Source: Acidobacteriaceae bacterium (GTDB taxonomy: Bacteria > Acidobacteriota > Terriglobia > Terriglobales > Acidobacteriaceae). From it: a stretch of 64,000 nt of DNA. Positions 1-64,000 of the stretch are shown here, one piece after another. The stretch lies in the NCBI GenBank assembly GCA_027452245.1, contig DAIDGW010000143.1, positions 1-64,000 of the forward strand. The letters run 5' to 3'. Position numbers and translations under genes: made by a program. Numbering within the stretch: the stretch's first letter is position 1; each line of letters opens with the position of its first letter. The notes beneath the pieces were generated by a model. That model was not told the origin of the DNA, ran no database searches, and was given only the letters and a program-made list of their open reading frames with translations.

Positions 1-429
1 CAACTCAACAACGGGGTAGCATCCATAGCTCTGGATCCCACTTTTGCGCAGACGGTAAACGGCAATCTCGAGTACCACGTATTCCTCACTCCAGAGGGCG
101 ACTGCGATGGCCTTTATGTAACCAATAAAACGGCGGGGGGATTCGAAGTTCGCGAATTGCACGGAGGACATTCCAGCATCGCCTTCGATTATCGCGTGAT
201 GGTGCGACGCAAAGGATTCGAAAAGGTTCGAATGCAGGACGTCACCGCCGATTTTGCGCAAATGACGCGCGAATCCGAGGCCTTGACGGCAAAGATAGAG
301 GCCACTCAAATTAAGGACAAAGAACATCCGCGAGTCGCGCCGAGCTTGCCGAAGAAAACTTCCTCACGCAGTGCGCGCCTTCCGTTGATTCCGCAGACAG
401 GGTACCGGCCGACCACGAACAGGAAATAG
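1..429 (+). CDS. C-terminal part of a large structural/secreted protein (5' end outside window)
   Basis: The frame is open from base 1 to a TAG at 427-429, giving 142 residues. The visible part has the segment YHVFLTPEGDCDGLYV, then GGFEVRELHGG and FDYRVMVRRKGFE, followed by a charged tail rich in Lys and Arg. From memory of the family, this ending is typical of large acidobacterial proteins with collagen-like or tail-fibre-like stalks, where it closes the C-terminal globular part. The catalytic or binding role cannot be read from the fragment. The next gene starts about 300 bases later, so it is probably the last gene of its unit. Confidence 0.65.
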   Translation, partial: QLNNGVASIALDPTFAQTVNGNLEYHVFLTPEGDCDGLYVTNKTAGGFEVRELHGGHSSIAFDYRVMVRRKGFEKVRMQDVTADFAQMTRESEALTAKIEATQIKDKEHPRVAPSLPKKTSSRSARLPLIPQTGYRPTTNRK

Positions 430-692
430 GTTTTGCGTGGTGTGGTTCACAAGAGAGACGGAAACCTAAGTATAGCCGGGGGCAGGATCCGGACCCGGCC
501 AAATCGTCCCACGCAAACACGCAATCGCGATACGCGAGCGTTGCAAAGCTAATATAGGCCAGCCAGTGCCTGACCGGGATGGAGAGAACGATTGCATAGG
601 GTATTGCTGGCTGAAATGACTGCCCCTTAGTGCCATCGATCCCCTCGATCGCAAGACTATCTTCGGGTTGCACTCGGTCAGAATATCTCCAC
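430..692. other. intergenic region before the arsR-dab operon
   Basis: No convincing gene is present. Reading frames on the minus strand here lack recognisable motifs and run against the upstream gene. The right end merges into the AT-rich operator and promoter region of the arsR-dab operon. Confidence 0.5.
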
Positions 693-714
693 TATATTCG
701 TTATTTCGAATATA
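693..714 (+). promoter_or_regulatory. inverted-repeat operator of the ArsR regulator
   Basis: TATATTCG and CGAATATA form a perfect 8-base inverted repeat separated by six bases (TTATTT), ending 12 bases before the arsR ATG. The surroundings are AT-rich in an otherwise GC-rich region. ArsR/SmtB repressors commonly bind such AT-rich imperfect palindromes over their own promoter, so this is the likely autoregulatory operator. The function is inferred from position and symmetry. Confidence 0.7.
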
Positions 715-726
715 CTAATAGTATTG

Positions 727-1083
727 ATGAGTGACGCTTTACGACAGTTCAAGAGTGAGATTTTTCAGGGGCTGGCAAATCCGACCCGGATCGCCATCGT
801 AGAACTCTTGCGCGAGGGCGAACTGCCCGCCGGAAAACTGATTGATAAACTCGGGATCGAGCAGGCCAATGCTTCCCAACATCTGGCAGTCCTCCGGGCC
901 AAGCAAATCGTGGTGAGCCGCAAAGTAGGCAATCAGGTCTACTATTCGATCCGTGATCGTGCCCTGATCGAGGTCCTTGATATTTTGCGCCGTTATTTCT
1001 ACGCGCAACTCAACACCACAGTGACCATGCTGAAGGAAGCCGCGAGGGAGACACCAAAATCCCGTCTTGTCACACGTCGATGA
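727..1083 (+). CDS. ArsR-family winged-helix transcriptional regulator
   Basis: This 118-residue protein has the compact ArsR fold: LANPTRIAIVELLREGEL at the start of the wHTH, the recognition helix ANASQHLAVLRAKQIV at about 48-63, and the wing VVSRKVGNQVYYSIRD. The sequence contains no cysteine, so it lacks the ELCVCDL-type thiol site of metal-sensing members. The signal is therefore not a classical thiol-bound metal. The ATG at 727 is preferred over the adjacent TTG at 724. The gene overlaps dabA by four bases (ATGA), so it is translationally coupled to it. An inverted repeat at 693-714 is the likely self-operator. It probably represses the downstream dab genes, but the inducer is unknown. 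Confidence 0.88.
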   Translation: MSDALRQFKSEIFQGLANPTRIAIVELLREGELPAGKLIDKLGIEQANASQHLAVLRAKQIVVSRKVGNQVYYSIRDRALIEVLDILRRYFYAQLNTTVTMLKEAARETPKSRLVTRR

Positions 1084-3905
1084 CCGGCGCTGGCCCCTCC
1101 AAGTCATCCCGAATCGGGCGATTGCGCCACGTGATGGAGCACGCCGCTCATCCGCTTCCCCGCCAGGGGCCCATTGGAATCTTCGTGCACCACAATACTT
1201 TGCACGCCTTTGAACATCTGCCTTTCGAAGAGGCGGTAAAACAGGCGGGGCAACTGTTTGAAGCCGAACCGTACATGAGCGAGGCGCGCTATCGGAGTGA
1301 ACTGTCGCGCGGAAGGATTCAACTCGTCGATGTCGATGCCGTCATCGACCGGGAACCAGATTCGCTGATCTTTTCGGGACTGAGCCGGAGTTCACTGCGG
1401 CGGGCAATGATTACACCCGGAGTCCGCGAGTTTGACGGGGCGACGATTGTTTGGCGGATCGAGCAGGGCGATCTGGCTAAGGACTTTCAAGCCCCTGCGC
1501 TGCGGATATTGTTCGACGCTTGCTTTACGCGCGCGGTGCCGCACGAAGAAGAGCCTGCCGCGCCTCGTCCCGTGGACGAGGTGATCCATCCCTGGCTGAT
1601 CCGGCTTTGCTCCGTCTTTTTGGATCAAGGCACGGCCTATTGGCCGATGCCCAACCGCGAGAAGGGATTCTACGAGAGCGTGCGGACGCTGCTCTCCGGG
1701 GGAGGTGGGATTTTCCCCAAATACTTAGTAGGGCTGGGCGAGGAGTTTCGCAGACAGCAGCATCTAGGGTTTTCGGCAGCGGATTCAGTGCTGGATTATC
1801 TGGACAGCATAACCCCGGAAGAAACGGAGTGGGCCGAAATTGTCCAGGCCGAACTCTTAGCGCTCCCCGGCTGGGCTGGGCTCATGCGCAAGCTTGAGGA
1901 AGAACCCACTCTGGCGCCCCATCACATCCTGCCCTGTTCTCTCATGGACTTTCTGGCGGTACGACTGACGATGGCACGGATCGCGGCGCAAAGAGGCGCA
2001 GCAGAGACGATTCCAGAAGAGAGCCCGCTTAAAACGCAGGAGAGAAGGCGTTTGAGCCGCACGGCGCGGATCTATGACGCCGCCCGGGTATTGCGACTTT
2101 CCGCCGAGGAAGTAGCGAGGCTTTCTCAATCGGAGTGGGTGGTGTTTTCCAGCGAGATCAAAGCCTTCAACGGGCTGGAGCGCCGCCGCGTACTGCACCT
2201 TGCCTACGAACGGGCTCACGAACGCGAGATTCTGCGCGGGTTGGCTAGTCACAGAAAATACCGCGGCTTATTCGATCAAGGGCAAAGACCTGTGGCGCAG
2301 GTATTCTTCTGCCTCGACGAGCGCGAAGAATCTATGCGGAGAGCGCTCGAAGAGACTTCTCCGGCAGTCGAGACCCACGGGGCAGCCGGATACTTCGGGG
2401 TAGCCGTGGATTACAAGGGGATCGATGATCCCCATGGGGCAGCGTTATGTCCAGTGGTGGTCAAACCAAAGCATGCCATTGTGGAACAGCCAAAAGCCGG
2501 AGACGGTTCCGTACTGAACAGCCGCCGTTGGCGTCGTCGAATTCTTGGGCTGCTCATGCGCAATTCGTTTGTCTCTTCCAAGACATTGCTACGAGGCTGG
2601 CTGTCGACCGCGGCCCTTGGCTTGCTTTCTGCAGTGCCCTTGATCGGTCATCTTCTGGCGCCGCGACGTTATGCGCTCCTGCGCGAATGGCTGAACAAGG
2701 CATTTTTGCCTGAGCCGCGGACCGAACTCACGCTGATGCGGAACACCAGGCAATCCCGCGGCGCCGTATCCGGACTGTTGATGGGATTCACCGCAGAAGA
2801 GAAAGCAGAACGTGTGGCGAGCGTCCTGGGTCCGGCGGGCCTGGTGCACAATTTCGCGCGGCTGGTGGTAATCCTGGGGCACGGCTCGTCAAGCCTCAAC
2901 AATCCGCATGAATCGGCGCACGATTGTGGCGCCTGCGGCGGGCGACGGGGCGGACCGAACGCGCGCCTTTTTGCCGCCATGGCGAACCGGCAAGAAGTCC
3001 GCGAGCGGTTGCGGGAAGAAGGAATCGATATTCCTCCAGACACGTGGTTCGTCGGCGGGTATCACGACACGTGCAATGACGGCATCGATTTGTTCGACCT
3101 GGATGCTGTGCCCTCAACGCATTTGCCTGATGTGGAGTCAATTCGCAGGGCTTTTGATCACGCGAGAGCGCAGAACGCCCTCGAGCGCTCCCGGAGATTT
3201 GAATCCTGCCTCGCGAATGCGGACACAAAACGCGCTCTGCGTCATGTAGAAGAGCGCAGCGAGCACCTCGCGCAGCCGCGGCCGGAATACGGACATTGCA
3301 CGAATTCGGTCTGCATCATCGGACGGCGCAGACTGACGCGGGGCCTCTTCCTCGACCGGCGGGCTTTTCTGCTTTCCTATGATTCGAGTGTAGATCCCGA
3401 CAACGACGCACTAGCGGCATTGCTGGCGGCGGCGGTTCCCGTCTGCGCCGGGATCAGCCTTGAATATTACTTCTCATTCGTGGACAACGACCGGTACGGG
3501 TGCGGAACAAAACTACCGCACAATGTGACCAGCTTAATGGGAGTGATGGACGGTCACGCCAGTGACCTACGCACGGGATTGCCCTGGCAGATGGTTGAAA
3601 TTCACGAGCCGGTCCGGATTCTATTCGTGGTCGAAACTACTCCCGGCAGGCTGGAGAAAGTCATTGACATCAGCCCGGCACTGAAGCAACTTCTTGAGAA
3701 CCGCTGGATTCGACTGGCCACGATTGATCCGGCATCGGCACGGGTTCATGTCCACCGGGACGGCGGATTTGAAGAGTTCCACGAGGACCTGGAACGCCTG
3801 CCGGTGGCGCTTTCCTCCTACGAATGGTACGCCGGGAAACTCCAGCATCTTTCGATGGCCTGGATTCAAACTCCTCGAACGGCGACAGGGGACGGCCTGC
3901 GGTGA
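1080..3905 (+). CDS. dabA: DabA, probable inorganic carbon transporter subunit (DUF2309/UPF0753)
   Basis: This 941-residue protein carries the signatures of DabA, the cytoplasmic carbonic-anhydrase-like subunit of the DAB complex. In characterised DAB systems it works with the membrane subunit DabB to turn CO2 into bicarbonate in one direction, driven by a cation gradient. Visible motifs are FFCLDEREES (Cys and Asp zinc-site residues, about 411-413), LGHGSSSLNNP with the zinc His at about 600, and AHDCGACGG with the second zinc Cys at about 616. The C-terminal third has YGHCTNSVCIIGRR and KLPHNVTSLMGVMDG, also family hallmarks. It starts inside the arsR stop codon and ends overlapping the GTG of the next gene, so the operon is tightly coupled. 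Transport activity is inferred from homology. Confidence 0.92.
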   Translation: MTGAGPSKSSRIGRLRHVMEHAAHPLPRQGPIGIFVHHNTLHAFEHLPFEEAVKQAGQLFEAEPYMSEARYRSELSRGRIQLVDVDAVIDREPDSLIFSGLSRSSLRRAMITPGVREFDGATIVWRIEQGDLAKDFQAPALRILFDACFTRAVPHEEEPAAPRPVDEVIHPWLIRLCSVFLDQGTAYWPMPNREKGFYESVRTLLSGGGGIFPKYLVGLGEEFRRQQHLGFSAADSVLDYLDSITPEETEWAEIVQAELLALPGWAGLMRKLEEEPTLAPHHILPCSLMDFLAVRLTMARIAAQRGAAETIPEESPLKTQERRRLSRTARIYDAARVLRLSAEEVARLSQSEWVVFSSEIKAFNGLERRRVLHLAYERAHEREILRGLASHRKYRGLFDQGQRPVAQVFFCLDEREESMRRALEETSPAVETHGAAGYFGVAVDYKGIDDPHGAALCPVVVKPKHAIVEQPKAGDGSVLNSRRWRRRILGLLMRNSFVSSKTLLRGWLSTAALGLLSAVPLIGHLLAPRRYALLREWLNKAFLPEPRTELTLMRNTRQSRGAVSGLLMGFTAEEKAERVASVLGPAGLVHNFARLVVILGHGSSSLNNPHESAHDCGACGGRRGGPNARLFAAMANRQEVRERLREEGIDIPPDTWFVGGYHDTCNDGIDLFDLDAVPSTHLPDVESIRRAFDHARAQNALERSRRFESCLANADTKRALRHVEERSEHLAQPRPEYGHCTNSVCIIGRRRLTRGLFLDRRAFLLSYDSSVDPDNDALAALLAAAVPVCAGISLEYYFSFVDNDRYGCGTKLPHNVTSLMGVMDGHASDLRTGLPWQMVEIHEPVRILFVVETTPGRLEKVIDISPALKQLLENRWIRLATIDPASARVHVHRDGGFEEFHEDLERLPVALSSYEWYAGKLQHLSMAWIQTPRTATGDGLR

Positions 3906-5242
3906 ACGCCTTTCAGAACATTCTGGTTTTTGTCGTGGTAGCTCCCGCGGGCATCTTTGCAGTATTTGCGTTGCTATGGCTGCTTGGTTGGAATCCAAGC
4001 GAGCGCTTGCTGTCCGGAACCACAGGGATCACATTCTCCGCCTGCAGCGCTGGAGTAGCGGCACTGATCTGGAAAACCTCTTCCGCATTAAGTGTTACCG
4101 CAACTTTTGGCAGCTGGTTCGCGGTGGGTACGTATCACTTTCCATTGGTATTGATGGTTGACCGGCTATCGGTTCCTTTTGTCGCCTTAGCCGTGGTACT
4201 CTCCGGACTAATCGGCCAGTTCTCGGCGACCTACCTCCATCGTGAGTCTGGTTTCCTGCGGTTCTTCCTGTTGTTGCACTTGTTCGCATTCGGATCCTTA
4301 CTCGCCTTCGCCGCGGGTTCCTTCGACCTGTTGGCCGCAGGATGGGAGATCGTCGGCATCACTTCCGTGCTGTTAATCGGATTTTTCGAGCGGAGGCCCG
4401 CTCCCGTCGAAAACGGACTTTATGTCTTCGGGATATACCGCACGTGTGACATGGGGTTGCTCGTGGCTATCTTCGCCATGCACCATTGGGCGGGAACAGC
4501 ATCTTTTGTTGCTGGATTCCCCCGCTTCACCGGCGCACAGGAGGTGATCATCTGTCTTCTTCTGCTCTTTGCAGCATCCGGAAAAGCTGCGCAGGTGCCT
4601 TTTTCCGGTTGGCTTCCACGGGCGATGGAGGGACCCACGCCGTCAAGCGCCATCTTCTATGGAGCGATCTCCATCCACGCGGGGGCGTACCTGTTGCTTC
4701 GTGCCCAGCCCTTGCTCGCTCAATCGGTGATTGCTTCCTGCCTGGTTATTCTGATCGGCGCCATTACCGCTATTCATGGAACTATTGTTGGTCGGGCCAG
4801 CGCCGATGCCAAGACATCGCTCGCTTATGCCACATTGACGCAAGTGGGCATCGTGTTCATCGAAATCGGGCTTGGATGGAGATGGCTGGCGATAGCGCAC
4901 ATTCTGGGAAATGCCACGATTCGCACCATGCAGTACCTGCGCGCGCCCTCAATGCTTCACGACTACCACCAGATGCACTCTGCCATTGGAGGTGAACTCT
5001 CACCGACCGGAACACAACTGGAGGAGATGCTACCGGAGAAAGTGCATCTATGGCTCTATCGTTGGGCGCTCGATCGTGGTCATCTGGACACCATGACTGA
5101 GCGATGGATCATTGATCCTCTGTCGCAACTTTCCGCCTATCTGTCCCGGGGGGATCAGCGTCCCTCGCCCTCCCCTGCTCCAATCCCTACTGGATGCGCC
5201 GCCGAGCCTTCGACATCGGGATCAAGTCAAGGTGGTAATTGA
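3902..5242 (+). CDS. dabB: DabB-like proton/cation-conducting membrane subunit (NuoL family)
   Basis: This 446-residue, strongly hydrophobic protein resembles NuoL/MrpA-type antiporter subunits. The GTG at 3902 overlaps the dabA stop (GTGA) and is preferred to an upstream in-frame start that would lie inside dabA. Key features are AAGWEIVGITSVLLIGF at about 146-160, carrying the conserved TM5 glutamate, and GKAAQVPFSGWLP followed by AMEGPTPSSA, the TM7-8 lysine and loop signature. The C-terminus is short compared with NuoL and lacks the long lateral helix, as expected for DabB. It would conduct cations and dock DabA at the membrane. A role in CO2 capture is inferred from pairing with dabA. 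Confidence 0.87.
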   Translation: MNAFQNILVFVVVAPAGIFAVFALLWLLGWNPSERLLSGTTGITFSACSAGVAALIWKTSSALSVTATFGSWFAVGTYHFPLVLMVDRLSVPFVALAVVLSGLIGQFSATYLHRESGFLRFFLLLHLFAFGSLLAFAAGSFDLLAAGWEIVGITSVLLIGFFERRPAPVENGLYVFGIYRTCDMGLLVAIFAMHHWAGTASFVAGFPRFTGAQEVIICLLLLFAASGKAAQVPFSGWLPRAMEGPTPSSAIFYGAISIHAGAYLLLRAQPLLAQSVIASCLVILIGAITAIHGTIVGRASADAKTSLAYATLTQVGIVFIEIGLGWRWLAIAHILGNATIRTMQYLRAPSMLHDYHQMHSAIGGELSPTGTQLEEMLPEKVHLWLYRWALDRGHLDTMTERWIIDPLSQLSAYLSRGDQRPSPSPAPIPTGCAAEPSTSGSSQGGN

Positions 5243-6750
5243 TGATAGTACCGGAATGGGCTCTCCATACGTCATTTTTGACCAGCGCCTCGATTGCGGC
5301 TCCCTGGGTTGCTGCCGGTTTCCTGACAACCTTGCGGCGACAGGTCCGGACCTTCGGATGTATTGCGGCGCTCCTGTCCATCCTTGCTAGTACAGGGCTT
5401 GTTTGGCAGGCGCCCAAGGGTGAGTCACTGTACGAAACGTTGATGCTGCTATTTTCCAGCCTCACTTTCGGCGCAATTCTGCTGCTGCCGCGACGTGATG
5501 CAGAGGCGGGTGTGATCGGCGGAATTCTCATTCTGCTGGGATCGACACTCCTGGCCTACTCGACGGGGAACCTGCTCGTCCTGCTGGGAGCATGGATTCT
5601 GTCCAGTCTCCCGTTTTTGTGGCCCGGGTGGTTCCGGTCTCACACTTGGCGTCCCGCGGTTTCTCTCGTATTTTCCGCTCTTGCGCTCGCGGCGGCGATT
5701 GGCATCATCGCGGGCAGCACCAGAGTCGTTTCAATTGGGAATCTGAAGGGACAGAGCCCAGGCGGAATTGCAGCATTTGCCCTGCTGATCGTCGCCACGA
5801 TCTTTCGCAAAGGGATTCTCCCCTTCCATGCCTGGGTAGCAGATGCCGCTGAGAGAGGCCCATTGGTGCCTACGGCTCTTCTCCTCAATGGCCACTTGGG
5901 GGCGTTGTTGGTCGTCAAGTTGATTGTCCCTTTATTTCCCGAGACCGACCATCTGTTCCCGATCGTTTCCTATTTCGCGATAGCCACCGCGGTTTTTGTC
6001 GCCGTGCGAGCACTTGCCGAGAACTCGCCGCGACGGTTGCTTGCCTTTCTTGCTCTCAGTCAGTCAGCCTGCATCTTAACCGGCCTGGAGAGCCGAACCG
6101 CGGAAGGAATGACTGGCGCCCTCGTGCACTGGGTCGTGGTGACGGTGTCCACGGTGGGCCTTTTCGGAATTTTGCGACTGCTTGAGGTTCGCTTTGGCGA
6201 GAATCTGAGCGCGAGCAGACATTTGGGTTTAGCTCAACATGCACCGCGACTTGCCGTCTCCTTCGTCATCCTAGGATTGGCCTTGGTCGGCCTGCCGGGC
6301 ACGCTGGGTTTCTGCTCTCAGGACTTACTGATCCAGGGAACACTCACGACCCACCCTCTCACCGGATTGCTGCTCCCCATTGCGACAGCGATGAATGCGG
6401 TGAGCTTCTTTCGTTTGTTCACCCGTCTTTTCCTGGGTAAGCAGCGAACGGGATTCACGATTGCAGCGGACGCGTTGCCACGCGAGCGTTGGGTCCTGGC
6501 TGGCATTGTGTTGTTTGTCGTCCTGGGAGGCCTGTTCCCAAACGAAACCGTGATTGAGCATTCGTCCGGAGTCGATGTGGGCGGGACGACCCGTCGTTTC
6601 GATGACCGCGACATCGTCTATTCGAATAACAGTTCGTCCCCGCAGTTCCGATCAGGTGAACCCAGGTTGATCGCTGCGCAGCAGGTTCATGGGAGCAAGG
6701 CCCGCATCGCCCAAAGTGCAAGGGCTCCGAGGGCCTCCACGGAATTCTGA
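5242..6750 (+). CDS. second NuoL/M-like antiporter subunit of the dab operon
   Basis: This 502-residue polytopic membrane protein starts with an ATG that shares one base with the dabB stop (TGATG), which points to translational coupling. FRKGILPFHAWVADAAERG (about 186-204) matches the TM7 lysine and loop signature of the proton-pumping NuoL/M/N family, and FVILGLALVGLPGTLGFCSQ matches the TM11-12 region. At the expected TM5 position the sequence reads LLGAWILSSLPFLW, with no glutamate, so the usual Glu/Lys pair is incomplete. The hydrophilic tail after about residue 435 is Ser/Arg-rich and unlike known families. It may be a structural or regulatory partner of DabB. The function is inferred from context only. 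Confidence 0.78.
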   Translation: MIVPEWALHTSFLTSASIAAPWVAAGFLTTLRRQVRTFGCIAALLSILASTGLVWQAPKGESLYETLMLLFSSLTFGAILLLPRRDAEAGVIGGILILLGSTLLAYSTGNLLVLLGAWILSSLPFLWPGWFRSHTWRPAVSLVFSALALAAAIGIIAGSTRVVSIGNLKGQSPGGIAAFALLIVATIFRKGILPFHAWVADAAERGPLVPTALLLNGHLGALLVVKLIVPLFPETDHLFPIVSYFAIATAVFVAVRALAENSPRRLLAFLALSQSACILTGLESRTAEGMTGALVHWVVVTVSTVGLFGILRLLEVRFGENLSASRHLGLAQHAPRLAVSFVILGLALVGLPGTLGFCSQDLLIQGTLTTHPLTGLLLPIATAMNAVSFFRLFTRLFLGKQRTGFTIAADALPRERWVLAGIVLFVVLGGLFPNETVIEHSSGVDVGGTTRRFDDRDIVYSNNSSSPQFRSGEPRLIAAQQVHGSKARIAQSARAPRASTEF

Positions 6751-6804
6751 TTCTCCTTAGAAGTTGCGGCTTCACTCAATGCGTGGCTTCCAATCTCGCC
6801 CTCT

Positions 6805-8301
6805 CTACAACGTCTGCAGGAAGTTAACCAAGTCCTGCATTTGCTGGGATGAAAGGCCAATCTGGAAGCGCTTGTTATAGAAATTAACCACTTGGGAAAG
6901 GTTTGCAGCCGCCCCATTGTGGAAATATGGAGCACGGGCGGCAAGCCCTCGCAAGATCGGGCCCTTGATACGTCCGATATCGCTGCATTGTCCCGAGATC
7001 AAGCCTTTTCCCGGATCACTGGTATAGAAAACCTGCCCTGCCTGCGTGCCTTGAGTGCACACCAGTTCGAATACGGGAGCGGTCGGCTGCTGCAGTTGCT
7101 GTAGCCCGGCGATGATGTTGGGATCTGTTTCGTACTGCAGCGAATGGCTCGTGCCAATATCCAGCGGCAATGGGAATGAGTGATCACCCACATTCGGAGC
7201 GTCATGGCAGGTGGTGCAAGTTCCAGCAATGGTTTGCGTGCCTGTCGTTAGGCCCGGAACATCGCTGATGGTCAGGGCTTGCGTATTGAATATCTGTTCG
7301 CCACGGGCAATCGAAGCCTGTCGACTATTGCGGGAATTCTGCCATGCCGTATAGATCGTGAACACGTTGGGATTAAACGGTTGCCCGTTCGGATCTCCGC
7401 CCAGCGAATCGTTGATACCCGGATAGTACTGCTGAGTGGGCAGGAATTGTGGCCCACCTTGCGATCCTTTCTGTCCATTCAGATTGCCGGCAAAGAAGTC
7501 ATACAACTGCGCTGAGTTGAGGGCGAGTTCGAAGCTCACAATCTGGCTCAGTTGCGTAGAGGTTGGCGGTTGTGTGGCCTGGGCATGAGTCAGCGTGGCA
7601 TCAATGGCCTGCTGGGTCAGGTCTGTGTTTAGATTCGCGGCGAAAGTCTGCTCATTATTTAAGGGATAGGTGACCGATTCCCGTCCATCGAACATGACGG
7701 CACTCAGGAAACCGAGATTCGTGGCCGGCAAAGGCCGCCGATACATTGAGGCGGTTTGCTGCCCCTGCGAATCAGTTGTTAAAGCGCAGCCGTACGGATC
7801 TTCTACAGCCGTGATGGTGAATTGCGGCGGGTTGGCATCAGTCGTGTTGGGAGGAACCTGTATGCCGATGCGAATCAATCCATTGTTGACGACGAGAGTG
7901 TTATTCACCGGGCCCGTTGGGCACGTTGAACCATCGACTTGAGCGAAGAGCGGATCTTTTCCGTTGGTGATGTAATACCGCAACTGCGCGTCGACGGCGC
8001 TCAACCCAAAGCCGTCGCTGGCAGCGTGACACGTTGCGCAAGTGCGGCCATTGGTACCCAACGTCTGAAAGAAAGGTCCGCTTATATCTACTGAACCTGT
8101 GGTGCTGTTTGTCGCGGAGAAACCGGCGAGGTCCAGGAATGGGAGAAGGTTGGGAAGATAAATATCTGCGATCGCCGATCCGGTCGTAACAATGACAAGA
8201 ATGGCGACTAATACAATCACTCGACGGCGCAGACTGTTGTGAGCAGGGATTTTGCCCAGCAAGCCGGAAAGGAACTCGGGCATTCGCGTTTGATAGAACA
8301 T
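6805..8301 (-). CDS. diheme cytochrome c peroxidase/MauG-like exported protein
   Basis: This 498-residue protein has two CxxCH haem sites: CATCH at about 88-92 and CTTCH at about 362-366. It also has the family ending ARAPYFHNGAAANLSQVVNFY. An N-terminal basic stretch (LRRR) and a hydrophobic segment near residues 28-45 form a signal or anchor, so it acts in the periplasm. Members of this superfamily reduce peroxide or oxidise other substrates with electrons from small cytochromes. The substrate here cannot be read. The second in-frame ATG (8301) sits seven bases after AGGAG and is preferred to the one at 8307, which lies too close. The gene converges on the dab operon. Confidence 0.85.
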   Translation of the reverse strand: MFYQTRMPEFLSGLLGKIPAHNSLRRRVIVLVAILVIVTTGSAIADIYLPNLLPFLDLAGFSATNSTTGSVDISGPFFQTLGTNGRTCATCHAASDGFGLSAVDAQLRYYITNGKDPLFAQVDGSTCPTGPVNNTLVVNNGLIRIGIQVPPNTTDANPPQFTITAVEDPYGCALTTDSQGQQTASMYRRPLPATNLGFLSAVMFDGRESVTYPLNNEQTFAANLNTDLTQQAIDATLTHAQATQPPTSTQLSQIVSFELALNSAQLYDFFAGNLNGQKGSQGGPQFLPTQQYYPGINDSLGGDPNGQPFNPNVFTIYTAWQNSRNSRQASIARGEQIFNTQALTISDVPGLTTGTQTIAGTCTTCHDAPNVGDHSFPLPLDIGTSHSLQYETDPNIIAGLQQLQQPTAPVFELVCTQGTQAGQVFYTSDPGKGLISGQCSDIGRIKGPILRGLAARAPYFHNGAAANLSQVVNFYNKRFQIGLSSQQMQDLVNFLQTL

Positions 8302-8379
8302 AAACATTCTCCTGAGTGTGTTTTGATTTTTCTTTACCCAGTTATTTCCCCAAAGCTCGGCCCGTGGTGCTCAAACTTT

Positions 8380-9144
8380 CTATTCTGCTTTTACCGGGGC
8401 ATTGTGCCTCACGTTGGAGGGTTTGCCTATAGGAATCAGCATGGGAACCCGCCGCTGATAGTCAAGGTATGCATTGCCAAAGGCATGGATCAGGTCGCGT
8501 TCTTCGAAATAAATTCCGACCAGAATGTATCCAGTACTCGCGACCGAAAACAGCAAATGTCCCGCAGTCATCACGGGCGCACACCAGAACGCAATGACAA
8601 AACCAAGATAGATCGGGTGCCGTACGAACCGATAGAAGAGGGGTGCGCGGAGCGCCGGGCGATGAAACTCTTTTCCCCGCGCATACGCCCACACTTGCTC
8701 CAACCCGAACAGTTCGAAGTGATTGATCAGAAAAGTGCTGAGGAGCAGAATGGCCCATCCCATCCAAAACAGGAGGCTGAGCGCGGAACCGGCAGCGGTG
8801 CCGCGTAAATCCCACACCACAGTCGGGATTGGCCGCCACTGCCATATCAGCAATGCAAGTGCGAGGGTGGCTGCGAGCACAAACGTGCTGCGCTCGATGT
8901 ACCAGGACACAATCCGTGTCCATCGCTGCTTGAAACCTCGCCGCGCCATGATGCTGTGCTGGAGAGCAAATACACTCAGCAGCAAAGCGTCGATGAGTAC
9001 CGATTTCACTGGCTGGGAAATTGGTCCAGAGTCGATCGTCTTGGGGACAATAGTCTCTCCCAGGAAGAAAATCGCATAGGCGAACGTTCCCAGGAAGAAG
9101 AAATAGGCGGCTATGCCGTACAGCAGTGCAAGAATTCGTTTCAC
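8380..9144 (-). CDS. mddA: methanethiol S-methyltransferase (MddA-like, NnrU/ICMT fold)
   Basis: This 254-residue integral membrane protein has about five to six hydrophobic segments. The motifs FVRHPIYLGFVIAFW and YFEERDLIHAFGNAY are the SAM-binding RHPxYxG and EERD signatures of the isoprenylcysteine methyltransferase fold. The N-terminal AIFFLGETIVPKTID stretch is characteristic of MddA, which methylates methanethiol to dimethyl sulfide. The GTG at 9144 follows GAGGTG by six bases and gives the usual family length. A longer in-frame reading to 9282 adds a non-homologous leader. It stands between a cytochrome and a kinase gene on the same strand, with no obvious methanethiol source nearby. 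MddA assignment is by motif, and a related thiol methyltransferase cannot be excluded. Confidence 0.8.
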   Translation of the reverse strand: MKRILALLYGIAAYFFFLGTFAYAIFFLGETIVPKTIDSGPISQPVKSVLIDALLLSVFALQHSIMARRGFKQRWTRIVSWYIERSTFVLAATLALALLIWQWRPIPTVVWDLRGTAAGSALSLLFWMGWAILLLSTFLINHFELFGLEQVWAYARGKEFHRPALRAPLFYRFVRHPIYLGFVIAFWCAPVMTAGHLLFSVASTGYILVGIYFEERDLIHAFGNAYLDYQRRVPMLIPIGKPSNVRHNAPVKAE

Positions 9145-9339
9145 AAAATTCACCTCAAGCCATTCTGTCTGCACCAGTTCGTCGCCCGATCGCAATCGGA
9201 TGAAGTCCCCGACGCAGTGGTTATTTCTCCAGGACAGACCGGAATTACAGCCTCTATTTAGTAAAGCGGAAACGGTGAGCAAAAGACGACAGGCAGATTG
9301 AAAATATTTTGATCGACTCAGCTAGGGTTTGGGAACTTC

Positions 9340-11640
9340 TCAGTCAGGCGCGGACAGGAACTGGTTGGATTTTTCGGCTTTTTTCTTTATCTGCGCGACG
9401 AGGGCTGCAAAACGAGCATCGCCCTGCAACGGGGCAAACAAAGGATCCGTTCCCAGACCCATGGCAATCCTTGGTGCCAGGCCATGCTCGACTGCTTGCT
9501 GGAGCATCGCAAGAGCCTCATTTTTCTGCCCCTTGCGGAGAAGGATGGAAGCGAGATCATATCGGGTAGCTTGGGTTTCACCCTGCTCCGGTCCGAAGAT
9601 GCGCTCCTCTGTCTTCAGCACATCCTGCAAAGTATGCATGGCCTGGTCGGTCTGACCGGCATCTCTTTGAAACTCGCCCAGGTTCAGCATGGCATTAACC
9701 GTGCCTTTGTCGTCTGTCCCAAACACACGTAGGTACCTCGCCAGCGATTCTTGTTCGAGTTTGATGGCTTCATCCAAACGGCTGTCGCCCGCCAGCATGA
9801 TGGCCAAGTTGTCCATCGTCACCAGCGTGTACCAGGCATTGGGTCCGAGAATGCGCTCCTGTTTTTCGAGCACGTCGCGGGTCAACTGGATGCCCTCTGC
9901 GCAATGCCCTTGGCCTTCATTGCACACCGTGAACGCAAGTTCCTCGACGGTTGCCAGCGTGTCGGGATGGTCCGCTCCAAGTACCCGCCGCTGAGTTTCG
10001 AGCAGCTTCCGCTCGATGCCTTCGGCCTCAGTGACCCGGCCTTGCTGGAGCACCGCCCAGGCAAGGTCATGCTGGGTGTTCAGTGTATCCCGGGTATTTT
10101 CCCCTCCAATCGCTTTGCTCGCCTGAATACCCTTGTCAAACAACGATTCGGCCCGGGAGAAGAGTCCCAGATTCAAATACGCCCGTCCCATGACGTGCAA
10201 CATCTGCGCCTGGAGTTCCGGATCCCTGGACAAGTTGTTATTGATGTTCTCAGCTGCTTTGTCGAGGACTTGCCTGGCGGTGACTGCCTTGCCCACTCTT
10301 TCGTTCGGATCAGAAACCTTAAAGATTCCTTCCATAAAGCCGGCAATCCGATCGGCTCGATCTCGCTCCCGAGTGATACGCCGCAGCTGTGTGGCCTGGA
10401 GGAACGAAAATCCCACCAGCAGCAGCACAGAAGCCATTGCTCCAGCTACTCCAAAGCGGTGCCGACGAACATACTTGCGTAGCCGATAGGACATTGAGTC
10501 CGGCCTGGCACTGATGGGTTGGTGCTTCAGGTACCGCTGAAGATCATCGGCAAAGGCGGTTGCGGACGAGTACCGCTGTTGCGGATCTTTCTTCAGGGTT
10601 TTGGCAACGATCGTGTCAAGATCTCCGCGAAGTTGGCGGCGAAGTTTCTCCACCGTCGCTCCACGCATCTCCGCGGCGGTGCTGTCGCCAGACGCAACGG
10701 CTTGCGATGCGCGCGGCGGCTCCGCTTCAGTAATGGCCTCCACCAGTTCGGCGGGAGATTGTATTCCCCCTCCTGCCGGATGCTGTCCTGTCAGCAGCAG
10801 ATACAGCAGCACGCCTAAAGCGTAAATATCTGTCGCCGTGGTGATCGCTCCACCGGTGAATTGTTCCGGAGCGGCGAATTGGGGGGTCAAAGCCCCGCTA
10901 CCTTCCATGGTCAGCTGCGTTAGCTTACCCTGATCAGTGTCATCAGCCAGCAGCTTGGCGATTCCAAAATCCAGCAGCTTGACTTGCCCATCTTTTCTCA
11001 CCAATACGTTCGAGGGTTTGAGGTCGCGATGAACCACCAGGTTGGCATGGGCATGAGCGATGGCGCTGAGAACATCGAGGAAGAGCCTGACGCGCGCATC
11101 TACGTCCAATTTACGGCGATCGCAGAACTCGTCAATTTGTTCTCCTTCGACGTTTTCCAGAACCAGATACGGTTCCCCGCTGCCAGTCAGGCCCGCATCG
11201 ATCAGTTCCGCAATGTTGGGATGTGTCAATTGACCGAGAATTCTTCCTTCGCGCTTGAATCGCTCCGCTCCTCCGTTTGCCGCCACAGAAAAGTTCAAAA
11301 ATTTGACCGCGACGCGCCGCTCGAATCTCCCATCATTGCGCTCGGCTAGCCAGACACTGCCCATGCCTCCACGTCCGATGGGCGAGATCAGCGTGTATGC
11401 GCCTATCTTCTGGCCGACCAACGATGACTCGTCACTTTTCGGCACAGGTGAACGTTCAAGAAATTGCTTTTCGGCCAAAGCCCGGTGCTCTTCTACGAGT
11501 TCTTCAAGAAGGTCGGCCAGATCAGGCCTCTGCGCGCGAAATGTTTTCATCCAGCTTGCGCGATCGTCTTCCGGCAAAGACAGTAACTCGTCGAGGTACG
11601 GACTCACCTCTTTCCAGCGCTCTGGACTCAGAGCGGACAT
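9340..11640 (-). CDS. membrane-anchored Ser/Thr protein kinase with C-terminal TPR region
   Basis: This 766-residue protein has a Hanks-type kinase domain at about 80-350. It shows the glycine loop IGRGGMGSVW (88-97), catalytic lysine in RRVAVKFL (K113), VHRDLKPSN (D206) and DFG (224-226). All catalytic residues are present, so it should be active. One membrane segment (GAMASVLLLVGFSFL, about 398-412) separates it from a helical TPR region with repeated HPDTL, LG-x-NAWYTL and DAGQTDQAMHTL-type units. These resemble kinesin-light-chain TPRs. It lies six bases downstream of an ECF sigma factor gene, a pairing common in Acidobacteriota. The TPRs may bind partner proteins or a ligand. The substrate is unknown. 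Confidence 0.9.
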   Translation of the reverse strand: MSALSPERWKEVSPYLDELLSLPEDDRASWMKTFRAQRPDLADLLEELVEEHRALAEKQFLERSPVPKSDESSLVGQKIGAYTLISPIGRGGMGSVWLAERNDGRFERRVAVKFLNFSVAANGGAERFKREGRILGQLTHPNIAELIDAGLTGSGEPYLVLENVEGEQIDEFCDRRKLDVDARVRLFLDVLSAIAHAHANLVVHRDLKPSNVLVRKDGQVKLLDFGIAKLLADDTDQGKLTQLTMEGSGALTPQFAAPEQFTGGAITTATDIYALGVLLYLLLTGQHPAGGGIQSPAELVEAITEAEPPRASQAVASGDSTAAEMRGATVEKLRRQLRGDLDTIVAKTLKKDPQQRYSSATAFADDLQRYLKHQPISARPDSMSYRLRKYVRRHRFGVAGAMASVLLLVGFSFLQATQLRRITRERDRADRIAGFMEGIFKVSDPNERVGKAVTARQVLDKAAENINNNLSRDPELQAQMLHVMGRAYLNLGLFSRAESLFDKGIQASKAIGGENTRDTLNTQHDLAWAVLQQGRVTEAEGIERKLLETQRRVLGADHPDTLATVEELAFTVCNEGQGHCAEGIQLTRDVLEKQERILGPNAWYTLVTMDNLAIMLAGDSRLDEAIKLEQESLARYLRVFGTDDKGTVNAMLNLGEFQRDAGQTDQAMHTLQDVLKTEERIFGPEQGETQATRYDLASILLRKGQKNEALAMLQQAVEHGLAPRIAMGLGTDPLFAPLQGDARFAALVAQIKKKAEKSNQFLSAPD

Positions 11641-11646
11641 GGCGCT

Positions 11647-12210
11647 TCAAGCCTCCAGATCCATGGAAATTCTGCGATGCAGATAGATGCGGGCTTTCTC
11701 CCATTGCCGTTGTGCCGTGCGCTCGGAAATACCTTTCATGACCGCAATTTCGGAAAACGTGAAACCGCAGAAAAATTTCATATCCACAATCTCCGCAAGT
11801 GGGGCATCGACTTTTGCAAGCTCGTCGAGCGCTTCGCCAATACGCACGAGTTCGCGCTCATCAGCGGGTTGTTCGAGCGCCGAGGTCGTTGAAGTAATGT
11901 GAAACTGTCCGCCGCGCTTCTGAGCGCTCCGGTTGCGAGCATGATCGATGATCAGGCCTCTCATCACCCGCGAGGCATAGGCCATGAATCTGCCCCGATC
12001 GGGGAAGGCAGCCTTATCGTTGGCCGCAATATCGATATAGGCCTGATGCAGAAGAGTGGTGGCGCTGAGACTCACGGGAACGCCCTGCCGAGCCAGTTCA
12101 CGCTTGGCCACCCGGTGCAGTTCCGAATACAACGCACTAAACAATGCATTGGCAGCCGATTCATCTCCGCCGTCAGCAGAGGCGAGAAGTTCAGTAAGAG
12201 TGGGTTCCAC
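11647..12210 (-). CDS. ECF-type RNA polymerase sigma factor
   Basis: This 187-residue protein has sigma region 2 (ANALFSALYSELHRVAKREL and SRVMRGLIIDHARNR) and region 4 (GFTFSEIAVMKGISERTAQRQWEKAR), with the HTH at about 145-170. It resembles the acidobacterial/planctomycetal ECF group usually encoded beside Ser/Thr kinases. The GTG at 12210 is preceded by GGGGA at good spacing and removes a Trp-rich leader present in the longer frame to 12282. No anti-sigma factor is seen. The kinase encoded immediately downstream is the likely regulator or co-regulated partner, as inferred from the pairing. A perfect hairpin at 12288-12307 lies upstream. Confidence 0.88.
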   Translation of the reverse strand: MEPTLTELLASADGGDESAANALFSALYSELHRVAKRELARQGVPVSLSATTLLHQAYIDIAANDKAAFPDRGRFMAYASRVMRGLIIDHARNRSAQKRGGQFHITSTTSALEQPADERELVRIGEALDELAKVDAPLAEIVDMKFFCGFTFSEIAVMKGISERTAQRQWEKARIYLHRRISMDLEA

Positions 12211-12287
12211 CGTTGTTCCCCAGAGCAAGATCCACCGTTGGATCGGCCAGAAGCGTTGCACCCATTCTAGGTGGTAAGTCAATAGTC

Positions 12288-12307
12288 ATTTGCCCTGCTG
12301 GGCAAAT
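12288..12307. promoter_or_regulatory. perfect 8-base inverted repeat upstream of the sigma factor
   Basis: ATTTGCCC-TGCT-GGGCAAAT is a perfect palindrome with an apical tetranucleotide. It lies 78 bases upstream of the sigma factor start, in the 12211-12605 gap that otherwise holds no convincing gene. It could be an operator or a transcript hairpin. No U-tract follows, so a simple intrinsic terminator is unlikely. Confidence 0.55.
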
Positions 12308-12380
12308 CCGGGCAACCGTATTCCGCCTCGGAGGCAAGAAGCTCGCGGCTTCAACTAAATTTCCGGCAAACGAGATTTGA

Positions 12381-12428
12381 GCATGGCGTTATGATGCCGC
12401 CCCCGCATGGCGTTATGATGCCGCCCCC
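12381..12428. repeat. two exact tandem copies of a 24-base unit
   Basis: The unit begins GCATGGCGTTATGATGCC and ends CGCCCCC. It occurs at 12381-12404 and again at 12405-12428 without a mismatch, followed by GC. It lies in the intergenic stretch between the sigma factor and the LytTR gene. The small frames crossing it on the minus strand encode only the duplicated octapeptide and show no other coding sign, so it is treated as a non-coding tandem repeat. Confidence 0.8.
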
Positions 12429-12605
12429 GCTCCGTGCGGAGCGCGCAGTACCGAACGATTGCGCTCTGGCATTGGCGATGCGCTCCTTGTGAAAACCGGA
12501 AACGAGATAGAGGGTTTTGCTGCTCTTGCCCAACGAGGGTCGGCAAGTCCTCGGCTGACAGTGGGGAACACTACGAGGAACAATCAGTTGAAACTTGGCT
12601 CCTGG

Positions 12606-13217
12606 TTACCCAGCAAAACGTTGTGAGCCCACCCACAGTTGAGCCAGATCCCTGAGGTTATCTTTGTACGTACGCGTTACTAGGTAATCCTTTCCACCCT
12701 TTACCCGGAGCCTATACTCTCCCGTGGGTAACGGCTGGATCTCTTCGACCGCCGAACTATTCACGACGACCGAGCGGTGGATGCGAATAAATCCGTAGGG
12801 CTTGAGTTTTTCCGCCATCGAGGACAGGCACTCGCGCAGCAAATAAGGATTGGGCCGCAACCAAACGTAATTACCTTCGGCTTGCACGGCCACGATGTCG
12901 GCTAACTCCAGGAACAGGATTTTACCCTTTGCCTTAAACGCTATTCGGGGCGCCTGTTGTCTCGCTATCTCCCCCAGTCGGAGAACTCGGATGAGGTAGG
13001 CAGCATCAACTCCGGTCGTCAGGGGCAGCGATGTATCCGCTGCTTCACGAAGATCGCTTTTCGCCGACTTAAAAGACAGAGCCCCTTTCCCATTGACGGA
13101 ACATATTGGATTTGGCATGAGTGCAACGGCTGAAACGTCTCCATCGCTTTGCTCCATCAGTTGAACGAACGTGTCATGTGTGCTGGCGTTCTGGTCCTGA
13201 TTCTGGCGTGCACTCAT
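12606..13217 (-). CDS. LytTR-domain DNA-binding protein without receiver domain
   Basis: This 203-residue protein has a LytTR domain at about 92-195. It is recognised from LELADIVAVQAEGNYVWL, the conserved FIRIHRSVVVNSSAVEEI segment and the closing KDYLVTRTYKDNLRDL. LytTR proteins bind DNA through a beta-fold. Most are response regulators with an N-terminal receiver. Here the first 90 residues are polar and lack the Asp-phosphorylation motifs of a receiver. The ATG at 13217 has GAGG seven bases upstream and is preferred to the longer frame to 13283. No partner histidine kinase is encoded nearby. The target genes are unknown. Confidence 0.85.
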   Translation of the reverse strand: MSARQNQDQNASTHDTFVQLMEQSDGDVSAVALMPNPICSVNGKGALSFKSAKSDLREAADTSLPLTTGVDAAYLIRVLRLGEIARQQAPRIAFKAKGKILFLELADIVAVQAEGNYVWLRPNPYLLRECLSSMAEKLKPYGFIRIHRSVVVNSSAVEEIQPLPTGEYRLRVKGGKDYLVTRTYKDNLRDLAQLWVGSQRFAG

Positions 13218-13335
13218 GATCGGACCTCTTGCTTTCTTGAAAAACAGTTTCTGTGCTGAACAGGGCCATTCTCCTCTGTTCATCGCAATCGTCGATTCGT
13301 TCGTAGAGCTCAGCGCCCGGATTAGCGCTCCTGCA

Positions 13336-13818
13336 TTATTTCTGCCCTGTGCTCACCGCAGACGGAAAGCTGGATTCTGCGCCGAAATAACACTCCAGAG
13401 ACTCCAGTTGTGCGTTCTTTATTCGGAGATACTCCACGTTCCGGAACGATTTGCCGTCCTTGGTGTAGCAAAGATATTTCACAAATGCATCCTGCCTGCC
13501 AGCGGCAACGCGCTCCAGGTCAAAATGCCCGATGAAGTTGATCTGTGTCTTCCAGCATCGCTCTTTGAAAGTGCTCTTGCCGATGTGATCGTCGCCCGCT
13601 GCGCTCGTAAATGTGAAGTTGTCAGCAAGCAGGCTGTCCACCGGTCCCCAGTCTTTCTGCTCCCAGGCTGCGTACCACTTCCGGACTATCTCCTCGGTCG
13701 TTAAGTTCCGCCCTCCGAATGCACTGGCGCTCGCGGAGCGCGGCAAGCTGACGGCACCAACCAGAGCACAAGCTCCGGTTGCGAGCAGGTTCCTGCGCAA
13801 CATTGAGACCTTTGTCAT
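13336..13818 (-). CDS. exported SnoaL-like (NTF2-fold) protein
   Basis: This 160-residue protein begins with a twin-arginine-like signal (MLRRNLLATGACALVGAVSL), followed by an NTF2/SnoaL-like domain. The marks are EEIVRKWYAAWEQKDWGPVDSLLADNFTF near 42-70 and a C-terminal strand region with the segment YLRIKNAQLESLECYFG. Such small alpha+beta barrels act as enzymes or ligand-binding proteins, and the substrate cannot be inferred. GGAG lies seven to eleven bases before the ATG. The neighbouring TetR gene is on the same strand 74 bases upstream, so co-regulation is possible. Confidence 0.78.
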   Translation of the reverse strand: MTKVSMLRRNLLATGACALVGAVSLPRSASASAFGGRNLTTEEIVRKWYAAWEQKDWGPVDSLLADNFTFTSAAGDDHIGKSTFKERCWKTQINFIGHFDLERVAAGRQDAFVKYLCYTKDGKSFRNVEYLRIKNAQLESLECYFGAESSFPSAVSTGQK

Positions 13819-13892
13819 GGTTCCCTCTCCTTTCGTGGTATCGTCGGAAACGCTTCGCCCGATTGCCCTCCTCTATCCTCAGGGCGAAGCGG

Positions 13893-14576
13893 CTAATCCG
13901 TAACCGTCCCAGCCTTGCGGGCCAGAGCCGGTGCGATCAGCATTCTCTTCGGCTTGCGCGCCGCACGAAGCGACTTCAACCAGCCCACGATATTTCTGAT
14001 TCCAACATTCCACACTTTCGGATCTTGCGCATTCTTTGCTAACGCGGCGTAGCCCTCATACATCGCCACCAGAAAACCGGCAATTTCTTCGGGAACCAGG
14101 TCGCGGCGGACTGTGCCTTGAGACTGCCCTCTGCGCAAGGCCGCGGCGATCCCGGCTTGCCAGGCGCTAAAGATGTTCTCCAGCCGCTTGCGGAACTTTT
14201 CGTCCAGCGGAGACATCTCCTGCGCTAAATTCAGCAAGGGACAGCCGCCCTCCACGTCTTCCCGCCGAACCGATGTCCTCTCGACAATTCCGCTCAAGAT
14301 CTGTAGCGGATCTCCCTTGCCACTCAGAGGACGCAACCATTTCTCCCGGGTCTGCTTCGCGATGATCTCTTCGACAACGGCATATCCCAGAGACTCCTTA
14401 CTGTCGAAGTGGTGATACAGCGCCCCTTTGGTGACATTGGTGGCCGCCAGGATTGTATCGATACTGGCGCCCTGAAATCCTGATCTGTAGACCTCTCGAA
14501 AGGCCGCCTGCAGCAGGCGCTCTCGTGTCCGTTCTGGATTGCGCGACCTTCTCTTCCCGTCGTGAGTATCTAACAT
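13893..14576 (-). CDS. TetR/AcrR-family transcriptional repressor
   Basis: This 227-residue protein has a TetR N-terminal HTH: RTRERLLQAAFREVYRSG, then GASIDTILAATNVTKGALYHHF, then DSKESLGYAVVEE. The C-terminal ligand domain (about 80-200) includes GCPLLNLAQEMSPLDEKFR, which places it with AcrR-type regulators related to YfiR/NemR-like members. The ATG at 14576 is chosen because an operator palindrome overlaps it and the upstream extension is not conserved in style. It is divergent from the HAF gene, with 344 bases between starts in which I see no gene. Its ligand is unknown. Confidence 0.88.
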   Translation of the reverse strand: MLDTHDGKRRSRNPERTRERLLQAAFREVYRSGFQGASIDTILAATNVTKGALYHHFDSKESLGYAVVEEIIAKQTREKWLRPLSGKGDPLQILSGIVERTSVRREDVEGGCPLLNLAQEMSPLDEKFRKRLENIFSAWQAGIAAALRRGQSQGTVRRDLVPEEIAGFLVAMYEGYAALAKNAQDPKVWNVGIRNIVGWLKSLRAARKPKRMLIAPALARKAGTVTD

Positions 14577-14590
14577 ACCAACCAGTATGT
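14573..14590. promoter_or_regulatory. palindromic operator overlapping the tetR start
   Basis: ACATAC-CAACCA-GTATGT is a perfect 6-base inverted repeat with a six-base centre. It overlaps the tetR start codon. The CATACC/GTATG pattern is a common TetR-type operator, so autorepression is likely. The same site could affect a divergent promoter toward 14921. The role is inferred from symmetry and position. Confidence 0.72.
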
Positions 14591-14920
14591 ATGTAATGAA
14601 ACTAAAAGTCAATCGAAAATCGTGGCTCAGGTTCCTGGGCTGTCTGAACTTCCCGGGTTTCGTAATTTCTTACCAGTGTGCGTATGAAAAGGTGGAGAAA
14701 ACGCCCGATTGATCCTTTCCAGATCGTCCCGGGACATTGTTCATTCGTCACTATGCTGCTCAATTCGAAATCGCTGCCCGGTTGTACCGCGTAATTGTTC
14801 TCCCGCTGGAACTCTACATGCTCCGGCTCTGACTGCACACAACCGGTAAGCGCTGAGAGATGGCGGACGTCAATCGCCGGCATCTCAACACAGTGACGTT
14901 GACCGGAGGAATGAGGAGAA

Positions 14921-16207
14921 ATGGGTACGCTAAGAAGGCTGCGGAATTTCGGAATCCTGTGGATCACGGCTTTGGTTCTGGCTTGCTTCGGCCGGGCCGT
15001 CGCGCAAACGAGCTACAAGGTCACTGACTTGGGCACGCTGGGGAGTGACAATCTGGGTTGTGCCATGTCTGTCAACAGCCAGGGCTGGACGGAAATCATG
15101 GCCGGGAACGTGGTGCCCGGCCAGCAGGATAGCTTGTCCGGTCAACTTCTCAACGGACGCGCCGTGTTAGGCATCAACGGAATCAAAATTGATCTCGGCA
15201 CGCTCGGAGGTCAGAACAGTTGGATGAACTGGGGCGAGATCAACGACTTCGGCCAGATCGTAGGTTATTCCGAAACCAAGGTCCCCGACCCGAACGGCGA
15301 AGATGTTTGCGGCTTCGGCACGCACCTGACATGTCGCCCGTTTCTTTGGCAGTTTCCTCACATGCGCGCTCTCCCGACCCTCGGTGGAAATAACGGCCAG
15401 GCGAGTGGGCTCAACAAGCGGGGACAAATCGTTGGATTTGCGGAAAACGGTGCTGTCGATTCCACATGCCCGGCCGGCACCACCAATAATCGAGTTGTGC
15501 TGGGAGTGTTGTGGGAAAATGGCAAAGTTCAACAGGTTCTTCCGCCCGTGGGCACCGATCCCGACGCGATCGCATTCGCCATCAACGATCACGGCCAAGC
15601 CGTAGGCTTCACCGGAAACTGCACCGCGGATAACTACGCCGTGCTGTGGCAAAACGGCACTCCCACTGCCCTTCCCGACCTTGGCGTGCAGGGCAGCAAT
15701 TTGGCCTGGGACATCAACGACAAAGGCCAGGTTGTGGGCGAAGTCTTCAGTTCTGATGGCTCCACAGTCTATGCCGCTCTCTGGCAGAACCCTTACCAAA
15801 TCACCAGCCTCGGCACTCTGCCGGGAGATTTTGGCTCCCTGGCCAGCGGCATCAACAACGAGGGCCAAGTCGTGGGAAGTACCTGGGACTCCAACTTCGA
15901 CTGGTCCCACGCCTTCATCTGGCAGGACGGCGTGATGACCGACCTCAACACCCTGTTCCCGGCAGACTCCAACCTCTACGCAACCATGGCTAACAGGATC
16001 AATGACCGTGGACAAATCTCAGGCATGGCAACCGTACTCACCGGGCCAGACGCGGGCAACATCCACGCCTTCTTGGCCACTCCAGTGAACCAAAGCATCG
16101 GCAAGTCGATGGCCGATGTCGCGCGCACACACCCGAAAATCACCTTGCCTGCGAATGTCGGCAAAATGCCTGCTCGAAGATTCGGCCCCGGCCCATTCGC
16201 CCGATAA
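14921..16207 (+). CDS. secreted HAF-repeat protein
   Basis: This 428-residue protein has a signal peptide (LWITALVLACFGRAVA, cleavage near residue 29). It then carries about seven repeats of the HAF type. Each pairs a DLGTLGG-like strand with an IND(x)GQVVG turn: DLGTLGGQNS, EINDFGQIVG, LNKRGQIVG, INDHGQAVG, INDKGQVVG, INNEGQVVG and INDRGQISG. The repeats probably form a beta-propeller. HAF proteins are abundant in Acidobacteriota, and their function is not established. GGAGGAATGAGGAG-like sequence lies just before the ATG. Codon use and GC content fit the surroundings. Confidence 0.85.
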   Translation: MGTLRRLRNFGILWITALVLACFGRAVAQTSYKVTDLGTLGSDNLGCAMSVNSQGWTEIMAGNVVPGQQDSLSGQLLNGRAVLGINGIKIDLGTLGGQNSWMNWGEINDFGQIVGYSETKVPDPNGEDVCGFGTHLTCRPFLWQFPHMRALPTLGGNNGQASGLNKRGQIVGFAENGAVDSTCPAGTTNNRVVLGVLWENGKVQQVLPPVGTDPDAIAFAINDHGQAVGFTGNCTADNYAVLWQNGTPTALPDLGVQGSNLAWDINDKGQVVGEVFSSDGSTVYAALWQNPYQITSLGTLPGDFGSLASGINNEGQVVGSTWDSNFDWSHAFIWQDGVMTDLNTLFPADSNLYATMANRINDRGQISGMATVLTGPDAGNIHAFLATPVNQSIGKSMADVARTHPKITLPANVGKMPARRFGPGPFAR

Positions 16208-16412
16208 TAGGATCGTTCCCGGTTGCGCAAGTGCAATGCTCGCGTCGATTTCCCTGACTCGACCGCACGCACTTGCGTAACCCAACCCTGTTCGCCTGCT
16301 TCTGTCCGGTAATTGTTGTGTCGGTGGAACGCCGCATGCCTCCTGAGTTGCCACCGGACTCGGGACGCTGTGCGTTCGCCCATCCTGATCCGAAGCGTAC
16401 TTTGAACATTTC

Positions 16413-16685
16413 ATGCTGCGTGTTCGTCATTGTCTGGAGTGCCCGAAATGCCGCACTCGATATCTGCCAGGATCGAGTCCCTATGGCAACGGGTCTTACC
16501 TCGTGCCAATTACACAAAACGCCATGTCGGGATGGATCCTCTACTGTTCATGCGACTTCCCGCCTGCCTGTAGCGAATGGCGATGGAGTGAATTGAAGCC
16601 GTATGAAGTCTGCGAACCCGCCTACCGTCGCGGCTATGGTTCGCCGGATGAAGTGTTCGCTCTCCGAAGCACAACCCGGATGTGA
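16413..16685 (+). CDS. small conserved cysteine-rich protein of unknown function
   Basis: This 90-residue frame contains CLECPKCRTRYLPG near the N-terminus and LYCSCDFP in the middle, a likely four-cysteine zinc-ribbon arrangement. The tail SEWRWSELKPYEV followed by YRRGYGSPDEV is recognisable from memory as a recurrent small acidobacterial family. No function is known to me. The start is uncertain and no good ribosome-binding site is seen. It sits in a degraded region between the HAF gene and an RHS remnant, so it could also be decaying. Confidence 0.5.
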   Translation: MLRVRHCLECPKCRTRYLPGSSPYGNGSYLVPITQNAMSGWILYCSCDFPPACSEWRWSELKPYEVCEPAYRRGYGSPDEVFALRSTTRM

Positions 16686-16687
16686 AC

Positions 16688-16710
16688 CACCAGGCCGCCG
16701 TCGCCTGGTG
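16688..16710. repeat. 8-base hairpin after the small Cys-rich frame
   Basis: CACCAGGC and GCCTGGTG are perfect inverted arms around a seven-base loop, located two bases after the stop of the upstream frame. It may be a transcription end signal, but no T-run follows on either strand. Confidence 0.45.
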
Positions 16711-16739
16711 CCAATCACTACCCGGCGATGTTGGCTTTT

Positions 16740-16982
16740 GCGTGGGGCAGCGCTGGCAACCACGGCCAATCAGAGCTTGGTGAATGCGGAGGCGCCGCTC
16801 CCGGGCGGCGGATATGCTCTCTACTATCCCAACAATCCTCCATCCTATATTCATCCCGATTGGCTGGACTCGATGCGGATGGTGTCCAGCTTCAATCAAA
16901 ACGCCACACCGACCATGTCCTATTCCGCTACGCGTATGTGATGAACAACCCGCTAAGTTTCGTCGATCCGTCGGGGTTCTGT
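16740..16982 (+). pseudogene. remnant of an RHS repeat-associated core protein
   Basis: Two frames together give pieces of the RHS core. One frame reads LPGGGYALYYPNNPPSYIHP then DWLDSMRMVSSFNQ, the core's DWLGS-like turn. A second frame, shifted by a base change near 16925, reads FRYAYVMNNPLSFVDPSGF, the conserved NxxxxxDPxG end of the core. The stretch that normally lies between these pieces is missing. No upstream RHS repeats are present, so this is a short decayed relic, probably left by rearrangement of an RHS locus. The bases from here to 17266 hold no convincing gene. Confidence 0.72.
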
Positions 16983-17266
16983 CCTAGCTCCAGAGCGGCG
17001 AGGGTGATCCGAAGACGGCTGAAATACTCCGCGCGTGTGCGAACTCGATCAGCGGCAGCATGTTCGTCTTGGCGTTGATCAGCGGCTTGCTGTTGCTGGT
17101 GATCGCTCAAATTAGGGTCTGAAGCCGCAAACAACGGTACTCCTCTGAACTTCTCAAGCACGCTCGCTGTTTTCATCGCTGAGACGGTTGTCAGCCTCGC
17201 AACACAACTTCCATAGGGTAGCCCGGTCGTGGGGACAACCGCCAAGGATCAACATCACCCAACACT

Positions 17267-18943
17267 TTACGTCGTCACCGTGAAACTGGTAGCGCTGGAC
17301 GCGTTCCCACCGGGCGTTGTGATCACGATTTTCCCGGTCTTCGCGCCCGTTGGTACAGTGGCTGTCACCTGCGTGTCGGAGTTCACGGTGAAGCTCGCCG
17401 CCTTCACTCCCCCGAATGTGACCGATTTCGTTTGTATCAGGCTGACTCCGGTGATGGTGACGACAGTTCCCACCGGTCCGCTGGGCGGAGAGAATGTTTG
17501 AAGCTGTGGGGTCACCTTGAACGATCCAATGGTGGCGAGAGTTCCGCCGGGCGTTGTGACTTTGATCGGACCCGTCGTAGCACCGGCAGGTACGGTGGTG
17601 TTGATCGACGCTCCACCAGATGCGACCGTGAACGTCGCGGCCGTGCCGTTGAAGCTCACGGCTGTGGCTCCGGTTAGGTTGGTTCCGAGAACGGTCACCT
17701 TCGCCGCTACTTTGCCTGAAACGGGCGTCGCTGTGACGAAGGGAGTCAGACCGGGCACCGATTCGCTATAGATCACACCAAAGCCCGACGTGCCGCCGAG
17801 ATGAGTCGTGCCGTAGAGAATGCCGTTGGTATTTTGGACCAGGCCTTCATAGGGAGTGGTGCCATCGGCGCAATTGGTTTGCTCGCAGAAGTTGTAGAGC
17901 GTGGTTAGCGTGCCGTTCAGAGTGAGTTGGAAAACGGTGCCGCCACCATTGATCCCTCCCGCCGAAGTCGTGCCATAGAGATTCCCGTCATTGGCCTGAA
18001 TCACGCCTGCCCATGGAGTCTCCCCGTCGGCGCAGCTGGCCAGCGAACAAAAAGAATAGAGGGTCGTCACTTTGCCCCCGGGCGTCATTTCATAGACAGT
18101 GCCTGCGCCATTTGTCCCGCCGGAGGTAGAGGTGCCATAGAAATTTCCATTCGTAGCCTGAATCAGGGCGCCGGTCGGACCGTCTCCAAGGGCAGGCACC
18201 AGATTTGTGAACTTCCCAATAAGGGTCATGTCGAAGGCATTGCCGCTGCCGTAAGTTGTTCCGTAGAGAAGCCCGCTGGAGCCCTGCACGAGGCGAGCGT
18301 CTGGGTATTGGCCGTCGGAACCGTTGAAACTGTGAAGCGTGGTTAGCTTGCCGGCCGGTGTGATTTCGAACAGAGTGCCGAACCCGGCTCCGCCTCCCGT
18401 AGTGGTGCCGTAGAAATTTCCGTTAGTGGCCTGAATGAGACCGACGTAGGGATTTGCGCCATCGGTTCCGCTGAAACTATGGAGCGTGGTCAATTTGCCC
18501 GCCGGAGTAATTTCAAAGACAGTTCCTTGATTGCTAGTGCCGCCGTTCACCGTCGTGCCGTAAAAATTTCCATTCGTGGCCAGCACTAGGCCGCCAGCGG
18601 GTTCGGCCCCATCCGTGCAATTACTCAGGGTGCAGAAACTGTAAAGGGTGGTGATGCCCCCCCCGGTCGTGATTTCAAAAACGGTGCCGCTGGAATTGGC
18701 TCCGCCGCCATAGGTCGTGCCGTAGAGTTGGCCATTGACGCCCTGTATGAGATAGACGTAATAGGGATAGGCCCCATTGGTCGCGTCAAAGCTCAGGAGT
18801 CTGGTAAACGTCTGCGCCGGTGAACCGACTGCACACGTCAGGAGAAGCGAGAGCACTGCGCAGAACATCTTCCAGTGCGCGGCGCGGCTTTGGTGGCGGG
18901 AAAATGAAATCAGATTCCAGGGGCTCAAGCATGTGCAAGACAT
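17267..18943 (-). CDS. secreted GloVer tandem-repeat protein with two IPT/TIG domains
   Basis: This 558-residue protein has a signal peptide (MFCAVLSLLLTCAVGSPAQ, about 26-44). At least eight repeats of about 38-45 residues follow, with the pattern LYSF, DG, GLIQATNGNFYGTT, GG, GTVFEIT. This is the Gloeobacter/Verrucomicrobia ('GloVer') repeat, probably a beta-propeller. The C-terminal 170 residues form two immunoglobulin-like IPT/TIG domains, FVTATPVSGKVAAKVTVLG and LQTFSPPSGPVGTVVTITG. The ATG at 18943 follows AAGGAGAG at good spacing, whereas the longer frame to 19090 adds a low-complexity leader. It is divergent from a winged-helix regulator gene. The function is unknown. Confidence 0.86.
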   Translation of the reverse strand: MSCTCLSPWNLISFSRHQSRAAHWKMFCAVLSLLLTCAVGSPAQTFTRLLSFDATNGAYPYYVYLIQGVNGQLYGTTYGGGANSSGTVFEITTGGGITTLYSFCTLSNCTDGAEPAGGLVLATNGNFYGTTVNGGTSNQGTVFEITPAGKLTTLHSFSGTDGANPYVGLIQATNGNFYGTTTGGGAGFGTLFEITPAGKLTTLHSFNGSDGQYPDARLVQGSSGLLYGTTYGSGNAFDMTLIGKFTNLVPALGDGPTGALIQATNGNFYGTSTSGGTNGAGTVYEMTPGGKVTTLYSFCSLASCADGETPWAGVIQANDGNLYGTTSAGGINGGGTVFQLTLNGTLTTLYNFCEQTNCADGTTPYEGLVQNTNGILYGTTHLGGTSGFGVIYSESVPGLTPFVTATPVSGKVAAKVTVLGTNLTGATAVSFNGTAATFTVASGGASINTTVPAGATTGPIKVTTPGGTLATIGSFKVTPQLQTFSPPSGPVGTVVTITGVSLIQTKSVTFGGVKAASFTVNSDTQVTATVPTGAKTGKIVITTPGGNASSATSFTVTT

Positions 18944-19150
18944 TGCATACTCTCCTTGGCGCGGAATGCGACACGGGTGCCATTGCCGTGGCTTGCGGCC
19001 AAGGCTAGAATCCTCGTGCGTGGGCTGCGTCGTTTCGCCGGCGGGGGACCGGTGACCACTGGCAGTCGGGGCGAATCTACTGAATTGCACTCCATGCTGT
19101 CTTTACCGCAGCCTTAAAGTTTTTTTAAAACGCGAATCTGTGATGCTTCC

Positions 19151-20290
19151 ATGCGTGACATACACACATCCGTGTTCATGTTCCTTTCATACCGTCTGGA
19201 TCCGGCGCAGCGGCGGTTGAGCCGGGAGGGGCAAAGCATCCCACTGACTCCAAAAGAATTCGACACGTTACTGGTTCTTGTGGAGGCAGCCGGCAGAGTC
19301 GTGGACAAGCAGGATTTGATCACTCGCGTGTGGCCGGACAGTTACGTGGGCGACGGAAGTCTGGCCAGAAACATCTCTGTCTTGCGCAAGGCTCTCGGGG
19401 ACGAAGTGATCGAGACCCATCGCGGGAGGGGGTACCGGATTACACTCCCGGTAATCTCCGCGCCTGCCGGCACCGACGTACCGGTAGAATCGAAACCAAA
19501 TCCGGAAGGATCGTTTCCGCCGACGAGTGACGCTGGCACCCGAGTCCGGTCGGAGTCCCGGAGGCGAACCTTCGGTCTAGGTGCGGCGGTCGCAGCCGTC
19601 TTGTTGATCTCCTTTGTCGCTTCTCGCTTTTACGGAATGAAAACTGCGGGAGCACACGGGACGACGACGAAGGCAGCTCCCATTCATTCGATTCTCATCG
19701 AGAAAAACGGAGCAATCGATCCGATTGACGAAGGATTCAAGCTGAGTCGGGCTGACGGTCACTACACCCACGTTATGCGCAATCGCGAAAATAACGGCTT
19801 CGATCGCTGGAAACTGATCACCGATGACCAGAATTTTTACTATCGCAAATTGAGCAGTGCCGAGAAGGAATTTGTCCTGCAGAGGGATTGGAGACTCACC
19901 TGCGTCTGTGCTCTGGAGAGAGGGGGAGGATCCTCAGACATTGATCTGGGCGCTGACAACGGAGCGCCCCGGTTCGATATGGCCTTCCTGCAGGAAGGCA
20001 ACAAGTATTTCGTTGTCCTCACCAGTCAAATCTCTCCCAACTATGAATTTGCCAAAAAAATTGAGTTTGTTGGAGTGGGGGATGTGGATCACCCGCACAC
20101 GTACGAAATGCGGTACGACCATCTGACTCGAACGGCTAGCCTTTGGATCGACGGTCGACTGATGGCTTCCGGTTATCGCGGGCATCACCAGTTTCAGGAA
20201 GACCGTGGCCTCATGTTCGGCGCCGCCACCTACCTGCAGGAGGCCACGAGCAGCATGGTGTTTCGTGAAGTGCGCTTCGAGGCGCATTGA
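19151..20290 (+). CDS. membrane-bound winged-helix regulator (CadC/ToxR-like layout)
   Basis: This 379-residue protein has an OmpR-type winged helix at residues 12-100: IPLTPKEFDTLLVLVEAAGRV, then SLARNISVLRKALGD, then the wing HRGRGYRITLPV. A single membrane segment follows (GAAVAAVLLISFVASRFYG, about 142-160). The periplasmic part of about 210 residues has beta-strand-rich sequence, including YTHVMRNRENNGFDRWKL and MVFREVRFEAH, which looks like a concanavalin-like or sugar-binding sandwich. Such proteins sense an outside signal and bind DNA from the membrane. Divergence from the GloVer gene suggests that gene as a target, an inference only. Confidence 0.82.
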   Translation: MRDIHTSVFMFLSYRLDPAQRRLSREGQSIPLTPKEFDTLLVLVEAAGRVVDKQDLITRVWPDSYVGDGSLARNISVLRKALGDEVIETHRGRGYRITLPVISAPAGTDVPVESKPNPEGSFPPTSDAGTRVRSESRRRTFGLGAAVAAVLLISFVASRFYGMKTAGAHGTTTKAAPIHSILIEKNGAIDPIDEGFKLSRADGHYTHVMRNRENNGFDRWKLITDDQNFYYRKLSSAEKEFVLQRDWRLTCVCALERGGGSSDIDLGADNGAPRFDMAFLQEGNKYFVVLTSQISPNYEFAKKIEFVGVGDVDHPHTYEMRYDHLTRTASLWIDGRLMASGYRGHHQFQEDRGLMFGAATYLQEATSSMVFREVRFEAH

Positions 20291-20400
20291 TTCCTTCTGC
20301 TTCACAACACAACTTAAAATGTCAGGAGTCGGAGTCCCGTTCCTCAAGGTCGAATACGGAATATTCTCTGATTTTGAAGCTGATGCTTCGTCCTGGCCCG

Positions 20401-20583
20401 AAACTGTCTGCCAAGTCCCGTAAGCGAGCGAATTTGAATTGGATGTTTTGCTGGCCCACTCCAAGCGCACTTATCATTCCAGTCGCTATCGTTAAACGGC
20501 GGATTCGCCATCACCCAATCTGCCCCTAAATCAAGGCGGCGCTCATTGTGAAAGGTGTCGCCGTGGGCGATCTGAGGACGGGT
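20401..20583 (-). pseudogene. hsdM: fragment of a type I restriction N6-adenine methyltransferase (HsdM)
   Basis: On the minus strand one frame reads [20 protein letters not shown], directly followed by [13 protein letters not shown]. This combines the GD(x)FHN and NPPF(N) catalytic motif IV regions of HsdM-type N6-adenine methyltransferases. After SDW the sequence departs from the family, and upstream in frame there is a stop (near 20611). Only about 35 recognisable codons remain. No hsdS or hsdR remnant was recognised. It is a relic of a lost restriction-modification locus. Confidence 0.7.
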
Positions 20584-20589
20584 GGCCCG

Positions 20590-21344
20590 GGGTTTGAATC
20601 GCCGCCCGCCTCATTTACTGCGGGTGCCCCGCTCTTGCGTAGTTTTCGAAGGATGGGATAGATGATAATGAGAACCAGACCGGCAGTCTTATCGATTTCA
20701 TGTACCGCCGCTACAGGGACGCTGGATTTCCCCCGACCCCGCCGGACTCGCCGCCGTCGACCCCACCAACCCGCAAACCTGAACCGCTACGCGTCCACGG
20801 GACGTACCCCGTTTTCTCTCCCATTCCGGGGAAGCCGCAAACAATCGATCTGCGGGGCCAGCTTGGGATAACGATAATTGAAAATGGAACCCCACCCCCG
20901 ACTTCTCATCCGCCAGCAAAAATACCTCCTCTTTCACCGGTGCGTGCAGATCGCCAATCCTCCCCTGCCGAGGACGCACCTCTTTCCCCCTTGTTTTCAT
21001 GCGCTTACCTGTCATGACGCTTACGTGCACCCATACCTGTGATGACGATGTGTTCCTTCAGGAACATTTAGATTGGATCGTGAGGTTCCTCACCAGTTCC
21101 CCGGGCTGCCCAAGGAATGAAAATCAAAGCTCGTCCGGGGTGTCGATCTATGGCCTGCCCCGATGACTATACGACGGAGCAAGAGACCGGACGATCCCTC
21201 CCCTATAAGACAAAGCAGGTTTTATCGATGCAGTCTATCCTGATACACACAGCGACACTCCAGTCAGGGAGGTTGCCGCTCCCCCGGCACACATCGGCGT
21301 GGATTAGCGACGTTGCTTATTCATGTTGGGGATCAAATATGAGG
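20590..21344. other. non-coding or decayed region
   Basis: About 750 bases lie between the hsdM relic and the P-type ATPase. Proline-rich and basic frames of around 100 codons occur on both strands, overlapping each other, without recognisable motifs, signal peptides or good ribosome-binding sites. Together with the relic at 20401-20583, this suggests the scar of an exchanged island. I see no intact gene. Confidence 0.5.
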
Positions 21345-23213
21345 TTAGAAATCTGCTAAATTCTTGCTCGGTAGTGCTACACGGACGGCATTCACCACCG
21401 CCGCGAAATCGATGACCTCCTGCAGAATGGCTCCTTCGAGGGCGGGCAGGTAACCGAGTGCGGCGGCAATCATCCCCAGAAAACTCGCTGCCATCCCACC
21501 GAGCGCACTCTGCAGTGCAATGGAACGCATGCGATGGCTGATATGGATCAATTCGTCCACCTTGCTCAGAGAAGTCGTGAGGATAACCGCATCGGCTGCT
21601 TCGGAGGTAATGTCACTGTTGGGACCAAAGGCTACGCCCACGGTTGCCGTCATAAGCGCCGGAGCGTCGTTGATTCCGTCCCCAATAAACAATGTACGAG
21701 CCTGCCGCGTCTCCTGCTCGACAATGGCGACCTTCTGTTCCGGGGCTTGTCCGGCGTGTACTTCGTTGATGCCGACTTCCTGGGCCAGATAGCGTACTTC
21801 GGACTCGCGATCTCCGGATACAAGAAGAACTCGGTTCACCTGGTGACGTGGACTCAGGTGGTGCACAAACGGCTTTGTGTCCTGCCGCGGTGCGTCATGG
21901 AAGCGAAGAGCACCAGCATACTGTTCATCAATGAAGACGAGACACTCCAAACCAGACACGAGCGGAGGCAGAAATGCTGCGAAGCTGGCCTCGACTTTAC
22001 CTCTTCCCGTAATTCGAATTTGCCTGCCTTCCACCACCCCTATCAGCCCTTCGCCTGGTTTTTCCTGTATCTGGCTGACGTCGACTAAGGCGATGTTCAC
22101 ATCGGCAGCCGCTTTCATAACCGCCGAGGCAAGGGGGTGTTTGGAAAACTGTTCGAGACTGGCGGTCAGCTGCAATATCTGTTCGCGGGTGAATTCTGGG
22201 CCGGGCAGCAACTCGGTCATCTGTGGCTTGCCGTAGGTCAATGTTCCTGTCTTATCAAAGATCAGGGTGCGGCAGGTGGTGATCTGTTCCAACGCAGCAG
22301 GATTCTTGATGATGATGCTGTGTTTTGCCGATAAAGAAATTGCTCCAATCACTGCAACCGGAATGGCCAAGATGAGTGGACACGGTGTAGCGATCACGAC
22401 GACCGCCAGAAAACGCATCGGGTCGCCGCTGACAAGCCACGTTGCTGCGGCGATGCCCACCGCGAGCGGGGTATACCATCCGCCCAAGCGGTCGCCGATG
22501 CGGCGCAGTTGCGGCCGCTTATCCTGACTCTGCTCCATCACCTGCATGATCTTGGCGTAACGCGAATCGACGGCCAGGGCCTTGGCCTCGATGACGAGGG
22601 CCAGGTCACCGTTGATCGCCCCTGAGAGGACGTTGGCTCCTGGTGTTTTGGAAATCTCGAATGGCTCGCCGGTCAAGTAAGACTCATCCATGACGCCGCG
22701 GCCTTCCAGAACGACTCCATCCACAGGGCAGATTTCATGGGGAAGAACCAGGATCGTATCGCCGATGTGAACCTGATCGAGTTTGACGCTCTCGACCGAT
22801 GCTCCCCGTTTTCGATGCGCAACCAGCGGCATGCGCTTGGCAAGCGCGTCCAAGACAGACGACGCGCGGCGCGTCGCAAATTGCTCGAGGGCCGTACCTC
22901 CCGACAGCATGAGAACAATGATGGCACCCACGAGGTACTGACCGAGCAGCACCGAAGCCAGAATAGAAACTCCCGCCAGCAAGTCCGATCCGAACTCCCG
23001 CGCCCACAGCTTCCTGGCCAGAGTGATGAGGATCGGAACTCCGCCAATGGCCAAAACCGCAAACAGAGGCACGACGGAAGGCGCAGCAGGCAAGTGACCC
23101 ATGTAACGAAGTACCATGTGTACCGCGATGGCAATACCGGAGAATGCAGCAATATACGTTTCTTTCGAAACCGCTAGCGGTATTTTGGCGGGGACAATTT
23201 CTGGCGACGTCAT
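21345..23213 (-). CDS. P1B-type metal-transporting P-type ATPase without N-terminal metal-binding domain
   Basis: This 622-residue protein has the full P-type ATPase core: actuator motif SYLTGEPFEISK, membrane CPx motif ATPCPLILAIP, phosphorylation site FDKTGTLTYGKP, the P1B-specific SKHPLASAV, and hinge GDGINDAPALM. Its end, LQEVIDFAAVVNAVRVAL, is typical of P1B pumps. No HMA (GMTCxxC) domain or His-rich tail precedes the first membrane helix. The TPC variant of the CPx motif does not allow confident metal assignment. The ATG at 23213 (MTSPEIVP) starts just before the first helices. The frame extends further to 23357 with a Cys/His-rich leader of uncertain reality. It may be co-transcribed with the permease gene upstream. 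Confidence 0.88.
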   Translation of the reverse strand: MTSPEIVPAKIPLAVSKETYIAAFSGIAIAVHMVLRYMGHLPAAPSVVPLFAVLAIGGVPILITLARKLWAREFGSDLLAGVSILASVLLGQYLVGAIIVLMLSGGTALEQFATRRASSVLDALAKRMPLVAHRKRGASVESVKLDQVHIGDTILVLPHEICPVDGVVLEGRGVMDESYLTGEPFEISKTPGANVLSGAINGDLALVIEAKALAVDSRYAKIMQVMEQSQDKRPQLRRIGDRLGGWYTPLAVGIAAATWLVSGDPMRFLAVVVIATPCPLILAIPVAVIGAISLSAKHSIIIKNPAALEQITTCRTLIFDKTGTLTYGKPQMTELLPGPEFTREQILQLTASLEQFSKHPLASAVMKAAADVNIALVDVSQIQEKPGEGLIGVVEGRQIRITGRGKVEASFAAFLPPLVSGLECLVFIDEQYAGALRFHDAPRQDTKPFVHHLSPRHQVNRVLLVSGDRESEVRYLAQEVGINEVHAGQAPEQKVAIVEQETRQARTLFIGDGINDAPALMTATVGVAFGPNSDITSEAADAVILTTSLSKVDELIHISHRMRSIALQSALGGMAASFLGMIAAALGYLPALEGAILQEVIDFAAVVNAVRVALPSKNLADF

Positions 23214-23281
23214 AGGGCACACATCAGGCCTCACCGTCAGATTTCGCTGAACACGCCCTGCGGGGCCATGATGATCCCGAA

Positions 23282-24496
23282 TTAAGTGCGTGCAATTGGT
23301 GCACTCATTCCGTGGAATGTTTCTTCCCCCGCCGCGAAAGGCGGTGAGGAGTTCCATCGGCCGGCGTGCCTTTCTTCTCTGACAAACGTGAGCAGAGCCA
23401 CAGTAACTGCGAGTATCAGAGGTCCGATAAATAATCCCAGCAAGCCAAACGCCTTCAATCCGCCCACCACAGCAAAGAAGACATAAAGAACCGAAACTTT
23501 GATGCGACTGCCAATCAGGTACGGTCTCAGGATGTTATCGACGGGATGCACAACGACCAGACCCCATATAACTAAAATGATACCCTTAATCCAATCCCCG
23601 CTGAAGAACAACAGGCAGGCTGCCGGTCCCCAGACACAAGCCGTGCCCACAATTGGCAATACGGCGAGAAGAGTGGCGATTAGTCCCCAAAGGACAGGCG
23701 AGGTCAGGCCAAGGAACCAAAAAGCCACGCCGGTCAGGGCTCCTTGCATTGTAGCCATCGCAAGGGTTCCATACACGATTGCATCGAGCGTGTCTTTTAC
23801 ACGCGTGAACAGCCTCTGTGTCTGATGTGGCTTCAACGGGAGTATCACACTTATGCGACGCAACATAGATCTGCCGTCTCGAAACAAGAAAAACGTCACC
23901 ACGATTGCGATGAACGCATGAAAGCCGAAAGCGGACAGGCTTTGGACCAATCCGGCAGAGATGGCAAGAAGCGCTGAAACAGCTTTTTCCAGTTGACTCG
24001 AGATCGCAGCCTGCAAGTCAGGAACTGCGACTGGAGAATAACGATTAATCCATGCTATTGCCTGATCTAAGAACTGAAAGAACACAACGCTGAAGCGCTC
24101 ATTCCCTGTGCGAACCCCCGTCAGTGATCCATAGATGCCATAAAGGCCAGCAATGAGTGCCCGACCAAGGAAAATGGAGGCCGAAGCGATCACCATGATC
24201 AGGACGGTGGTGGCGAGAGCTGCCGCCGTGTTCCGATTTCGGATCAACCGCGCAGTGTGGATATACACCGGATAGAAGACCATGACTAACACGGCGGAGA
24301 AGACGATAGCCCGGAGGAATGGGGCAATGAGGACGTAGCTGAAGCAGAGTGCGATTCCCGTCAATACGATAAGAAAAACGAAGGTTGTATGCTCCTTCAC
24401 TACCGCCGGTCGCGGAGGTTGAGAACCCTGAGGCGACCGACCATACGCTGCCTTCAAGGATGGGCACTCCGAGTTTTTATTGGCCGGGTTGCTCAC
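23282..24496 (-). CDS. AI-2E family (UPF0118/PerM-like) membrane protein
   Basis: This protein of about 404 residues has seven to eight membrane segments. The C-terminal signature VHPVDNILRPYLIGSRI followed by FGLLGLFIGPLIL defines the AI-2E transporter family. Members include the autoinducer-2 exporter TqsA and Na+/H+ antiporters, so the substrate is open. The start is uncertain. A GTG at 24496 overlaps the M48 peptidase stop by 20 bases. The open frame continues to 24550, and a more internal GTG would also work. The first 50 residues are polar and proline-rich. Overlap with the peptidase gene implies co-transcription. Confidence 0.83.
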   Translation of the reverse strand: MSNPANKNSECPSLKAAYGRSPQGSQPPRPAVVKEHTTFVFLIVLTGIALCFSYVLIAPFLRAIVFSAVLVMVFYPVYIHTARLIRNRNTAAALATTVLIMVIASASIFLGRALIAGLYGIYGSLTGVRTGNERFSVVFFQFLDQAIAWINRYSPVAVPDLQAAISSQLEKAVSALLAISAGLVQSLSAFGFHAFIAIVVTFFLFRDGRSMLRRISVILPLKPHQTQRLFTRVKDTLDAIVYGTLAMATMQGALTGVAFWFLGLTSPVLWGLIATLLAVLPIVGTACVWGPAACLLFFSGDWIKGIILVIWGLVVVHPVDNILRPYLIGSRIKVSVLYVFFAVVGGLKAFGLLGLFIGPLILAVTVALLTFVREERHAGRWNSSPPFAAGEETFHGMSAPIART

Positions 24497-25922
24497 AGAC
24501 TTGCTCAATCGGTGCTCCTGGCTTGTACTCAAGCTTCTTCGGAGGTTCACATCCCTCTTCGCGGGTAATCAACAGACTCGGCTTTCCGATCTCTTCTCTA
24601 TCCGCCTTGGCGGCGATGGGAGCGAGCATCTTCTTCATGTCTTCGAATTCTGTGGTTTGGACAATGGCATCCGGCTTAACCGGCAAGAATGCTATTTCAC
24701 GCTGAGTCTGCACCATGCGTTCGTAAAATGCGGGATGCGTTCTAAACCAGCTCACTCCCTTTACGTATCCTTCACGCGTTGCAATCTTGTCGAAAAAGCG
24801 AGTGAATCCGGTGGGATCATATCCGGCATTCCAGGCGTACTGCACACCTAGCTGGTCGGCCTGCATCTCATATTCGCGGCTCACGCCCAGCAGCTTCAGA
24901 TCGAGCACCATGCCCAACCCGTAAAATCCGTACTGCAGAGCGTAAGCGGTACCAATACCGGCGATACCGCCAGTCAGCACGATGGCGGCAAGCTGTGCAG
25001 CCTGATAGAAAATTCCTGCAATGGTCGCACGCTTCATGAGCTTACTGCTGTGCCTCGCGACATCATGGGACACCTCATGCGCCAAGACGCCTGCCAGTTC
25101 GGATTCATCATCGGCCGCTTCGAGCAATCCGCGTTCAATAAACAGAAAACCTCCCGGCAACGCAAACGCATTGATTTCCCTGGACTCCAGAACGACCACA
25201 TGTAGCGGCACCTTTAGGTCGGAGCGGCCAGCGATTCTTTGAGCGACGGTATTCACGTAATCCTGAATCGACTTCTCCTGTAACTCAGGCGGGAGTAAAT
25301 GTGCACGTTTCATCTCCTCGATTGCCTGCTGCCCTCGTGTGATATCGTCCTGTTGGTCCGGTGCGATCTCACGAAATCCGATGTCCTGCACATCTCCCCA
25401 TCGCCTGGCGGTATAAGAACCGTCAGCCAGTTCCTGCTGGATCTGCCGGTGAAAAGCAGGCCAGCGTTCAATTACATCTAGTTTTGCATTCAGGTTGTCG
25501 TACGCGGTTGGAATAGCCTGCCGGGCGAGTACGTCCGCCTCACTCTTCAGCAAGTCGATGTTTTGAATTGTGCAATGCGCTTCTTTACGCTGCGACTTGC
25601 TCAGTTTTGCAGTCGATTGCTTCAGCTCAGATCTCTCTTTGTCGAGCTGCTTGTCGTAGTCCCGCACGCGGTCCTTGAATTTGTTGACGCACGAATTCCT
25701 TGCCTTTTGGAATGCATCGCGCTGCTTCGCGATTTCCGCCGAACGGAAGCTAACCTGGGGAGCTATCTCAAATAATTCCAAATAAGACTTCTGCAAGTAC
25801 TCGCGAAGCGGGATAGTATTTGCCGATTCTGCCTTAGACTGCGAGGAACCCGCCGGAATGGAAAAACCTGAGAGGGTGCAGCACAATCCCAGTGCAACTC
25901 CGCGCCTTAGTAATTGTTTCAT
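24477..25922 (-). CDS. secreted M48-family zinc metallopeptidase
   Basis: This 481-residue protein has a signal peptide (ALGLCCTLSGFSIPAGSSQS). It carries the zinc site HEVSH within LAGVLAHEVSHDVARHSSKLM, and a third ligand glutamate in SREYEMQADQLGVQYA. This is the BepA/LoiP/HtpX-type arrangement of periplasmic quality-control peptidases. The first 200 residues are helical and charged (coiled-coil-like DKERSELKQSTAKLSKSQR) and not part of the catalytic domain. A strong AGGAGG lies before the ATG. It probably degrades or refolds envelope proteins, by analogy. No C-terminal TPR is seen, unlike BepA. Confidence 0.88.
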   Translation of the reverse strand: MKQLLRRGVALGLCCTLSGFSIPAGSSQSKAESANTIPLREYLQKSYLELFEIAPQVSFRSAEIAKQRDAFQKARNSCVNKFKDRVRDYDKQLDKERSELKQSTAKLSKSQRKEAHCTIQNIDLLKSEADVLARQAIPTAYDNLNAKLDVIERWPAFHRQIQQELADGSYTARRWGDVQDIGFREIAPDQQDDITRGQQAIEEMKRAHLLPPELQEKSIQDYVNTVAQRIAGRSDLKVPLHVVVLESREINAFALPGGFLFIERGLLEAADDESELAGVLAHEVSHDVARHSSKLMKRATIAGIFYQAAQLAAIVLTGGIAGIGTAYALQYGFYGLGMVLDLKLLGVSREYEMQADQLGVQYAWNAGYDPTGFTRFFDKIATREGYVKGVSWFRTHPAFYERMVQTQREIAFLPVKPDAIVQTTEFEDMKKMLAPIAAKADREEIGKPSLLITREEGCEPPKKLEYKPGAPIEQVCEQPGQ

Positions 25923-25964
25923 GAGGCTGCCTCCTGCGCACCGTTTGCATCGACCAGCGCTTAG

Positions 25965-27014
25965 CTATTCCCGAGACGAGGTTGGCGCGATGTATCCTTC
26001 TCGCGCATAAGCTGTCACCTTGCGATACGTTCCCTTTTCGTCTTTGACTCGCAGTGGTAGTCCATCAGTTCCAATGACCTCAATCTTGAGCTTGTGGTAC
26101 CGGCCGTCCCGAGATGCCTTCTCGGGCGCAAAGCTGATTGAATATTGATTACGCAAGGTTCCACCGACACTTCGAAACAGATCCGGGAGTTCGCCCTGGA
26201 AGCGCGGGAACCAGGCAAATCCGCCGGTTTTCGTCGCGAAGGATTGCAGTTGATTTTTCATTTTCAGGTATTCGAGGTAAGAGCCTCTCCCGCGCAACTC
26301 GGCCATCATGTATTCCTGCTCAGCGATGCCCATGCAAAACATCGTTGTATTCGCTTCTTGCAGCTTTTCGTAAAGTTCGTACAAATTCGTACGGCTGAAG
26401 GTATTCGCACCAGAAGTGATGAGGAAGATGGACTTTTTTCCTTTGACCTCGGCCAGGCGATCGAGGGTATCGGCGATTGCATCGAACATGTTGGCTTCAC
26501 GGAATCCGGGATAGGGCAAGTCTCGCAATGCTTGCTCGACGGCCGGTTTGATTTTGGTAAAGTCCAGTCTTACCGTCGGTTTGATGTCATAAGTAACGAG
26601 GGCCACCCAGTCATCTTGCTGCAGATAATCCAAGAACTCGGTTCCCCAATACGCGGCCTTGTAAGCAAAATAGTCGTAGGCGATGCCGCCGTATTCCATC
26701 AAAATTACGATCGTGATGGGGGCGCTTGTCGGCGCAAAGTCGCGAACGAATTGAGGCTTGCCCTCATCCAGGATCCGGAAATTCTCTTTCTTCAGCCCGT
26801 TCAAGACATTGCCGTCTTCGTCAGTTACAAGCACGTCGAGTACAACAAGGGGCACGTCAATCGACAATGAGTATTGCGCCGACTGCGGAGCGGAATCCAC
26901 AGCCTGCTCCTCCCCCGTTTGCTGATTCAGTCTTGCTGACGCCGGAATGGCAAACAACCACAGTACGAAGATGACCGATATGAGAGTAACGGATCCATTT
27001 GGCGGGGATTTCAT
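25965..27014 (-). CDS. exported VWFA-related protein with degenerate metal site
   Basis: This 349-residue protein has a signal peptide (VTLISVIFVLWLFAIPASA) and a von Willebrand factor A fold at about 90-310. It is of the acidobacterial 'VWFA-related' type, recognised from VLDVLVTDEDGNVLNGLKKENF and KKSIFLITSGANTFSR. The usual DxSxS metal-ion site at the end of the first strand is replaced by ILMEYGGIA, so metal-dependent adhesion is doubtful. It is probably a periplasmic or surface protein-binding module. It lies just upstream of the M48 peptidase on the same strand, so they may form a unit. Confidence 0.82.
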   Translation of the reverse strand: MKSPPNGSVTLISVIFVLWLFAIPASARLNQQTGEEQAVDSAPQSAQYSLSIDVPLVVLDVLVTDEDGNVLNGLKKENFRILDEGKPQFVRDFAPTSAPITIVILMEYGGIAYDYFAYKAAYWGTEFLDYLQQDDWVALVTYDIKPTVRLDFTKIKPAVEQALRDLPYPGFREANMFDAIADTLDRLAEVKGKKSIFLITSGANTFSRTNLYELYEKLQEANTTMFCMGIAEQEYMMAELRGRGSYLEYLKMKNQLQSFATKTGGFAWFPRFQGELPDLFRSVGGTLRNQYSISFAPEKASRDGRYHKLKIEVIGTDGLPLRVKDEKGTYRKVTAYAREGYIAPTSSRE

Positions 27015-27266
27015 AGCGCCTTTGAATGGATGGAAGTGCTGGATCGGATCGCTGACTGTAAGTTCGGATGGTTATCTGAACTGCAAGCTTGAGTTTCCGA
27101 ATCCAGCGGCCTTCCTCGCTTCCCTATGCCGGTTGGCACTTCAGCCGATTAGCGGCAGGGATTTAGTGAAACCTGTTAGTTGAAAGCGGTTCGGGCAAGG
27201 TAAATAAGGATCAGTTGAACATCCGCCCGAATCGTTGACATTTGATGCAGCCGGCAACGTATGTCG

Positions 27267-27632
27267 TCACTCGGGCGCGGATGTTTCGCCCGGTGTGAAC
27301 ACCAAGATCACGTCTGAAAAGGCAATCTGCTTCAACACCCGTGAACCGTGGTCATCCAAGTTAGTAGTAAAAGAGTTGTTTGGATTCTTCTGCTGGACCA
27401 CGTTGGCAATCGCCGAGGTTACTTGCTTACCATCATGCAGAAATGTGATTTGTGAATCGGGGCCGCCCTCATTCCACCGGACAAGATATTCACCCGGCTC
27501 AAGTTGCGTACCCGAAACCATGACGTGGTCTGGAAATGTGACCTTACCCTTCTTATTCGAGTCTGCGGCAGCAACAACTGCGAGCAGACAAAAGACAATC
27601 GACACGAATGGCATATAACGAATGAGCTTCAT
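27267..27632 (-). CDS. small exported protein of unknown function
   Basis: This 121-residue protein has a clear signal peptide (MPFVSIVFCLLAVVAAADS). A compact beta-rich domain follows with GKVTFPDHVMVSGTQLEPGEYLVRW and the closing IAFSDVILVFTPG. Similar proteins with the LxPGEYxVxW pattern are frequent in Acidobacteriota, but I know no function. GGAGGAG lies five bases before the ATG, so expression is expected. Spacing from the VWA gene (252 bases) argues for its own promoter. Confidence 0.7.
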   Translation of the reverse strand: MKLIRYMPFVSIVFCLLAVVAAADSNKKGKVTFPDHVMVSGTQLEPGEYLVRWNEGGPDSQITFLHDGKQVTSAIANVVQQKNPNNSFTTNLDDHGSRVLKQIAFSDVILVFTPGETSAPE

Positions 27633-28045
27633 ATCTCCTCCGTTGGCGGATCGGAACCGCCGACGAGTGCCTCAGATTTTGTTTTCACGGCTCCCCAATG
27701 AATTGGCATTTTGGGGGCCAAGCGCGGTAAGACTTCCGATGTACATGTCGTTCCGCCCGGGGTGCTGAACCTGAACCGGAAAGAACGCTTAACCACAGAT
27801 AGGTAAAGCAATTGCCTCATAGCGAGCACTGGACGAGGCATCGAGATTGCACAGGGAGGAAGGATGAGGAGATGGAAGTGTCCGACGGTTTTGACAGTTC
27901 AGTCCGACTCTTTTGACGTCAGCGGTACGTTTCTCAGGCGAACCATTGATCCCAATCACCCGGGCTCCGGTAAGTCCTGAGATCCGATTACAGGCTCTTG
28001 CCGGCGCAGCAATTCCGGAAGAGAGCTGAACCTTTGCGGAGCTTC
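27633..28045. other. intergenic region without a recognised gene
   Basis: These 413 bases separate the small exported protein from the E2 gene. Frames on either strand are short, Arg/Ser-rich and motif-free. No clear terminator, operator or RNA gene was seen. Confidence 0.45.
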
Positions 28046-29245
28046 TCAAGCGGCGATGATTTTCGAAGGATACTGCAGCGCGTCGGCCAAGCCTGCCATG
28101 AACTGCGCGGCCCGGGCACCATCGGCCACACGGTGATCGCAAGAAACGGTCAGACTCATCATGGGCCGCACAGCGGGACTGCCGTCGATTGGCACGACAG
28201 AATCAACAATTGCGCCCACGGCGAGAATCGCGGCCTGGGGAGGCGTGATGATGGCCGAGAACGCATCCACTTTGTACATTCCAAGATTGCTGAGGGTAAA
28301 GGTCGCATCAGATATGTCGGAGGGATGCAACTTTCCGGCCCGCGCGCGATCGGCGATGTCTCGGCGGCGGATTGCAATCTCAACGATGTTGGCGGTATGG
28401 GCATTGGCAACCACGGCGGCAACCACGCCGTCGTTCACCGCGATGGCTACGCCCATGTTGACGTGATTGTGGAGGCGAATCCCCTGGGATGTCCAACTGG
28501 CGTTCAAGCGCGGATGCTCTTTCAGTACGCGGGCGACAATCGCAATTAAAAGATCTGTATGCGTGACGCGAACGGAGTGCGTGCGTTCAATGTCATCTAC
28601 GATTGAATCGCGGTAGGCATTGAGCATAGTAGCATCGATCCGGCGCGTGACGAAAAAATGGGGCACCGTCGTCCAGCTCTGGGAAGTGCGCTCAGCCATC
28701 AATCGGCCGAGAGTGCTGGGGACTTCGAGGTGGTCGTTAGACAACGCCGTGCCAATGGTGGCGCGGGCGTCAGAAACAGACTGAATATCCGTGGCAAGAA
28801 TCTCTCCGCCGGGGCCGGAACCGCGCACCGAGGCGAGGTCGACGCCTAATTCTTTGGCGAGGCGGCGAGCCCTGGGAGAAATTTTCGTGCGCGAGTCGCT
28901 CGACTCAGTGGCTGCGGATGGCACAACGGGCGAGGACTCAATTTTGAGGGCAGAACTGGCGCGAGCCTGAGGCGCCTGTACAGGAGCATCAGCAGGAGGC
29001 TGTTCGCCGGGAGCAACGATCCATGCGATGGTTTGTCCGACAGGGATCTCGGCGCCTTCGGCCGCTTTGATTCCGGCGAGGATACCATCAGCAGGAGCCT
29101 CCACTTCTACGACTGCTTTGTCGGTCTCGATCTCAAGAAGGGGCTCTCCCTTGAGGACAGGCTCACCTTCTTTTTTTCGCCAGGCAAGGAGCTTGCCAGT
29201 TTCCTGTGCCATTTCCAGTGCGGGCATAACTACACTAAAGGCCAT
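28046..29245 (-). CDS. 2-oxoacid dehydrogenase E2 (dihydrolipoamide acyltransferase)
   Basis: This 399-residue protein has the full E2 layout. There is one lipoyl domain (residues 1-80, lipoyl-lysine in EIETDKAVVEVEAP), a Pro/Ala-rich linker, and a peripheral subunit-binding domain at about 122-160 (SPRARRLAKELGVDLASVRG). A catalytic domain follows, with SCDHRVADGARAAQFM carrying the active-site His and Asp near 365. It transfers an acyl group from lipoamide to CoA. With the E1 subunits encoded upstream it would form a pyruvate-, acetoin- or branched-chain-type complex. No E3 gene is in the window, so a shared lipoamide dehydrogenase must be used. The M24 gene separates E2 from E1-beta, an unusual order. 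Confidence 0.92.
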   Translation of the reverse strand: MAFSVVMPALEMAQETGKLLAWRKKEGEPVLKGEPLLEIETDKAVVEVEAPADGILAGIKAAEGAEIPVGQTIAWIVAPGEQPPADAPVQAPQARASSALKIESSPVVPSAATESSDSRTKISPRARRLAKELGVDLASVRGSGPGGEILATDIQSVSDARATIGTALSNDHLEVPSTLGRLMAERTSQSWTTVPHFFVTRRIDATMLNAYRDSIVDDIERTHSVRVTHTDLLIAIVARVLKEHPRLNASWTSQGIRLHNHVNMGVAIAVNDGVVAAVVANAHTANIVEIAIRRRDIADRARAGKLHPSDISDATFTLSNLGMYKVDAFSAIITPPQAAILAVGAIVDSVVPIDGSPAVRPMMSLTVSCDHRVADGARAAQFMAGLADALQYPSKIIAA

Positions 29246-29376
29246 AAGTGGAAGTCAGGCGTGCCATCGGCACGCGTCTCCTTTGAGAAAGGTCGAGACC
29301 CGGTACTGAAAACGGCGGACTATTGTCGGGCGTCGAGCGGACACGGGTTTGGCTGCTGCGTTCTGTGAACCTATTT

Positions 29377-30723
29377 TTACCTCGACACCGGAACGCGTTC
29401 GGTTCGTGCGCTGGTTTCAATCATTTCCAGAACACGCTCGCTGGGCGGGGCTTCACTTTCGCGCGTCGTGGGCAGCGGACCATTGACCGTGAAGTAGTGC
29501 GCTCCAGCAACCAGTAACTGCTCAGCCGGGAAACGCGTGATGACTTCGTGCCCAGTCGGGGTGACGACAATTTCCTCTTCGATTCGCGCCGCACTCCAAC
29601 CGTCGGTGGAGGGCCAGAAGGTTTCCAGGGCGAAGACCATGCCAGGTTTGATCTCAACCGGATGTTCAAACGAAACCAGGCGGCTGATCACCGGACGTTC
29701 CCAGATGGCGAGGCCGATACCGTGTCCGTATTGCAGGGCGAAAGCAGCCTCTTCGTTGGGGAATCCGAAATCCTGGGCTTTCGGCCAGACCGCGGCGATT
29801 TCTGCCGTGGTGCGGCCAGGACGAACCAGTTCAATAGCAGCATCAAGGTATTCGCGGCAACGCTTGTAGGCGTCAACCATGGCATGGGATGCATAACCGA
29901 TGGTGAAGCAGCGGTAATAGCAGGTGCGATATCCCATGTAGGAGTGGAGGATGTCGTAGTACACCGGATCGCCTGGGCGCAGCACGCGATCGGAGAACAC
30001 GTGCGGGTGCGGATTGCAGCGCTCACCGGAAATGGCATTGACGGCTTCCACGTATTCGGAGCCGAGATCGTACAGAACTTTGCTGACGAGTCCGACTGCC
30101 TCGTTTTCGCGTAGGCCGGGCTTCATCGCGCGATAGAGTTCGTCGTAGGCAGCGTCGACCATCATCGCGGATGTGTTGAGCAGCGCTATTTCGTCCTGCG
30201 TCTTGATCACGCGCGCTTCGGACATGAGTTCCTGGCCATCGACGACTTCGATGCCCGCCTTTTGCAGCGCAAACAGGACGGGGGGTTCGATGATGTCGAT
30301 GCCGACGGGATCTTTGTGCAGTCCGCGCATTTCGAGCTCGATGCGGATTTTCTTGGCAACATCTTCGGCCCGGCCCATATCCGTCGACATTGCACCCCGC
30401 AGCATTGAAATGCCAGGGCGCGAGCGCTCGCCGAGCCAGGGGCAGTTCAGTTGATGATGTTTGGCGGCGGAGCCAAAATCCCACAAAATGGGCTCGTCGT
30501 TTTGCGGAAGCAACGTGAAACGATTGGCCTTATCCTGCGCCCACGTGCCGATGTGAGTAGCCGTGATGTAGCGGACATTATTCATGTCGAAGCAGAGCAG
30601 CGAGCCCATCTCCGACTTCTTTAAAAGATCTTTGACGCGCTGCAACCGTTCACGGCGCAAGCGATCGAAGTCGATGCGATTCTCCCAATCGACCGCCATG
30701 GTTCCATGGGTTTTCAGTGCCAT
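29377..30723 (-). CDS. M24 (pita-bread fold) family protein with altered metal ligands
   Basis: This 448-residue protein has an N-terminal creatinase-like domain and a C-terminal pita-bread domain similar to Xaa-Pro peptidases, DddP and creatinase. By motif position the five usual metal ligands would be D257 (VYYDILHS), residue 268, H334 (QYGHGIGL), E367 (GMVFALE) and E382 (RIEEEIVV). Residue 268 is cysteine instead of aspartate (GYRTCYYR). The usual second histidine of the HExP motif is Trp341 (AIWERP). Ordinary aminopeptidase P activity is therefore unlikely. Lyase or hydrolase activity on a small molecule, as in DddP or creatinase, is possible. AAGGAG precedes the ATG. It is embedded in the E1/E2 operon. 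Confidence 0.85.
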   Translation of the reverse strand: MALKTHGTMAVDWENRIDFDRLRRERLQRVKDLLKKSEMGSLLCFDMNNVRYITATHIGTWAQDKANRFTLLPQNDEPILWDFGSAAKHHQLNCPWLGERSRPGISMLRGAMSTDMGRAEDVAKKIRIELEMRGLHKDPVGIDIIEPPVLFALQKAGIEVVDGQELMSEARVIKTQDEIALLNTSAMMVDAAYDELYRAMKPGLRENEAVGLVSKVLYDLGSEYVEAVNAISGERCNPHPHVFSDRVLRPGDPVYYDILHSYMGYRTCYYRCFTIGYASHAMVDAYKRCREYLDAAIELVRPGRTTAEIAAVWPKAQDFGFPNEEAAFALQYGHGIGLAIWERPVISRLVSFEHPVEIKPGMVFALETFWPSTDGWSAARIEEEIVVTPTGHEVITRFPAEQLLVAGAHYFTVNGPLPTTRESEAPPSERVLEMIETSARTERVPVSR

Positions 30724-30801
30724 AAATCAGCTCCTTACTGCGCAACTCCTGGCTGCCGGCTTTGGGCAGGCCGCCGTCATCACAAAAGGCGAAAGCAGCG
30801 C

Positions 30802-31788
30802 CTATGCTTTGCCGCACATCTGGCGTGCGGCTTCGAACACGGTTTGCTCCGTCGGCACGGTTGCATCTTCGAGCGGCGGAGAGAATGGAATGGGCACATG
30901 CATGGCTCCCATCCGCTTTACAGGCGCATCGAGATCGTAGAAAGCTCCCGCCGCGATGACTGCAGCGATCTCGGCGGCGACTCCGTAACGGCCATAGCCT
31001 TCGTCAAGGACAATCACGCGGGAAGTTTTCTGTGCTGATTCAATCAGAGTTTTTTCATCCAGAGGCCAGGTCGTGCGCGGGTCGACGACTTCCGCGCTGA
31101 CACCGGCTTTCTCAAGCATAGATGCAGCACCCAGCGCGGTCTGCACCATGCTGCTTGTGGCGACCAGAGTGATGTCCCCGCCTTCGCGTTTCACATCAGC
31201 GACGCCGAGAGGAATGGTGTAATCATCTTCGGGAACCGGGCCTTTCAGCTTATACATCATTTTATCTTCAAAGAAGACGACGGGATTATTGTCGCGGATG
31301 GCGGTCTTCAGTAATCCCTTGGCATCGTAAGGCGTCGAAGGCAAAACAACTTTCAATCCGGGGACATGACTGAACCAGGCGTGCAATGACTGCGAGTGCT
31401 GTGCGGCGGAACGGCGCGTGGCGCCGAGCGTGGTGCGCATCACCATGGGGACATTCCAGTGTCCGCCCGACATGTAATGGACCTTGGCGGCCTGATTCAC
31501 CATTTGATCCATGGTAAGGGTAATGAAGTCGCCGAACATAATATCGACGACAGGACGCATGCCGGTCATGGCAGCACCGACGCCGATTCCGGTAAATCCG
31601 GCTTCCGAGATAGGTGTATCTACGACACGCTCGGAACCAAATTCTTCGACGAGTCCCGATAAAACTTTGAAGGGCGTGCCCGCCTCGGCCACATCCTCGC
31701 CGATGATGCACACAGTGGCATCGCGACGCATTTCTTCGGCCAGCGCTTCGCGAATAGCCTGGGCAAATGTGAGTTCGCGTTCAGGCAT
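30802..31788 (-). CDS. 2-oxoacid dehydrogenase E1 beta subunit
   Basis: This 328-residue transketolase-like protein starts TFAQAIREALAEEMRRD and contains GEDVAEAGTPFKVLSGL, TPISEAGFTGIGVGAAMTG, and the C-terminal domain with VVDPRTTWPLDEKTLIESA. This is the standard E1-beta (PdhB/AcoB/BkdA2) sequence. It pairs with E1-alpha to decarboxylate a 2-oxoacid using thiamine diphosphate. It overlaps the E1-alpha stop by eight bases. The substrate cannot be decided from sequence alone. Confidence 0.92.
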   Translation of the reverse strand: MPERELTFAQAIREALAEEMRRDATVCIIGEDVAEAGTPFKVLSGLVEEFGSERVVDTPISEAGFTGIGVGAAMTGMRPVVDIMFGDFITLTMDQMVNQAAKVHYMSGGHWNVPMVMRTTLGATRRSAAQHSQSLHAWFSHVPGLKVVLPSTPYDAKGLLKTAIRDNNPVVFFEDKMMYKLKGPVPEDDYTIPLGVADVKREGGDITLVATSSMVQTALGAASMLEKAGVSAEVVDPRTTWPLDEKTLIESAQKTSRVIVLDEGYGRYGVAAEIAAVIAAGAFYDLDAPVKRMGAMHVPIPFSPPLEDATVPTEQTVFEAARQMCGKA

Positions 31789-32797
31789 AAACGTGTTGAT
31801 CCACTTCTTTCACGCTGGGATACGGAGCTTCGACGGCGAACTTCACGGCGGCGATCATTTCGTTTCTAATCTCGGCGGCAGTCTTGTCCAGACTTGCAGA
31901 ATCGGCAAATCGTTGTGCGATTAGCCAGGCAGCATGCAACTTGATCGGATCACGTTCTGTCTTCCAGAGGCTCTCTTCCTGCTTCGATCGATAGTATTCG
32001 CGGCTGATATCACCCACATGATGCCCACTGAAACGATAGGTATCGGCCTGCAAGAACGAGGGGCCTTCTCCCTTACGCGCACGCTGGATTAGACGGCTGG
32101 CAACTTCGTTCACCTTGCGGACGTCTTGCCCGTCGACGGAGGTGGCTTCGATGCCAAAGGCGGTTGCACGAGCGAGGATGGTTCCCGCCGTAGTTTCCGA
32201 GAAATGGGTGTATTCGTTATAGAGGTTGTTTTCGCAGACGTAGATGACGGGCAGTTTCCAAAGCTGTGCCAGGTTCATCACCTCGTAAAGCGAGCCCTGC
32301 CCCAGCGCGCCTTCCCCGAAGAAGCAGACGGCAACACGGTCCGTACGCAGGCGCTTGGCGGCGAAAGCCGCGCCGGTAGCGATTCCTACGCTGCCGCCGA
32401 CAATGGCGTTGGCCCCGAGATTGCCGGTGGCGGGATCGGCGATGTGCATCGATCCGCCTTTACCGCGGCAATATCCGGCTTCTTTGCCGAGCAATTCAGC
32501 AAACATGCGATCGGGAGATGCGCCCTTGGCGAGGCAATGCCCATGACCGCGATGGGTGCTGGTGATATAGTCGTCGCGCCGCAGCGCCTCACAAATGCCG
32601 ACGGCAACGGCTTCTTCGCCGCTATAAAGGTGGGCGAGGCCCGGCATCAAGGCACGAATGTAGAGTTCGTTGACCTGCTCTTCGAATAGCCGGATGCTGA
32701 CCATCTGCCGGTAGGCATGGAGCCATTTCTGCTGCTCCGTTACCGGAGCGGCAGATCTGGCCGCAAGATCTCCCGGATTCGAGGCAGTGACGCTCAC
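31781..32797 (-). CDS. 2-oxoacid dehydrogenase E1 alpha subunit
   Basis: This 338-residue protein has the thiamine-diphosphate/Mg motif from VAVCFFGEGALGQGS to YVCENNLYNEYT (about 165-205). It also has the phospho-loop-like region RYRFSGHHVGDISREYYRS near 265. The motif reads GEG instead of GDG, a variant also found in branched-chain E1-alpha proteins. HRGHGHCLAKGASPDRMFAEL and GKGGSMHIADP match the PdhA/AcoA family. The start ATG overlaps the stop of the dehydrogenase gene upstream, so the genes are coupled. Confidence 0.92.
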   Translation of the reverse strand: MSVTASNPGDLAARSAAPVTEQQKWLHAYRQMVSIRLFEEQVNELYIRALMPGLAHLYSGEEAVAVGICEALRRDDYITSTHRGHGHCLAKGASPDRMFAELLGKEAGYCRGKGGSMHIADPATGNLGANAIVGGSVGIATGAAFAAKRLRTDRVAVCFFGEGALGQGSLYEVMNLAQLWKLPVIYVCENNLYNEYTHFSETTAGTILARATAFGIEATSVDGQDVRKVNEVASRLIQRARKGEGPSFLQADTYRFSGHHVGDISREYYRSKQEESLWKTERDPIKLHAAWLIAQRFADSASLDKTAAEIRNEMIAAVKFAVEAPYPSVKEVDQHVYA

Positions 32798-33714
32798 TTC
32801 TTTGCTCCTGAAAGTTCCGGCGCAGAATTGACCGGAGTCTTTACACCAGCCATAGCGGCGAGGACGTCGAACATGCAGGCGAAATCATATTTTGACCATC
32901 CCATGCCGCGTGCCGCCGAAAGGAACTCATTACTCGCCGCGGTAGCGGGCAGCGGCACATCCAACTGGCGGCCGAGGTCCATGGCGAGGACCATGTCTTT
33001 CTGCATCATATTGACGTCGAACCAGGCCTCTTCGGGCTGCTGCAAAACAAATGGCCCGCGATACTGGATCATGGGAGATGCGATAGCGCTGTGGGTCAAA
33101 ACATCGACAGCAACTTCGCGCTGGATGCCACTCTTCTCCGCAAGAAGCACGCCTTCGGAAAATGCCAACATCTGCACCGCCAGACTGAGGTTGATGGCAA
33201 TTTTCATGGAGAGAGCCATTCCGTTGTCGCCGACATGCGTGACCTTCGGACCGATATCGAAGAGCAGTGGTTTAATCTTTTCGAATGTCTCCTTGCGGCC
33301 ACCGACCATGACTGACAGCTTGCCTTCCTGCAGGGTAATGACGCTTCCGGAAACCGGAGAGTCGACCATGTCCGCGCCTTTTTCCCGGACTTTCGCAGCC
33401 AGCGCGCGGCTTACATTCGGACTCACCGTACTCATATCGAGGAAGATCTTTCCCGCCGTGATACCTGCCAGGAGTCCTTCCGGGCCTTCCAGGACGGCAT
33501 GAATAGCAGCCGAATTCGTAACCATTGCGAAGATGAAATCGGCTTTGGCGGCAACATCGCGCGGCGAGTCGGCCCATGCCATTCCCTTTTCGATCAGCCA
33601 CTGTGCTTTTGAGCGCGTGCGGTTGTAGCCAACGACTTCATGGCCTTTGCTAAGCAGCCGATTCACCATCTGGCCACCCATTACTCCGAGGCCAATAAAT
33701 CCGATTTTCGCCAT
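32794..33714 (-). CDS. NAD(P)-dependent beta-hydroxyacid dehydrogenase (3-hydroxyisobutyrate dehydrogenase type)
   Basis: This 306-residue protein starts with the Rossmann signature IGFIGLGVMGGQMVNRLL. It has the substrate motif VDSPVSGSVITLQEGKLSVM (about 118-137) and the catalytic lysine region NGMALSMKIAINLSLA (K about 170). The family includes 3-hydroxyisobutyrate and tartronate semialdehyde dehydrogenases and glyoxylate reductases. It oxidises a hydroxyacid to the semialdehyde or does the reverse. Together with the E1/E2 complex it suggests stepwise oxidation of a short branched or hydroxy acid. AGGAG is located before the ATG. Confidence 0.9.
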   Translation of the reverse strand: MAKIGFIGLGVMGGQMVNRLLSKGHEVVGYNRTRSKAQWLIEKGMAWADSPRDVAAKADFIFAMVTNSAAIHAVLEGPEGLLAGITAGKIFLDMSTVSPNVSRALAAKVREKGADMVDSPVSGSVITLQEGKLSVMVGGRKETFEKIKPLLFDIGPKVTHVGDNGMALSMKIAINLSLAVQMLAFSEGVLLAEKSGIQREVAVDVLTHSAIASPMIQYRGPFVLQQPEEAWFDVNMMQKDMVLAMDLGRQLDVPLPATAASNEFLSAARGMGWSKYDFACMFDVLAAMAGVKTPVNSAPELSGAKK

Positions 33715-33793
33715 GCAGAAACTCCTGATATTTCAGCCTCTACCGATAAAGGAGCACTACCGTCCAGCACGCATCACTCTACAGTTCCGACCT

Positions 33794-34504
33794 TTACTGC
33801 GCGTGTTTGCCCCCACGCCGGGGAGAACTATCCTCGCGCACCTGGTCCAAATGCGCACGCATCGCATCACGAGCGGTCTCTGCATCATGGCGTTCGATGG
33901 CGGCGAGGATTTGCTTGTGATGAAACTGCCCACGGCCGGGACCGCCCGGCACCTTGAAGATTTTCATGCGCTGCTCTCGAAGCAGACCCACGATGGAATC
34001 AATTAAGGAAAGAATGAGCGGATTCGCTGCCGCCTCCGCCAGCGCGAGATGAAAATCGAGATCGGCCTCAATGTATGCATCGGGATCGTTCTGGGAGCGA
34101 TCCATCAACGCCACAGCATCGCGCAGACTAGTCAGTTCCGAGTCCTGAATACGAACCGCAGCGAGGGCAGCAATCTCCGGTTCAAGAATGGCGCGCACCT
34201 CGGCAAGATGGCCTGCGCCGTCGGCCTGACCGATCCTGACCATCAGGTCGAGAGACTGGCGCACGGCTTGCGAAGTTCCATCGGTGATAAAAGTGCCGCG
34301 GCCGGAGTAAGCCTCAACGAGCCCCTTCTCCCGAAGAGCCTTGACGGCTTCGCGAACAGCGGTTCGACTTACGCCGAAACGCAGGGCGAGTTCCCGCTCA
34401 GCGGGCAGTTGATCTCCGGGCTTGAGATCGCCCTTAAGAATTGACTCTTCAATTTGCTGAACGATCTGTTCATAGAGACGAGAGGTTTTGACGAGCTTGT
34501 ACAC
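33794..34504 (-). CDS. GntR-family (FadR/FCD) transcriptional regulator
   Basis: This 236-residue protein has an N-terminal GntR winged helix (LKPGDQLPAERELALRFGVS, then TAVREAVKALREKGLVEAY). A C-terminal all-helical FCD ligand domain carries the metal/acid-binding pattern EVRAILEPEIAALAA, with DLDFHLALAEAAANPL and HKQILAAIERHDAETARDAM. The GTG at 34504 follows GGGAG by seven bases and gives normal family length, whereas the frame to 34669 crosses the operator region. It is the first gene of the leftward catabolic operon and is divergent from the TonB receptor. It most likely responds to a carboxylate from the pathway. Confidence 0.9.
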   Translation of the reverse strand: MYKLVKTSRLYEQIVQQIEESILKGDLKPGDQLPAERELALRFGVSRTAVREAVKALREKGLVEAYSGRGTFITDGTSQAVRQSLDLMVRIGQADGAGHLAEVRAILEPEIAALAAVRIQDSELTSLRDAVALMDRSQNDPDAYIEADLDFHLALAEAAANPLILSLIDSIVGLLREQRMKIFKVPGGPGRGQFHHKQILAAIERHDAETARDAMRAHLDQVREDSSPRRGGKHAQ

Positions 34505-34605
34505 AGGTCCGCTCCCAGCGGAAGACGAGAGGTCCACAGCAGTGGTCTGATAACTATACCGGAAAAGGGCTTGAGGTATGCTGCCTGTGATGCCAGCGGT
34601 CATTG

Positions 34606-34635
34606 GGTATGGTGGTATGACCAATCCACCATACC
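34606..34635. promoter_or_regulatory. nested palindrome, predicted GntR operator
   Basis: GGTATGGTGG and CCACCATACC form a perfect 10-base inverted repeat with a ten-base spacer. Inside, TGGTATGACCA (34613-34623) matches the FadR-subfamily operator pattern TNGTNNNACNA. TGGTATG occurs on the plus strand at 34613 and again at 34749, and on the minus strand at 34636-34630. The site lies between the divergent gntR operon and the TonB receptor gene. Regulation by the adjacent GntR protein is inferred. Confidence 0.75.
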
Positions 34636-34727
34636 ACCTGAAAAGCGGGGAGCGCAAGAACGATTTCACGAAAACTCAAAGATAATGGATTGATTTTACC
34701 AGCCGGGCTTCTGCTTTCGGATTTTTC

Positions 34728-34757
34728 TTGACTGTTTCCGGCGAAAGGTGGTATGGC
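34728..34757 (+). promoter_or_regulatory. candidate sigma-70-like promoter of the TonB receptor gene
   Basis: TTGACT and TATGGC are separated by 18 bases and end 26 bases before the start codon. The -10 box lies within another TGGTATGG copy, so a bound regulator would block it. The -10 is a poor match, so confidence is low. Confidence 0.35.
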
Positions 34758-34783
34758 TGTCGGACCACAACTGGAGGGGTTCC

Positions 34784-37700
34784 ATGTTGAACCAGCGCGT
34801 CGGCAGTACTCTGCTCGATTTCCGCAATCCGGCCGTGTTCCTAGTGTTGCTATTTGCAGCAGTGATTCTGGTTTCGATACCAGCCCTGAGTCAATCCACC
34901 GTAGGAAGAATCCTGGGAACAGTGACTGATCAGAGCGGGGCTGCGGTGCCGCAAGCCACGGTCACGATCACCGATGTGGATCGCGGAAGCTCACGGACGC
35001 TGACCACGGATGATTCCGGATCGTATGCAGCGCCGGACCTGCAGCCGGGCACATACCGAATTCGGGTTGAGGCAAAAGGATTCAAAACTCTCGAGAAAGA
35101 GCATGTTGTTGTCGAAGTTGCTACCGACGTACGCTCCGACTTCGGGTTGCAGCCTGGTCAGGTGAACGAAACCATCGTTGTCTATGAAGATGTCCCTCTC
35201 GTGAACACTACCTCCGCGACGCTGGGCGGAACGTTAAGCAATCAGCAGATCAACGATCTCCCGTTGAACGGACGCAACTACGAAAACCTGCTGCAACTTC
35301 GTCCCGGAGTGGTGCGGTACCCGGGTGGGGGATTCTCCACTACCAGCAGCAACGGACTGCGTGCGGAAGATAACGACTATCTGATCGAAGGGCTTTTCGA
35401 CAGCGAGCCATACTCCGGACAAGCGATTGTAAACGGGGCGGGCATCGCAGGAGATTCCGCAACCATTCTTCCCATCGACGCAATCCAGGAATTCAACATC
35501 CAGCAGAATCCGCCGGCAGAATACGGATGGAAGCCCGGATCGGTAGTGAACGTGGGCTTGAAGTCTGGGACGAACACGATTCACGGCAGCGCGTTCGCAT
35601 TCGGGCGCGACGGGGTAATGGACGCGCGCAACTACTTCAACACTGTGCCCAATACAAAACTGCCGAGGACACTGGAACAATTTGGGGGCAGCTTGGGGGG
35701 AGCCATTATCAAAGACAAGCTGTTCTACTTCGGTTCGTACGAAGGGCAGCGCTACAATGTAGGCAATTCCTTTGGAGGCGTAACCAGCCCCTCGATGGTT
35801 TCGATGCCGGCCAACGGAACCTGCCTGTCGATCACAGGCGACTGCGCCGATAGCATTCCAAACGCGATCGCAGATCTTCAAGCGGCGGGCGTAAAGATCA
35901 GCCCCGCAAGCTTGAAAGTAGCGGGCTGCGCTATGTCGGGCGGAACTGTTACCTGTAACGGCAGCGGGTTTCCCATAAATAACAACCCGACAATCAACAT
36001 TCCCAACGGATTCAACAACAATGTCGGCGTTGACAATGCGGTTGCAAAGATTGATTACAAACTCAATGACCGACACAGTATCAGCGGGGTCTATTTCTTC
36101 GGAAATAACACCGGAACGGTTGAAGATTTCCCGGAACTGCAGAAGAACTGGCTCTCCGACATTCATACACGCGCCCAAGTGGTAAGCGGAGACTGGATAT
36201 GGACGCCCGGCACGCGCTGGGTGAACGAATTGCGCACAGGGTACAACCGGCTGTATCAGCCCACCCTGCCCGGCGACCTCAACACTCCGGCCTCAGGCTA
36301 TGGGCTCGATACGGGCGTGAGCGGACCATACACCGGGGGCTTGCCGCGAATCGGATTCGGAGGATATTTCTTCCCCGGCCTCGGTGGATTCAAATGGCCG
36401 AAGTTCCAGGGGCCGGACAGCATCACGCAGTTCATCGACCACATTTCCTATACCGCAGGAAAGCACTCCCTGATGTTCGGTGGAGAGTTCCACGTCAACC
36501 AGGTCACGAACGCAGCATACGGCAATGCGCGCGGAAGCATTACGTTTCTTGGAGGCAACACACCGAATCCACTGAATCCTGCAGCAACATTGAACACCAC
36601 GACCCTGGAGGATTTTTTCGCCGGAGCTCCGCTGAAGGCGTCAGTCGAAATCGGCAACCCTACCCTGCATTTGCATAACTGGGCATACGCAGGATTCTTT
36701 CAGGACGATTGGAGAGCCTCGCGCACGCTTACTTTGAATTTAGGTATTCGCTACGAATACAACTCCGTGATCCAGGAACGGAATAATCTGCTGGGAAACT
36801 TCGATCCCAATCTCGGAATGGTGCAGGTTGGCAAGCAGATCGGGAATATCTATAACCCTGACCGCAATAACTTCGGGCCTCGCCTGGGATTTGCCTGGGA
36901 TGTGAAAGGTGATGGGAGCACAGTGCTGCGGGGTGGAGGCGGAGTGATTTATGAAACCGTGAACTGGCAGTCGTTCATTGCTTTCAATAACGCGTTTGGA
37001 CTGGGCAGCGTCCCCACGGGAGCAATCATCAACGCGGCGGGGGGCACGGCTGGCGGAACGATCACGACGGGAAATATTACGGTATTTCCTAACTTCCCAT
37101 GGGATAACGGTCCAGTCTACGGAAATAATAGCCAGATCAATTGCTATAACAGCCCGTGCCCAATCATGACCATCGATCACAATTATTCGACCCCGTACGT
37201 GGCCGACTGGACGGTTAGTCTGGAGCATGCCTTTACGCCCAACTTATCACTGGACGCGGCCTATGTAGGCAATCACGGAGCGAACCTGACCGGCATTCGC
37301 GATATCAATCAGCCGCCAGTGGGATCGGGCTATTCCAGCCTGTGCACGACAGATCCCAACTGCGAACAGGATCTGCGGCCCTACGCCAAGAAGTTTCCTT
37401 ACCTGAGCAACATCTTCCAGATGGGGAATGTCTACCGCTCAAACTACAACGGCCTGCAAGCCACATTAAACGCGCGAAACTTCCACGGGCTGAACATGGT
37501 GCTGGGCTATACCTATTCGCATGCGCTCGATGATGTCGCGGCTAATTGGGACTTCGGCTACGGTTCCGGTCTTCCGCAGAACTCTTATAATCTTGCGCAG
37601 GAGTACGCCAATAGTGACTTCGATGTCCGGCACCGTTTGACCATCTCGCTGACCTACGCGATTCCAGGCCGAAAAGGATTTGGCCAGATGCTGGAAGGCT

Positions 37701-38350
37701 GGGAAGTAGATTCGATTGCCACCATCCAGAGTGCGCAGTACTGGGGGCCAATGGATGAAGGCACGGATGCCGCCGGCGTAGGCCCCCTTCCGGTTAGTCC
37801 ACCGGCAAATGAACCCATCCGCTGGGACTTTTACGGGAATCCTTCGGATTTCAAATCTGGACCAACACCGCTTCCCTTCTTTCCAGGCAGCCATAATTCG
37901 GCGGCGCCAACCACCAACGCCAGTTGTAATGCACAGGCTCTGGCTCTCGATGGCGGTCATGCCGGAGGCCCCGCAACGACATCGCTTGCGTCGTTTGGCT
38001 GCTACGCGAAGGGAAGGTCGTACATGATCCCTCCCCCGCTTGGTCAGTTCGGAACAATGCGGAGAAACATCTTCCCGGATTCCGGCTTCCGAAACCTGGA
38101 TTTGGCTCTGGCGAAGAACTTCCAGATCGGAGAACGGCTGCGCACGCAATTCAGGGCGGAGTTTTTTAACATCTTTAACCATCCGAATTTCGCCAATCCG
38201 TATGGAGGACAGAATGGATACGGGCAGAACGATCCATCGGCTTCCGGCTTCGGCTGCGGATGCGCCACCCCCGATGTGGCAGCGGCGAATCCCGTCATCG
38301 GTTCAGGAGGAAGCCGAGCCGTACAACTCGCATTGAAGTTCATCTTCTGA
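34784..38350 (+). CDS. Oar-type TonB-dependent outer-membrane receptor
   Basis: This 1188-residue protein has a signal peptide (NPAVFLVLLFAAVILVSIPA). A carboxypeptidase-regulatory-like domain at about 35-110 follows (GRILGTVTDQSGAAVPQATV to FKTLEKEHVVVEV), then a plug (NQQINDLPLNGRNYENLLQL) and a large beta-barrel ending in VQLALKFIF with terminal Phe. GGAGGGG precedes the ATG at 34784. Such acidobacterial receptors import oligosaccharides or other large substrates with TonB energy. It shares a regulatory region with the GntR-controlled oxidoacid operon and is followed by a secreted hydrolase, so it probably imports that pathway's substrate. Confidence 0.9.
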   Translation: MLNQRVGSTLLDFRNPAVFLVLLFAAVILVSIPALSQSTVGRILGTVTDQSGAAVPQATVTITDVDRGSSRTLTTDDSGSYAAPDLQPGTYRIRVEAKGFKTLEKEHVVVEVATDVRSDFGLQPGQVNETIVVYEDVPLVNTTSATLGGTLSNQQINDLPLNGRNYENLLQLRPGVVRYPGGGFSTTSSNGLRAEDNDYLIEGLFDSEPYSGQAIVNGAGIAGDSATILPIDAIQEFNIQQNPPAEYGWKPGSVVNVGLKSGTNTIHGSAFAFGRDGVMDARNYFNTVPNTKLPRTLEQFGGSLGGAIIKDKLFYFGSYEGQRYNVGNSFGGVTSPSMVSMPANGTCLSITGDCADSIPNAIADLQAAGVKISPASLKVAGCAMSGGTVTCNGSGFPINNNPTINIPNGFNNNVGVDNAVAKIDYKLNDRHSISGVYFFGNNTGTVEDFPELQKNWLSDIHTRAQVVSGDWIWTPGTRWVNELRTGYNRLYQPTLPGDLNTPASGYGLDTGVSGPYTGGLPRIGFGGYFFPGLGGFKWPKFQGPDSITQFIDHISYTAGKHSLMFGGEFHVNQVTNAAYGNARGSITFLGGNTPNPLNPAATLNTTTLEDFFAGAPLKASVEIGNPTLHLHNWAYAGFFQDDWRASRTLTLNLGIRYEYNSVIQERNNLLGNFDPNLGMVQVGKQIGNIYNPDRNNFGPRLGFAWDVKGDGSTVLRGGGGVIYETVNWQSFIAFNNAFGLGSVPTGAIINAAGGTAGGTITTGNITVFPNFPWDNGPVYGNNSQINCYNSPCPIMTIDHNYSTPYVADWTVSLEHAFTPNLSLDAAYVGNHGANLTGIRDINQPPVGSGYSSLCTTDPNCEQDLRPYAKKFPYLSNIFQMGNVYRSNYNGLQATLNARNFHGLNMVLGYTYSHALDDVAANWDFGYGSGLPQNSYNLAQEYANSDFDVRHRLTISLTYAIPGRKGFGQMLEGWEVDSIATIQSAQYWGPMDEGTDAAGVGPLPVSPPANEPIRWDFYGNPSDFKSGPTPLPFFPGSHNSAAPTTNASCNAQALALDGGHAGGPATTSLASFGCYAKGRSYMIPPPLGQFGTMRRNIFPDSGFRNLDLALAKNFQIGERLRTQFRAEFFNIFNHPNFANPYGGQNGYGQNDPSASGFGCGCATPDVAAANPVIGSGGSRAVQLALKFIF

Positions 38351-38380
38351 GCAATCAAATGTGCTTAGTCTGAGGCATCG

Positions 38381-38409
38381 AGGCCGGGCACAAACTGTCC
38401 GGCCTTTTT
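38381..38409 (+). terminator. intrinsic terminator after the TonB receptor gene
   Basis: AGGCCGG and CCGGCCT pair as a GC-rich stem, and the right arm runs into five T residues. It is 31 bases downstream of the receptor stop. It should limit read-through to the hydrolase gene, which therefore may have its own promoter or depend on partial read-through. Confidence 0.8.
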
Positions 38410-38453
38410 CATTAGGCAGTGCATATCACAAGCAATTGAGGAACGTTCAAACA

Positions 38454-39659
38454 ATGGAAAAGCAACTTCAAGTGGTGGTTCTATTGGCAGTAACTTTTAT
38501 TTTTCCTGCTTTTGTTGCCGCACAACAGAGGCGCGAACGCACAATCGAAGAAATCAAAGTGGAGGCCATTCATCGCGCCGAAGTGGGCCAGTATCCGCTG
38601 ATCGGTCTGGACCCAGCGGATGTGGAAGATGCCTTCAAGACGATTCATACCTCCGACAAGGACGAGTGGGCTGCCGGGTTTATGCGGGTCGGCGATAAGT
38701 ACTTCAATGAGGCGAAGACGCTGGAGAAAAGTGATCCGGCAAAAGCAAATGCCGACTACATCAGGGCCTGGCGGATCTATTCATTCGGGCGTTGGCCTAT
38801 CCCGGCTTCCCCGGGCAAGCAGCGCTCCTATGAAAAGGCGCTGGAAGCTTTCCTGGACCATGCCAAGTTTATGGATCCCCCCCTCGAAGTCGTTCACATC
38901 CCGTTCGAAGGCAAGGAGATCATCGGCTATCTTCGGTTGCCCAAGAATGCGCACGGCCCGGTGCCGCTGGTAATCGCTGTCAATGGACTCGACAGCCGCA
39001 AGGAAGACTTGACGGAGAGCTTCAGCGGAATTTTGCCATTTGGAATTGGCTATCTCGCAGTGGATGGTCCTGGGACCGGGCAAGCTCCAATCAAAGTCTC
39101 CGAAAATGCTGACCGAATGCTGTCGAAGGTCATCGACTATGCGCAATCGCGCCCGGAAATCGATAGAAACCGAATTGCAATGCACGGCGTAAGCTGGGGC
39201 GCATACTGGGCGACAAAGATGGCAATCGTGGAACGCGGCAGGCTGCGAGGCACGAGCGCGCAGTCTCCGCCAATTGATGAGTTCTTCCAGAAGGATTTTC
39301 TGATGAATTCTCTTTTGGGCAATCGCGAATACCTTTTCGACCAAGTTCCGGCGCTGATGAATATTCTCGAGGGAGTCAATAATCTCGATGAAATGGCAGC
39401 TTACCTTCCCAAGATGTCTCTGGTTCATCAAGGGCTGCTAGGAAAGCCGATGGCGCCAATGCTCGTGATTGCCGGCGTTCTCGATACACAAGTACCCATT
39501 GCGGACGAATACCTACTCCTGAGCAAAGGGGATGTGCCGAAAGCGGCGTGGGTCAATCCGCGTGGTGGACACTTGGGTCGTCAGGTGGGGGTGTGGCCCG
39601 ATCCATTGATTTTCAAACAAGTCATTATTCCCTGGCTGGTCAAGACACTCGAACCGTAG
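38454..39659 (+). CDS. exported alpha/beta hydrolase (FrsA/DUF1100-like)
   Basis: This 401-residue protein has a signal peptide (VVVLLAVTFIFPAFVAAQQ). A helical cap (about 40-150) is followed by an alpha/beta hydrolase core. The nucleophile elbow is GVSWGAYWA (Ser about 247), with the oxyanion region DGPGTGQAP, a likely acid in GVLDTQVPIADEYLLL, and the His in GGHLGRQ near the end. The family includes FrsA and the C-C hydrolase of 2,6-dihydroxypseudooxynicotine, so ester or C-C bond cleavage is possible. The start at 38454 (GAGGAAC upstream) is chosen because the longer frame runs through the terminator. It lies next to a TonB receptor, which supports hydrolysis of an imported compound. Confidence 0.85.
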   Translation: MEKQLQVVVLLAVTFIFPAFVAAQQRRERTIEEIKVEAIHRAEVGQYPLIGLDPADVEDAFKTIHTSDKDEWAAGFMRVGDKYFNEAKTLEKSDPAKANADYIRAWRIYSFGRWPIPASPGKQRSYEKALEAFLDHAKFMDPPLEVVHIPFEGKEIIGYLRLPKNAHGPVPLVIAVNGLDSRKEDLTESFSGILPFGIGYLAVDGPGTGQAPIKVSENADRMLSKVIDYAQSRPEIDRNRIAMHGVSWGAYWATKMAIVERGRLRGTSAQSPPIDEFFQKDFLMNSLLGNREYLFDQVPALMNILEGVNNLDEMAAYLPKMSLVHQGLLGKPMAPMLVIAGVLDTQVPIADEYLLLSKGDVPKAAWVNPRGGHLGRQVGVWPDPLIFKQVIIPWLVKTLEP

Positions 39660-39857
39660 GCGAAATAGGATCCTCTGGAGTATTGGGCAACGTAAGGCTG
39701 CGCAGGGAACCAGGATCTGGATGTCAGGATGCGTGTGTCAAACGGATAGAAAATGTTGCGAACAGACCACACATTCCGGCTTCCATAGGTTGCCTCAAAG
39801 CTCGGCATAAGCTGAGTTCCGATTCCTTCATGTCCAATGTCAGCACTCCGGTGTGGC

Positions 39858-42800
39858 TTAGAAGGTGAAGCGGCCTGTCAGCATTACCATGCGGGGCCCT
39901 GCACCTTCGGCGTACTGCAGGCCGGTGATCGAACCAAAAGCGCCTGAATCTACCTGGATATTGGGAATGTCATAGTTCTGGTGATTCAGTGCGTTTGCGG
40001 CCTGTGCTCCCAGTTGCAGTTGCATTCCTTCCCGGACTAGGAAGCTCTTCAGCAGGGAAAGAGATACGGACTGCGTACCGGGTCCAGTTACCGAACCGAC
40101 CGGAGCATTGCCGAAGCGACCGATGTTGTTTCCCGGAATCGGGAAGGCTGCGGCATTCAGCCACTGCGGCAGGCCGCCAACGGTTCCCGAAGAATAAGGT
40201 GAAACGCCGCGATTGATATCGGTGCGGGTCGCGCCCAGCACATTTAGAATGCCGGTTCCAGCCGGGTCGGTTGTGGCCTCATAGGGTGTCAGGAACGGTC
40301 CGCTCTGATACAGCAGGACGCCCCCGAGTTGCCATGACCCGAGCAGGTTGTCGGCGAGGCGGTTGCCCAGTCTGAACCGTTGGCCGGGACCGAAAGGCAA
40401 GTCATAGATGAAGGTTGTGAGGAAGCGATGCCGCCGATCATAGCTGAGATTGCCATAGTCGATGCCGGGATGAAAGCGGTCGGTCCCCATGGATCCTCCG
40501 ACCCCCACGATCTGGCCGGGGTTTCCACCCTGAGCGTCTGAGAGGTCCCGGGTAAAGACGTAGCTCGCGTCGAACTGCAGTCCGTGCGAGAAGCGCTTGC
40601 TGGCGTCGGCGGTGAAGCTGTTGTAATTCGACTCCGCATAATTGCACACGCAGTCCAGGATGCCCCACAAGGGATAGGGCCGCTGATTGGCGACGGCATT
40701 GTAGCCCAGAGTGTTCGGCGGAACCTGGTTCATGTCCTGTTGGGAATCGAGATGACTGCCGTGGTTGCCCATGTACGTCAACCGCAGCCCAATGTCATGA
40801 CCAACGCTGCGTTCGACCGTGAGGTTCCATTCCTGCACGGTGGGATCGATATAGTGCAGCGGGAACACATCGAAGAAGTTCGCAAGACCGGGCACGAAGA
40901 GGTTGGAGGGGAAGGGTGAGGGGAATGCAAGCTCCGGCTGTCCATTCGGCTTGAAGGCATTCGGGTAGTTGGCGAAATAGCTGGTGCTGACCGCCCATCC
41001 GGTATAGGAGGAGAAGCCCAGGGGGATGGCGACAAACCGGCCGTATCCGCCGCGGACCACTGTTTGGTCGTTCCCAAACGGACGCCATGCAAAGCCGATG
41101 CGAGGACCCCAATCGCCCGTGTAGGTGTAGCGCAGGGTCGAGGGAATTCCCGCCTGCTGCGCGGTTAAGATTGGCGTTGGTGCAATCGACTGGGCGAACC
41201 CTGGCTCGGTGAGTGCCAATCCAGCCTGATTTGGAACTACCACTGCTCCATTGACCACCTGCCCGTTGACCACAGAAGAGAAGTTCGGCATGAAGGCTGC
41301 GGTGTTGTGGTTCTGCGCAGACAATGGCGGATGCAACTCGTAACGCATACCGATGTTGATGGTAAGGTTGTCGGTGGCCTTCCACTCGTCCTGCGCATAG
41401 AACGTGTATGAATGCCCGATGGCGATCATGCCAGGATCGCTCACTTGTGCCAGGGAGACGATATCCGGATATCCCTGCAGGAACGCGGCATAGGGATCGC
41501 CGATGGTCTGGCCCACCGGCGAGGACAAATCATAGGTGTAGGCTCCCACCTCGGAGCCGCCGAAAACGTTGCCATCCTGATATCGCAAACGGTTGAACTG
41601 GACTCCGAATTTCATGTTGTGCCGCTGCCGGGTCCAACTCAGGTTATCGATGAATTCGATGGTTTTGTTCTTCTGTTCGCTGGCATTGCCGCCGCCCGTG
41701 CTGACAAACCCGTTGATGGCGAAATTCGGAGAGGCGGCGAAGGTTGGAATGTTCGGCAATCCCTGGATGCCGATATCCTTGACCAGGGTCGCCGCATTCG
41801 CATTGAAGTTGGTGATGTTGTCGGAGGAACTGTATCCCGCACGTAATTCGTTTACCAAGGTGGGGCTTATCGCCCAGTTGTAAGCCACCGTCAATCCCGA
41901 GACCGTCTGCGGGGTTGACACCGTCCCCAGTACGGGCGATCCGACGGAGAGCGGAGACATGCTGGAGTCCATCGCCTTGTAGCTGTAGCGAACAAAGACG
42001 TTCTGGCTGCCGGTGAAATAGTGATCGATACGCAGATCGCCCTGATTACTGGAAATCGGAGTCGAAACATTCTCCTGATAATTGTTCTGGTAAGCTCCGG
42101 CCGGCCCGAAATTCGGCTTTGGGAACAGCGTATTCAGGGCGTTGGCCGAAGTGGATGCGATGGGGACATTGTTGCAGGGAATTGGGGTACCATCTGGCTG
42201 GAAGATCTGCGCTACGCCTTGCCCATTTAAGTATGAGCACAGGTTGCCCTGCCGCATGGCCATGGAGGGAACGCTCACCAGCAGCGGTTGTTGGGTGGGG
42301 AGGCGCAATCCTTCATAGCTTGCGAAGAAAAAGGTCCGGTTGTGGCCGTCATAGACATTCGGAATAACAACCGGTCCGCCGAGGTACCCTCCGAAATTAT
42401 GCATATGGATCGACGGCTTGGTCAGGGTGAAGGGGTTCCCTGAGTTGAGGGAGGTGTTCTCTTCATTGTCGAACAGACCGCCATGGAAGGTGTTGGTGCC
42501 ACTGCGGGAGATCGTCGTAATGTCCGTTACCCCGCCATATTCTGCGCTGTTATTGCTTTCGCCTACCCGGATTTCCGCAATCGAGTTAAAGGACGGGAAC
42601 AGCTCAGTTGTGGGCCCTCCATACTCAACATTCATGGTGCTGATGCCGTCGAGCGTGTACGATTGCAGAGCCGGAGTTGAACCGGCAATTACCAGGTTGT
42701 TGCTTTCGTCTGTTTGCACTCCTGGTTGAGTGGTGAGGGTCGAATAGGCGCTCGTCGACCCTGTGGACCGGGAGTAAATGGCGACGGGCAGATCCACCAG

Positions 42801-43280
42801 AGACTGCCCTGTCTTCGTCTCGGCAATAGAAGACTGATCCGTGCTGATCGCCCCCGCAGCTGTCTCTTGCACAGTTACCACTGTGGCCTCGGAACCCACG
42901 CGCAGCTTCGCGTCGACTCGTATCACCTGACGGGCCTGCAACACAACATCGGTGAATGTCTGGGTGACGAATCCCGTGGACTCAACCGAGACGCTATAAC
43001 GCGCCGGCTGCAGATTCAGGAATGCGTACCCACCCTGGTCATCCGTCTTGGCCATCTGCGAAGTCGCGGTTCCGACATTCGTCAACCGCACCATTGCGCC
43101 CTCAATGACCCGCCCCGAGGGGTCTTTCACGGTTCCGATGATACTTCCGAAAGTCGATTGCGCCATTGCCGGTAAGCTGGCACTGCCGAGGGCAAGAATA
43201 GCGAGGGCCATGACCAGAGCAATCCAAAAAGTCCGACCGGTACCAGTTCCTCCCGCCCAACGAGTTCGCGCTATCTTCAT
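39858..43280 (-). CDS. second Oar-type TonB-dependent receptor
   Basis: This 1140-residue protein has a signal peptide (ALVMALAILALGSASLPAMA), then a carboxypeptidase-regulatory domain (GSIIGTVKDPSGRVIEGAMV, to FTDVVLQARQVI). A plug region and a barrel ending in RMVMLTGRFTF with a terminal Phe follow. GGAGG lies before the ATG at 43280. It converges on the hydrolase gene. Its substrate is unknown, and it shows no shared operator with the gntR cluster. It is similar in layout to the receptor at 34784 but clearly a distinct paralogue. Confidence 0.9.
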   Translation of the reverse strand: MKIARTRWAGGTGTGRTFWIALVMALAILALGSASLPAMAQSTFGSIIGTVKDPSGRVIEGAMVRLTNVGTATSQMAKTDDQGGYAFLNLQPARYSVSVESTGFVTQTFTDVVLQARQVIRVDAKLRVGSEATVVTVQETAAGAISTDQSSIAETKTGQSLVDLPVAIYSRSTGSTSAYSTLTTQPGVQTDESNNLVIAGSTPALQSYTLDGISTMNVEYGGPTTELFPSFNSIAEIRVGESNNSAEYGGVTDITTISRSGTNTFHGGLFDNEENTSLNSGNPFTLTKPSIHMHNFGGYLGGPVVIPNVYDGHNRTFFFASYEGLRLPTQQPLLVSVPSMAMRQGNLCSYLNGQGVAQIFQPDGTPIPCNNVPIASTSANALNTLFPKPNFGPAGAYQNNYQENVSTPISSNQGDLRIDHYFTGSQNVFVRYSYKAMDSSMSPLSVGSPVLGTVSTPQTVSGLTVAYNWAISPTLVNELRAGYSSSDNITNFNANAATLVKDIGIQGLPNIPTFAASPNFAINGFVSTGGGNASEQKNKTIEFIDNLSWTRQRHNMKFGVQFNRLRYQDGNVFGGSEVGAYTYDLSSPVGQTIGDPYAAFLQGYPDIVSLAQVSDPGMIAIGHSYTFYAQDEWKATDNLTINIGMRYELHPPLSAQNHNTAAFMPNFSSVVNGQVVNGAVVVPNQAGLALTEPGFAQSIAPTPILTAQQAGIPSTLRYTYTGDWGPRIGFAWRPFGNDQTVVRGGYGRFVAIPLGFSSYTGWAVSTSYFANYPNAFKPNGQPELAFPSPFPSNLFVPGLANFFDVFPLHYIDPTVQEWNLTVERSVGHDIGLRLTYMGNHGSHLDSQQDMNQVPPNTLGYNAVANQRPYPLWGILDCVCNYAESNYNSFTADASKRFSHGLQFDASYVFTRDLSDAQGGNPGQIVGVGGSMGTDRFHPGIDYGNLSYDRRHRFLTTFIYDLPFGPGQRFRLGNRLADNLLGSWQLGGVLLYQSGPFLTPYEATTDPAGTGILNVLGATRTDINRGVSPYSSGTVGGLPQWLNAAAFPIPGNNIGRFGNAPVGSVTGPGTQSVSLSLLKSFLVREGMQLQLGAQAANALNHQNYDIPNIQVDSGAFGSITGLQYAEGAGPRMVMLTGRFTF

Positions 43281-43725
43281 TATTATTTCCTCCGTAATAT
43301 CCGCGGACTTCGCATTGGGACGAGCATTTCCCGGCAGGCGGCACAAACCGCGATCCAGTTCTGTTGTCCCCTTAAGACGTTTTCTCAGACCAAGCAGTCC
43401 GACAGCTACTCCTGCGAAACGCTAGAGCAGAAGGCGAGGCATTATGCATGACTCATAGCCCACAGCGGCTAACAGCCATCCGCTCCGCAAACTCCTAGTG
43501 TTCGCTGCCGAGACGAAACACAGCCCTCGGCAGTGCTCATGCGCGGCTGGGAAACCCACGCTTTCAGAGTGGTCACTGTCTTTTTTTATTCCGCAGTTGG
43601 GAACTGGCTGATCTTCACCCGTCCAAAGCGCATTTGCAACGTTTTTCACGGTGATTTCACCCGTCAAATGCGGTGTGACACGGCTTGTTTTCGTGTGGTA
43701 TAAACGACCGAACGGTTCGGAACTG
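43281..43725. other. divergent intergenic region
   Basis: These 445 bases separate the second TonB receptor from the membrane regulator and must hold both promoters. Minus-strand frames are short and motif-free. No strong palindrome or RNA gene was recognised. Confidence 0.45.
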
Positions 43726-44973
43726 ATGTCGGCCACTTACACGGGACCCGAAGCTGATCTGCAGTGGTCCGGCGATGCGCGCTGGGATCTGGTGCGCAGA
43801 ATAGCCTCCAGTCCACAACTGAAAAACTCGCCGCGCCTGTGCGATTTTCTCTTCTATGCCGCCGGATGTGCGATACGTAACGCTCCGGAGGAAGCCACCG
43901 AACAACAAATTGGGGTAAACGTCTTCGGCCGTCCACCCGGATACAATTCCAGCGAAGATAGCATCGTTCGCACGCATGCCCGCCTTCTGAGGCAGAAACT
44001 CGCCGGCTATTTCGAAGATCAGGGCGTGATGGAAGAGATGGTGTTGGAGATCCCGAAGGGACATTACGTACCGCTTTTCCGCCTGCGCCTCCCCAGACAG
44101 GCAGAATCCAGCGCTTCGCTGCCCTCCCAAGCGACCGTTGTTCCCACTCCCTTAGTTCTGGAACCAATTTCCGCCTCGCGTTTTAGAAGTCGATGGATTA
44201 TCGGCGGAGTGATCACTGGCCTCATTTGTGTAATTGCCTTTGTCGGGTGGCCTTCAAGGGAACGCGTCCCCGCAGCCCCTTCGGCTCTGGAAGCCTTCTG
44301 GAAGCCCTTTTTCACGGGGACTCCGCCGCTGGTCATCTACAGCAATGCGCTATTCGTGGGCAACTCCGCGCAAGGGCTTCGCTATGCCTCCCCCGGCGCG
44401 GGCATTCCGTCGGACAGAGATGGCTATGTGGATACTTACACTGGCGTCGGAGAGCTCGCTGCCATTCACACTCTAACCCGCCTTTTCGACGAACATCATG
44501 CTATTTTTGTCCCGAAGAGAAGTCTCCTAGTGACATGGGATGAAGCAGAACTCCGAAATCTCATCTTTATAGGATCGCGGGCAGAGAATCCCTCTCTGCG
44601 TGTCCTCTCACCCACTACTGATTTCAGCATGACAACGGGCCCTGGATTTTCCGCGGTGGTCAACCATAATCCCCTTGCGGGAGAACCCGCTCTATTCTCG
44701 CGCCTGGAGCATCCTCTCACTCGCGATTACGCTATCTTGGCTCTTCTTCCTGGCGTCACGCCAGATCACCATGTTCTGATTTTCAGCGGACTCATGACCT
44801 TCGGGACTCAGGCTGCAGTGGAATATGTATGCCAGCCAGCTATGGTTTCCGCTCTGCTGAAGAAAGTTGGCGGTCCAAACGGCGAGATTCGCCCCTTTGA
44901 AGCCGTGCTGGAAACGGATATCGGCGGTGGAGTTCCGCTACAGAGCAGGCTGGTCACGATCCGGGTTCACTAA
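43726..44973 (+). CDS. membrane protein with N-terminal DNA-binding-like domain (acidobacterial family)
   Basis: This 415-residue protein has a conserved N-terminal region of about 110 residues: RLCDFLFYAAGCAIRN, then EQQIGVNVFGRPPGYNSSED, IVRTHARLLRQKLAGYFED, and IPKGHYVPLFR. I know this from many Terriglobia proteins, where it resembles a regulator or winged-helix-like module. One membrane segment follows (IIGGVITGLICVIAFVGWP, about 157-175). The extracytoplasmic part of about 230 residues is unrecognised. It precedes the polysaccharide locus and could regulate it, but this is only inferred from position. Confidence 0.75.
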   Translation: MSATYTGPEADLQWSGDARWDLVRRIASSPQLKNSPRLCDFLFYAAGCAIRNAPEEATEQQIGVNVFGRPPGYNSSEDSIVRTHARLLRQKLAGYFEDQGVMEEMVLEIPKGHYVPLFRLRLPRQAESSASLPSQATVVPTPLVLEPISASRFRSRWIIGGVITGLICVIAFVGWPSRERVPAAPSALEAFWKPFFTGTPPLVIYSNALFVGNSAQGLRYASPGAGIPSDRDGYVDTYTGVGELAAIHTLTRLFDEHHAIFVPKRSLLVTWDEAELRNLIFIGSRAENPSLRVLSPTTDFSMTTGPGFSAVVNHNPLAGEPALFSRLEHPLTRDYAILALLPGVTPDHHVLIFSGLMTFGTQAAVEYVCQPAMVSALLKKVGGPNGEIRPFEAVLETDIGGGVPLQSRLVTIRVH

Positions 44974-45569
44974 AATTGCAACCACACCGCTATTGCTAGA
45001 ACAACAGTCTCGGGCGAAAGACATGGCACCCGGGTGATTGGCGTCACCCGCATTAGTGTTGATGATCACTGAAAACGTATCTAGCGCTTTTGATACTTTA
45101 GAACTCGTACGATGATGTTGGAAGGTCTTGATGGACAGCAGTAATCAGATCGAGACCATCACCGTCGTAAGATAGAAAAGTTTTTGCTGAACAGGTCCCC
45201 AGACGAAGTTCCCTCCCTCACTTGGAACCTGACAGAGATTTGCTCTGGCAACCAGCGCAGATCTCCTCAGACTGTTGTGTAATTTGACCGAGCCAGGAAG
45301 GGTTCAAATGTCCGGTTGCGGACCTCAGCTACGCGGTTCAGTCGTCGTGCTCGCAGCACGGAGACTCCCAACTCTCGACATTTTACCGATCCATTCTTGT
45401 CTTATCGCGCACACCACAGTGCAACCCAAGATCAGCATACAATTTAGCGTTCACACTGGATGGAGAATGCGTCGGGACGAAACCGGCATCGACGATTCTT
45501 CTGGTTCATAAGTTACCGAACTCCAGCACCTTATAGGGATTTCCACAGGTCGATCGAGCGGGCGGAGCT
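44974..45569. other. long untranslated region before the polysaccharide locus, with a hairpin
   Basis: About 600 bases without a convincing gene lie before the UpxY-like antiterminator. A perfect hairpin, CGGGTGA-N6-TCACCCG, lies at 45031-45050, shortly after the upstream stop. A 78-codon frame at 45275-45511 lacks motifs. In UpxY/RfaH-type systems the antiterminator acts on a long leader, so this region may be that leader. No ops element was found by eye. Confidence 0.5.
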
Positions 45570-46166
45570 ATGTTTAACAGTATTGTCGAGGAAAAGTCTA
45601 AACGCAGCCATTCGGTTATCTCTTGGCGGGAGGACAACGCCAGAGCGGAATCACACTGGTACGCCATTCACACCTGTTCCCGCAGGGAGAAACAGGTCGC
45701 AAGATTGTGCGGGGAATGCGAAATTACCCATTTTTTGCCGTTGTATCAGCGCAAGCCCAAACGATACAGCGCTGATGCATGCCATTTGCTTCCGCTGTTC
45801 CCCGGTTACGTGCTCGTGCGAGTCATACGGGGAGAATGTCGTCGCGTCCTGCAGATACCCGGAGTGGTGCGGTTCGTGAGCTTTAAAGGAAAACCGGCAG
45901 AAATCCCGGATGAAGAAATTGGGGCAGTTCGCTTTGTTGTGGAAAGGGCACTTACAGTGCAGCCTCATTCCTATTTCAAAGCCGGACAGTTGGTTGAAAT
46001 TCAGCAGGGTGCCTTGAGAGGGACACGGGGCAAAGTTCTGCGTATGAACAAGCGCTTTCGGGTGGTGCTTTCGATCGACGCACTTGGACGATCAATCGTT
46101 GCTGAAGTCGACGAAGAGGATCTAGAGGTCGAATCGCCAGCACGCCTCCAAAGCGTCGCCGCATGA
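45570..46166 (+). CDS. UpxY-like NusG-family transcription antiterminator
   Basis: This 198-residue protein has an N-terminal NGN domain, SHWYAIHTCSRREKQVARLC, then LFPGYVLVRV and IPGVVRFVSFKG. A C-terminal KOW domain follows, GQLVEIQQGALRGTRGKVLR. This is the specialised NusG paralogue (UpxY/LoaP/RfaH-like) that sits at the head of capsule and exopolysaccharide operons and lets RNA polymerase read through them. GGAG lies close to the ATG. As the first gene of the locus it probably controls the genes to its right. Confidence 0.9.
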   Translation: MFNSIVEEKSKRSHSVISWREDNARAESHWYAIHTCSRREKQVARLCGECEITHFLPLYQRKPKRYSADACHLLPLFPGYVLVRVIRGECRRVLQIPGVVRFVSFKGKPAEIPDEEIGAVRFVVERALTVQPHSYFKAGQLVEIQQGALRGTRGKVLRMNKRFRVVLSIDALGRSIVAEVDEEDLEVESPARLQSVAA

Positions 46167-46277
46167 GTGTGCCTGTAACTTCGGAAATTCTGCCCTAAGT
46201 TTTATTAACCTACAGAGTACGACCCTCCAAACAGTCCCGTAACAAATCCGTGCGCCAAATTTGAAGACGAGGGCACT

Positions 46278-48593
46278 ATGAGCAGATTCGCAGATTTACT
46301 GCGCAAGGACCAGCCGGACGATGTGTCGTGGGTTTCGGATCAAACAGAACTCCTCGGCGCACCACAGCAACTGCGTCTTGCCTCAAACAATCGTCTCCCC
46401 ACTCCTGAGCCAGCCGGCACCGGGGACTGGGCTCGAGCGTTCGCTGCGCTACGCAAACACTGGCGAAAATCCGTCATCTTTGCGGTTTCCGTGATGATTA
46501 CCGTAGTCCTGCTGACAATTCTTACCAAGCCGGTTTACACGCCGGTCGCACGAGTCGAGATTGATCCCCCTGGGGCCGAACTATTCAGTTTGGATGCTCG
46601 GGGAGGGCCAGAGAGTGCGCCTGACTACCTCGAGACACAGGCACGCAACATGCAGAGCGACCAGTTGCTGATTTCGGTAATGAAGCAACTGCAACTTGAG
46701 CAGCTACCTGAGTTCACAAAGAAAAGTGTTGCGTCCAAAGTTGTCGGCGCGACCATCTCCGCAATCGACCGCGTTCCGGACTGGCTCTGGCGGACCGACA
46801 GCAGCCGTTCTGAAGTTGCCTCCGGGGCAGAAGTGCTTAATCCCGCGCAAGCTTCAGCCCTGCGCATTATGCAAGAGCGTCTCTCGGTTGAACGTGATAC
46901 AGCGAGCCGGCTGGTGAATGTGAGTTTCACGACCCATGATCCGGTGCTCTCGGCAACGATCACGAATATGCTTGTGCACTCCTTCATTGAGCGTAGCTAT
47001 CAGACTCGGCATGCAGCCATAATGGAATCAACTGGATGGTTGTCACGCCAATTGGACGACATTCGCTCAAAAATGGAGACCTCCAATCGTATCCTGGCCG
47101 ATTTTCAGCGCAATAGCGGAATTACAGATATCGACCAGAACCGAAGCACCGTCTCGGAACGTGTAGGAGAACTTTCCCGCCAGAAGACCCAAGCCCAAAC
47201 CGAACGAGTGCAAATAGAAGCCTATCTGCGAAAAGCGCGGGAGGGTCAAGTTGACTCGTTGCCTCAGGTGCAGAGCAACCAGGTGATTCAGTTGCTGATA
47301 CAGAAATTAGCCGAAACTCGGGCTGAACTCTCTCAGACTCTGGCGGTTTATGGGAAGAACCATCCCAATTCCAAAAAGCTAGAAAACCAAGTCGAAGAAC
47401 TGCAATCACAGGTCAAGTTGCAGCGCAATGCGATCGTTGCTCAGATGCAAACCAGCTATTCCGCTGCGCTGTTTCGCGAGGAGATGCTGGATGACGAATT
47501 GCGTGGCACTACACGCGAACTCGGTCAGATGGCCCAGTATGTGGAACTTAAAAGAGAAACACAGGCAAATTCGGAGTTGTACAACGCACTCTATGCTCGT
47601 GTTAAGGAGGCCGGAATTGCAGCGGCCTCGAAGTCAATCAATGTGAGGGTTATCGACGAAGCACGGGTTCTGGACAAGCCGACTAAGCCGTTGCCTCTCG
47701 TTAATCTTGGGATTGGTCTTTGCGTAGCTCTTTCTGGTGGAATTCTCCTGGCGTTCGTCTTTGAAGTTTTCGACACCAAGGTGAGAACTCTGGAAGATGT
47801 AAAGCGTTCCATTGGAATCTCGACCATTTCTATGATTCCAATAGCCGACGGAAATGGCCGCAAGTCTGTGTTCGGCTCCCTATCTTCGGCATTCGGATCC
47901 CGGTCAAAATTGTTCCAAGCTCCGGCTTTCTTTTTTCTTGACCAGCCTGCTTCGGAGCAGTCAGAGGCCTTTCGTGGAATTCAGACGTCGTTGATGTTGT
48001 CGCGTCCGGGCCCCCCTCCCCGCATTCTTTTGGTGGCTTCGTCTCTCCCCGGCGAAGGAAAAACCACTGTTGCGATCAATCTCGCGGCCATGCTGGCGCA
48101 ACGCGGCAAGACTTGTTTGTTAGATGCCGATTTGCGCCGACCGGCCGTCGCCCGAGCCTTCCATCTGCCCGATGGTGCCGGGCTGGCGGAATACCTTTCA
48201 GACTCTCTTCCACTGGAAACCCTTTTCTCGACAGTTCCTCATATCCCGGCTCTGACCGTAATCCCGGGTGGTAAGTCACTGCGTGATCCCGGGAGGTTCA
48301 TCAATACCGACAACATGCGTACGCTTCTGCAAAAGCTCGGACGAATTTACGACTTTGTGGTAATTGACTCCGCGCCAATTCTGCCATACGCGGATGGTCG
48401 AATCCTCGCTGCATTAGCAGAAGGAGTGATCTTCGTCGCCCGCGCAGGCGAGGTCACACGTGCAGCCATGTTGCGTTCGTTGGAGTTGCTGGAGCAGGTG
48501 CACTCAGCCCCGATCACTGAAGTCATACTCAACGCCGCACATTCAGAATCACACCTCTATGGCTACCGGTATCAGTACCGCGAATCTGCTTAG
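46278..48593 (+). CDS. polysaccharide co-polymerase/tyrosine autokinase (Wzc-like BY-kinase)
   Basis: This 771-residue protein has a Wzz chain-length domain between two membrane segments (about 70-90 and 475-495), with coiled coil between (VSERVGELSRQKTQAQTERV). The cytoplasmic BY-kinase domain has Walker A LPGEGKTTVAIN (about 589-600), Walker A' CLLDADLRRP and Walker B DFVVIDSAP. The C-terminus carries a tyrosine cluster (HLYGYRYQYRE), the autophosphorylation site. It controls polymer length and export through phosphorylation cycles. No Wza-like export protein or phosphatase gene is adjacent. GAGG lies before the ATG. Confidence 0.93.
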   Translation: MSRFADLLRKDQPDDVSWVSDQTELLGAPQQLRLASNNRLPTPEPAGTGDWARAFAALRKHWRKSVIFAVSVMITVVLLTILTKPVYTPVARVEIDPPGAELFSLDARGGPESAPDYLETQARNMQSDQLLISVMKQLQLEQLPEFTKKSVASKVVGATISAIDRVPDWLWRTDSSRSEVASGAEVLNPAQASALRIMQERLSVERDTASRLVNVSFTTHDPVLSATITNMLVHSFIERSYQTRHAAIMESTGWLSRQLDDIRSKMETSNRILADFQRNSGITDIDQNRSTVSERVGELSRQKTQAQTERVQIEAYLRKAREGQVDSLPQVQSNQVIQLLIQKLAETRAELSQTLAVYGKNHPNSKKLENQVEELQSQVKLQRNAIVAQMQTSYSAALFREEMLDDELRGTTRELGQMAQYVELKRETQANSELYNALYARVKEAGIAAASKSINVRVIDEARVLDKPTKPLPLVNLGIGLCVALSGGILLAFVFEVFDTKVRTLEDVKRSIGISTISMIPIADGNGRKSVFGSLSSAFGSRSKLFQAPAFFFLDQPASEQSEAFRGIQTSLMLSRPGPPPRILLVASSLPGEGKTTVAINLAAMLAQRGKTCLLDADLRRPAVARAFHLPDGAGLAEYLSDSLPLETLFSTVPHIPALTVIPGGKSLRDPGRFINTDNMRTLLQKLGRIYDFVVIDSAPILPYADGRILAALAEGVIFVARAGEVTRAAMLRSLELLEQVHSAPITEVILNAAHSESHLYGYRYQYRESA

Positions 48594-48656
48594 AGTTATT
48601 TCAGCGGATATTATTCCCAGCATCAACTGTGCTCCCACTAGTTAAGGAGAACTCTC

Positions 48657-49826
48657 GTGGCCAACTCAATCCTGGAAACCACCGCAGTAAATCCCGCGCG
48701 CGCGACATCGCTCGTTCCGTTTCTTGATCTGAAGGCTCAGTTTGCACAGATTCGAGAAGAGGTCGAGCATGCGGCTGTGGGCGTCTTAGAAAAGCAGCAG
48801 TTCATTCTCGGGCCAGAGGTAAGTCAACTCGAATCGGAAATCGCAGAATACATTGGTTGCCGATACGCTATCGGTTGCGCCTCAGGATCTGACGCGCTTC
48901 TTCTCGCTCTATTGTCCCTGGAACTTGCTGCTGGGGATGAAATCATTACAACGCCATTCACCTTTGTTGCCACTGCCGGGGCAATTAGCCGCATTGGCGC
49001 AAGGCCGGTTTTTGTTGACATCGACCCGGATACATACAACATCGATCCCAACGAGGTTGAGCGCGCGGTGACACCGAGAACGAAGGCAATTCTTCCCGTA
49101 CATCTTTACGGGTTGCCGGCTGCAATGCGGTCAATTATGCAACTCGCGGGTAAGCACCGACTCCCGGTCATCGAAGACGCCGCCCAGGCGCTGGGCTCGG
49201 CTTGCGACAATCGAAAGGCGGGCAACATCGGGACGGTGAACTGCTTCAGCTTTTTCCCGTCAAAAAATCTGGGCTGCGCCGGGGACGGAGGTATGGTCAC
49301 CACCAACGATCCCGAACTTGCCGATCGCGTGCGGGTTCTGCGCGTACATGGCAGCCGGCACAAGTATCACTCAGAGATTCTCGGAATCAATAGTCGTCTC
49401 GACGCTTTGCAGGCGGCAATTCTCCGAGTGAAGCTAAAGCACCTGGAGATTTGGACCGAGCAGCGGCGCAGCAACGCAGCCTCATACCGAGAGCTATTCC
49501 GAGAACATGGACTTGACACTCGAGTACTTCTGCCCACTGAAACGCCGGAGAAGCGTCACGTCTACAATCAATTTGTAATTCGCGTAACCGATCGGGATCA
49601 GCTAAGAGAGCACTTAGCAAAGCAAGGGATTGCTACTGAGATTTACTACCCCGAACCACTCCACACGCAAGCTGCCTTTGCATATCTCGGTTACCATCCT
49701 GGAGACTTCCCCCATTCTGAGGTCGCCAGCAAGACGGTTCTTGCGCTTCCAATCTATCCGGAACTGAGCAGGCAGCAACAGATCTCAGTGGTTCACGCAA
49801 TTGCCGACTTTTACTCCACGCACTAA
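48657..49826 (+). CDS. DegT/DnrJ/EryC1 sugar aminotransferase (WbpE-like)
   Basis: This 389-residue PLP enzyme has ILGPEVSQLESEIAEYIGCR, the phosphate-binding ASGSDALLLAL, and the PLP aspartate region VIEDAAQALGS. The Schiff-base lysine is in SFFPSKNLGCAGDGG (K about 203). It aminates a nucleotide-linked keto sugar, probably at C3, as judged from the adjacent Gfo/Idh dehydrogenase. The GTG start at 48657 follows AAGGAG. Pairing with the next gene resembles the WbpB-WbpE-WbpD steps, which make di-N-acetylated sugars. Confidence 0.9.
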   Translation: MANSILETTAVNPARATSLVPFLDLKAQFAQIREEVEHAAVGVLEKQQFILGPEVSQLESEIAEYIGCRYAIGCASGSDALLLALLSLELAAGDEIITTPFTFVATAGAISRIGARPVFVDIDPDTYNIDPNEVERAVTPRTKAILPVHLYGLPAAMRSIMQLAGKHRLPVIEDAAQALGSACDNRKAGNIGTVNCFSFFPSKNLGCAGDGGMVTTNDPELADRVRVLRVHGSRHKYHSEILGINSRLDALQAAILRVKLKHLEIWTEQRRSNAASYRELFREHGLDTRVLLPTETPEKRHVYNQFVIRVTDRDQLREHLAKQGIATEIYYPEPLHTQAAFAYLGYHPGDFPHSEVASKTVLALPIYPELSRQQQISVVHAIADFYSTH

Positions 49827-49848
49827 CAATCCCAGAGTGGGAGGACTT

Positions 49849-51459
49849 ATGGCTTCAAATATTGCAGTGATTGGATGTGGATATTGGGGCAAGAACCTCG
49901 TGCGTAATTTCTATGAATTAGGGGCCCTGCGTTGGATCTGCGATGTCCGAGAAGAGACATTGCAGGATCTTGCGGCCAAGTATCCAGCCCAGACGACCTC
50001 CACAGTTGAAGAGGTGCTGGCTGATCCAGCCGTCGAGGCAGTTGCCATCGCGGCGCCAGCTGCGGACCACTTTCGTCTTGCAATGCAGAGCCTGGCGGCC
50101 GGCAAACATGTTTTCATTGAGAAGCCTCTGGCGCTTCACGTCGATGACGGGGAGAGAATCGTTCAGGCGGCCCACGAACGCCATCTTCAATTGATGGTTG
50201 GACACATTTTGCAGTACCACCCAGGAATCCTGGCCCTCAAGCAACTGATCAATGACGGAGAACTTGGTCAAATCAAATACATCTATTCTTCGCGATTGAA
50301 CCTTGGGAAGGTGCGCCGTGAGGAAAATATCTTGTGGAGCTTCGCCCCTCACGACATTTCTGCAATCGTCTTCCTTCTGGATGAACTTCCCGTTCGGGTG
50401 AGTAGCCATTCGGGTAGCTATGTAGATAGTCACATCGCCGACACAACCATGACGATCTGTGAGTTCGGCAGCGGTGTGTCAGCCCATATCTTTGTCAGCT
50501 GGCTCCATCCGTATAAAGAGCAGAAGCTCACCATCGTGGGTGGAAAGAAGATGGCGGTGTTCGATGATATGGAGGCCTTAAATAAGCTGGTGCTGTACTC
50601 GCATCGGATCGATTGGATTGACAGAATGCCGGTCGCACACAAAGATAGCGGCGTAGTGGTTCCATTACCCGCTACAGAACCGTTGCAGGCCGAATGTCAG
50701 CACTTTCTGTATTGCATCTCATCCGGTCGTGCACCGCGCACCGACGGAGAAAATGGCTTGCGGGTCCTCCGAATCCTCGAAACCTGCGAGCAATCCGTGC
50801 GACAGCGAGGACAGCCCGTGGAGTTGGCAGTCAGCAAACCTGCCTTCTTTGCACACCCAACGGCGGTGATCGATCCGGGTTGTGAAATTGGAGCGGGAAC
50901 AAAAATATGGCATTTCTCGCACATCATGAGTGGAAGCAGGTTAGGAAAGCTGTGCAATTTAGGACAAAATGTGGTTGTAAGTCCAGCATGCAAAATCGGG
51001 AACAACGTTAAAATTCAAAACAACGTATCTGTTTATACGGGAGTAGAGCTTGAAGATGATGTTTTTTGCGGACCCTCGATGGTCTTCACCAACGTCATTA
51101 ATCCACGAAGCCACGTCATCCGCCGGAATGAGTATAAGCGAACCCTGATCAAACAGGGAGCATCTATTGGGGCTAACGTTACGATCGTTTGCGGGATTAC
51201 GCTTGGACGATACGCATTTGTAGGAGCCGGCGCCGTGGTGACTCACGATGTTCCTGATTATGCGCTCATGGTTGGCGTTCCTGCCCGGCAAGACGGTTGG
51301 ATGTGCTACTGCGGAATCCGCCTGCCGCGGGGCGGCGATGTTCTGTCGTGCCCCTCATGCCATCGCTGCTACCAACTTTCAAACAATCAATTGCAAGCTC
51401 TTCCAGAAGATCAGAAACAAGCTGCCGTTGTAACAGAACCCGAAGTAGTCGCCGCATAA
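49849..51459 (+). CDS. fusion of Gfo/Idh/MocA dehydrogenase and left-handed beta-helix acyltransferase
   Basis: This 536-residue fusion has two domains. The first is a Gfo/Idh oxidoreductase (1-320) with IAVIGCGYWGKNLVRNF and GKHVFIEKPLAL. The second is a hexapeptide-repeat acetyltransferase (about 334-490) with HPTAVIDPGCEIGAGTKIW, GNNVKIQNNVSVYTGV, and GANVTIVCGITLGRYAFVG. A short Cys-rich end (CYCG, CPSCHRCY) looks like a zinc ribbon. It would oxidise the sugar C3 hydroxyl and, after transamination, N-acetylate the amine, like WbpB plus WbpD or WlbA plus WlbB. GGGAGG precedes the ATG. The ketone made by the first half is the substrate of the neighbouring DegT enzyme. Confidence 0.9.
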   Translation: MASNIAVIGCGYWGKNLVRNFYELGALRWICDVREETLQDLAAKYPAQTTSTVEEVLADPAVEAVAIAAPAADHFRLAMQSLAAGKHVFIEKPLALHVDDGERIVQAAHERHLQLMVGHILQYHPGILALKQLINDGELGQIKYIYSSRLNLGKVRREENILWSFAPHDISAIVFLLDELPVRVSSHSGSYVDSHIADTTMTICEFGSGVSAHIFVSWLHPYKEQKLTIVGGKKMAVFDDMEALNKLVLYSHRIDWIDRMPVAHKDSGVVVPLPATEPLQAECQHFLYCISSGRAPRTDGENGLRVLRILETCEQSVRQRGQPVELAVSKPAFFAHPTAVIDPGCEIGAGTKIWHFSHIMSGSRLGKLCNLGQNVVVSPACKIGNNVKIQNNVSVYTGVELEDDVFCGPSMVFTNVINPRSHVIRRNEYKRTLIKQGASIGANVTIVCGITLGRYAFVGAGAVVTHDVPDYALMVGVPARQDGWMCYCGIRLPRGGDVLSCPSCHRCYQLSNNQLQALPEDQKQAAVVTEPEVVAA

Positions 51460-51545
51460 TTCCCTCGCTTTGCATTCGGGTGCTAGAGGGATCTTCTAAT
51501 CCACATTCCACAACCACAAGTTATTCGGTATTCGGAGGCAGAGCC

Positions 51546-52607
51546 ATGAATGTACTCGTAGTTGGCGGTGCAGGATATCTAGGCGGAGCGGTAGTCGATC
51601 TTTTGCTACGAACTGGACATCATCCTCGAGTCTATGACCTCCTGTTGTATGAAGAGAGTTACCGCAAACCAGTAGATTTTTCATACGGCGACGTGCGAGA
51701 TGTTGAACGGCTTCGGCATGAGTTCGTACGGGCAGACGCTGTGATCTGGTTAGCAGCAATAGTCGGAGACCGAGCTTGTGATCTAGATCGCGATGCGACA
51801 ATCTCGATCAACGAGAAAAGTGTAGCGTTTCTGGCGAATAATTATCATGGTCGCATTTTGTTTAGCTCTACCTGCTCCGTTTATGGAGAGCAAAAGGATG
51901 CGAGCCTGACAGAAACCTCAGCTTTGAATCCCTTGTCCCTATACGCAGCTACCAAGATCGCATCGGAAACTTATCTATCCAAGAAGAACGCTCTGATTTT
52001 TCGTCTTGGCACGCTATTTGGTGTAGGAGATACTTTTTCTCGCGTGCGTTTGGATCTGGTGGTGAACACATTTACGGTCCAAGCCTTCCATCGCGGCAGA
52101 ATTACCGTGATAGGAGGAGAACAGTTCCGCCCGCTCCTTCACGTACGCGACGCAGCACAAGCAATTGTCGACAGCATTGCATCCCCGATTACCGGCATCT
52201 TCAACCTGCACCGCCAGAACGTGCGCATTGGAGACCTTGCATTTCAGGTGCGCAACCACTTCCCTGACCTGATAATTGAAAGCATCGCAATGCCGGCCAC
52301 GGACGCCCGCGATTACCGTGTAAACAGCGATAAGGCGAGATCCCAGCTGAAATTTGCTCCCGTCCATTCTATCGACGCTGGAATCGAAGATTTGAAGAAT
52401 ATCCTAGAAGCTAACCGCCTCCAACCCATCGACAATCCAAGGTATGTCAATGCTCGCCATCTTGCGGGCGTCAACAATTTGTCCACCGTCCCGAACCAAT
52501 TCGACGTTGTCGGACCAAGCCGCGGCAACGGGCACGGCGAGACGATTGTGCTATCCGAGATTGCCAATCCATCTGCTAAACAAAACAAGCCTCTGGCGGC
52601 TGCCTAA
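51546..52607 (+). CDS. NAD-dependent nucleotide-sugar epimerase/dehydratase (extended SDR)
   Basis: This 353-residue protein has the Rossmann motif VLVVGGAGYLGGAVVDLLL at its N-terminus. Active-site residues are in STCSVYG and SLYAATKIASE (Tyr and Lys about 132-136). The family includes UDP-sugar epimerases and dehydratases, and the exact reaction is not readable. The longer frame from 51297 overlaps the upstream gene, so the ATG at 51546 with CGGAGG is preferred. It supplies a sugar precursor for the locus. Confidence 0.88.
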   Translation: MNVLVVGGAGYLGGAVVDLLLRTGHHPRVYDLLLYEESYRKPVDFSYGDVRDVERLRHEFVRADAVIWLAAIVGDRACDLDRDATISINEKSVAFLANNYHGRILFSSTCSVYGEQKDASLTETSALNPLSLYAATKIASETYLSKKNALIFRLGTLFGVGDTFSRVRLDLVVNTFTVQAFHRGRITVIGGEQFRPLLHVRDAAQAIVDSIASPITGIFNLHRQNVRIGDLAFQVRNHFPDLIIESIAMPATDARDYRVNSDKARSQLKFAPVHSIDAGIEDLKNILEANRLQPIDNPRYVNARHLAGVNNLSTVPNQFDVVGPSRGNGHGETIVLSEIANPSAKQNKPLAAA

Positions 52608-52623
52608 CAAGAAGAGTGATCTC

Positions 52624-53799
52624 ATGCCCACCACGGACGTTCCATATCACCGCGCATCCATCGGAGCGGAAGAAATCTCCGAGGTTGTCGAAGTATTGAA
52701 ATCCGGCTGGCTTACAACAGGTCCTCGCGTTCAGGAGTTTGAAAGGGCCTTCGCGGAGTATGTAGGGTGCAAGCACGCTATTGCCGTAAGTTCGTGTACT
52801 GCCGCGCTCCAGTTGTCTTTGGACGCTATAGGACTCGAACCGCAAGACGAAGTCCTCGTGCCGACTTACACCTTCGCCGCAACTGCAGAAGTGGTGACCT
52901 ACTTCGGAGCGACGCCCGTTTTGTGCGATAGCGTATCTGGCGGCTTCAACATCGACACTTTGGATGTGGAGAGACGGATCACGCCTAGAACTCGCGCCAT
53001 CATTCCTGTTCACATCGCGGGACACCCGTGTGACTTGAATGCAATTCACAGACTTGGCGACCATCATCGATTGCACGTCATCGAAGACGCAGCCCATGCA
53101 TTGCCCGCGGTATACCATGCACGCCGTATCGGTGGAATCTCCGAACTGACGGCCTTCAGCTTCTATGCCACGAAGACGATCACCACTGGCGAGGGCGGGA
53201 TGCTTACCACCGAGAATGATGACTTCGCGGTACGAGCCCGAACAATGCGATTGCATGGAATCAAAGGCGATGCATGGAAGCGATATTCGAAATCCGGCTC
53301 CTGGTATTACGAAGTCATCGCGGCTGGCTACAAAGCGAACATGACCGACATACAGGCAGCGATTGGTCAAGTACAGCTGAAGAAATCGGATGAGATGTGC
53401 AAACGCCGTACGCAAATTGCCCAGAGATACATGGATGCATTCGGCGCTCTGGATGAACTGGAACTGCCTCCACTGTCTCGGGAGACAGTGGATTCCTGGC
53501 ACCTGTTTATCCTGCGCCTGAAGCCAGAGCGACTTGATATTGAGCGAAACGATTTCATTGAAGAAATGAAGCGTCGGGGAATCGGCACCAGTGTTCACTT
53601 CATCCCCCTGCACCTCCAGCCGTTCTACGCCATTCGCTATGGATATCGCCGCGGTGATTTCCCTTATGCGGAAGACGCCTATAGCCGTTGTCTTTCCCTT
53701 CCGATTTTTCCAGATATGACTGAAGCTCAAATTGACACCGTCATCAAAGTTGTCCAAGCAATTGTCATGGAGCATACACGCGCCGGGATAGCAGCATGA
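52624..53799 (+). CDS. second DegT-family sugar aminotransferase (ArnB/PseC type)
   Basis: This 391-residue protein reads YHRASIGAEEISEVVEVLKS, then GWLTTGPRVQEFERAFAEYV. It has the PLP aspartate region VIEDAAHALPA, the lysine in SFYATKTITTGEGGMLTT (K about 184), and GYKANMTDIQAAIGQVQL. This subgroup aminates C4 of 4-keto-6-deoxy sugars (ArnB, PseC, PglE), in contrast to the upstream DegT. Two aminotransferases point to a repeat unit with two amino sugars or one diamino sugar. It lies 16 bases after the epimerase gene. Confidence 0.9.
   Translation: MPTTDVPYHRASIGAEEISEVVEVLKSGWLTTGPRVQEFERAFAEYVGCKHAIAVSSCTAALQLSLDAIGLEPQDEVLVPTYTFAATAEVVTYFGATPVLCDSVSGGFNIDTLDVERRITPRTRAIIPVHIAGHPCDLNAIHRLGDHHRLHVIEDAAHALPAVYHARRIGGISELTAFSFYATKTITTGEGGMLTTENDDFAVRARTMRLHGIKGDAWKRYSKSGSWYYEVIAAGYKANMTDIQAAIGQVQLKKSDEMCKRRTQIAQRYMDAFGALDELELPPLSRETVDSWHLFILRLKPERLDIERNDFIEEMKRRGIGTSVHFIPLHLQPFYAIRYGYRRGDFPYAEDAYSRCLSLPIFPDMTEAQIDTVIKVVQAIVMEHTRAGIAA
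53469..53492. repeat. 11-base inverted repeat inside the aminotransferase gene
   Basis: TCCACTGTCTC and GAGACAGTGGA form a perfect inverted repeat around two bases (GG) within the DegT coding region. It would be a strong mRNA hairpin. No T-run follows. It may be chance or an mRNA-processing site. Confidence 0.6.
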
Positions 53800-54482
53800 G
53801 CGACCTCACTCACACTTCGATTCTGGCGGGATTTCCCGTCGCGCAATCACAAACCAGCTGGAATTTTTCGGCCTGCAAGCGTGCTTTTGATATTGCGGTT
53901 GCAGCGTCGGCACTGATTTTCATGCTTCCAGGCATAGTGATCATTTCAGTGCTAGTCCCGCTAACCTCTCGCGGGCCGATCATTTTTCGTCAAAGTCGCA
54001 TCGGACAAGGTAGCCGTAGATTCACCCTTTTCAAATTCAGGAGCATGGCGGTTCGCTCCGAGCACGACTCCTGTCTGACGTCTGACGGGGATCGGCGCGT
54101 CACTCCGTTCGGGCGATTTCTGAGGAAAACGAAGCTCGATGAGCTTCCTCAGCTGTATAACGTCCTGCGGGGTGATATGAGCATAGTTGGCCCGAGGCCG
54201 GACATGCCCGAGTACGCAGCAACTCTTCCGGCGGAATTGCGCGATGTTCTTCTGTTGAAGCCAGGGGTCACTGGCGCGGCCAGCATTCGGTTTCGAAATG
54301 AAGAACAACTTCTGGCTCGAATTCCGTCCAGTCAATTGCAAAGCTTCTATTGCAATACTCTGCTTCCCCAGAAAGCAGCACTCGACCTGGACTACGCTCG
54401 GCGAGCGACTTTCCTTCGCGACTTCAAAACCATCGTGAGGACGATCAGCGTCCTTTTATCCACAACACAGGACACAAATTGA
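53796..54482 (+). CDS. PglC-type phosphoglycosyl transferase (initiating enzyme)
   Basis: This 228-residue monotopic transferase has CKRAFDIAVAASALIFMLPG as its re-entrant helix, IFRQSRIGQGSRRFTLFKFR, and the catalytic Asp-Glu pair in TKLDELPQLYNVLRGDMS (about 112-129), followed by IVGPRP. It moves a sugar-1-phosphate to undecaprenyl phosphate and starts repeat-unit assembly on the inner membrane. It lacks the four-helix N-terminal bundle of WcaJ-type enzymes. The ATG overlaps the stop of the upstream aminotransferase (ATGA). Confidence 0.92.
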   Translation: MSDLTHTSILAGFPVAQSQTSWNFSACKRAFDIAVAASALIFMLPGIVIISVLVPLTSRGPIIFRQSRIGQGSRRFTLFKFRSMAVRSEHDSCLTSDGDRRVTPFGRFLRKTKLDELPQLYNVLRGDMSIVGPRPDMPEYAATLPAELRDVLLLKPGVTGAASIRFRNEEQLLARIPSSQLQSFYCNTLLPQKAALDLDYARRATFLRDFKTIVRTISVLLSTTQDTN

Positions 54483-55897
54483 AGCCTGCACATGAACTAC
54501 CGAGTCTCCATGTTGCGCCTCGGCTACGGCCAACATTCGCAATATGGAGTACAGCCTGTTTTGGTGTAGCGGCAGCTGTGGCTATTGCGCAAGAATCCTG
54601 GGCTGCGTTAGGCGGACTGAGTGCCATTCCTATGGCCCTTGTCGCTCCCATTCAATTCGCCTTTGGACTACTTTCTCTAGCGGTCCCATTCGATACCGTG
54701 ACCTTTGGGGAGAGCACTTTTACGACGAGTTTTCTGGTGACTGCGGGCGCGGGAGCGATTCTCCTGACTAAGCTGTTAGGCGAACGGTGTTTCGCAACTC
54801 CACCGCGCGCGGCAAAATGGGTGGTTTTATTCTTCGTGTGGACCATAATGAGCACTTTTTGGGCGCTTAATTCCGACCTTAGCACCCTGCGGCTTCCGGC
54901 GGCGCTCTCATTAGCTGTCCTCTACCTCGTAGCCGTCAATACCAGAGTTTCAGACCAGGAGTTTCACTGGATTGGAATCCTAGCTGTGGCGGGCGGAGCA
55001 CTCGCTGCACTAGTTTCGATATATCAGTTCGCACGGGGGATGAATGTCGCCGGCCGGGCGTCCATTGTCTTCGGTGCGATCGCAACCAATTCGAATGAAC
55101 TCGCTGCCAGCCTAATCTTTCCACTCTCTCTTGCGATCGGACTCACGCTCTCAACGCGCGGTCCGAGACGGCTTTTGGTTGCGATAGCTGCGATTCTCAT
55201 CTTGGCATGCACCCTTCTAACGATGTCGCGAGGTGCTCTGGTCGCAGTGGCGGTGCTCGCTGTCGTCTATTTCTATCGGCGCGGAGTCGACAAGACGCTG
55301 CTGGCTCTTCTCATTTGCACACTTTTCCTGATTGCAATGGCGCCCGATCTTCTGCGTACACGGATGCACGAGTCGCTCACCAGCCGAGCCCAAGGTCGCT
55401 GGGATATTTGGCTAGTGGGCATGGAAGTTGTGAAACATCATGGCCTGTTTGGCGTAGGGCTGGACAATTTCCCAATCGCATTTCAAAGATACGCTGGGAG
55501 ACAGGAGGTCTTCCGTACATTCTCCGTCGTGCCACATAACATTTACTTACAGGCGCTGACGGAAACAGGTGTACTGGGATTATTTCTCCTTTTTGCGATG
55601 CTCCGTGCACAGATCAGAGAGATTGCCAGCGCCGTCCGCAATAGTCCACCCGTTTGGCGCAACATGTTGATTTCTTACGAAGCCGCCGCGTGGGCAATTC
55701 TTACTCACGCTTTAGTCGCTAACTTGCTCTGGCGCAAAGTATTTTGGTTCAGCTGGATTCTACTCGCAATCGCTGTGCAGGCTGGATCGCGGAGTACGGT
55801 TCAACCGCAACCTGTCACTGCGGAAATGACCCAAAGGCAAAAAAGGCGAGCAGTACTATGCTCGCCGAGAACAATTCCTGGTCCATTTCAAGGCTGA
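54479..55897 (+). CDS. O-antigen ligase/Wzy-like polymerase
   Basis: This protein of about 472 residues has around ten to twelve membrane segments. The Wzy_C motif region is TMSRGALVAVAVLAVVYFY. A large periplasmic loop follows with RWDIWLVGMEVVKHHGLFGV and VPHNIYLQALTETGVLGLF, typical of O-antigen ligase/polymerase proteins. The start is uncertain. A TTG at 54479 overlaps the upstream stop (TTGA), but an upstream ATG at 54350 is inside the previous gene. It probably polymerises the lipid-linked repeat unit. Its 3' end overlaps the convergent beta-helix gene by ten bases. Confidence 0.85.
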   Translation: MKPAHELPSLHVAPRLRPTFAIWSTACFGVAAAVAIAQESWAALGGLSAIPMALVAPIQFAFGLLSLAVPFDTVTFGESTFTTSFLVTAGAGAILLTKLLGERCFATPPRAAKWVVLFFVWTIMSTFWALNSDLSTLRLPAALSLAVLYLVAVNTRVSDQEFHWIGILAVAGGALAALVSIYQFARGMNVAGRASIVFGAIATNSNELAASLIFPLSLAIGLTLSTRGPRRLLVAIAAILILACTLLTMSRGALVAVAVLAVVYFYRRGVDKTLLALLICTLFLIAMAPDLLRTRMHESLTSRAQGRWDIWLVGMEVVKHHGLFGVGLDNFPIAFQRYAGRQEVFRTFSVVPHNIYLQALTETGVLGLFLLFAMLRAQIREIASAVRNSPPVWRNMLISYEAAAWAILTHALVANLLWRKVFWFSWILLAIAVQAGSRSTVQPQPVTAEMTQRQKRRAVLCSPRTIPGPFQG

Positions 55898-57879
55898 TAC
55901 TGGTATGCTCCGCAATCCTCAGATGAAGCAGGTCTTACTTGGTTGAGAAAGTCCACAGCTGGTGCACCTGCAGTCGTTCCCGTTCCGATACATGGACTGT
56001 TTGACCGCAGAGTGTAGTTGCCGCTGCCGTCAGGCTGATAGTTGACAAACAGCGGATCGCCGCTGATCGGATTAGTATAGGTGAGATTGTAGTAATCGCC
56101 TGTCGCATTCAATGAAGAATCGTTAAAGGCAATCGTGTTGTGTGTTCCCACATAGGCCTGTGCACCCGACGTCGTATACATTCCTAAATCCTGGTTATCG
56201 TAGAAGATATTATCCGTAACGATATCGTAGTCGGCGAATGATGGGCTCGCCGCACCGATGTCAAAGCCACGGTAGGACGCGAACTCCGTATTGCCACTGA
56301 CTGTGTCGTGTTGTGGTTTACCTCCTGCAGCTCCTGACCATATCTGGATGCACACTTTATGACAGTCATAAAGGATATTGTTAATCACGTTCGTGTAGTT
56401 TTCCTGAACGTAAATGCCCTGGTTGTCCGTGCTGCCACCCATTGTGTGTCCAATGTGTGCGATCACATTGCCGATAACCTCCTGGTGATCCGCACCGCCT
56501 CCGATCATTACAGCGGCACCCGGCGAGTCACTGTAGATGTTGTGGATATAGTTGTCGATGTATCTATCATAGACAGCTTGTCCATGGATTCCCCAGGTAG
56601 CACTGGGATTCGTTGAAGTCATGTCGAAGCCCTGTATGTCCTCGTATGCACCTGCGGTGTTCCACACTGCCGTACCGGTTCCGACCAAATGCACGGGCCA
56701 GGTGAAAGTACTCTTGTCATACCCTTCACCCACGTAAGCAATTCGCGAAGAAGATGTCCCCGATGCTCTGGTAATAAGACCACTTCCAACGTTGTAAGTA
56801 CCCGGAGCCACGTGAATAGTCCAGCCTGGCTGGGCCGCGCTGTCGGCATGTTGGATGGTAGCCCAAGGATGGCATCCTGACCCATCGTTGCTGTCATTGC
56901 CATTTGCCGCAATGTATCGATCAGTCGCGTTCGAATTGCTGCCAGAAAGACTCAGAGTCACAGTTGTGGATGCCTGACTATCGTAAGTACTCTGCGCGGT
57001 CACGGTCACCGAAGGGAGCGATGCACAGTTCGGAGCAGTGTACAAGCCGCTCGCAGAAATCGTACCATCGGAATTGTTCCCATTTTGTACGTTGTCAACT
57101 AGCCAGACGACCCCGGTTTCGGTGGTGCCCGATACAGTTGCGGTGAACTGTTGAGTACTCCCCGCGCTCACCGTAGCATTGGCCGGCGTGATCGTGACAG
57201 TTACATTCGGCTGCGAAGTCGCTTTCAGAGTAACCGCCGCCGATGCAGACACAGCGCTATCGGCGGTGCTTTTTGCCGATATGACAATTGGACCCGCGGG
57301 AAGTGAACTTGGAGCTATATACAGTCCGCTCGAAGAAATCGAACCATAGGTACTGTTCCCATTTTGTACGTTATTGACCGACCATGTGACTGCTGTATTG
57401 CTGGTACCCGAAACAGTTGCGGTGAACTGTTGCGTTGTCCCTGTATTCACTGTTGCGCTGGACGGACTGATGGTGACAGCGACATTCGACTGGGTCCCAG
57501 ATTTCAGAGTAACCGGAACCGAAGCAGACTCTGCGATATCGACAGCACTAGTTGCTGTGACCACAACTTGGTTGTTTGGTATCGATTTCGGCGCCGTGTA
57601 AAGTCCCGCATCCGAAATTGTTCCGTCGGAGGCGCTTCCATTTCGTACTCCGTCAACCGACCATATCACGGCAGAGCTTGTAATCCCGGAAGAGGTCGCA
57701 TTGAATTGCAGAGTTCCACCAAGAGCGACCGATGCTGATGCTGGCGAGATTACAAGGTTTGTGGAATTATGGCTGGCTGAGGCAGTTTGGGCGCCCGAGA
57801 CACCCGAACATCCGGCCGTAACGATTGCGGTAATACAAAGAAAAGCCGCAAAAGCCGAACGAGCAAACACTTTCAACAT
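55888..57879 (-). CDS. lipoprotein with Ig-like (Big_2) repeats and a right-handed beta-helix
   Basis: This 663-residue protein has a lipoprotein signal with lipobox ITAIVTAGC (Cys about 23). Three bacterial Ig-like repeats follow (about 40-325), each with ISPSSATVNTGTTQQFTATV-like and VTWSVNNVQNG-like parts. The C-terminal beta-helix starts at about 328 (YIAANGNDSNDGSGCHPWAT) with DUF1565/pectate-lyase-like architecture. It is probably displayed on the cell surface and may bind or cut a polysaccharide. The catalytic residues cannot be assigned. It lies on the strand opposite to the locus. Its beta-helix is clearly related to the next gene. Confidence 0.85.
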   Translation of the reverse strand: MLKVFARSAFAAFLCITAIVTAGCSGVSGAQTASASHNSTNLVISPASASVALGGTLQFNATSSGITSSAVIWSVDGVRNGSASDGTISDAGLYTAPKSIPNNQVVVTATSAVDIAESASVPVTLKSGTQSNVAVTISPSSATVNTGTTQQFTATVSGTSNTAVTWSVNNVQNGNSTYGSISSSGLYIAPSSLPAGPIVISAKSTADSAVSASAAVTLKATSQPNVTVTITPANATVSAGSTQQFTATVSGTTETGVVWLVDNVQNGNNSDGTISASGLYTAPNCASLPSVTVTAQSTYDSQASTTVTLSLSGSNSNATDRYIAANGNDSNDGSGCHPWATIQHADSAAQPGWTIHVAPGTYNVGSGLITRASGTSSSRIAYVGEGYDKSTFTWPVHLVGTGTAVWNTAGAYEDIQGFDMTSTNPSATWGIHGQAVYDRYIDNYIHNIYSDSPGAAVMIGGGADHQEVIGNVIAHIGHTMGGSTDNQGIYVQENYTNVINNILYDCHKVCIQIWSGAAGGKPQHDTVSGNTEFASYRGFDIGAASPSFADYDIVTDNIFYDNQDLGMYTTSGAQAYVGTHNTIAFNDSSLNATGDYYNLTYTNPISGDPLFVNYQPDGSGNYTLRSNSPCIGTGTTAGAPAVDFLNQVRPASSEDCGAYQYQP

Positions 57880-58145
57880 ATGTACTCCTCAATACACGCT
57901 AGTTCGCGTGCGGGGGATTTGAGGTTCTTCTTAGGCAAGGGATCGGCAATTTCAGGCAAGTGGTCAGCTGAACTACCGTCTCTCCCGCATGGCTGTTTAA
58001 TTTTTCAACAGTGAACAGATTGCGGATGCAAAGGAAGAAATCTTACGGGCACCATAAGCGAATTATGCATTTACCACAACGTCACGGAAGTGCATGTCCA
58101 CGACATGAAGATATGACAGTTGTTTGGGCGGCAAGGGTCTGACTT

Positions 58146-59279
58146 GTGAAGCGCCGTGAATACATGCGCGTACTCATCTTCTTCGCACTACTTTGCGAAT
58201 TGTTGGTCATAGCACACTCACCTGCAGCGCAAGGCAAACAGACGCTGCATCGCTATGTGTCAACCGCAGGGTCAGATTGGAAAAACGATGGCAGTCTCCG
58301 TCGTCCATGGCGAACCATTGATTACGCCAGCACTATGGCAATCCCGGGAATGACAATCCATGTCCTTCCCGGAACATATCAGTTGTCTGAAATCATCATC
58401 ACGCGCACAAGTGGAACTGCCGTTTCCCGCATCCGATATGTTTCCGAAGACAAATGGGGCGCGAAACTCATTACGTCGACAACCCAGGTATGGCAAAACA
58501 GCGGCGCCTACGTTGATATCGAAGGCTTCGACGTCAGCAGCAGCTCGCTCAACACATATATTGGTATTCATAGTCAGGGCAGTTACGACCGCATCCGCTA
58601 TAACCATGTACACCATCTAGTTGCTCCACTTGGGTCCTGTCCTCAAGGAGCGGGAATCATGCTGGGTGATATGCAAACAGTTGGACAGGAAGCGGAGGGC
58701 AATGTTGTTCATGACGTTGGACCACCACCTGGAGGCTGTCGCGAAATTCATGGGATCTATGATTCTGCACCCGGCTGCAGAATCATCAACAACCTGTTGT
58801 TCGCAAATTCTGGGATGGGCATTCAATTGTGGGGCCGACCCGATCATTGCATTCTTGCGAACAACACAATCTTTGGCAACGGTCGCGGCTTGGTAGTTGG
58901 GGGCGATCCCAAGCATGGAGTCAATGACTACACAGTTGTCGCAAACAATATCGTCTACCGCAATGTGGATGTAGGGGTATATGAGAGCGGACTGAGCGGG
59001 CCGCACAATCGTTTTCTACGCAATCTGGTGTTCGGCAACAAGACGAACTGGTTTCTCAAGACAGGCAGTCAATCCGAAAGCATAACCGGTGACCCCTTAT
59101 TTGTCCGTTACACAGGTGGACTCGATGGTGACTATCACCTCCAGAATTCAAGCCCATGTGTCGGAGCCGGGCGACAAGAGTTTGCACCACTTGCAGATAT
59201 CGACTCTCGGCCCCGGCATGCTCCCCCTGACGTGGGCGCGTATGCATCGAGAACAAATGCTGATGCCTCTGAACGATAG
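58146..59279 (+). CDS. secreted right-handed beta-helix protein
   Basis: This 377-residue protein has a signal peptide (VLIFFALLCELLVIAHSPA) and a parallel beta-helix. LHRYVSTAGSDWKNDGSL, RTIDYASTMAIPGMTIHVLP and GTYQLSEIIITRTSGTA mirror the C-terminal domain of the opposite-strand lipoprotein. Repeats such as NNTIFGNGRGLVVGG and ANNIVYRNVDVGVYESG form the coils. It has no Ig repeats and no lipobox. It may be a lyase, hydrolase or C5-epimerase acting on the locus' own polymer, as beta-helix proteins in EPS loci often are. This is inference. The gene uses a GTG start at 58146. Confidence 0.82.
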   Translation: MKRREYMRVLIFFALLCELLVIAHSPAAQGKQTLHRYVSTAGSDWKNDGSLRRPWRTIDYASTMAIPGMTIHVLPGTYQLSEIIITRTSGTAVSRIRYVSEDKWGAKLITSTTQVWQNSGAYVDIEGFDVSSSSLNTYIGIHSQGSYDRIRYNHVHHLVAPLGSCPQGAGIMLGDMQTVGQEAEGNVVHDVGPPPGGCREIHGIYDSAPGCRIINNLLFANSGMGIQLWGRPDHCILANNTIFGNGRGLVVGGDPKHGVNDYTVVANNIVYRNVDVGVYESGLSGPHNRFLRNLVFGNKTNWFLKTGSQSESITGDPLFVRYTGGLDGDYHLQNSSPCVGAGRQEFAPLADIDSRPRHAPPDVGAYASRTNADASER

Positions 59280-60804
59280 CCGACCAACTGCCGGAGAAGC
59301 TGTGTCTTCCCAAGCACTGCCACCGGTCCTATCACCTCGTTCCTCCAAGGTCCATTCCGGCTTTGCAACAGATGTCTTGCGCCTTGCTTCTGGAACGGCA
59401 TCGGCCCAACTAATTGGAATTCTGGCTGCGCCCCTGGTCGCGCGCATGTATGCTCCGCAGGCATTTGGGGCTCTGGCTATCTTTGCATCGATCGCCGGAA
59501 TCATTTCAGTGGTTAGTTGTCTCCGATATGAAGTGGCGATCTATTTACCGGAACGAGATGAAGAGGCCGTCAATCTTGTGGCACTGTCGTTTCTTCTCGT
59601 AGGCGGGATCACCCTTGTCACAGCTATATTCGTTTGGCTCTTTGCAACTCCGGTTCTTCAATTTGCGAAAGCGCCTGAGTTGATTGGATGGCTGTGGCTT
59701 TTACCAATTAACGTTTTCATTACAGGTATCTGGACGATCCTAAATTGCTGGAATCAACGAAAACGAAGGTTTGGCCGGATTACAGTGCTGCAAGTTGTAA
59801 CTAGAGTTGCCATGGTGGGCTCCCAAATCGGCCTCGGTCTAGCCGGATTTTCCAGTGGCGTAGCTCTGATTTGCACAACAATATTCGGGGCATTTGTCAC
59901 CGCAGCTTTACTCGGCTGGCAAACGTTCCAGGACGACTGGCGGCTGTTTATGCAATCTGTCTCCGGGCATTCAATTCAGAGAGCCTGGGACCGGTATTCC
60001 ACATTCCCCCGGTTCGGCATGGCAGCGGCACTTTTAAACTCAGCGTCATTTCAGCTTCCCGTTCTCCTTCTCTCTGGATTCTTTGGTGAGGTTGTAGTCG
60101 GAAGCTATTCCTTCGGGCTGCGCGTCCTGCGACTTCCAGGCATGCTGATAGGGACCAATATCAATCGTGCATTTTTCCCGCGTGCCGCAGAAGCAAAGCA
60201 TCGGGGAACTCTCGGTCAAAGTGTGGAGACTGCACTTTCATATCTCATCGTCCTCAGCTTCTTCCCCTGCTTCCTATTGACTTTGACGGGTGGTTCGTTG
60301 TTCGCTTTTGTTCTTGGATCAAGATGGCAGGAGGCGGGGGTCTACGCCCAAATCTTGAGCGTATGGCTATTTTTCTGGTTTGTTTCTTCCCCTTTGAATA
60401 CCGTCTTCGCTGTGCTGGAAGAACAAGCTTTGGAACTTCGTTATCAAGTCGCGAACCTAATCACTCGCTTTCTTTCTATGATAGCTGGCGGATTGATGGG
60501 TAACGCCCGATTAGCGATCGCACTCTTCGCAATTTCAGGAGTTGTGGTTTACGGCAGCTACTGCCTTTCAGTCATTCAGAAAGCCGGTGCATCCAAGTCG
60601 GTCATAAGCCGCATACTGATCTCTCGGGTGTTGTTGTTTCTTCCTGCGGCTGCGGTGATCATCGTTACACGCCTAGTGTTGCCCTATCCGGCCATCATCG
60701 TGACCATTGCCGCTGCGATTCTGGGCGCATACTATTGGAACCTACTCCGTACAGACCCTCTCGCGCGAGGGGTAGTAAGGTCCTTCCTTCGACGTTCAGC
60801 CTGA
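59257..60804 (+). CDS. oligosaccharide flippase (Wzx-like, MATE superfamily)
   Basis: This protein of about 515 residues has 12 or more membrane segments, with GFATDVLRLASGTASAQLIG and IYLPERDEEAVNLVAL near the start. This is typical of RfbX/Wzx polysaccharide exporters. It would flip lipid-linked repeat units across the inner membrane for the Wzy-like polymerase. The frame extends upstream into the beta-helix gene. The ATG at 59257, overlapping it by 23 bases, is a likely start, with 59263 as an alternative. Confidence 0.87.
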   Translation: MLMPLNDSRPTAGEAVSSQALPPVLSPRSSKVHSGFATDVLRLASGTASAQLIGILAAPLVARMYAPQAFGALAIFASIAGIISVVSCLRYEVAIYLPERDEEAVNLVALSFLLVGGITLVTAIFVWLFATPVLQFAKAPELIGWLWLLPINVFITGIWTILNCWNQRKRRFGRITVLQVVTRVAMVGSQIGLGLAGFSSGVALICTTIFGAFVTAALLGWQTFQDDWRLFMQSVSGHSIQRAWDRYSTFPRFGMAAALLNSASFQLPVLLLSGFFGEVVVGSYSFGLRVLRLPGMLIGTNINRAFFPRAAEAKHRGTLGQSVETALSYLIVLSFFPCFLLTLTGGSLFAFVLGSRWQEAGVYAQILSVWLFFWFVSSPLNTVFAVLEEQALELRYQVANLITRFLSMIAGGLMGNARLAIALFAISGVVVYGSYCLSVIQKAGASKSVISRILISRVLLFLPAAAVIIVTRLVLPYPAIIVTIAAAILGAYYWNLLRTDPLARGVVRSFLRRSA

Positions 60805-60842
60805 TAGCCGAGCAACGCGCTTACAACATCTGCCGGTTTGTT

Positions 60843-61976
60843 ATGCCAATAAGAGTTCTGCTTATTGCGGGATCGCTCCGTATCGGAGGTTCTGAACGAA
60901 TTTTGATTCAGATTCTTCGACAGATGGATCGTACTGTCTTTGAACCGCACTTGGCGCTGCTGGCGTGCGAGGGGACTTTCCTGCAACACGTACCGCATGA
61001 TGTCCCCGTACATTCGATCGGTGTCAGCCGGGCTCGCTTTGCCACATTACCCTTCGCTTGCTTGTGCTGGAGATTACGGCCGCTGCTCGTCATGTCTTTC
61101 GCGGCACACTTAAACTCCGCCGTTATCCTGGCGAAATGGCTGCTTCCGCCTGGGACGCGGGTAGCGATTCGGGAAGGGGCAAACATAACTCTGTCGGAAG
61201 TTGCCAGTGCGTGGCGACGCAAACTAGTCGGGTTTCTCTACCGACGCGCCGATGCAGTCGTTTGCCAGAGCGAAGATATGATTCAACATCTTACAGAATC
61301 TTTTCACATTCCGAAGCGACGACTGTTTCGTATTTACAACTCCGTGGATCCTCCCGCGCTGCAACAGAGCGCCAATACAGGATCACCATATCGCGGTGGC
61401 GGTCCACACCTGGCTTGCATCGGACGTCTTGTACCTGTCAAAGGGATGGACCTTCTGATCCAAGCGATGCCCAGCATTCTGGAGCGCTTTCCTCATGCTA
61501 CCCTGACCTTGGTCGGTGACGGTCCACTTCGTAACCAGCTAACTTGCATGGCACAACACCTTAGTATTACCCATGCGATCCGGTTCCTTGGTTACAGCAG
61601 CAATCCATTTCCCTTCATTCGTCATGCCAGTGTGGTCGTGATTCCCTCGCGATCCGAAGCATTCTCAAATGTCGCGCTGGAAGCGTTGAGCCTTGGCACA
61701 CCCGTGGTTGCGACCGACTGTCCCGGAGGCATGCGTGAGATCGCGCAGCATACTAGGCGGTTGCACCTGTGTGTTATGAATTCCGCCTCACTTGCAAATG
61801 CGGTACGCCTTACATTGGCCAGCGGTGAATCCTCGAAACGAACTCCGGAACCAGATTTTCTGCAGTACTTTTCACCCGCCCGTATGATGCGCTCATACAC
61901 CGAATTGATGGTCGCCACAATCGGTCATTCTGGCGCCATTCCAGAATTGAACAACATGGAGATGACAACTCGATGA
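60843..61976 (+). CDS. GT4-family glycosyltransferase
   Basis: This 377-residue GT-B protein starts IRVLLIAGSLRIGGSERIL. It contains the donor-site region CIGRLVPVKGMDLLIQAMP, VGDGPLRNQL and the EX7E motif SEAFSNVALEALSLGTP. It adds a sugar from a nucleotide donor with retention of configuration. The start at 60843 (MPIRVLLIAG) is chosen over an upstream frame that overlaps the flippase gene. Donor and acceptor are unknown. Confidence 0.9.
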   Translation: MPIRVLLIAGSLRIGGSERILIQILRQMDRTVFEPHLALLACEGTFLQHVPHDVPVHSIGVSRARFATLPFACLCWRLRPLLVMSFAAHLNSAVILAKWLLPPGTRVAIREGANITLSEVASAWRRKLVGFLYRRADAVVCQSEDMIQHLTESFHIPKRRLFRIYNSVDPPALQQSANTGSPYRGGGPHLACIGRLVPVKGMDLLIQAMPSILERFPHATLTLVGDGPLRNQLTCMAQHLSITHAIRFLGYSSNPFPFIRHASVVVIPSRSEAFSNVALEALSLGTPVVATDCPGGMREIAQHTRRLHLCVMNSASLANAVRLTLASGESSKRTPEPDFLQYFSPARMMRSYTELMVATIGHSGAIPELNNMEMTTR

Positions 61977-63178
61977 GGCTGATTTACGTCACATCCAGTT
62001 TTCCGTTCGGGCCAGGAGAAGTATTCATTGTTCCGGAACTCGATTCCCTGCAACAGATGGGACACGAGTTGCTGGTGGTTCCTCTTTGGCCGCACGGCGA
62101 AGTTGTCCATGAAGATGCTGCGCGCTGGCTTCCTCGCACTTTGGCTTCTCCTCTTGTCTCGATTGAAATCATAAGGAGTTTACTCGTTCGACTCTCTTGC
62201 CAGGCATGGAGTGTGGGAAGGTTGGCCCACCTATTCGATTGCAGGCGACTCTCAGTTACGTTGAAGAATCTGACTGCACTGCCTAAGTGTGCATGGCTCG
62301 CCGAGGTCGCCCAACAATGGGGAGCAGATCACATCCATGCTTTTTGGGCGTCAACGGTTGCCAGCTTGGCGTGGGGTGCGGCTGAACTTAGCGGAACGCC
62401 TTGGAGCTTCACTGCACACCGTTTCGACATCGCGCAAAATAATCTGTTCGGCAAGAAAGTGTCTCACGCCAGATTTGTGAGATTCATCGCGCAGAATGGA
62501 ATTCGCATGTCCGAGTCATTGGCAGGCGATGTGAAACGAAAGGCCGTGACGGTGCACTTGGGCGTACAACTCAGGCCGATTGCTTCTGAAGTAGCGCCCA
62601 AAACAGGAACTGTGGCTCTTTGTGCCGCGAGCCTCATTCCCGTAAAATCGCACTCCGTTCTGATTGACGCCGTCGATCGGTTGCGGAGTCGTGGAGTCGC
62701 TCTGGAATTATGGCTGGCGGGGGACGGAGAGCTTCACGATGCGCTACTGGTTGACGTTCAACGGCGCCAACTGGGTGACCGCGTCAGATTTCTGGGTGTA
62801 CTGTCCCATTCCGCTTTGCTCGATCTGTACGCTACCCATGCTGTCGACATGGTCGTTTTGGCCAGCGCGGATCTCGGCGACGGGCTCCACGAGGGAATCC
62901 CTGCATCGTTGATGGAGGCGATGGCGTTCGGAATACCGGTGATTGGCACGGAAACAGGCGGTATTCCCGAATTGCTTTCGGACGGGGCAGGCCTCATCGT
63001 TCCAGCGAACGACCCAGCCTCTTTGGCAAATGCACTGCAACGGCTGAGCCAAGATGAAGGCATGCGAGCATCGATCGGCTATGCTGGATGGAATCGTATT
63101 CAAGAGTCCTTCGAAACCGTCAACATCGCTTTACAAATGAGTCGCCTTTTTTCCTCAGCTAACAGTTCGGCACGATAG
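61973..63178 (+). CDS. GT4-family glycosyltransferase
   Basis: This 401-residue GT-B protein starts RLIYVTSSFPFGPGEVFIVP. It has the C-terminal donor domain with AASLIPVKSHSVLIDAVDRL, AGDGELHDALL and the EX7E-type HEGIPASLMEAMAFGIPVIG. Its start ATG overlaps the stop of the previous transferase gene (ATGA). It probably acts just before or after that enzyme in building the repeat unit. The sugar specificity is not readable. Confidence 0.9.
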   Translation: MRLIYVTSSFPFGPGEVFIVPELDSLQQMGHELLVVPLWPHGEVVHEDAARWLPRTLASPLVSIEIIRSLLVRLSCQAWSVGRLAHLFDCRRLSVTLKNLTALPKCAWLAEVAQQWGADHIHAFWASTVASLAWGAAELSGTPWSFTAHRFDIAQNNLFGKKVSHARFVRFIAQNGIRMSESLAGDVKRKAVTVHLGVQLRPIASEVAPKTGTVALCAASLIPVKSHSVLIDAVDRLRSRGVALELWLAGDGELHDALLVDVQRRQLGDRVRFLGVLSHSALLDLYATHAVDMVVLASADLGDGLHEGIPASLMEAMAFGIPVIGTETGGIPELLSDGAGLIVPANDPASLANALQRLSQDEGMRASIGYAGWNRIQESFETVNIALQMSRLFSSANSSAR

Positions 63179-63199
63179 TCGCGAATTGAGTACCGAGCC

Positions 63200-64000
63200 A
63201 TGTATTCCATGACAACATTCTCGCGTAAGGTTCGGGCCAAACTACTTAGTCTTGCTCATAACGAGCAATGGGTAATTGGCGCACGTGCACGACGTAATTC
63301 CCAACTAGTGACTGGCCTGGGAGCGTGCACAATGCTTGAGCCTCCGGAGGGTATGCATTACGCCGATCCTTTTATCTTTGAGGTGAACGAAAGGACTTAC
63401 GTATTCTTCGAAGTTTGGGGGAAATCCAACCCCAAAGGCATAATCCACGTCTCTACCCTCGACGCCGCAGGCCACTGGAGTCCACCAGCGTTGGCACTAG
63501 AACGCCCCTATCACCTCTCTTATCCGCAGGTCTTTTCCTGGCGCGGGGACATCTACATGCTTCCCGAGAGCCGGCACAATCGCACAATAGAACTCTATCG
63601 TTCCGTCAGATTTCCTAACACATGGGAATGTGCTGCTGTGCTGATCGAGGGTGTTGATGCAGTGGACGCCACTTTCTTTGAACGGGAGGGGTGCTGGTGG
63701 ATGTTCACCGCAGGTTTAGGTCGGGCTGAAGACCGGCTGCGACACCTCTCAATTTTTTACGCACAATCGCCTTTCGGCCCTTGGCAACCACACACCTCCA
63801 ATCCTGTCGTCGACGATCTGAGTAGAGCACGCCCGGCTGGAAGTCTGATCGTCATTGGCAATCAATTGATTCGGCCTGCTCAAGATTGCCGATCGTGCTA
63901 CGGCTATGCGATCAGCTGGAACCGCATCGATGTTCTCACCGAGAGTGCGTATCACGAAACTCCGATCGCAAGCCTGAGCCCAAATATCAGAGATGGGTGG
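63200..64000 (+). CDS. GINT1-like N-terminal beta-propeller protein (3' end outside window)
   Basis: The frame is open from ATG 63200 through the last base (267 codons). Recognisable segments are HYADPFIFEVNERTYVFFEV, LSYPQVFSWRGDIYMLPES, DATFFEREGCWWMFTAG, SNPVVDDLSRARPAGSL and LIRPAQDC. They match the GH43-like propeller found at the N-terminus of glucosamine inositolphosphorylceramide transferase-like proteins and in bacterial EPS loci, often fused to a formyltransferase. The C-terminal part lies outside the window. The role is in sugar handling, exact function unknown. An alternative ATG is at 63209. Confidence 0.8.
   Translation, partial: MYSMTTFSRKVRAKLLSLAHNEQWVIGARARRNSQLVTGLGACTMLEPPEGMHYADPFIFEVNERTYVFFEVWGKSNPKGIIHVSTLDAAGHWSPPALALERPYHLSYPQVFSWRGDIYMLPESRHNRTIELYRSVRFPNTWECAAVLIEGVDAVDATFFEREGCWWMFTAGLGRAEDRLRHLSIFYAQSPFGPWQPHTSNPVVDDLSRARPAGSLIVIGNQLIRPAQDCRSCYGYAISWNRIDVLTESAYHETPIASLSPNIRDGW

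What the first reader, a model, noticed from the sequence alone, without database searches (positions are those of the whole stretch)
693..6750. ArsR-controlled dab operon with an extra NuoL/M-like subunit
Four genes (arsR, dabA, dabB, second antiporter-like gene) overlap by ATGA, GTGA or TGATG junctions. Characterised DAB systems work with DabA and DabB. A third coupled membrane subunit and an ArsR repressor suggest a variant inorganic-carbon capture complex in what looks like a heterotrophic acidobacterium, perhaps for anaplerotic bicarbonate.
Basis: partly seen in the sequence, partly recalled or inferred. Interest (0 to 1): 0.62.

Follow-up and report, generated by a model that had tools for sequence, protein, structure and literature searches.

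The report
Three-part CO2-capturing membrane complex operon
A soil acidobacterium carries a repressor-controlled operon for a bicarbonate-making membrane complex that has a third, proton-channel-like part and lacks a key residue of the studied two-part version, so it may couple proton flow to CO2 capture in a different way.

Summary
In detail: arsR, dabA, dabB and a second antiporter-like gene overlap on one strand. The third gene is a fixed part of one deep DabA clade: seen in 73 of 86 loci; 11 misses are contig ends, in 2 the dabB-third pair lies on another contig. The arrangement is not new: COGNAT (2017, PMC5700660) listed it as "clade C". I found in no paper seen how the proteins differ from the solved two-subunit DAB2. 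The zinc site is intact, but finger Glu444, essential in DAB2, is gone (0 of 85, against 24 of 24 two-subunit DabA); a finger-tip Arg stands there in 79 of 85. Leu658 is His (85 of 85), the canonical beta-carbonic-anhydrase position. DabB lacks TM12-15 and has the NuoL interface Glu (75 of 75, against 0 of 23). The third subunit is a complete NuoM-like fold with a TM12 acid (68 of 68). Most likely it supplies the second proton half-channel of a proton-driven vectorial carbonic anhydrase, built like the CupA-NdhF3-NdhD3 end of NDH-1MS. Contacts were not shown (pTM 0.58, 0.53), and all differences date to one branch. ArsR probably represses the operon through a palindrome found once in the genome.

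The parts
694..713 (.). Palindromic operator-like site ATATTCG-N6-CGAATAT, overlapping a TATACT -10-like element (711-716)
   Evidence: Exact TATTCG-N6-CGAATA at one place in the 6.23-Mb assembly; in 14 arsR loci with upstream sequence, window included, 0 mismatches in 4, 1 in 5, 2 in 4, 3 in 1; half-site CGAATAT in 13 of 14; 0 of 62 examined loci without arsR
727..1083 (+). arsR: ArsR/SmtB-family repressor without cysteines
   Evidence: NF033788 85.1 bits over cut-off 55; 14 of 15 orthologues, window included, have no Cys
1080..3905 (+). dabA: zinc beta-carbonic-anhydrase-like subunit (PF10070), 941 aa
   Evidence: PF10070 782.5 bits; C411, H601, C616, D413, R415 at the DAB2 zinc-site positions, invariant in 85 of 85 rows
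2502..2699 (+). Region of the membrane finger of DabA (approximate); no acid where DAB2 has Glu444, conserved Arg505 near the predicted tip
   Evidence: Glu444 position acidic in 0 of 85 three-subunit rows, Glu in 24 of 24 two-subunit rows; Arg505 R in 79 of 85; helical hairpin predicted at low confidence in a relative
3294..3296 (+). DabA His739, at the position of DAB2 Leu658
   Evidence: His in 85 of 85 three-subunit rows, Leu in 24 of 24 two-subunit rows
3902..5242 (+). dabB: short NuoL-like subunit, TM1-11 plus a C-terminal helix, 446 aa
   Evidence: PF00361/PF00662; after the Lys347 position 0 TM-like segments in 65 of 75 and 1 in 10 of 75, against 2-4 in 23 of 23 two-subunit DabB; model of a relative overlays NuoL 1-353 at 1.4 A
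4346..4348 (+). DabB Glu149, equivalent of NuoL Glu144 (Ile151 in DabB2)
   Evidence: Glu in 75 of 75 three-subunit rows, 0 of 23 two-subunit rows
5242..6750 (+). Third subunit: complete NuoM-like antiporter fold, about 14 TM, 502 aa
   Evidence: PF00361 102.6 bits; best NCBIfam hits NuoM, below cut-off; an orthologue's model overlays NuoM/ND4/MrpD/NdhD over nearly full length, Z 40.8-44.7 in the rows shown
6319..6324 (+). Third-subunit Gln360-Asp361 in TM12 (Glu-Asp in most relatives)
   Evidence: Position 361 is D (62) or E (6) in 68 of 68 rows; 360 is E 49, Q 14, D 2, L 2, A 1

Best explanation
The operon encodes a three-subunit, proton-motive-force-driven vectorial carbonic anhydrase. DabA hydrates CO2 at a beta-CA-type zinc site in the cytoplasm. 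DabB is a NuoL-like subunit that has kept the first proton half-channel and the charged pair that in NuoL lies near a neighbouring subunit, but has lost TM12-15. The third subunit is a complete NuoM-like channel that supplies the second half of the proton path, the part which in the two-subunit DAB2 is made by DabB TM12-13 together with Glu444 of the DabA finger. Proton flow inward through third subunit and DabB changes DabA and makes hydration one-way, so bicarbonate builds up in the cell. In this heterotroph the bicarbonate probably feeds carboxylases such as PEP carboxylase. ArsR represses its own operon by binding a palindrome over the promoter; its signal is unknown. Shown: gene order, conservation, residues, predicted folds of DabB and the third subunit. 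Inferred: subunit contacts, proton route, direction, substrate, repression, physiological role.
For: Third gene seen in 73 of 86 rows, the 13 others explained by contig ends (11) or a dabB-third pair on another contig (2). Zinc-site residues invariant in 85 of 85 rows. Glu444 position acidic in 0 of 85 three-subunit DabA, Glu in 24 of 24 two-subunit DabA; the DAB2 paper reports that E444A and E444Q abolish activity and that Glu444 stands where NuoL has Lys399/Asp400 (PMC13144422, read to the end of the Discussion). DabB TM12-15 missing; NuoL Glu144 equivalent in 75 of 75 against 0 of 23; models: DabB matches NuoL TM1-11 plus a stretch on the lateral helix, third subunit matches NuoM/MrpD/NdhD. 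TM12 acid in 68 of 68 third subunits. Precedent: in NDH-1MS a CO2-hydrating subunit sits on NuoL-like NdhF3 next to NuoM-like NdhD3, and NdhF3 keeps the interface ion pairs but lost charges of its lateral channel (PMC6981117, passages). A SulP-family gene lies in 56 of 85 three-subunit loci (55 by clustering; Pfam on two). Palindrome.
Against: No interface was predicted with confidence: DabB+third pTM 0.58 with 8 paired rows, DabA fragment+DabB pTM 0.53 with 18. All the diagnostic changes sit on one long branch with one origin, so their co-occurrence is a single event, not repeated correlation. The finger tip carries a conserved Arg, which could itself replace Glu444 in coupling. No experiment on a member of this clade was found in the papers seen. 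In the window position 360 is Gln, not Glu. Ten of 75 short DabB do show one TM-like stretch after Lys347. In L063 and L064 dabA is not beside dabB-third. Most three-subunit genomes tested also have a beta-CA (14 of 17 handles), so the bicarbonate need argued for the window's organism is not general. SulP was found in none of the 14 other arsR loci, so that neighbour does not speak for the window itself.
Confidence: 0.55

Rival explanations
1. DabA and DabB alone make the carbonic anhydrase pump, and the third protein is an accessory (assembly factor, stabiliser or separate cation/proton antiporter) that is not part of the proton path. The finger Arg505 takes over the role of Glu444.
For: Arg505 is near-invariant near the predicted finger tip (79 of 85); no confident DabB-third interface; MpsC in Staphylococcus was first counted as a third part and later found not to be functional (PMC8552792, passage).
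Against: DabB has lost the helices that in DAB2 complete the channel, and the third gene is present wherever the sequence is complete enough to see it; the NuoL interface Glu is found in 75 of 75 of this clade and 0 of 23 two-subunit DabB.
Confidence: 0.2
2. The complex runs the other way: an exergonic reaction at DabA (for example bicarbonate dehydration) pumps ions out, and extra membrane subunits raise the number of ions moved.
For: Proposed in general form by the COGNAT authors in 2017 before the DAB function was known (PMC5700660, section 10 read); His at position 658 makes the site look more like an ordinary beta-CA.
Against: DAB2 accumulates inorganic carbon in vivo and its uptake is CCCP-sensitive (PMC13144422, introduction); a SulP-family gene in 56 of 85 loci and, in L048, a beta-CA gene suggest uptake.
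Confidence: 0.1
3. Sodium, not protons, is the coupling ion, as argued for MpsAB.
For: MpsAB has been proposed as a sodium bicarbonate cotransporter (PMC6689103, abstract and passages); the third subunit's fold also matches MrpD.
Confidence: 0.1
4. DabA of this clade acts on a substrate other than CO2/bicarbonate.
For: Tunnel residues differ from DAB2: F375 to A in 71 of 85, P704 to V/A/G/M in 85 of 85, H684 replaced (V 51, I 20 of 85), W656 to Y in 80 of 85; long tree branch.
Against: All zinc ligands, the Asp-Arg dyad and His585 are invariant in 85 of 85, and the canonical beta-CA His is present.
Confidence: 0.05

Closest known systems
COGNAT 'clade C' of YbcC/COG3002 operons (Biol Direct 2017, PMC5700660)
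   Same: dabA (ybcC) upstream of the nuoL homologue, with NuoM (COG1008) and often a SulP gene (COG0659) nearby
   Different: Gene neighbourhood only; no function, residues or structures of this clade in the section I read. I did not see its supplementary tree, so identity with this clade is inferred from gene order and neighbours
DAB2 (DabA2-DabB2) of Halothiobacillus neapolitanus, PDB 9rd0 (PMC13144422)
   Same: PF10070 zinc subunit with the same ligands and Asp-Arg dyad; NuoL-like partner; finger region present
   Different: Two subunits; finger Glu444, Leu658, DabB TM12-15 and Ile151 are all changed here; no NuoM-like subunit in DAB2. In the two-subunit loci I examined dabB comes before dabA
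DAB1 of H. neapolitanus
   Same: Described as three-subunit (PMC13144422)
Cyanobacterial NDH-1MS (CupA-NdhF3-NdhD3)
   Same: CO2-hydrating zinc subunit on a terminal NuoL-like subunit next to a NuoM-like one (PMC6981117, passages)
   Different: CupA is a different fold and the complex is driven by electron transfer; here there is no redox arm in the operon. Likeness of working, not of descent
MpsAB (Staphylococcus)
   Same: DabA/DabB homologues in a heterotroph, important for growth at atmospheric CO2 (PMC6689103, abstract)
   Different: Two functional subunits; sodium coupling proposed

Membership tests
PF10070 (DabA / inorganic carbon transporter) superfamily | PF10070 match over the curated cut-off | tested here: met
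   782.5 bits over 25, profile 2-747 of 747
PF10070 (DabA / inorganic carbon transporter) superfamily | Zinc ligands Cys351, His524, Cys539 with Asp353-Arg355 | tested here: met
   Window C411, H601, C616, D413, R415; invariant in 85 of 85 and 24 of 24 rows
PF10070 (DabA / inorganic carbon transporter) superfamily | PMF-dependent CO2 hydration or rescue of CA-deficient cells | not testable with these tools
   Needs an experiment
DAB2-type two-subunit complex | Glu444 in the DabA finger | tested here: not met
   0 of 85 three-subunit rows, no acid within 8 columns in any
DAB2-type two-subunit complex | Leu658, reported strictly conserved in 150 homologues | tested here: not met
   His in 85 of 85
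DAB2-type two-subunit complex | DabB with TM12-15 | tested here: not met
   0 TM-like segments after Lys347 in 65 of 75, 1 in 10 of 75; 2-4 in 23 of 23 two-subunit DabB
DAB2-type two-subunit complex | Finger hairpin inserted between DabB helices | tested here: inconclusive
   Helices 174-202 and 204-227 predicted in the L034 fragment, low pLDDT there, pTM 0.53
COGNAT clade C | dabA upstream of nuoL homologue, NuoM-like gene beside | tested here: met
COGNAT clade C | SulP gene nearby (frequent, not obligatory) | tested here: inconclusive
   SulP in 56 of 85 loci but in 0 of the 14 other arsR loci; the window starts at its contig's first base, so the upstream side is not seen
NuoM of complex I (for the third subunit) | NCBIfam NuoM cut-off | tested here: not met
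   107.5 bits against 550 (NF004500) and 105.2 against 263.8 (TIGR01972)
PF00361 antiporter-like subunits (for the third subunit) | PF00361 match and full antiporter fold | tested here: met
   102.6 bits over 21.5; model of orthologue L070, residues 460-917 of the joined chain, overlays ND4/NuoM/MrpD, Z 40.8-44.7 in the rows shown
ArsR/SmtB repressors | Family model over cut-off | tested here: met
   NF033788 85.1 over 55
ArsR/SmtB repressors | Cysteine metal site of the thiol-type metal sensors | tested here: not met
   No Cys in 14 of 15 orthologues, window included
NDH-1MS | CupA as the catalytic subunit | tested here: not met
   The catalytic subunit is PF10070 over its whole length

The most novel reading that the evidence does not exclude
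A separate, obligately three-subunit class of PMF-driven carbonic anhydrase in which the proton route was moved out of the DabA finger into a dedicated NuoM-like subunit, while the active site holds the canonical beta-CA His. In effect a free-standing analogue of the CO2-uptake end of NDH-1MS without any redox arm, in mostly RuBisCO-less bacteria of at least four phyla.
Probability: 0.45. Interest if true: 0.72.

Novelty: new variant of a known kind. Interest (0 to 1): 0.6.

Why it matters
The 2026 DAB2 structure left open how proton flow drives hydration and pointed to Glu444 as a coupling residue. A natural clade that keeps the zinc site, lacks Glu444, has a shortened DabB and adds a full proton-channel-like subunit is a ready-made test of that model. 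It also puts a bicarbonate-making pump into bacteria that mostly lack RuBisCO (16 of 17 three-subunit genome handles tested), and offers a simple system for how antiporter-like subunits are combined in relatives of complex I.

Tried and rejected
Rejected: that the third gene is a local accident (73 of 86 rows). Rejected: that L063 and L064 lack it (found with dabB on other contigs). Rejected: that the third gene is an ordinary complex I NuoM (below NuoM cut-offs; beside dabB in all 73). Rejected: ArsR as a general regulator of the system (15 of 86 rows). In the neighbour clustering several clusters mixed real genes with reading frames on the opposite strand; the porin cluster's 37 loci came down to 11 when the Pfam-checked porins were used as queries, so only the counts are relied on.

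Structure runs gave no usable interface: pTM 0.58 and 0.53. 9rd0_B (DabB2) is not among the 50 rows shown; this says nothing, since only the top rows are shown. Papers: seven searches and the papers opened gave no description of the residue differences in what I saw. Desmarais et al. 2019 is not held; Schmid et al. 2021 (recalled) was not looked up. Either may mention the third gene. The COGNAT supplementary figure was not seen. gamma- and iota-type carbonic anhydrases were not searched.

Sampling limits: one search kept the 80 loci most like the window's DabA out of 538 confirmed, so the edge of the clade was not sampled. L016 and L048 are the same contig, L093 gives the same coordinates as L059, and L130 is L066 again, so 86 rows are slightly fewer independent loci (L130 was left out of the counts). 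L100 (partial DabA) was dropped before the 85-row counts; incomplete DabB and third proteins were dropped before the 75- and 68-row counts. L133 shows no DabB, hence 23 two-subunit DabB against 24 DabA; L131's DabA carries an internal stop and is partial. The tree used 46 of the 85 three-subunit rows.
Full report
Observation. The window holds arsR 727-1083, dabA 1080-3905, dabB 3902-5242 and a further antiporter-like gene 5242-6750, all on the + strand and overlapping by ATGA, GTGA and TGATG. Pfam and NCBIfam confirm the families. The window's genome has one PF10070 match.

How common it is. Of 396 genomes of the window's phylum (Acidobacteriota, judging by its named relatives) searched with the window's DabA, 11 had a match at E 0.001 or better, 2 of them only short matches near 5e-4. 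I looked at the other 9: 6 have long DabA, short DabB and the third gene (window, L015-L019), and 3 have dabB, then dabA, and no third gene (L020-L022). A scan of named genomes kept the 80 closest of 538 confirmed relatives. With the window and L015-L019 that is 86 rows: dabB in 81, third gene in 73. Eleven of the 13 misses end at a contig end; in L063 and L064 dabA stands apart and dabB plus third lie together on another contig. The titles name Acidobacteria, Verrucomicrobia, Armatimonadetes and Elusimicrobia.

Comparison set. Twenty-four two-subunit DabA came from the window's phylum (3), from the phylum of G401, a Prosthecobacter record (8), and from 13 plasmid records picked for variety from two searches that matched 123 and 122 records. 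dabB lies upstream of dabA in all 23 where it is visible, and no third gene was found in the stretches fetched. In a quick tree of 46 three-subunit and 24 two-subunit DabA the two types are split by a single branch (SH-aLRT 100, length 2.0). One origin also means that all the differences below count as one event.

DabA. All zinc ligands and the Asp-Arg dyad of DAB2 are kept in every row counted. Glu444, whose change to Ala or Gln abolished DAB2 activity (PMC13144422, read to the end of the Discussion), is Glu in 24 of 24 two-subunit rows and acidic in 0 of 85 three-subunit rows; no acid lies within 8 columns. The exact column depends on the alignment (differ by two residues), but the result does not. 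Near the predicted finger tip stands Arg505, R in 79 of 85, against Ser, Thr, Ala or Gly in the 24 two-subunit rows. Leu658, called strictly conserved in 150 homologues in the DAB2 paper and standing where beta-CAs have a transition-state Gln or His, is His in 85 of 85 three-subunit rows and Leu in 24 of 24 two-subunit rows. The same paper found that L658Q in DAB2 did not bring in-vitro activity, and that other Leu658 changes did not impair it in vivo, so His739 need not mean free activity. Ser356 is Glu in 84 of 85, Trp656 is Tyr in 80 of 85, and tunnel residues Phe375, His684 and Pro704 are changed.

DabB. After the Lys347 position the short DabB have 58-122 residues with no TM-like stretch in 65 of 75 and one in 10 of 75; two-subunit DabB have 148-220 residues with 2-4 in 23 of 23 (hydropathy only). 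His260 is Tyr (75 of 75; His in 22 of 23 two-subunit) and Lys347 is Arg (75 of 75; Lys in 23 of 23). Glu149, at the place of NuoL Glu144 and DabB2 Ile151, is Glu in 75 of 75 and in 0 of 23 two-subunit rows. The DAB2 paper says that this NuoL ion pair lies near the subunit interface and that its loss may hold DabB2 open; that a Glu here fits the presence of a neighbouring subunit is my inference. In the models DabB overlays NuoL 1-353 at 1.4 A, and in longer alignments its last helix falls on NuoL residues up to about 560-577, the lateral-helix part.

Third subunit. An orthologue (L070) folds with high pLDDT into an antiporter fold that overlays NuoM, ND4, MrpD and NdhD along nearly its whole length, Z 40.8-44.7 in the rows shown. 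Position 119, where by motif DabB has Glu149, is never acidic (68 of 68). In TM7, 189 is Arg in 64 of 68 and 190 Lys in 59; in TM8, 218 is His in 60; in TM12, 361 is Asp or Glu in 68 of 68 and 360 is Glu in 49, Gln in 14 including the window. One search aligns position 360 with a TM12 Glu of mycobacterial NuoM; that 361 answers to NuoL Asp400 rests on the NuoL motif as I recall it.

Contacts. To test contact I folded dabB+third of L070 as one chain by reading the stop between them as Gly (8 paired rows of 90): pLDDT 91.1, pTM 0.58. A DabA fragment + DabB of L034 (18 paired rows of 73) gave pLDDT 74.9, pTM 0.53. Neither places the subunits with confidence, and DabA with the third subunit was not tried.

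Regulation. TATTCG-N6-CGAATA starts 29 bases before the arsR TTG codon, over a TATACT element, and occurs exactly at no other place in the 6.23-Mb assembly. Of 14 arsR loci with upstream sequence (window included), 4 have it exactly, 5 with 1, 4 with 2 and 1 with 3 mismatches; 13 of 14 keep CGAATAT; 0 of 62 examined loci without arsR have it within 250 bases at one mismatch. ArsR orthologues lack cysteines in 14 of 15, so a thiol metal site is unlikely and the signal is open. Of the 85 other three-subunit loci, 56 hold a SulP-family gene, 38 a histidine-kinase match, 36 a response-regulator match and 11 a porin match to Pfam-checked queries; none of the 14 other arsR loci has the SulP gene.

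Physiology. The window's genome (97.6% complete) gave no match to RuBisCO, beta-CA or alpha-CA and one PEP carboxylase; gamma- and iota-type CAs were not tested. Of 17 three-subunit genome handles searched (G275 and G407 appear to be one assembly), 1 has a RuBisCO-family match (G349) and 14 have a beta-CA. So the system mostly serves organisms without RuBisCO, and in the window's organism it may be the main bicarbonate source (inference).

What is known. The gene arrangement was noted in 2017 as clade C of YbcC operons, with the idea that more membrane subunits move more ions (PMC5700660, section 10 read). The DAB2 paper mentions a three-subunit DAB1, but with a small third protein. In seven library searches (listings and starts of abstracts) and the papers opened (PMC13144422 to the end of the Discussion; PMC5700660 section 10 and passages; passages of PMC10880623, PMC9080137, PMC12628692, PMC8552792, PMC6689103, PMC6981117) I saw no account of the absent Glu444, the His at 658, or the shortened DabB. 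The nearest working likeness is NDH-1MS, where CupA sits on NdhF3 beside NdhD3 and NdhF3 keeps the interface ion pairs but lost charges of its lateral channel (PMC6981117, passages).

Verdict. A real, conserved and previously glimpsed three-subunit class of the DAB family, filed as PF10070/DAC but not as DAB2-type, since Glu444, Leu658 and DabB TM12-15 were tested and not met. The mechanism given is the best reading, at about even odds beyond the parts shown.

Noticed in passing
window 6805-8307 (-): Convergent gene right after the operon for a cytochrome-c-type protein: two CxxCH motifs in the translation and weak RoxA-like/cytochrome c Pfam matches.
   Followed up: no
window 8380-9282 (-): NnrU-like membrane protein, match just under the Pfam cut-off (21.5 against 24.7 bits).
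   Followed up: no
window 34748-38350 (+): 1200-aa outer-membrane beta-barrel protein with a carboxypeptidase-regulatory-like N-terminus (PF25183, PF13620).
   Followed up: no
window 46278-59279 (+): Likely exopolysaccharide cluster: GNVR/Wzz tyrosine-kinase-like protein, O-antigen ligase, beta-helix protein (not all genes between were searched).
   Followed up: no
L061:12635-16733 (-): A second, divergent dabB-like and third-like pair with a SulP gene lies a few kilobases from the first dab operon in a Verrucomicrobiaceae genome.
   Followed up: partly
L063 and L064: Two Verrucomicrobiaceae records have dabA apart from dabB-third; a split operon or assembly breaks.
   Followed up: partly
L037: A contig labelled Fimbriimonadaceae (Armatimonadota) carries DabA 76% identical to the window's and a close relative of its arsR; recent transfer or a misbinned contig.
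   Followed up: no
L019 (genome G349): The only one of 17 three-subunit genome handles tested with a RuBisCO-family match; a possible autotroph with the three-subunit system.
   Followed up: no
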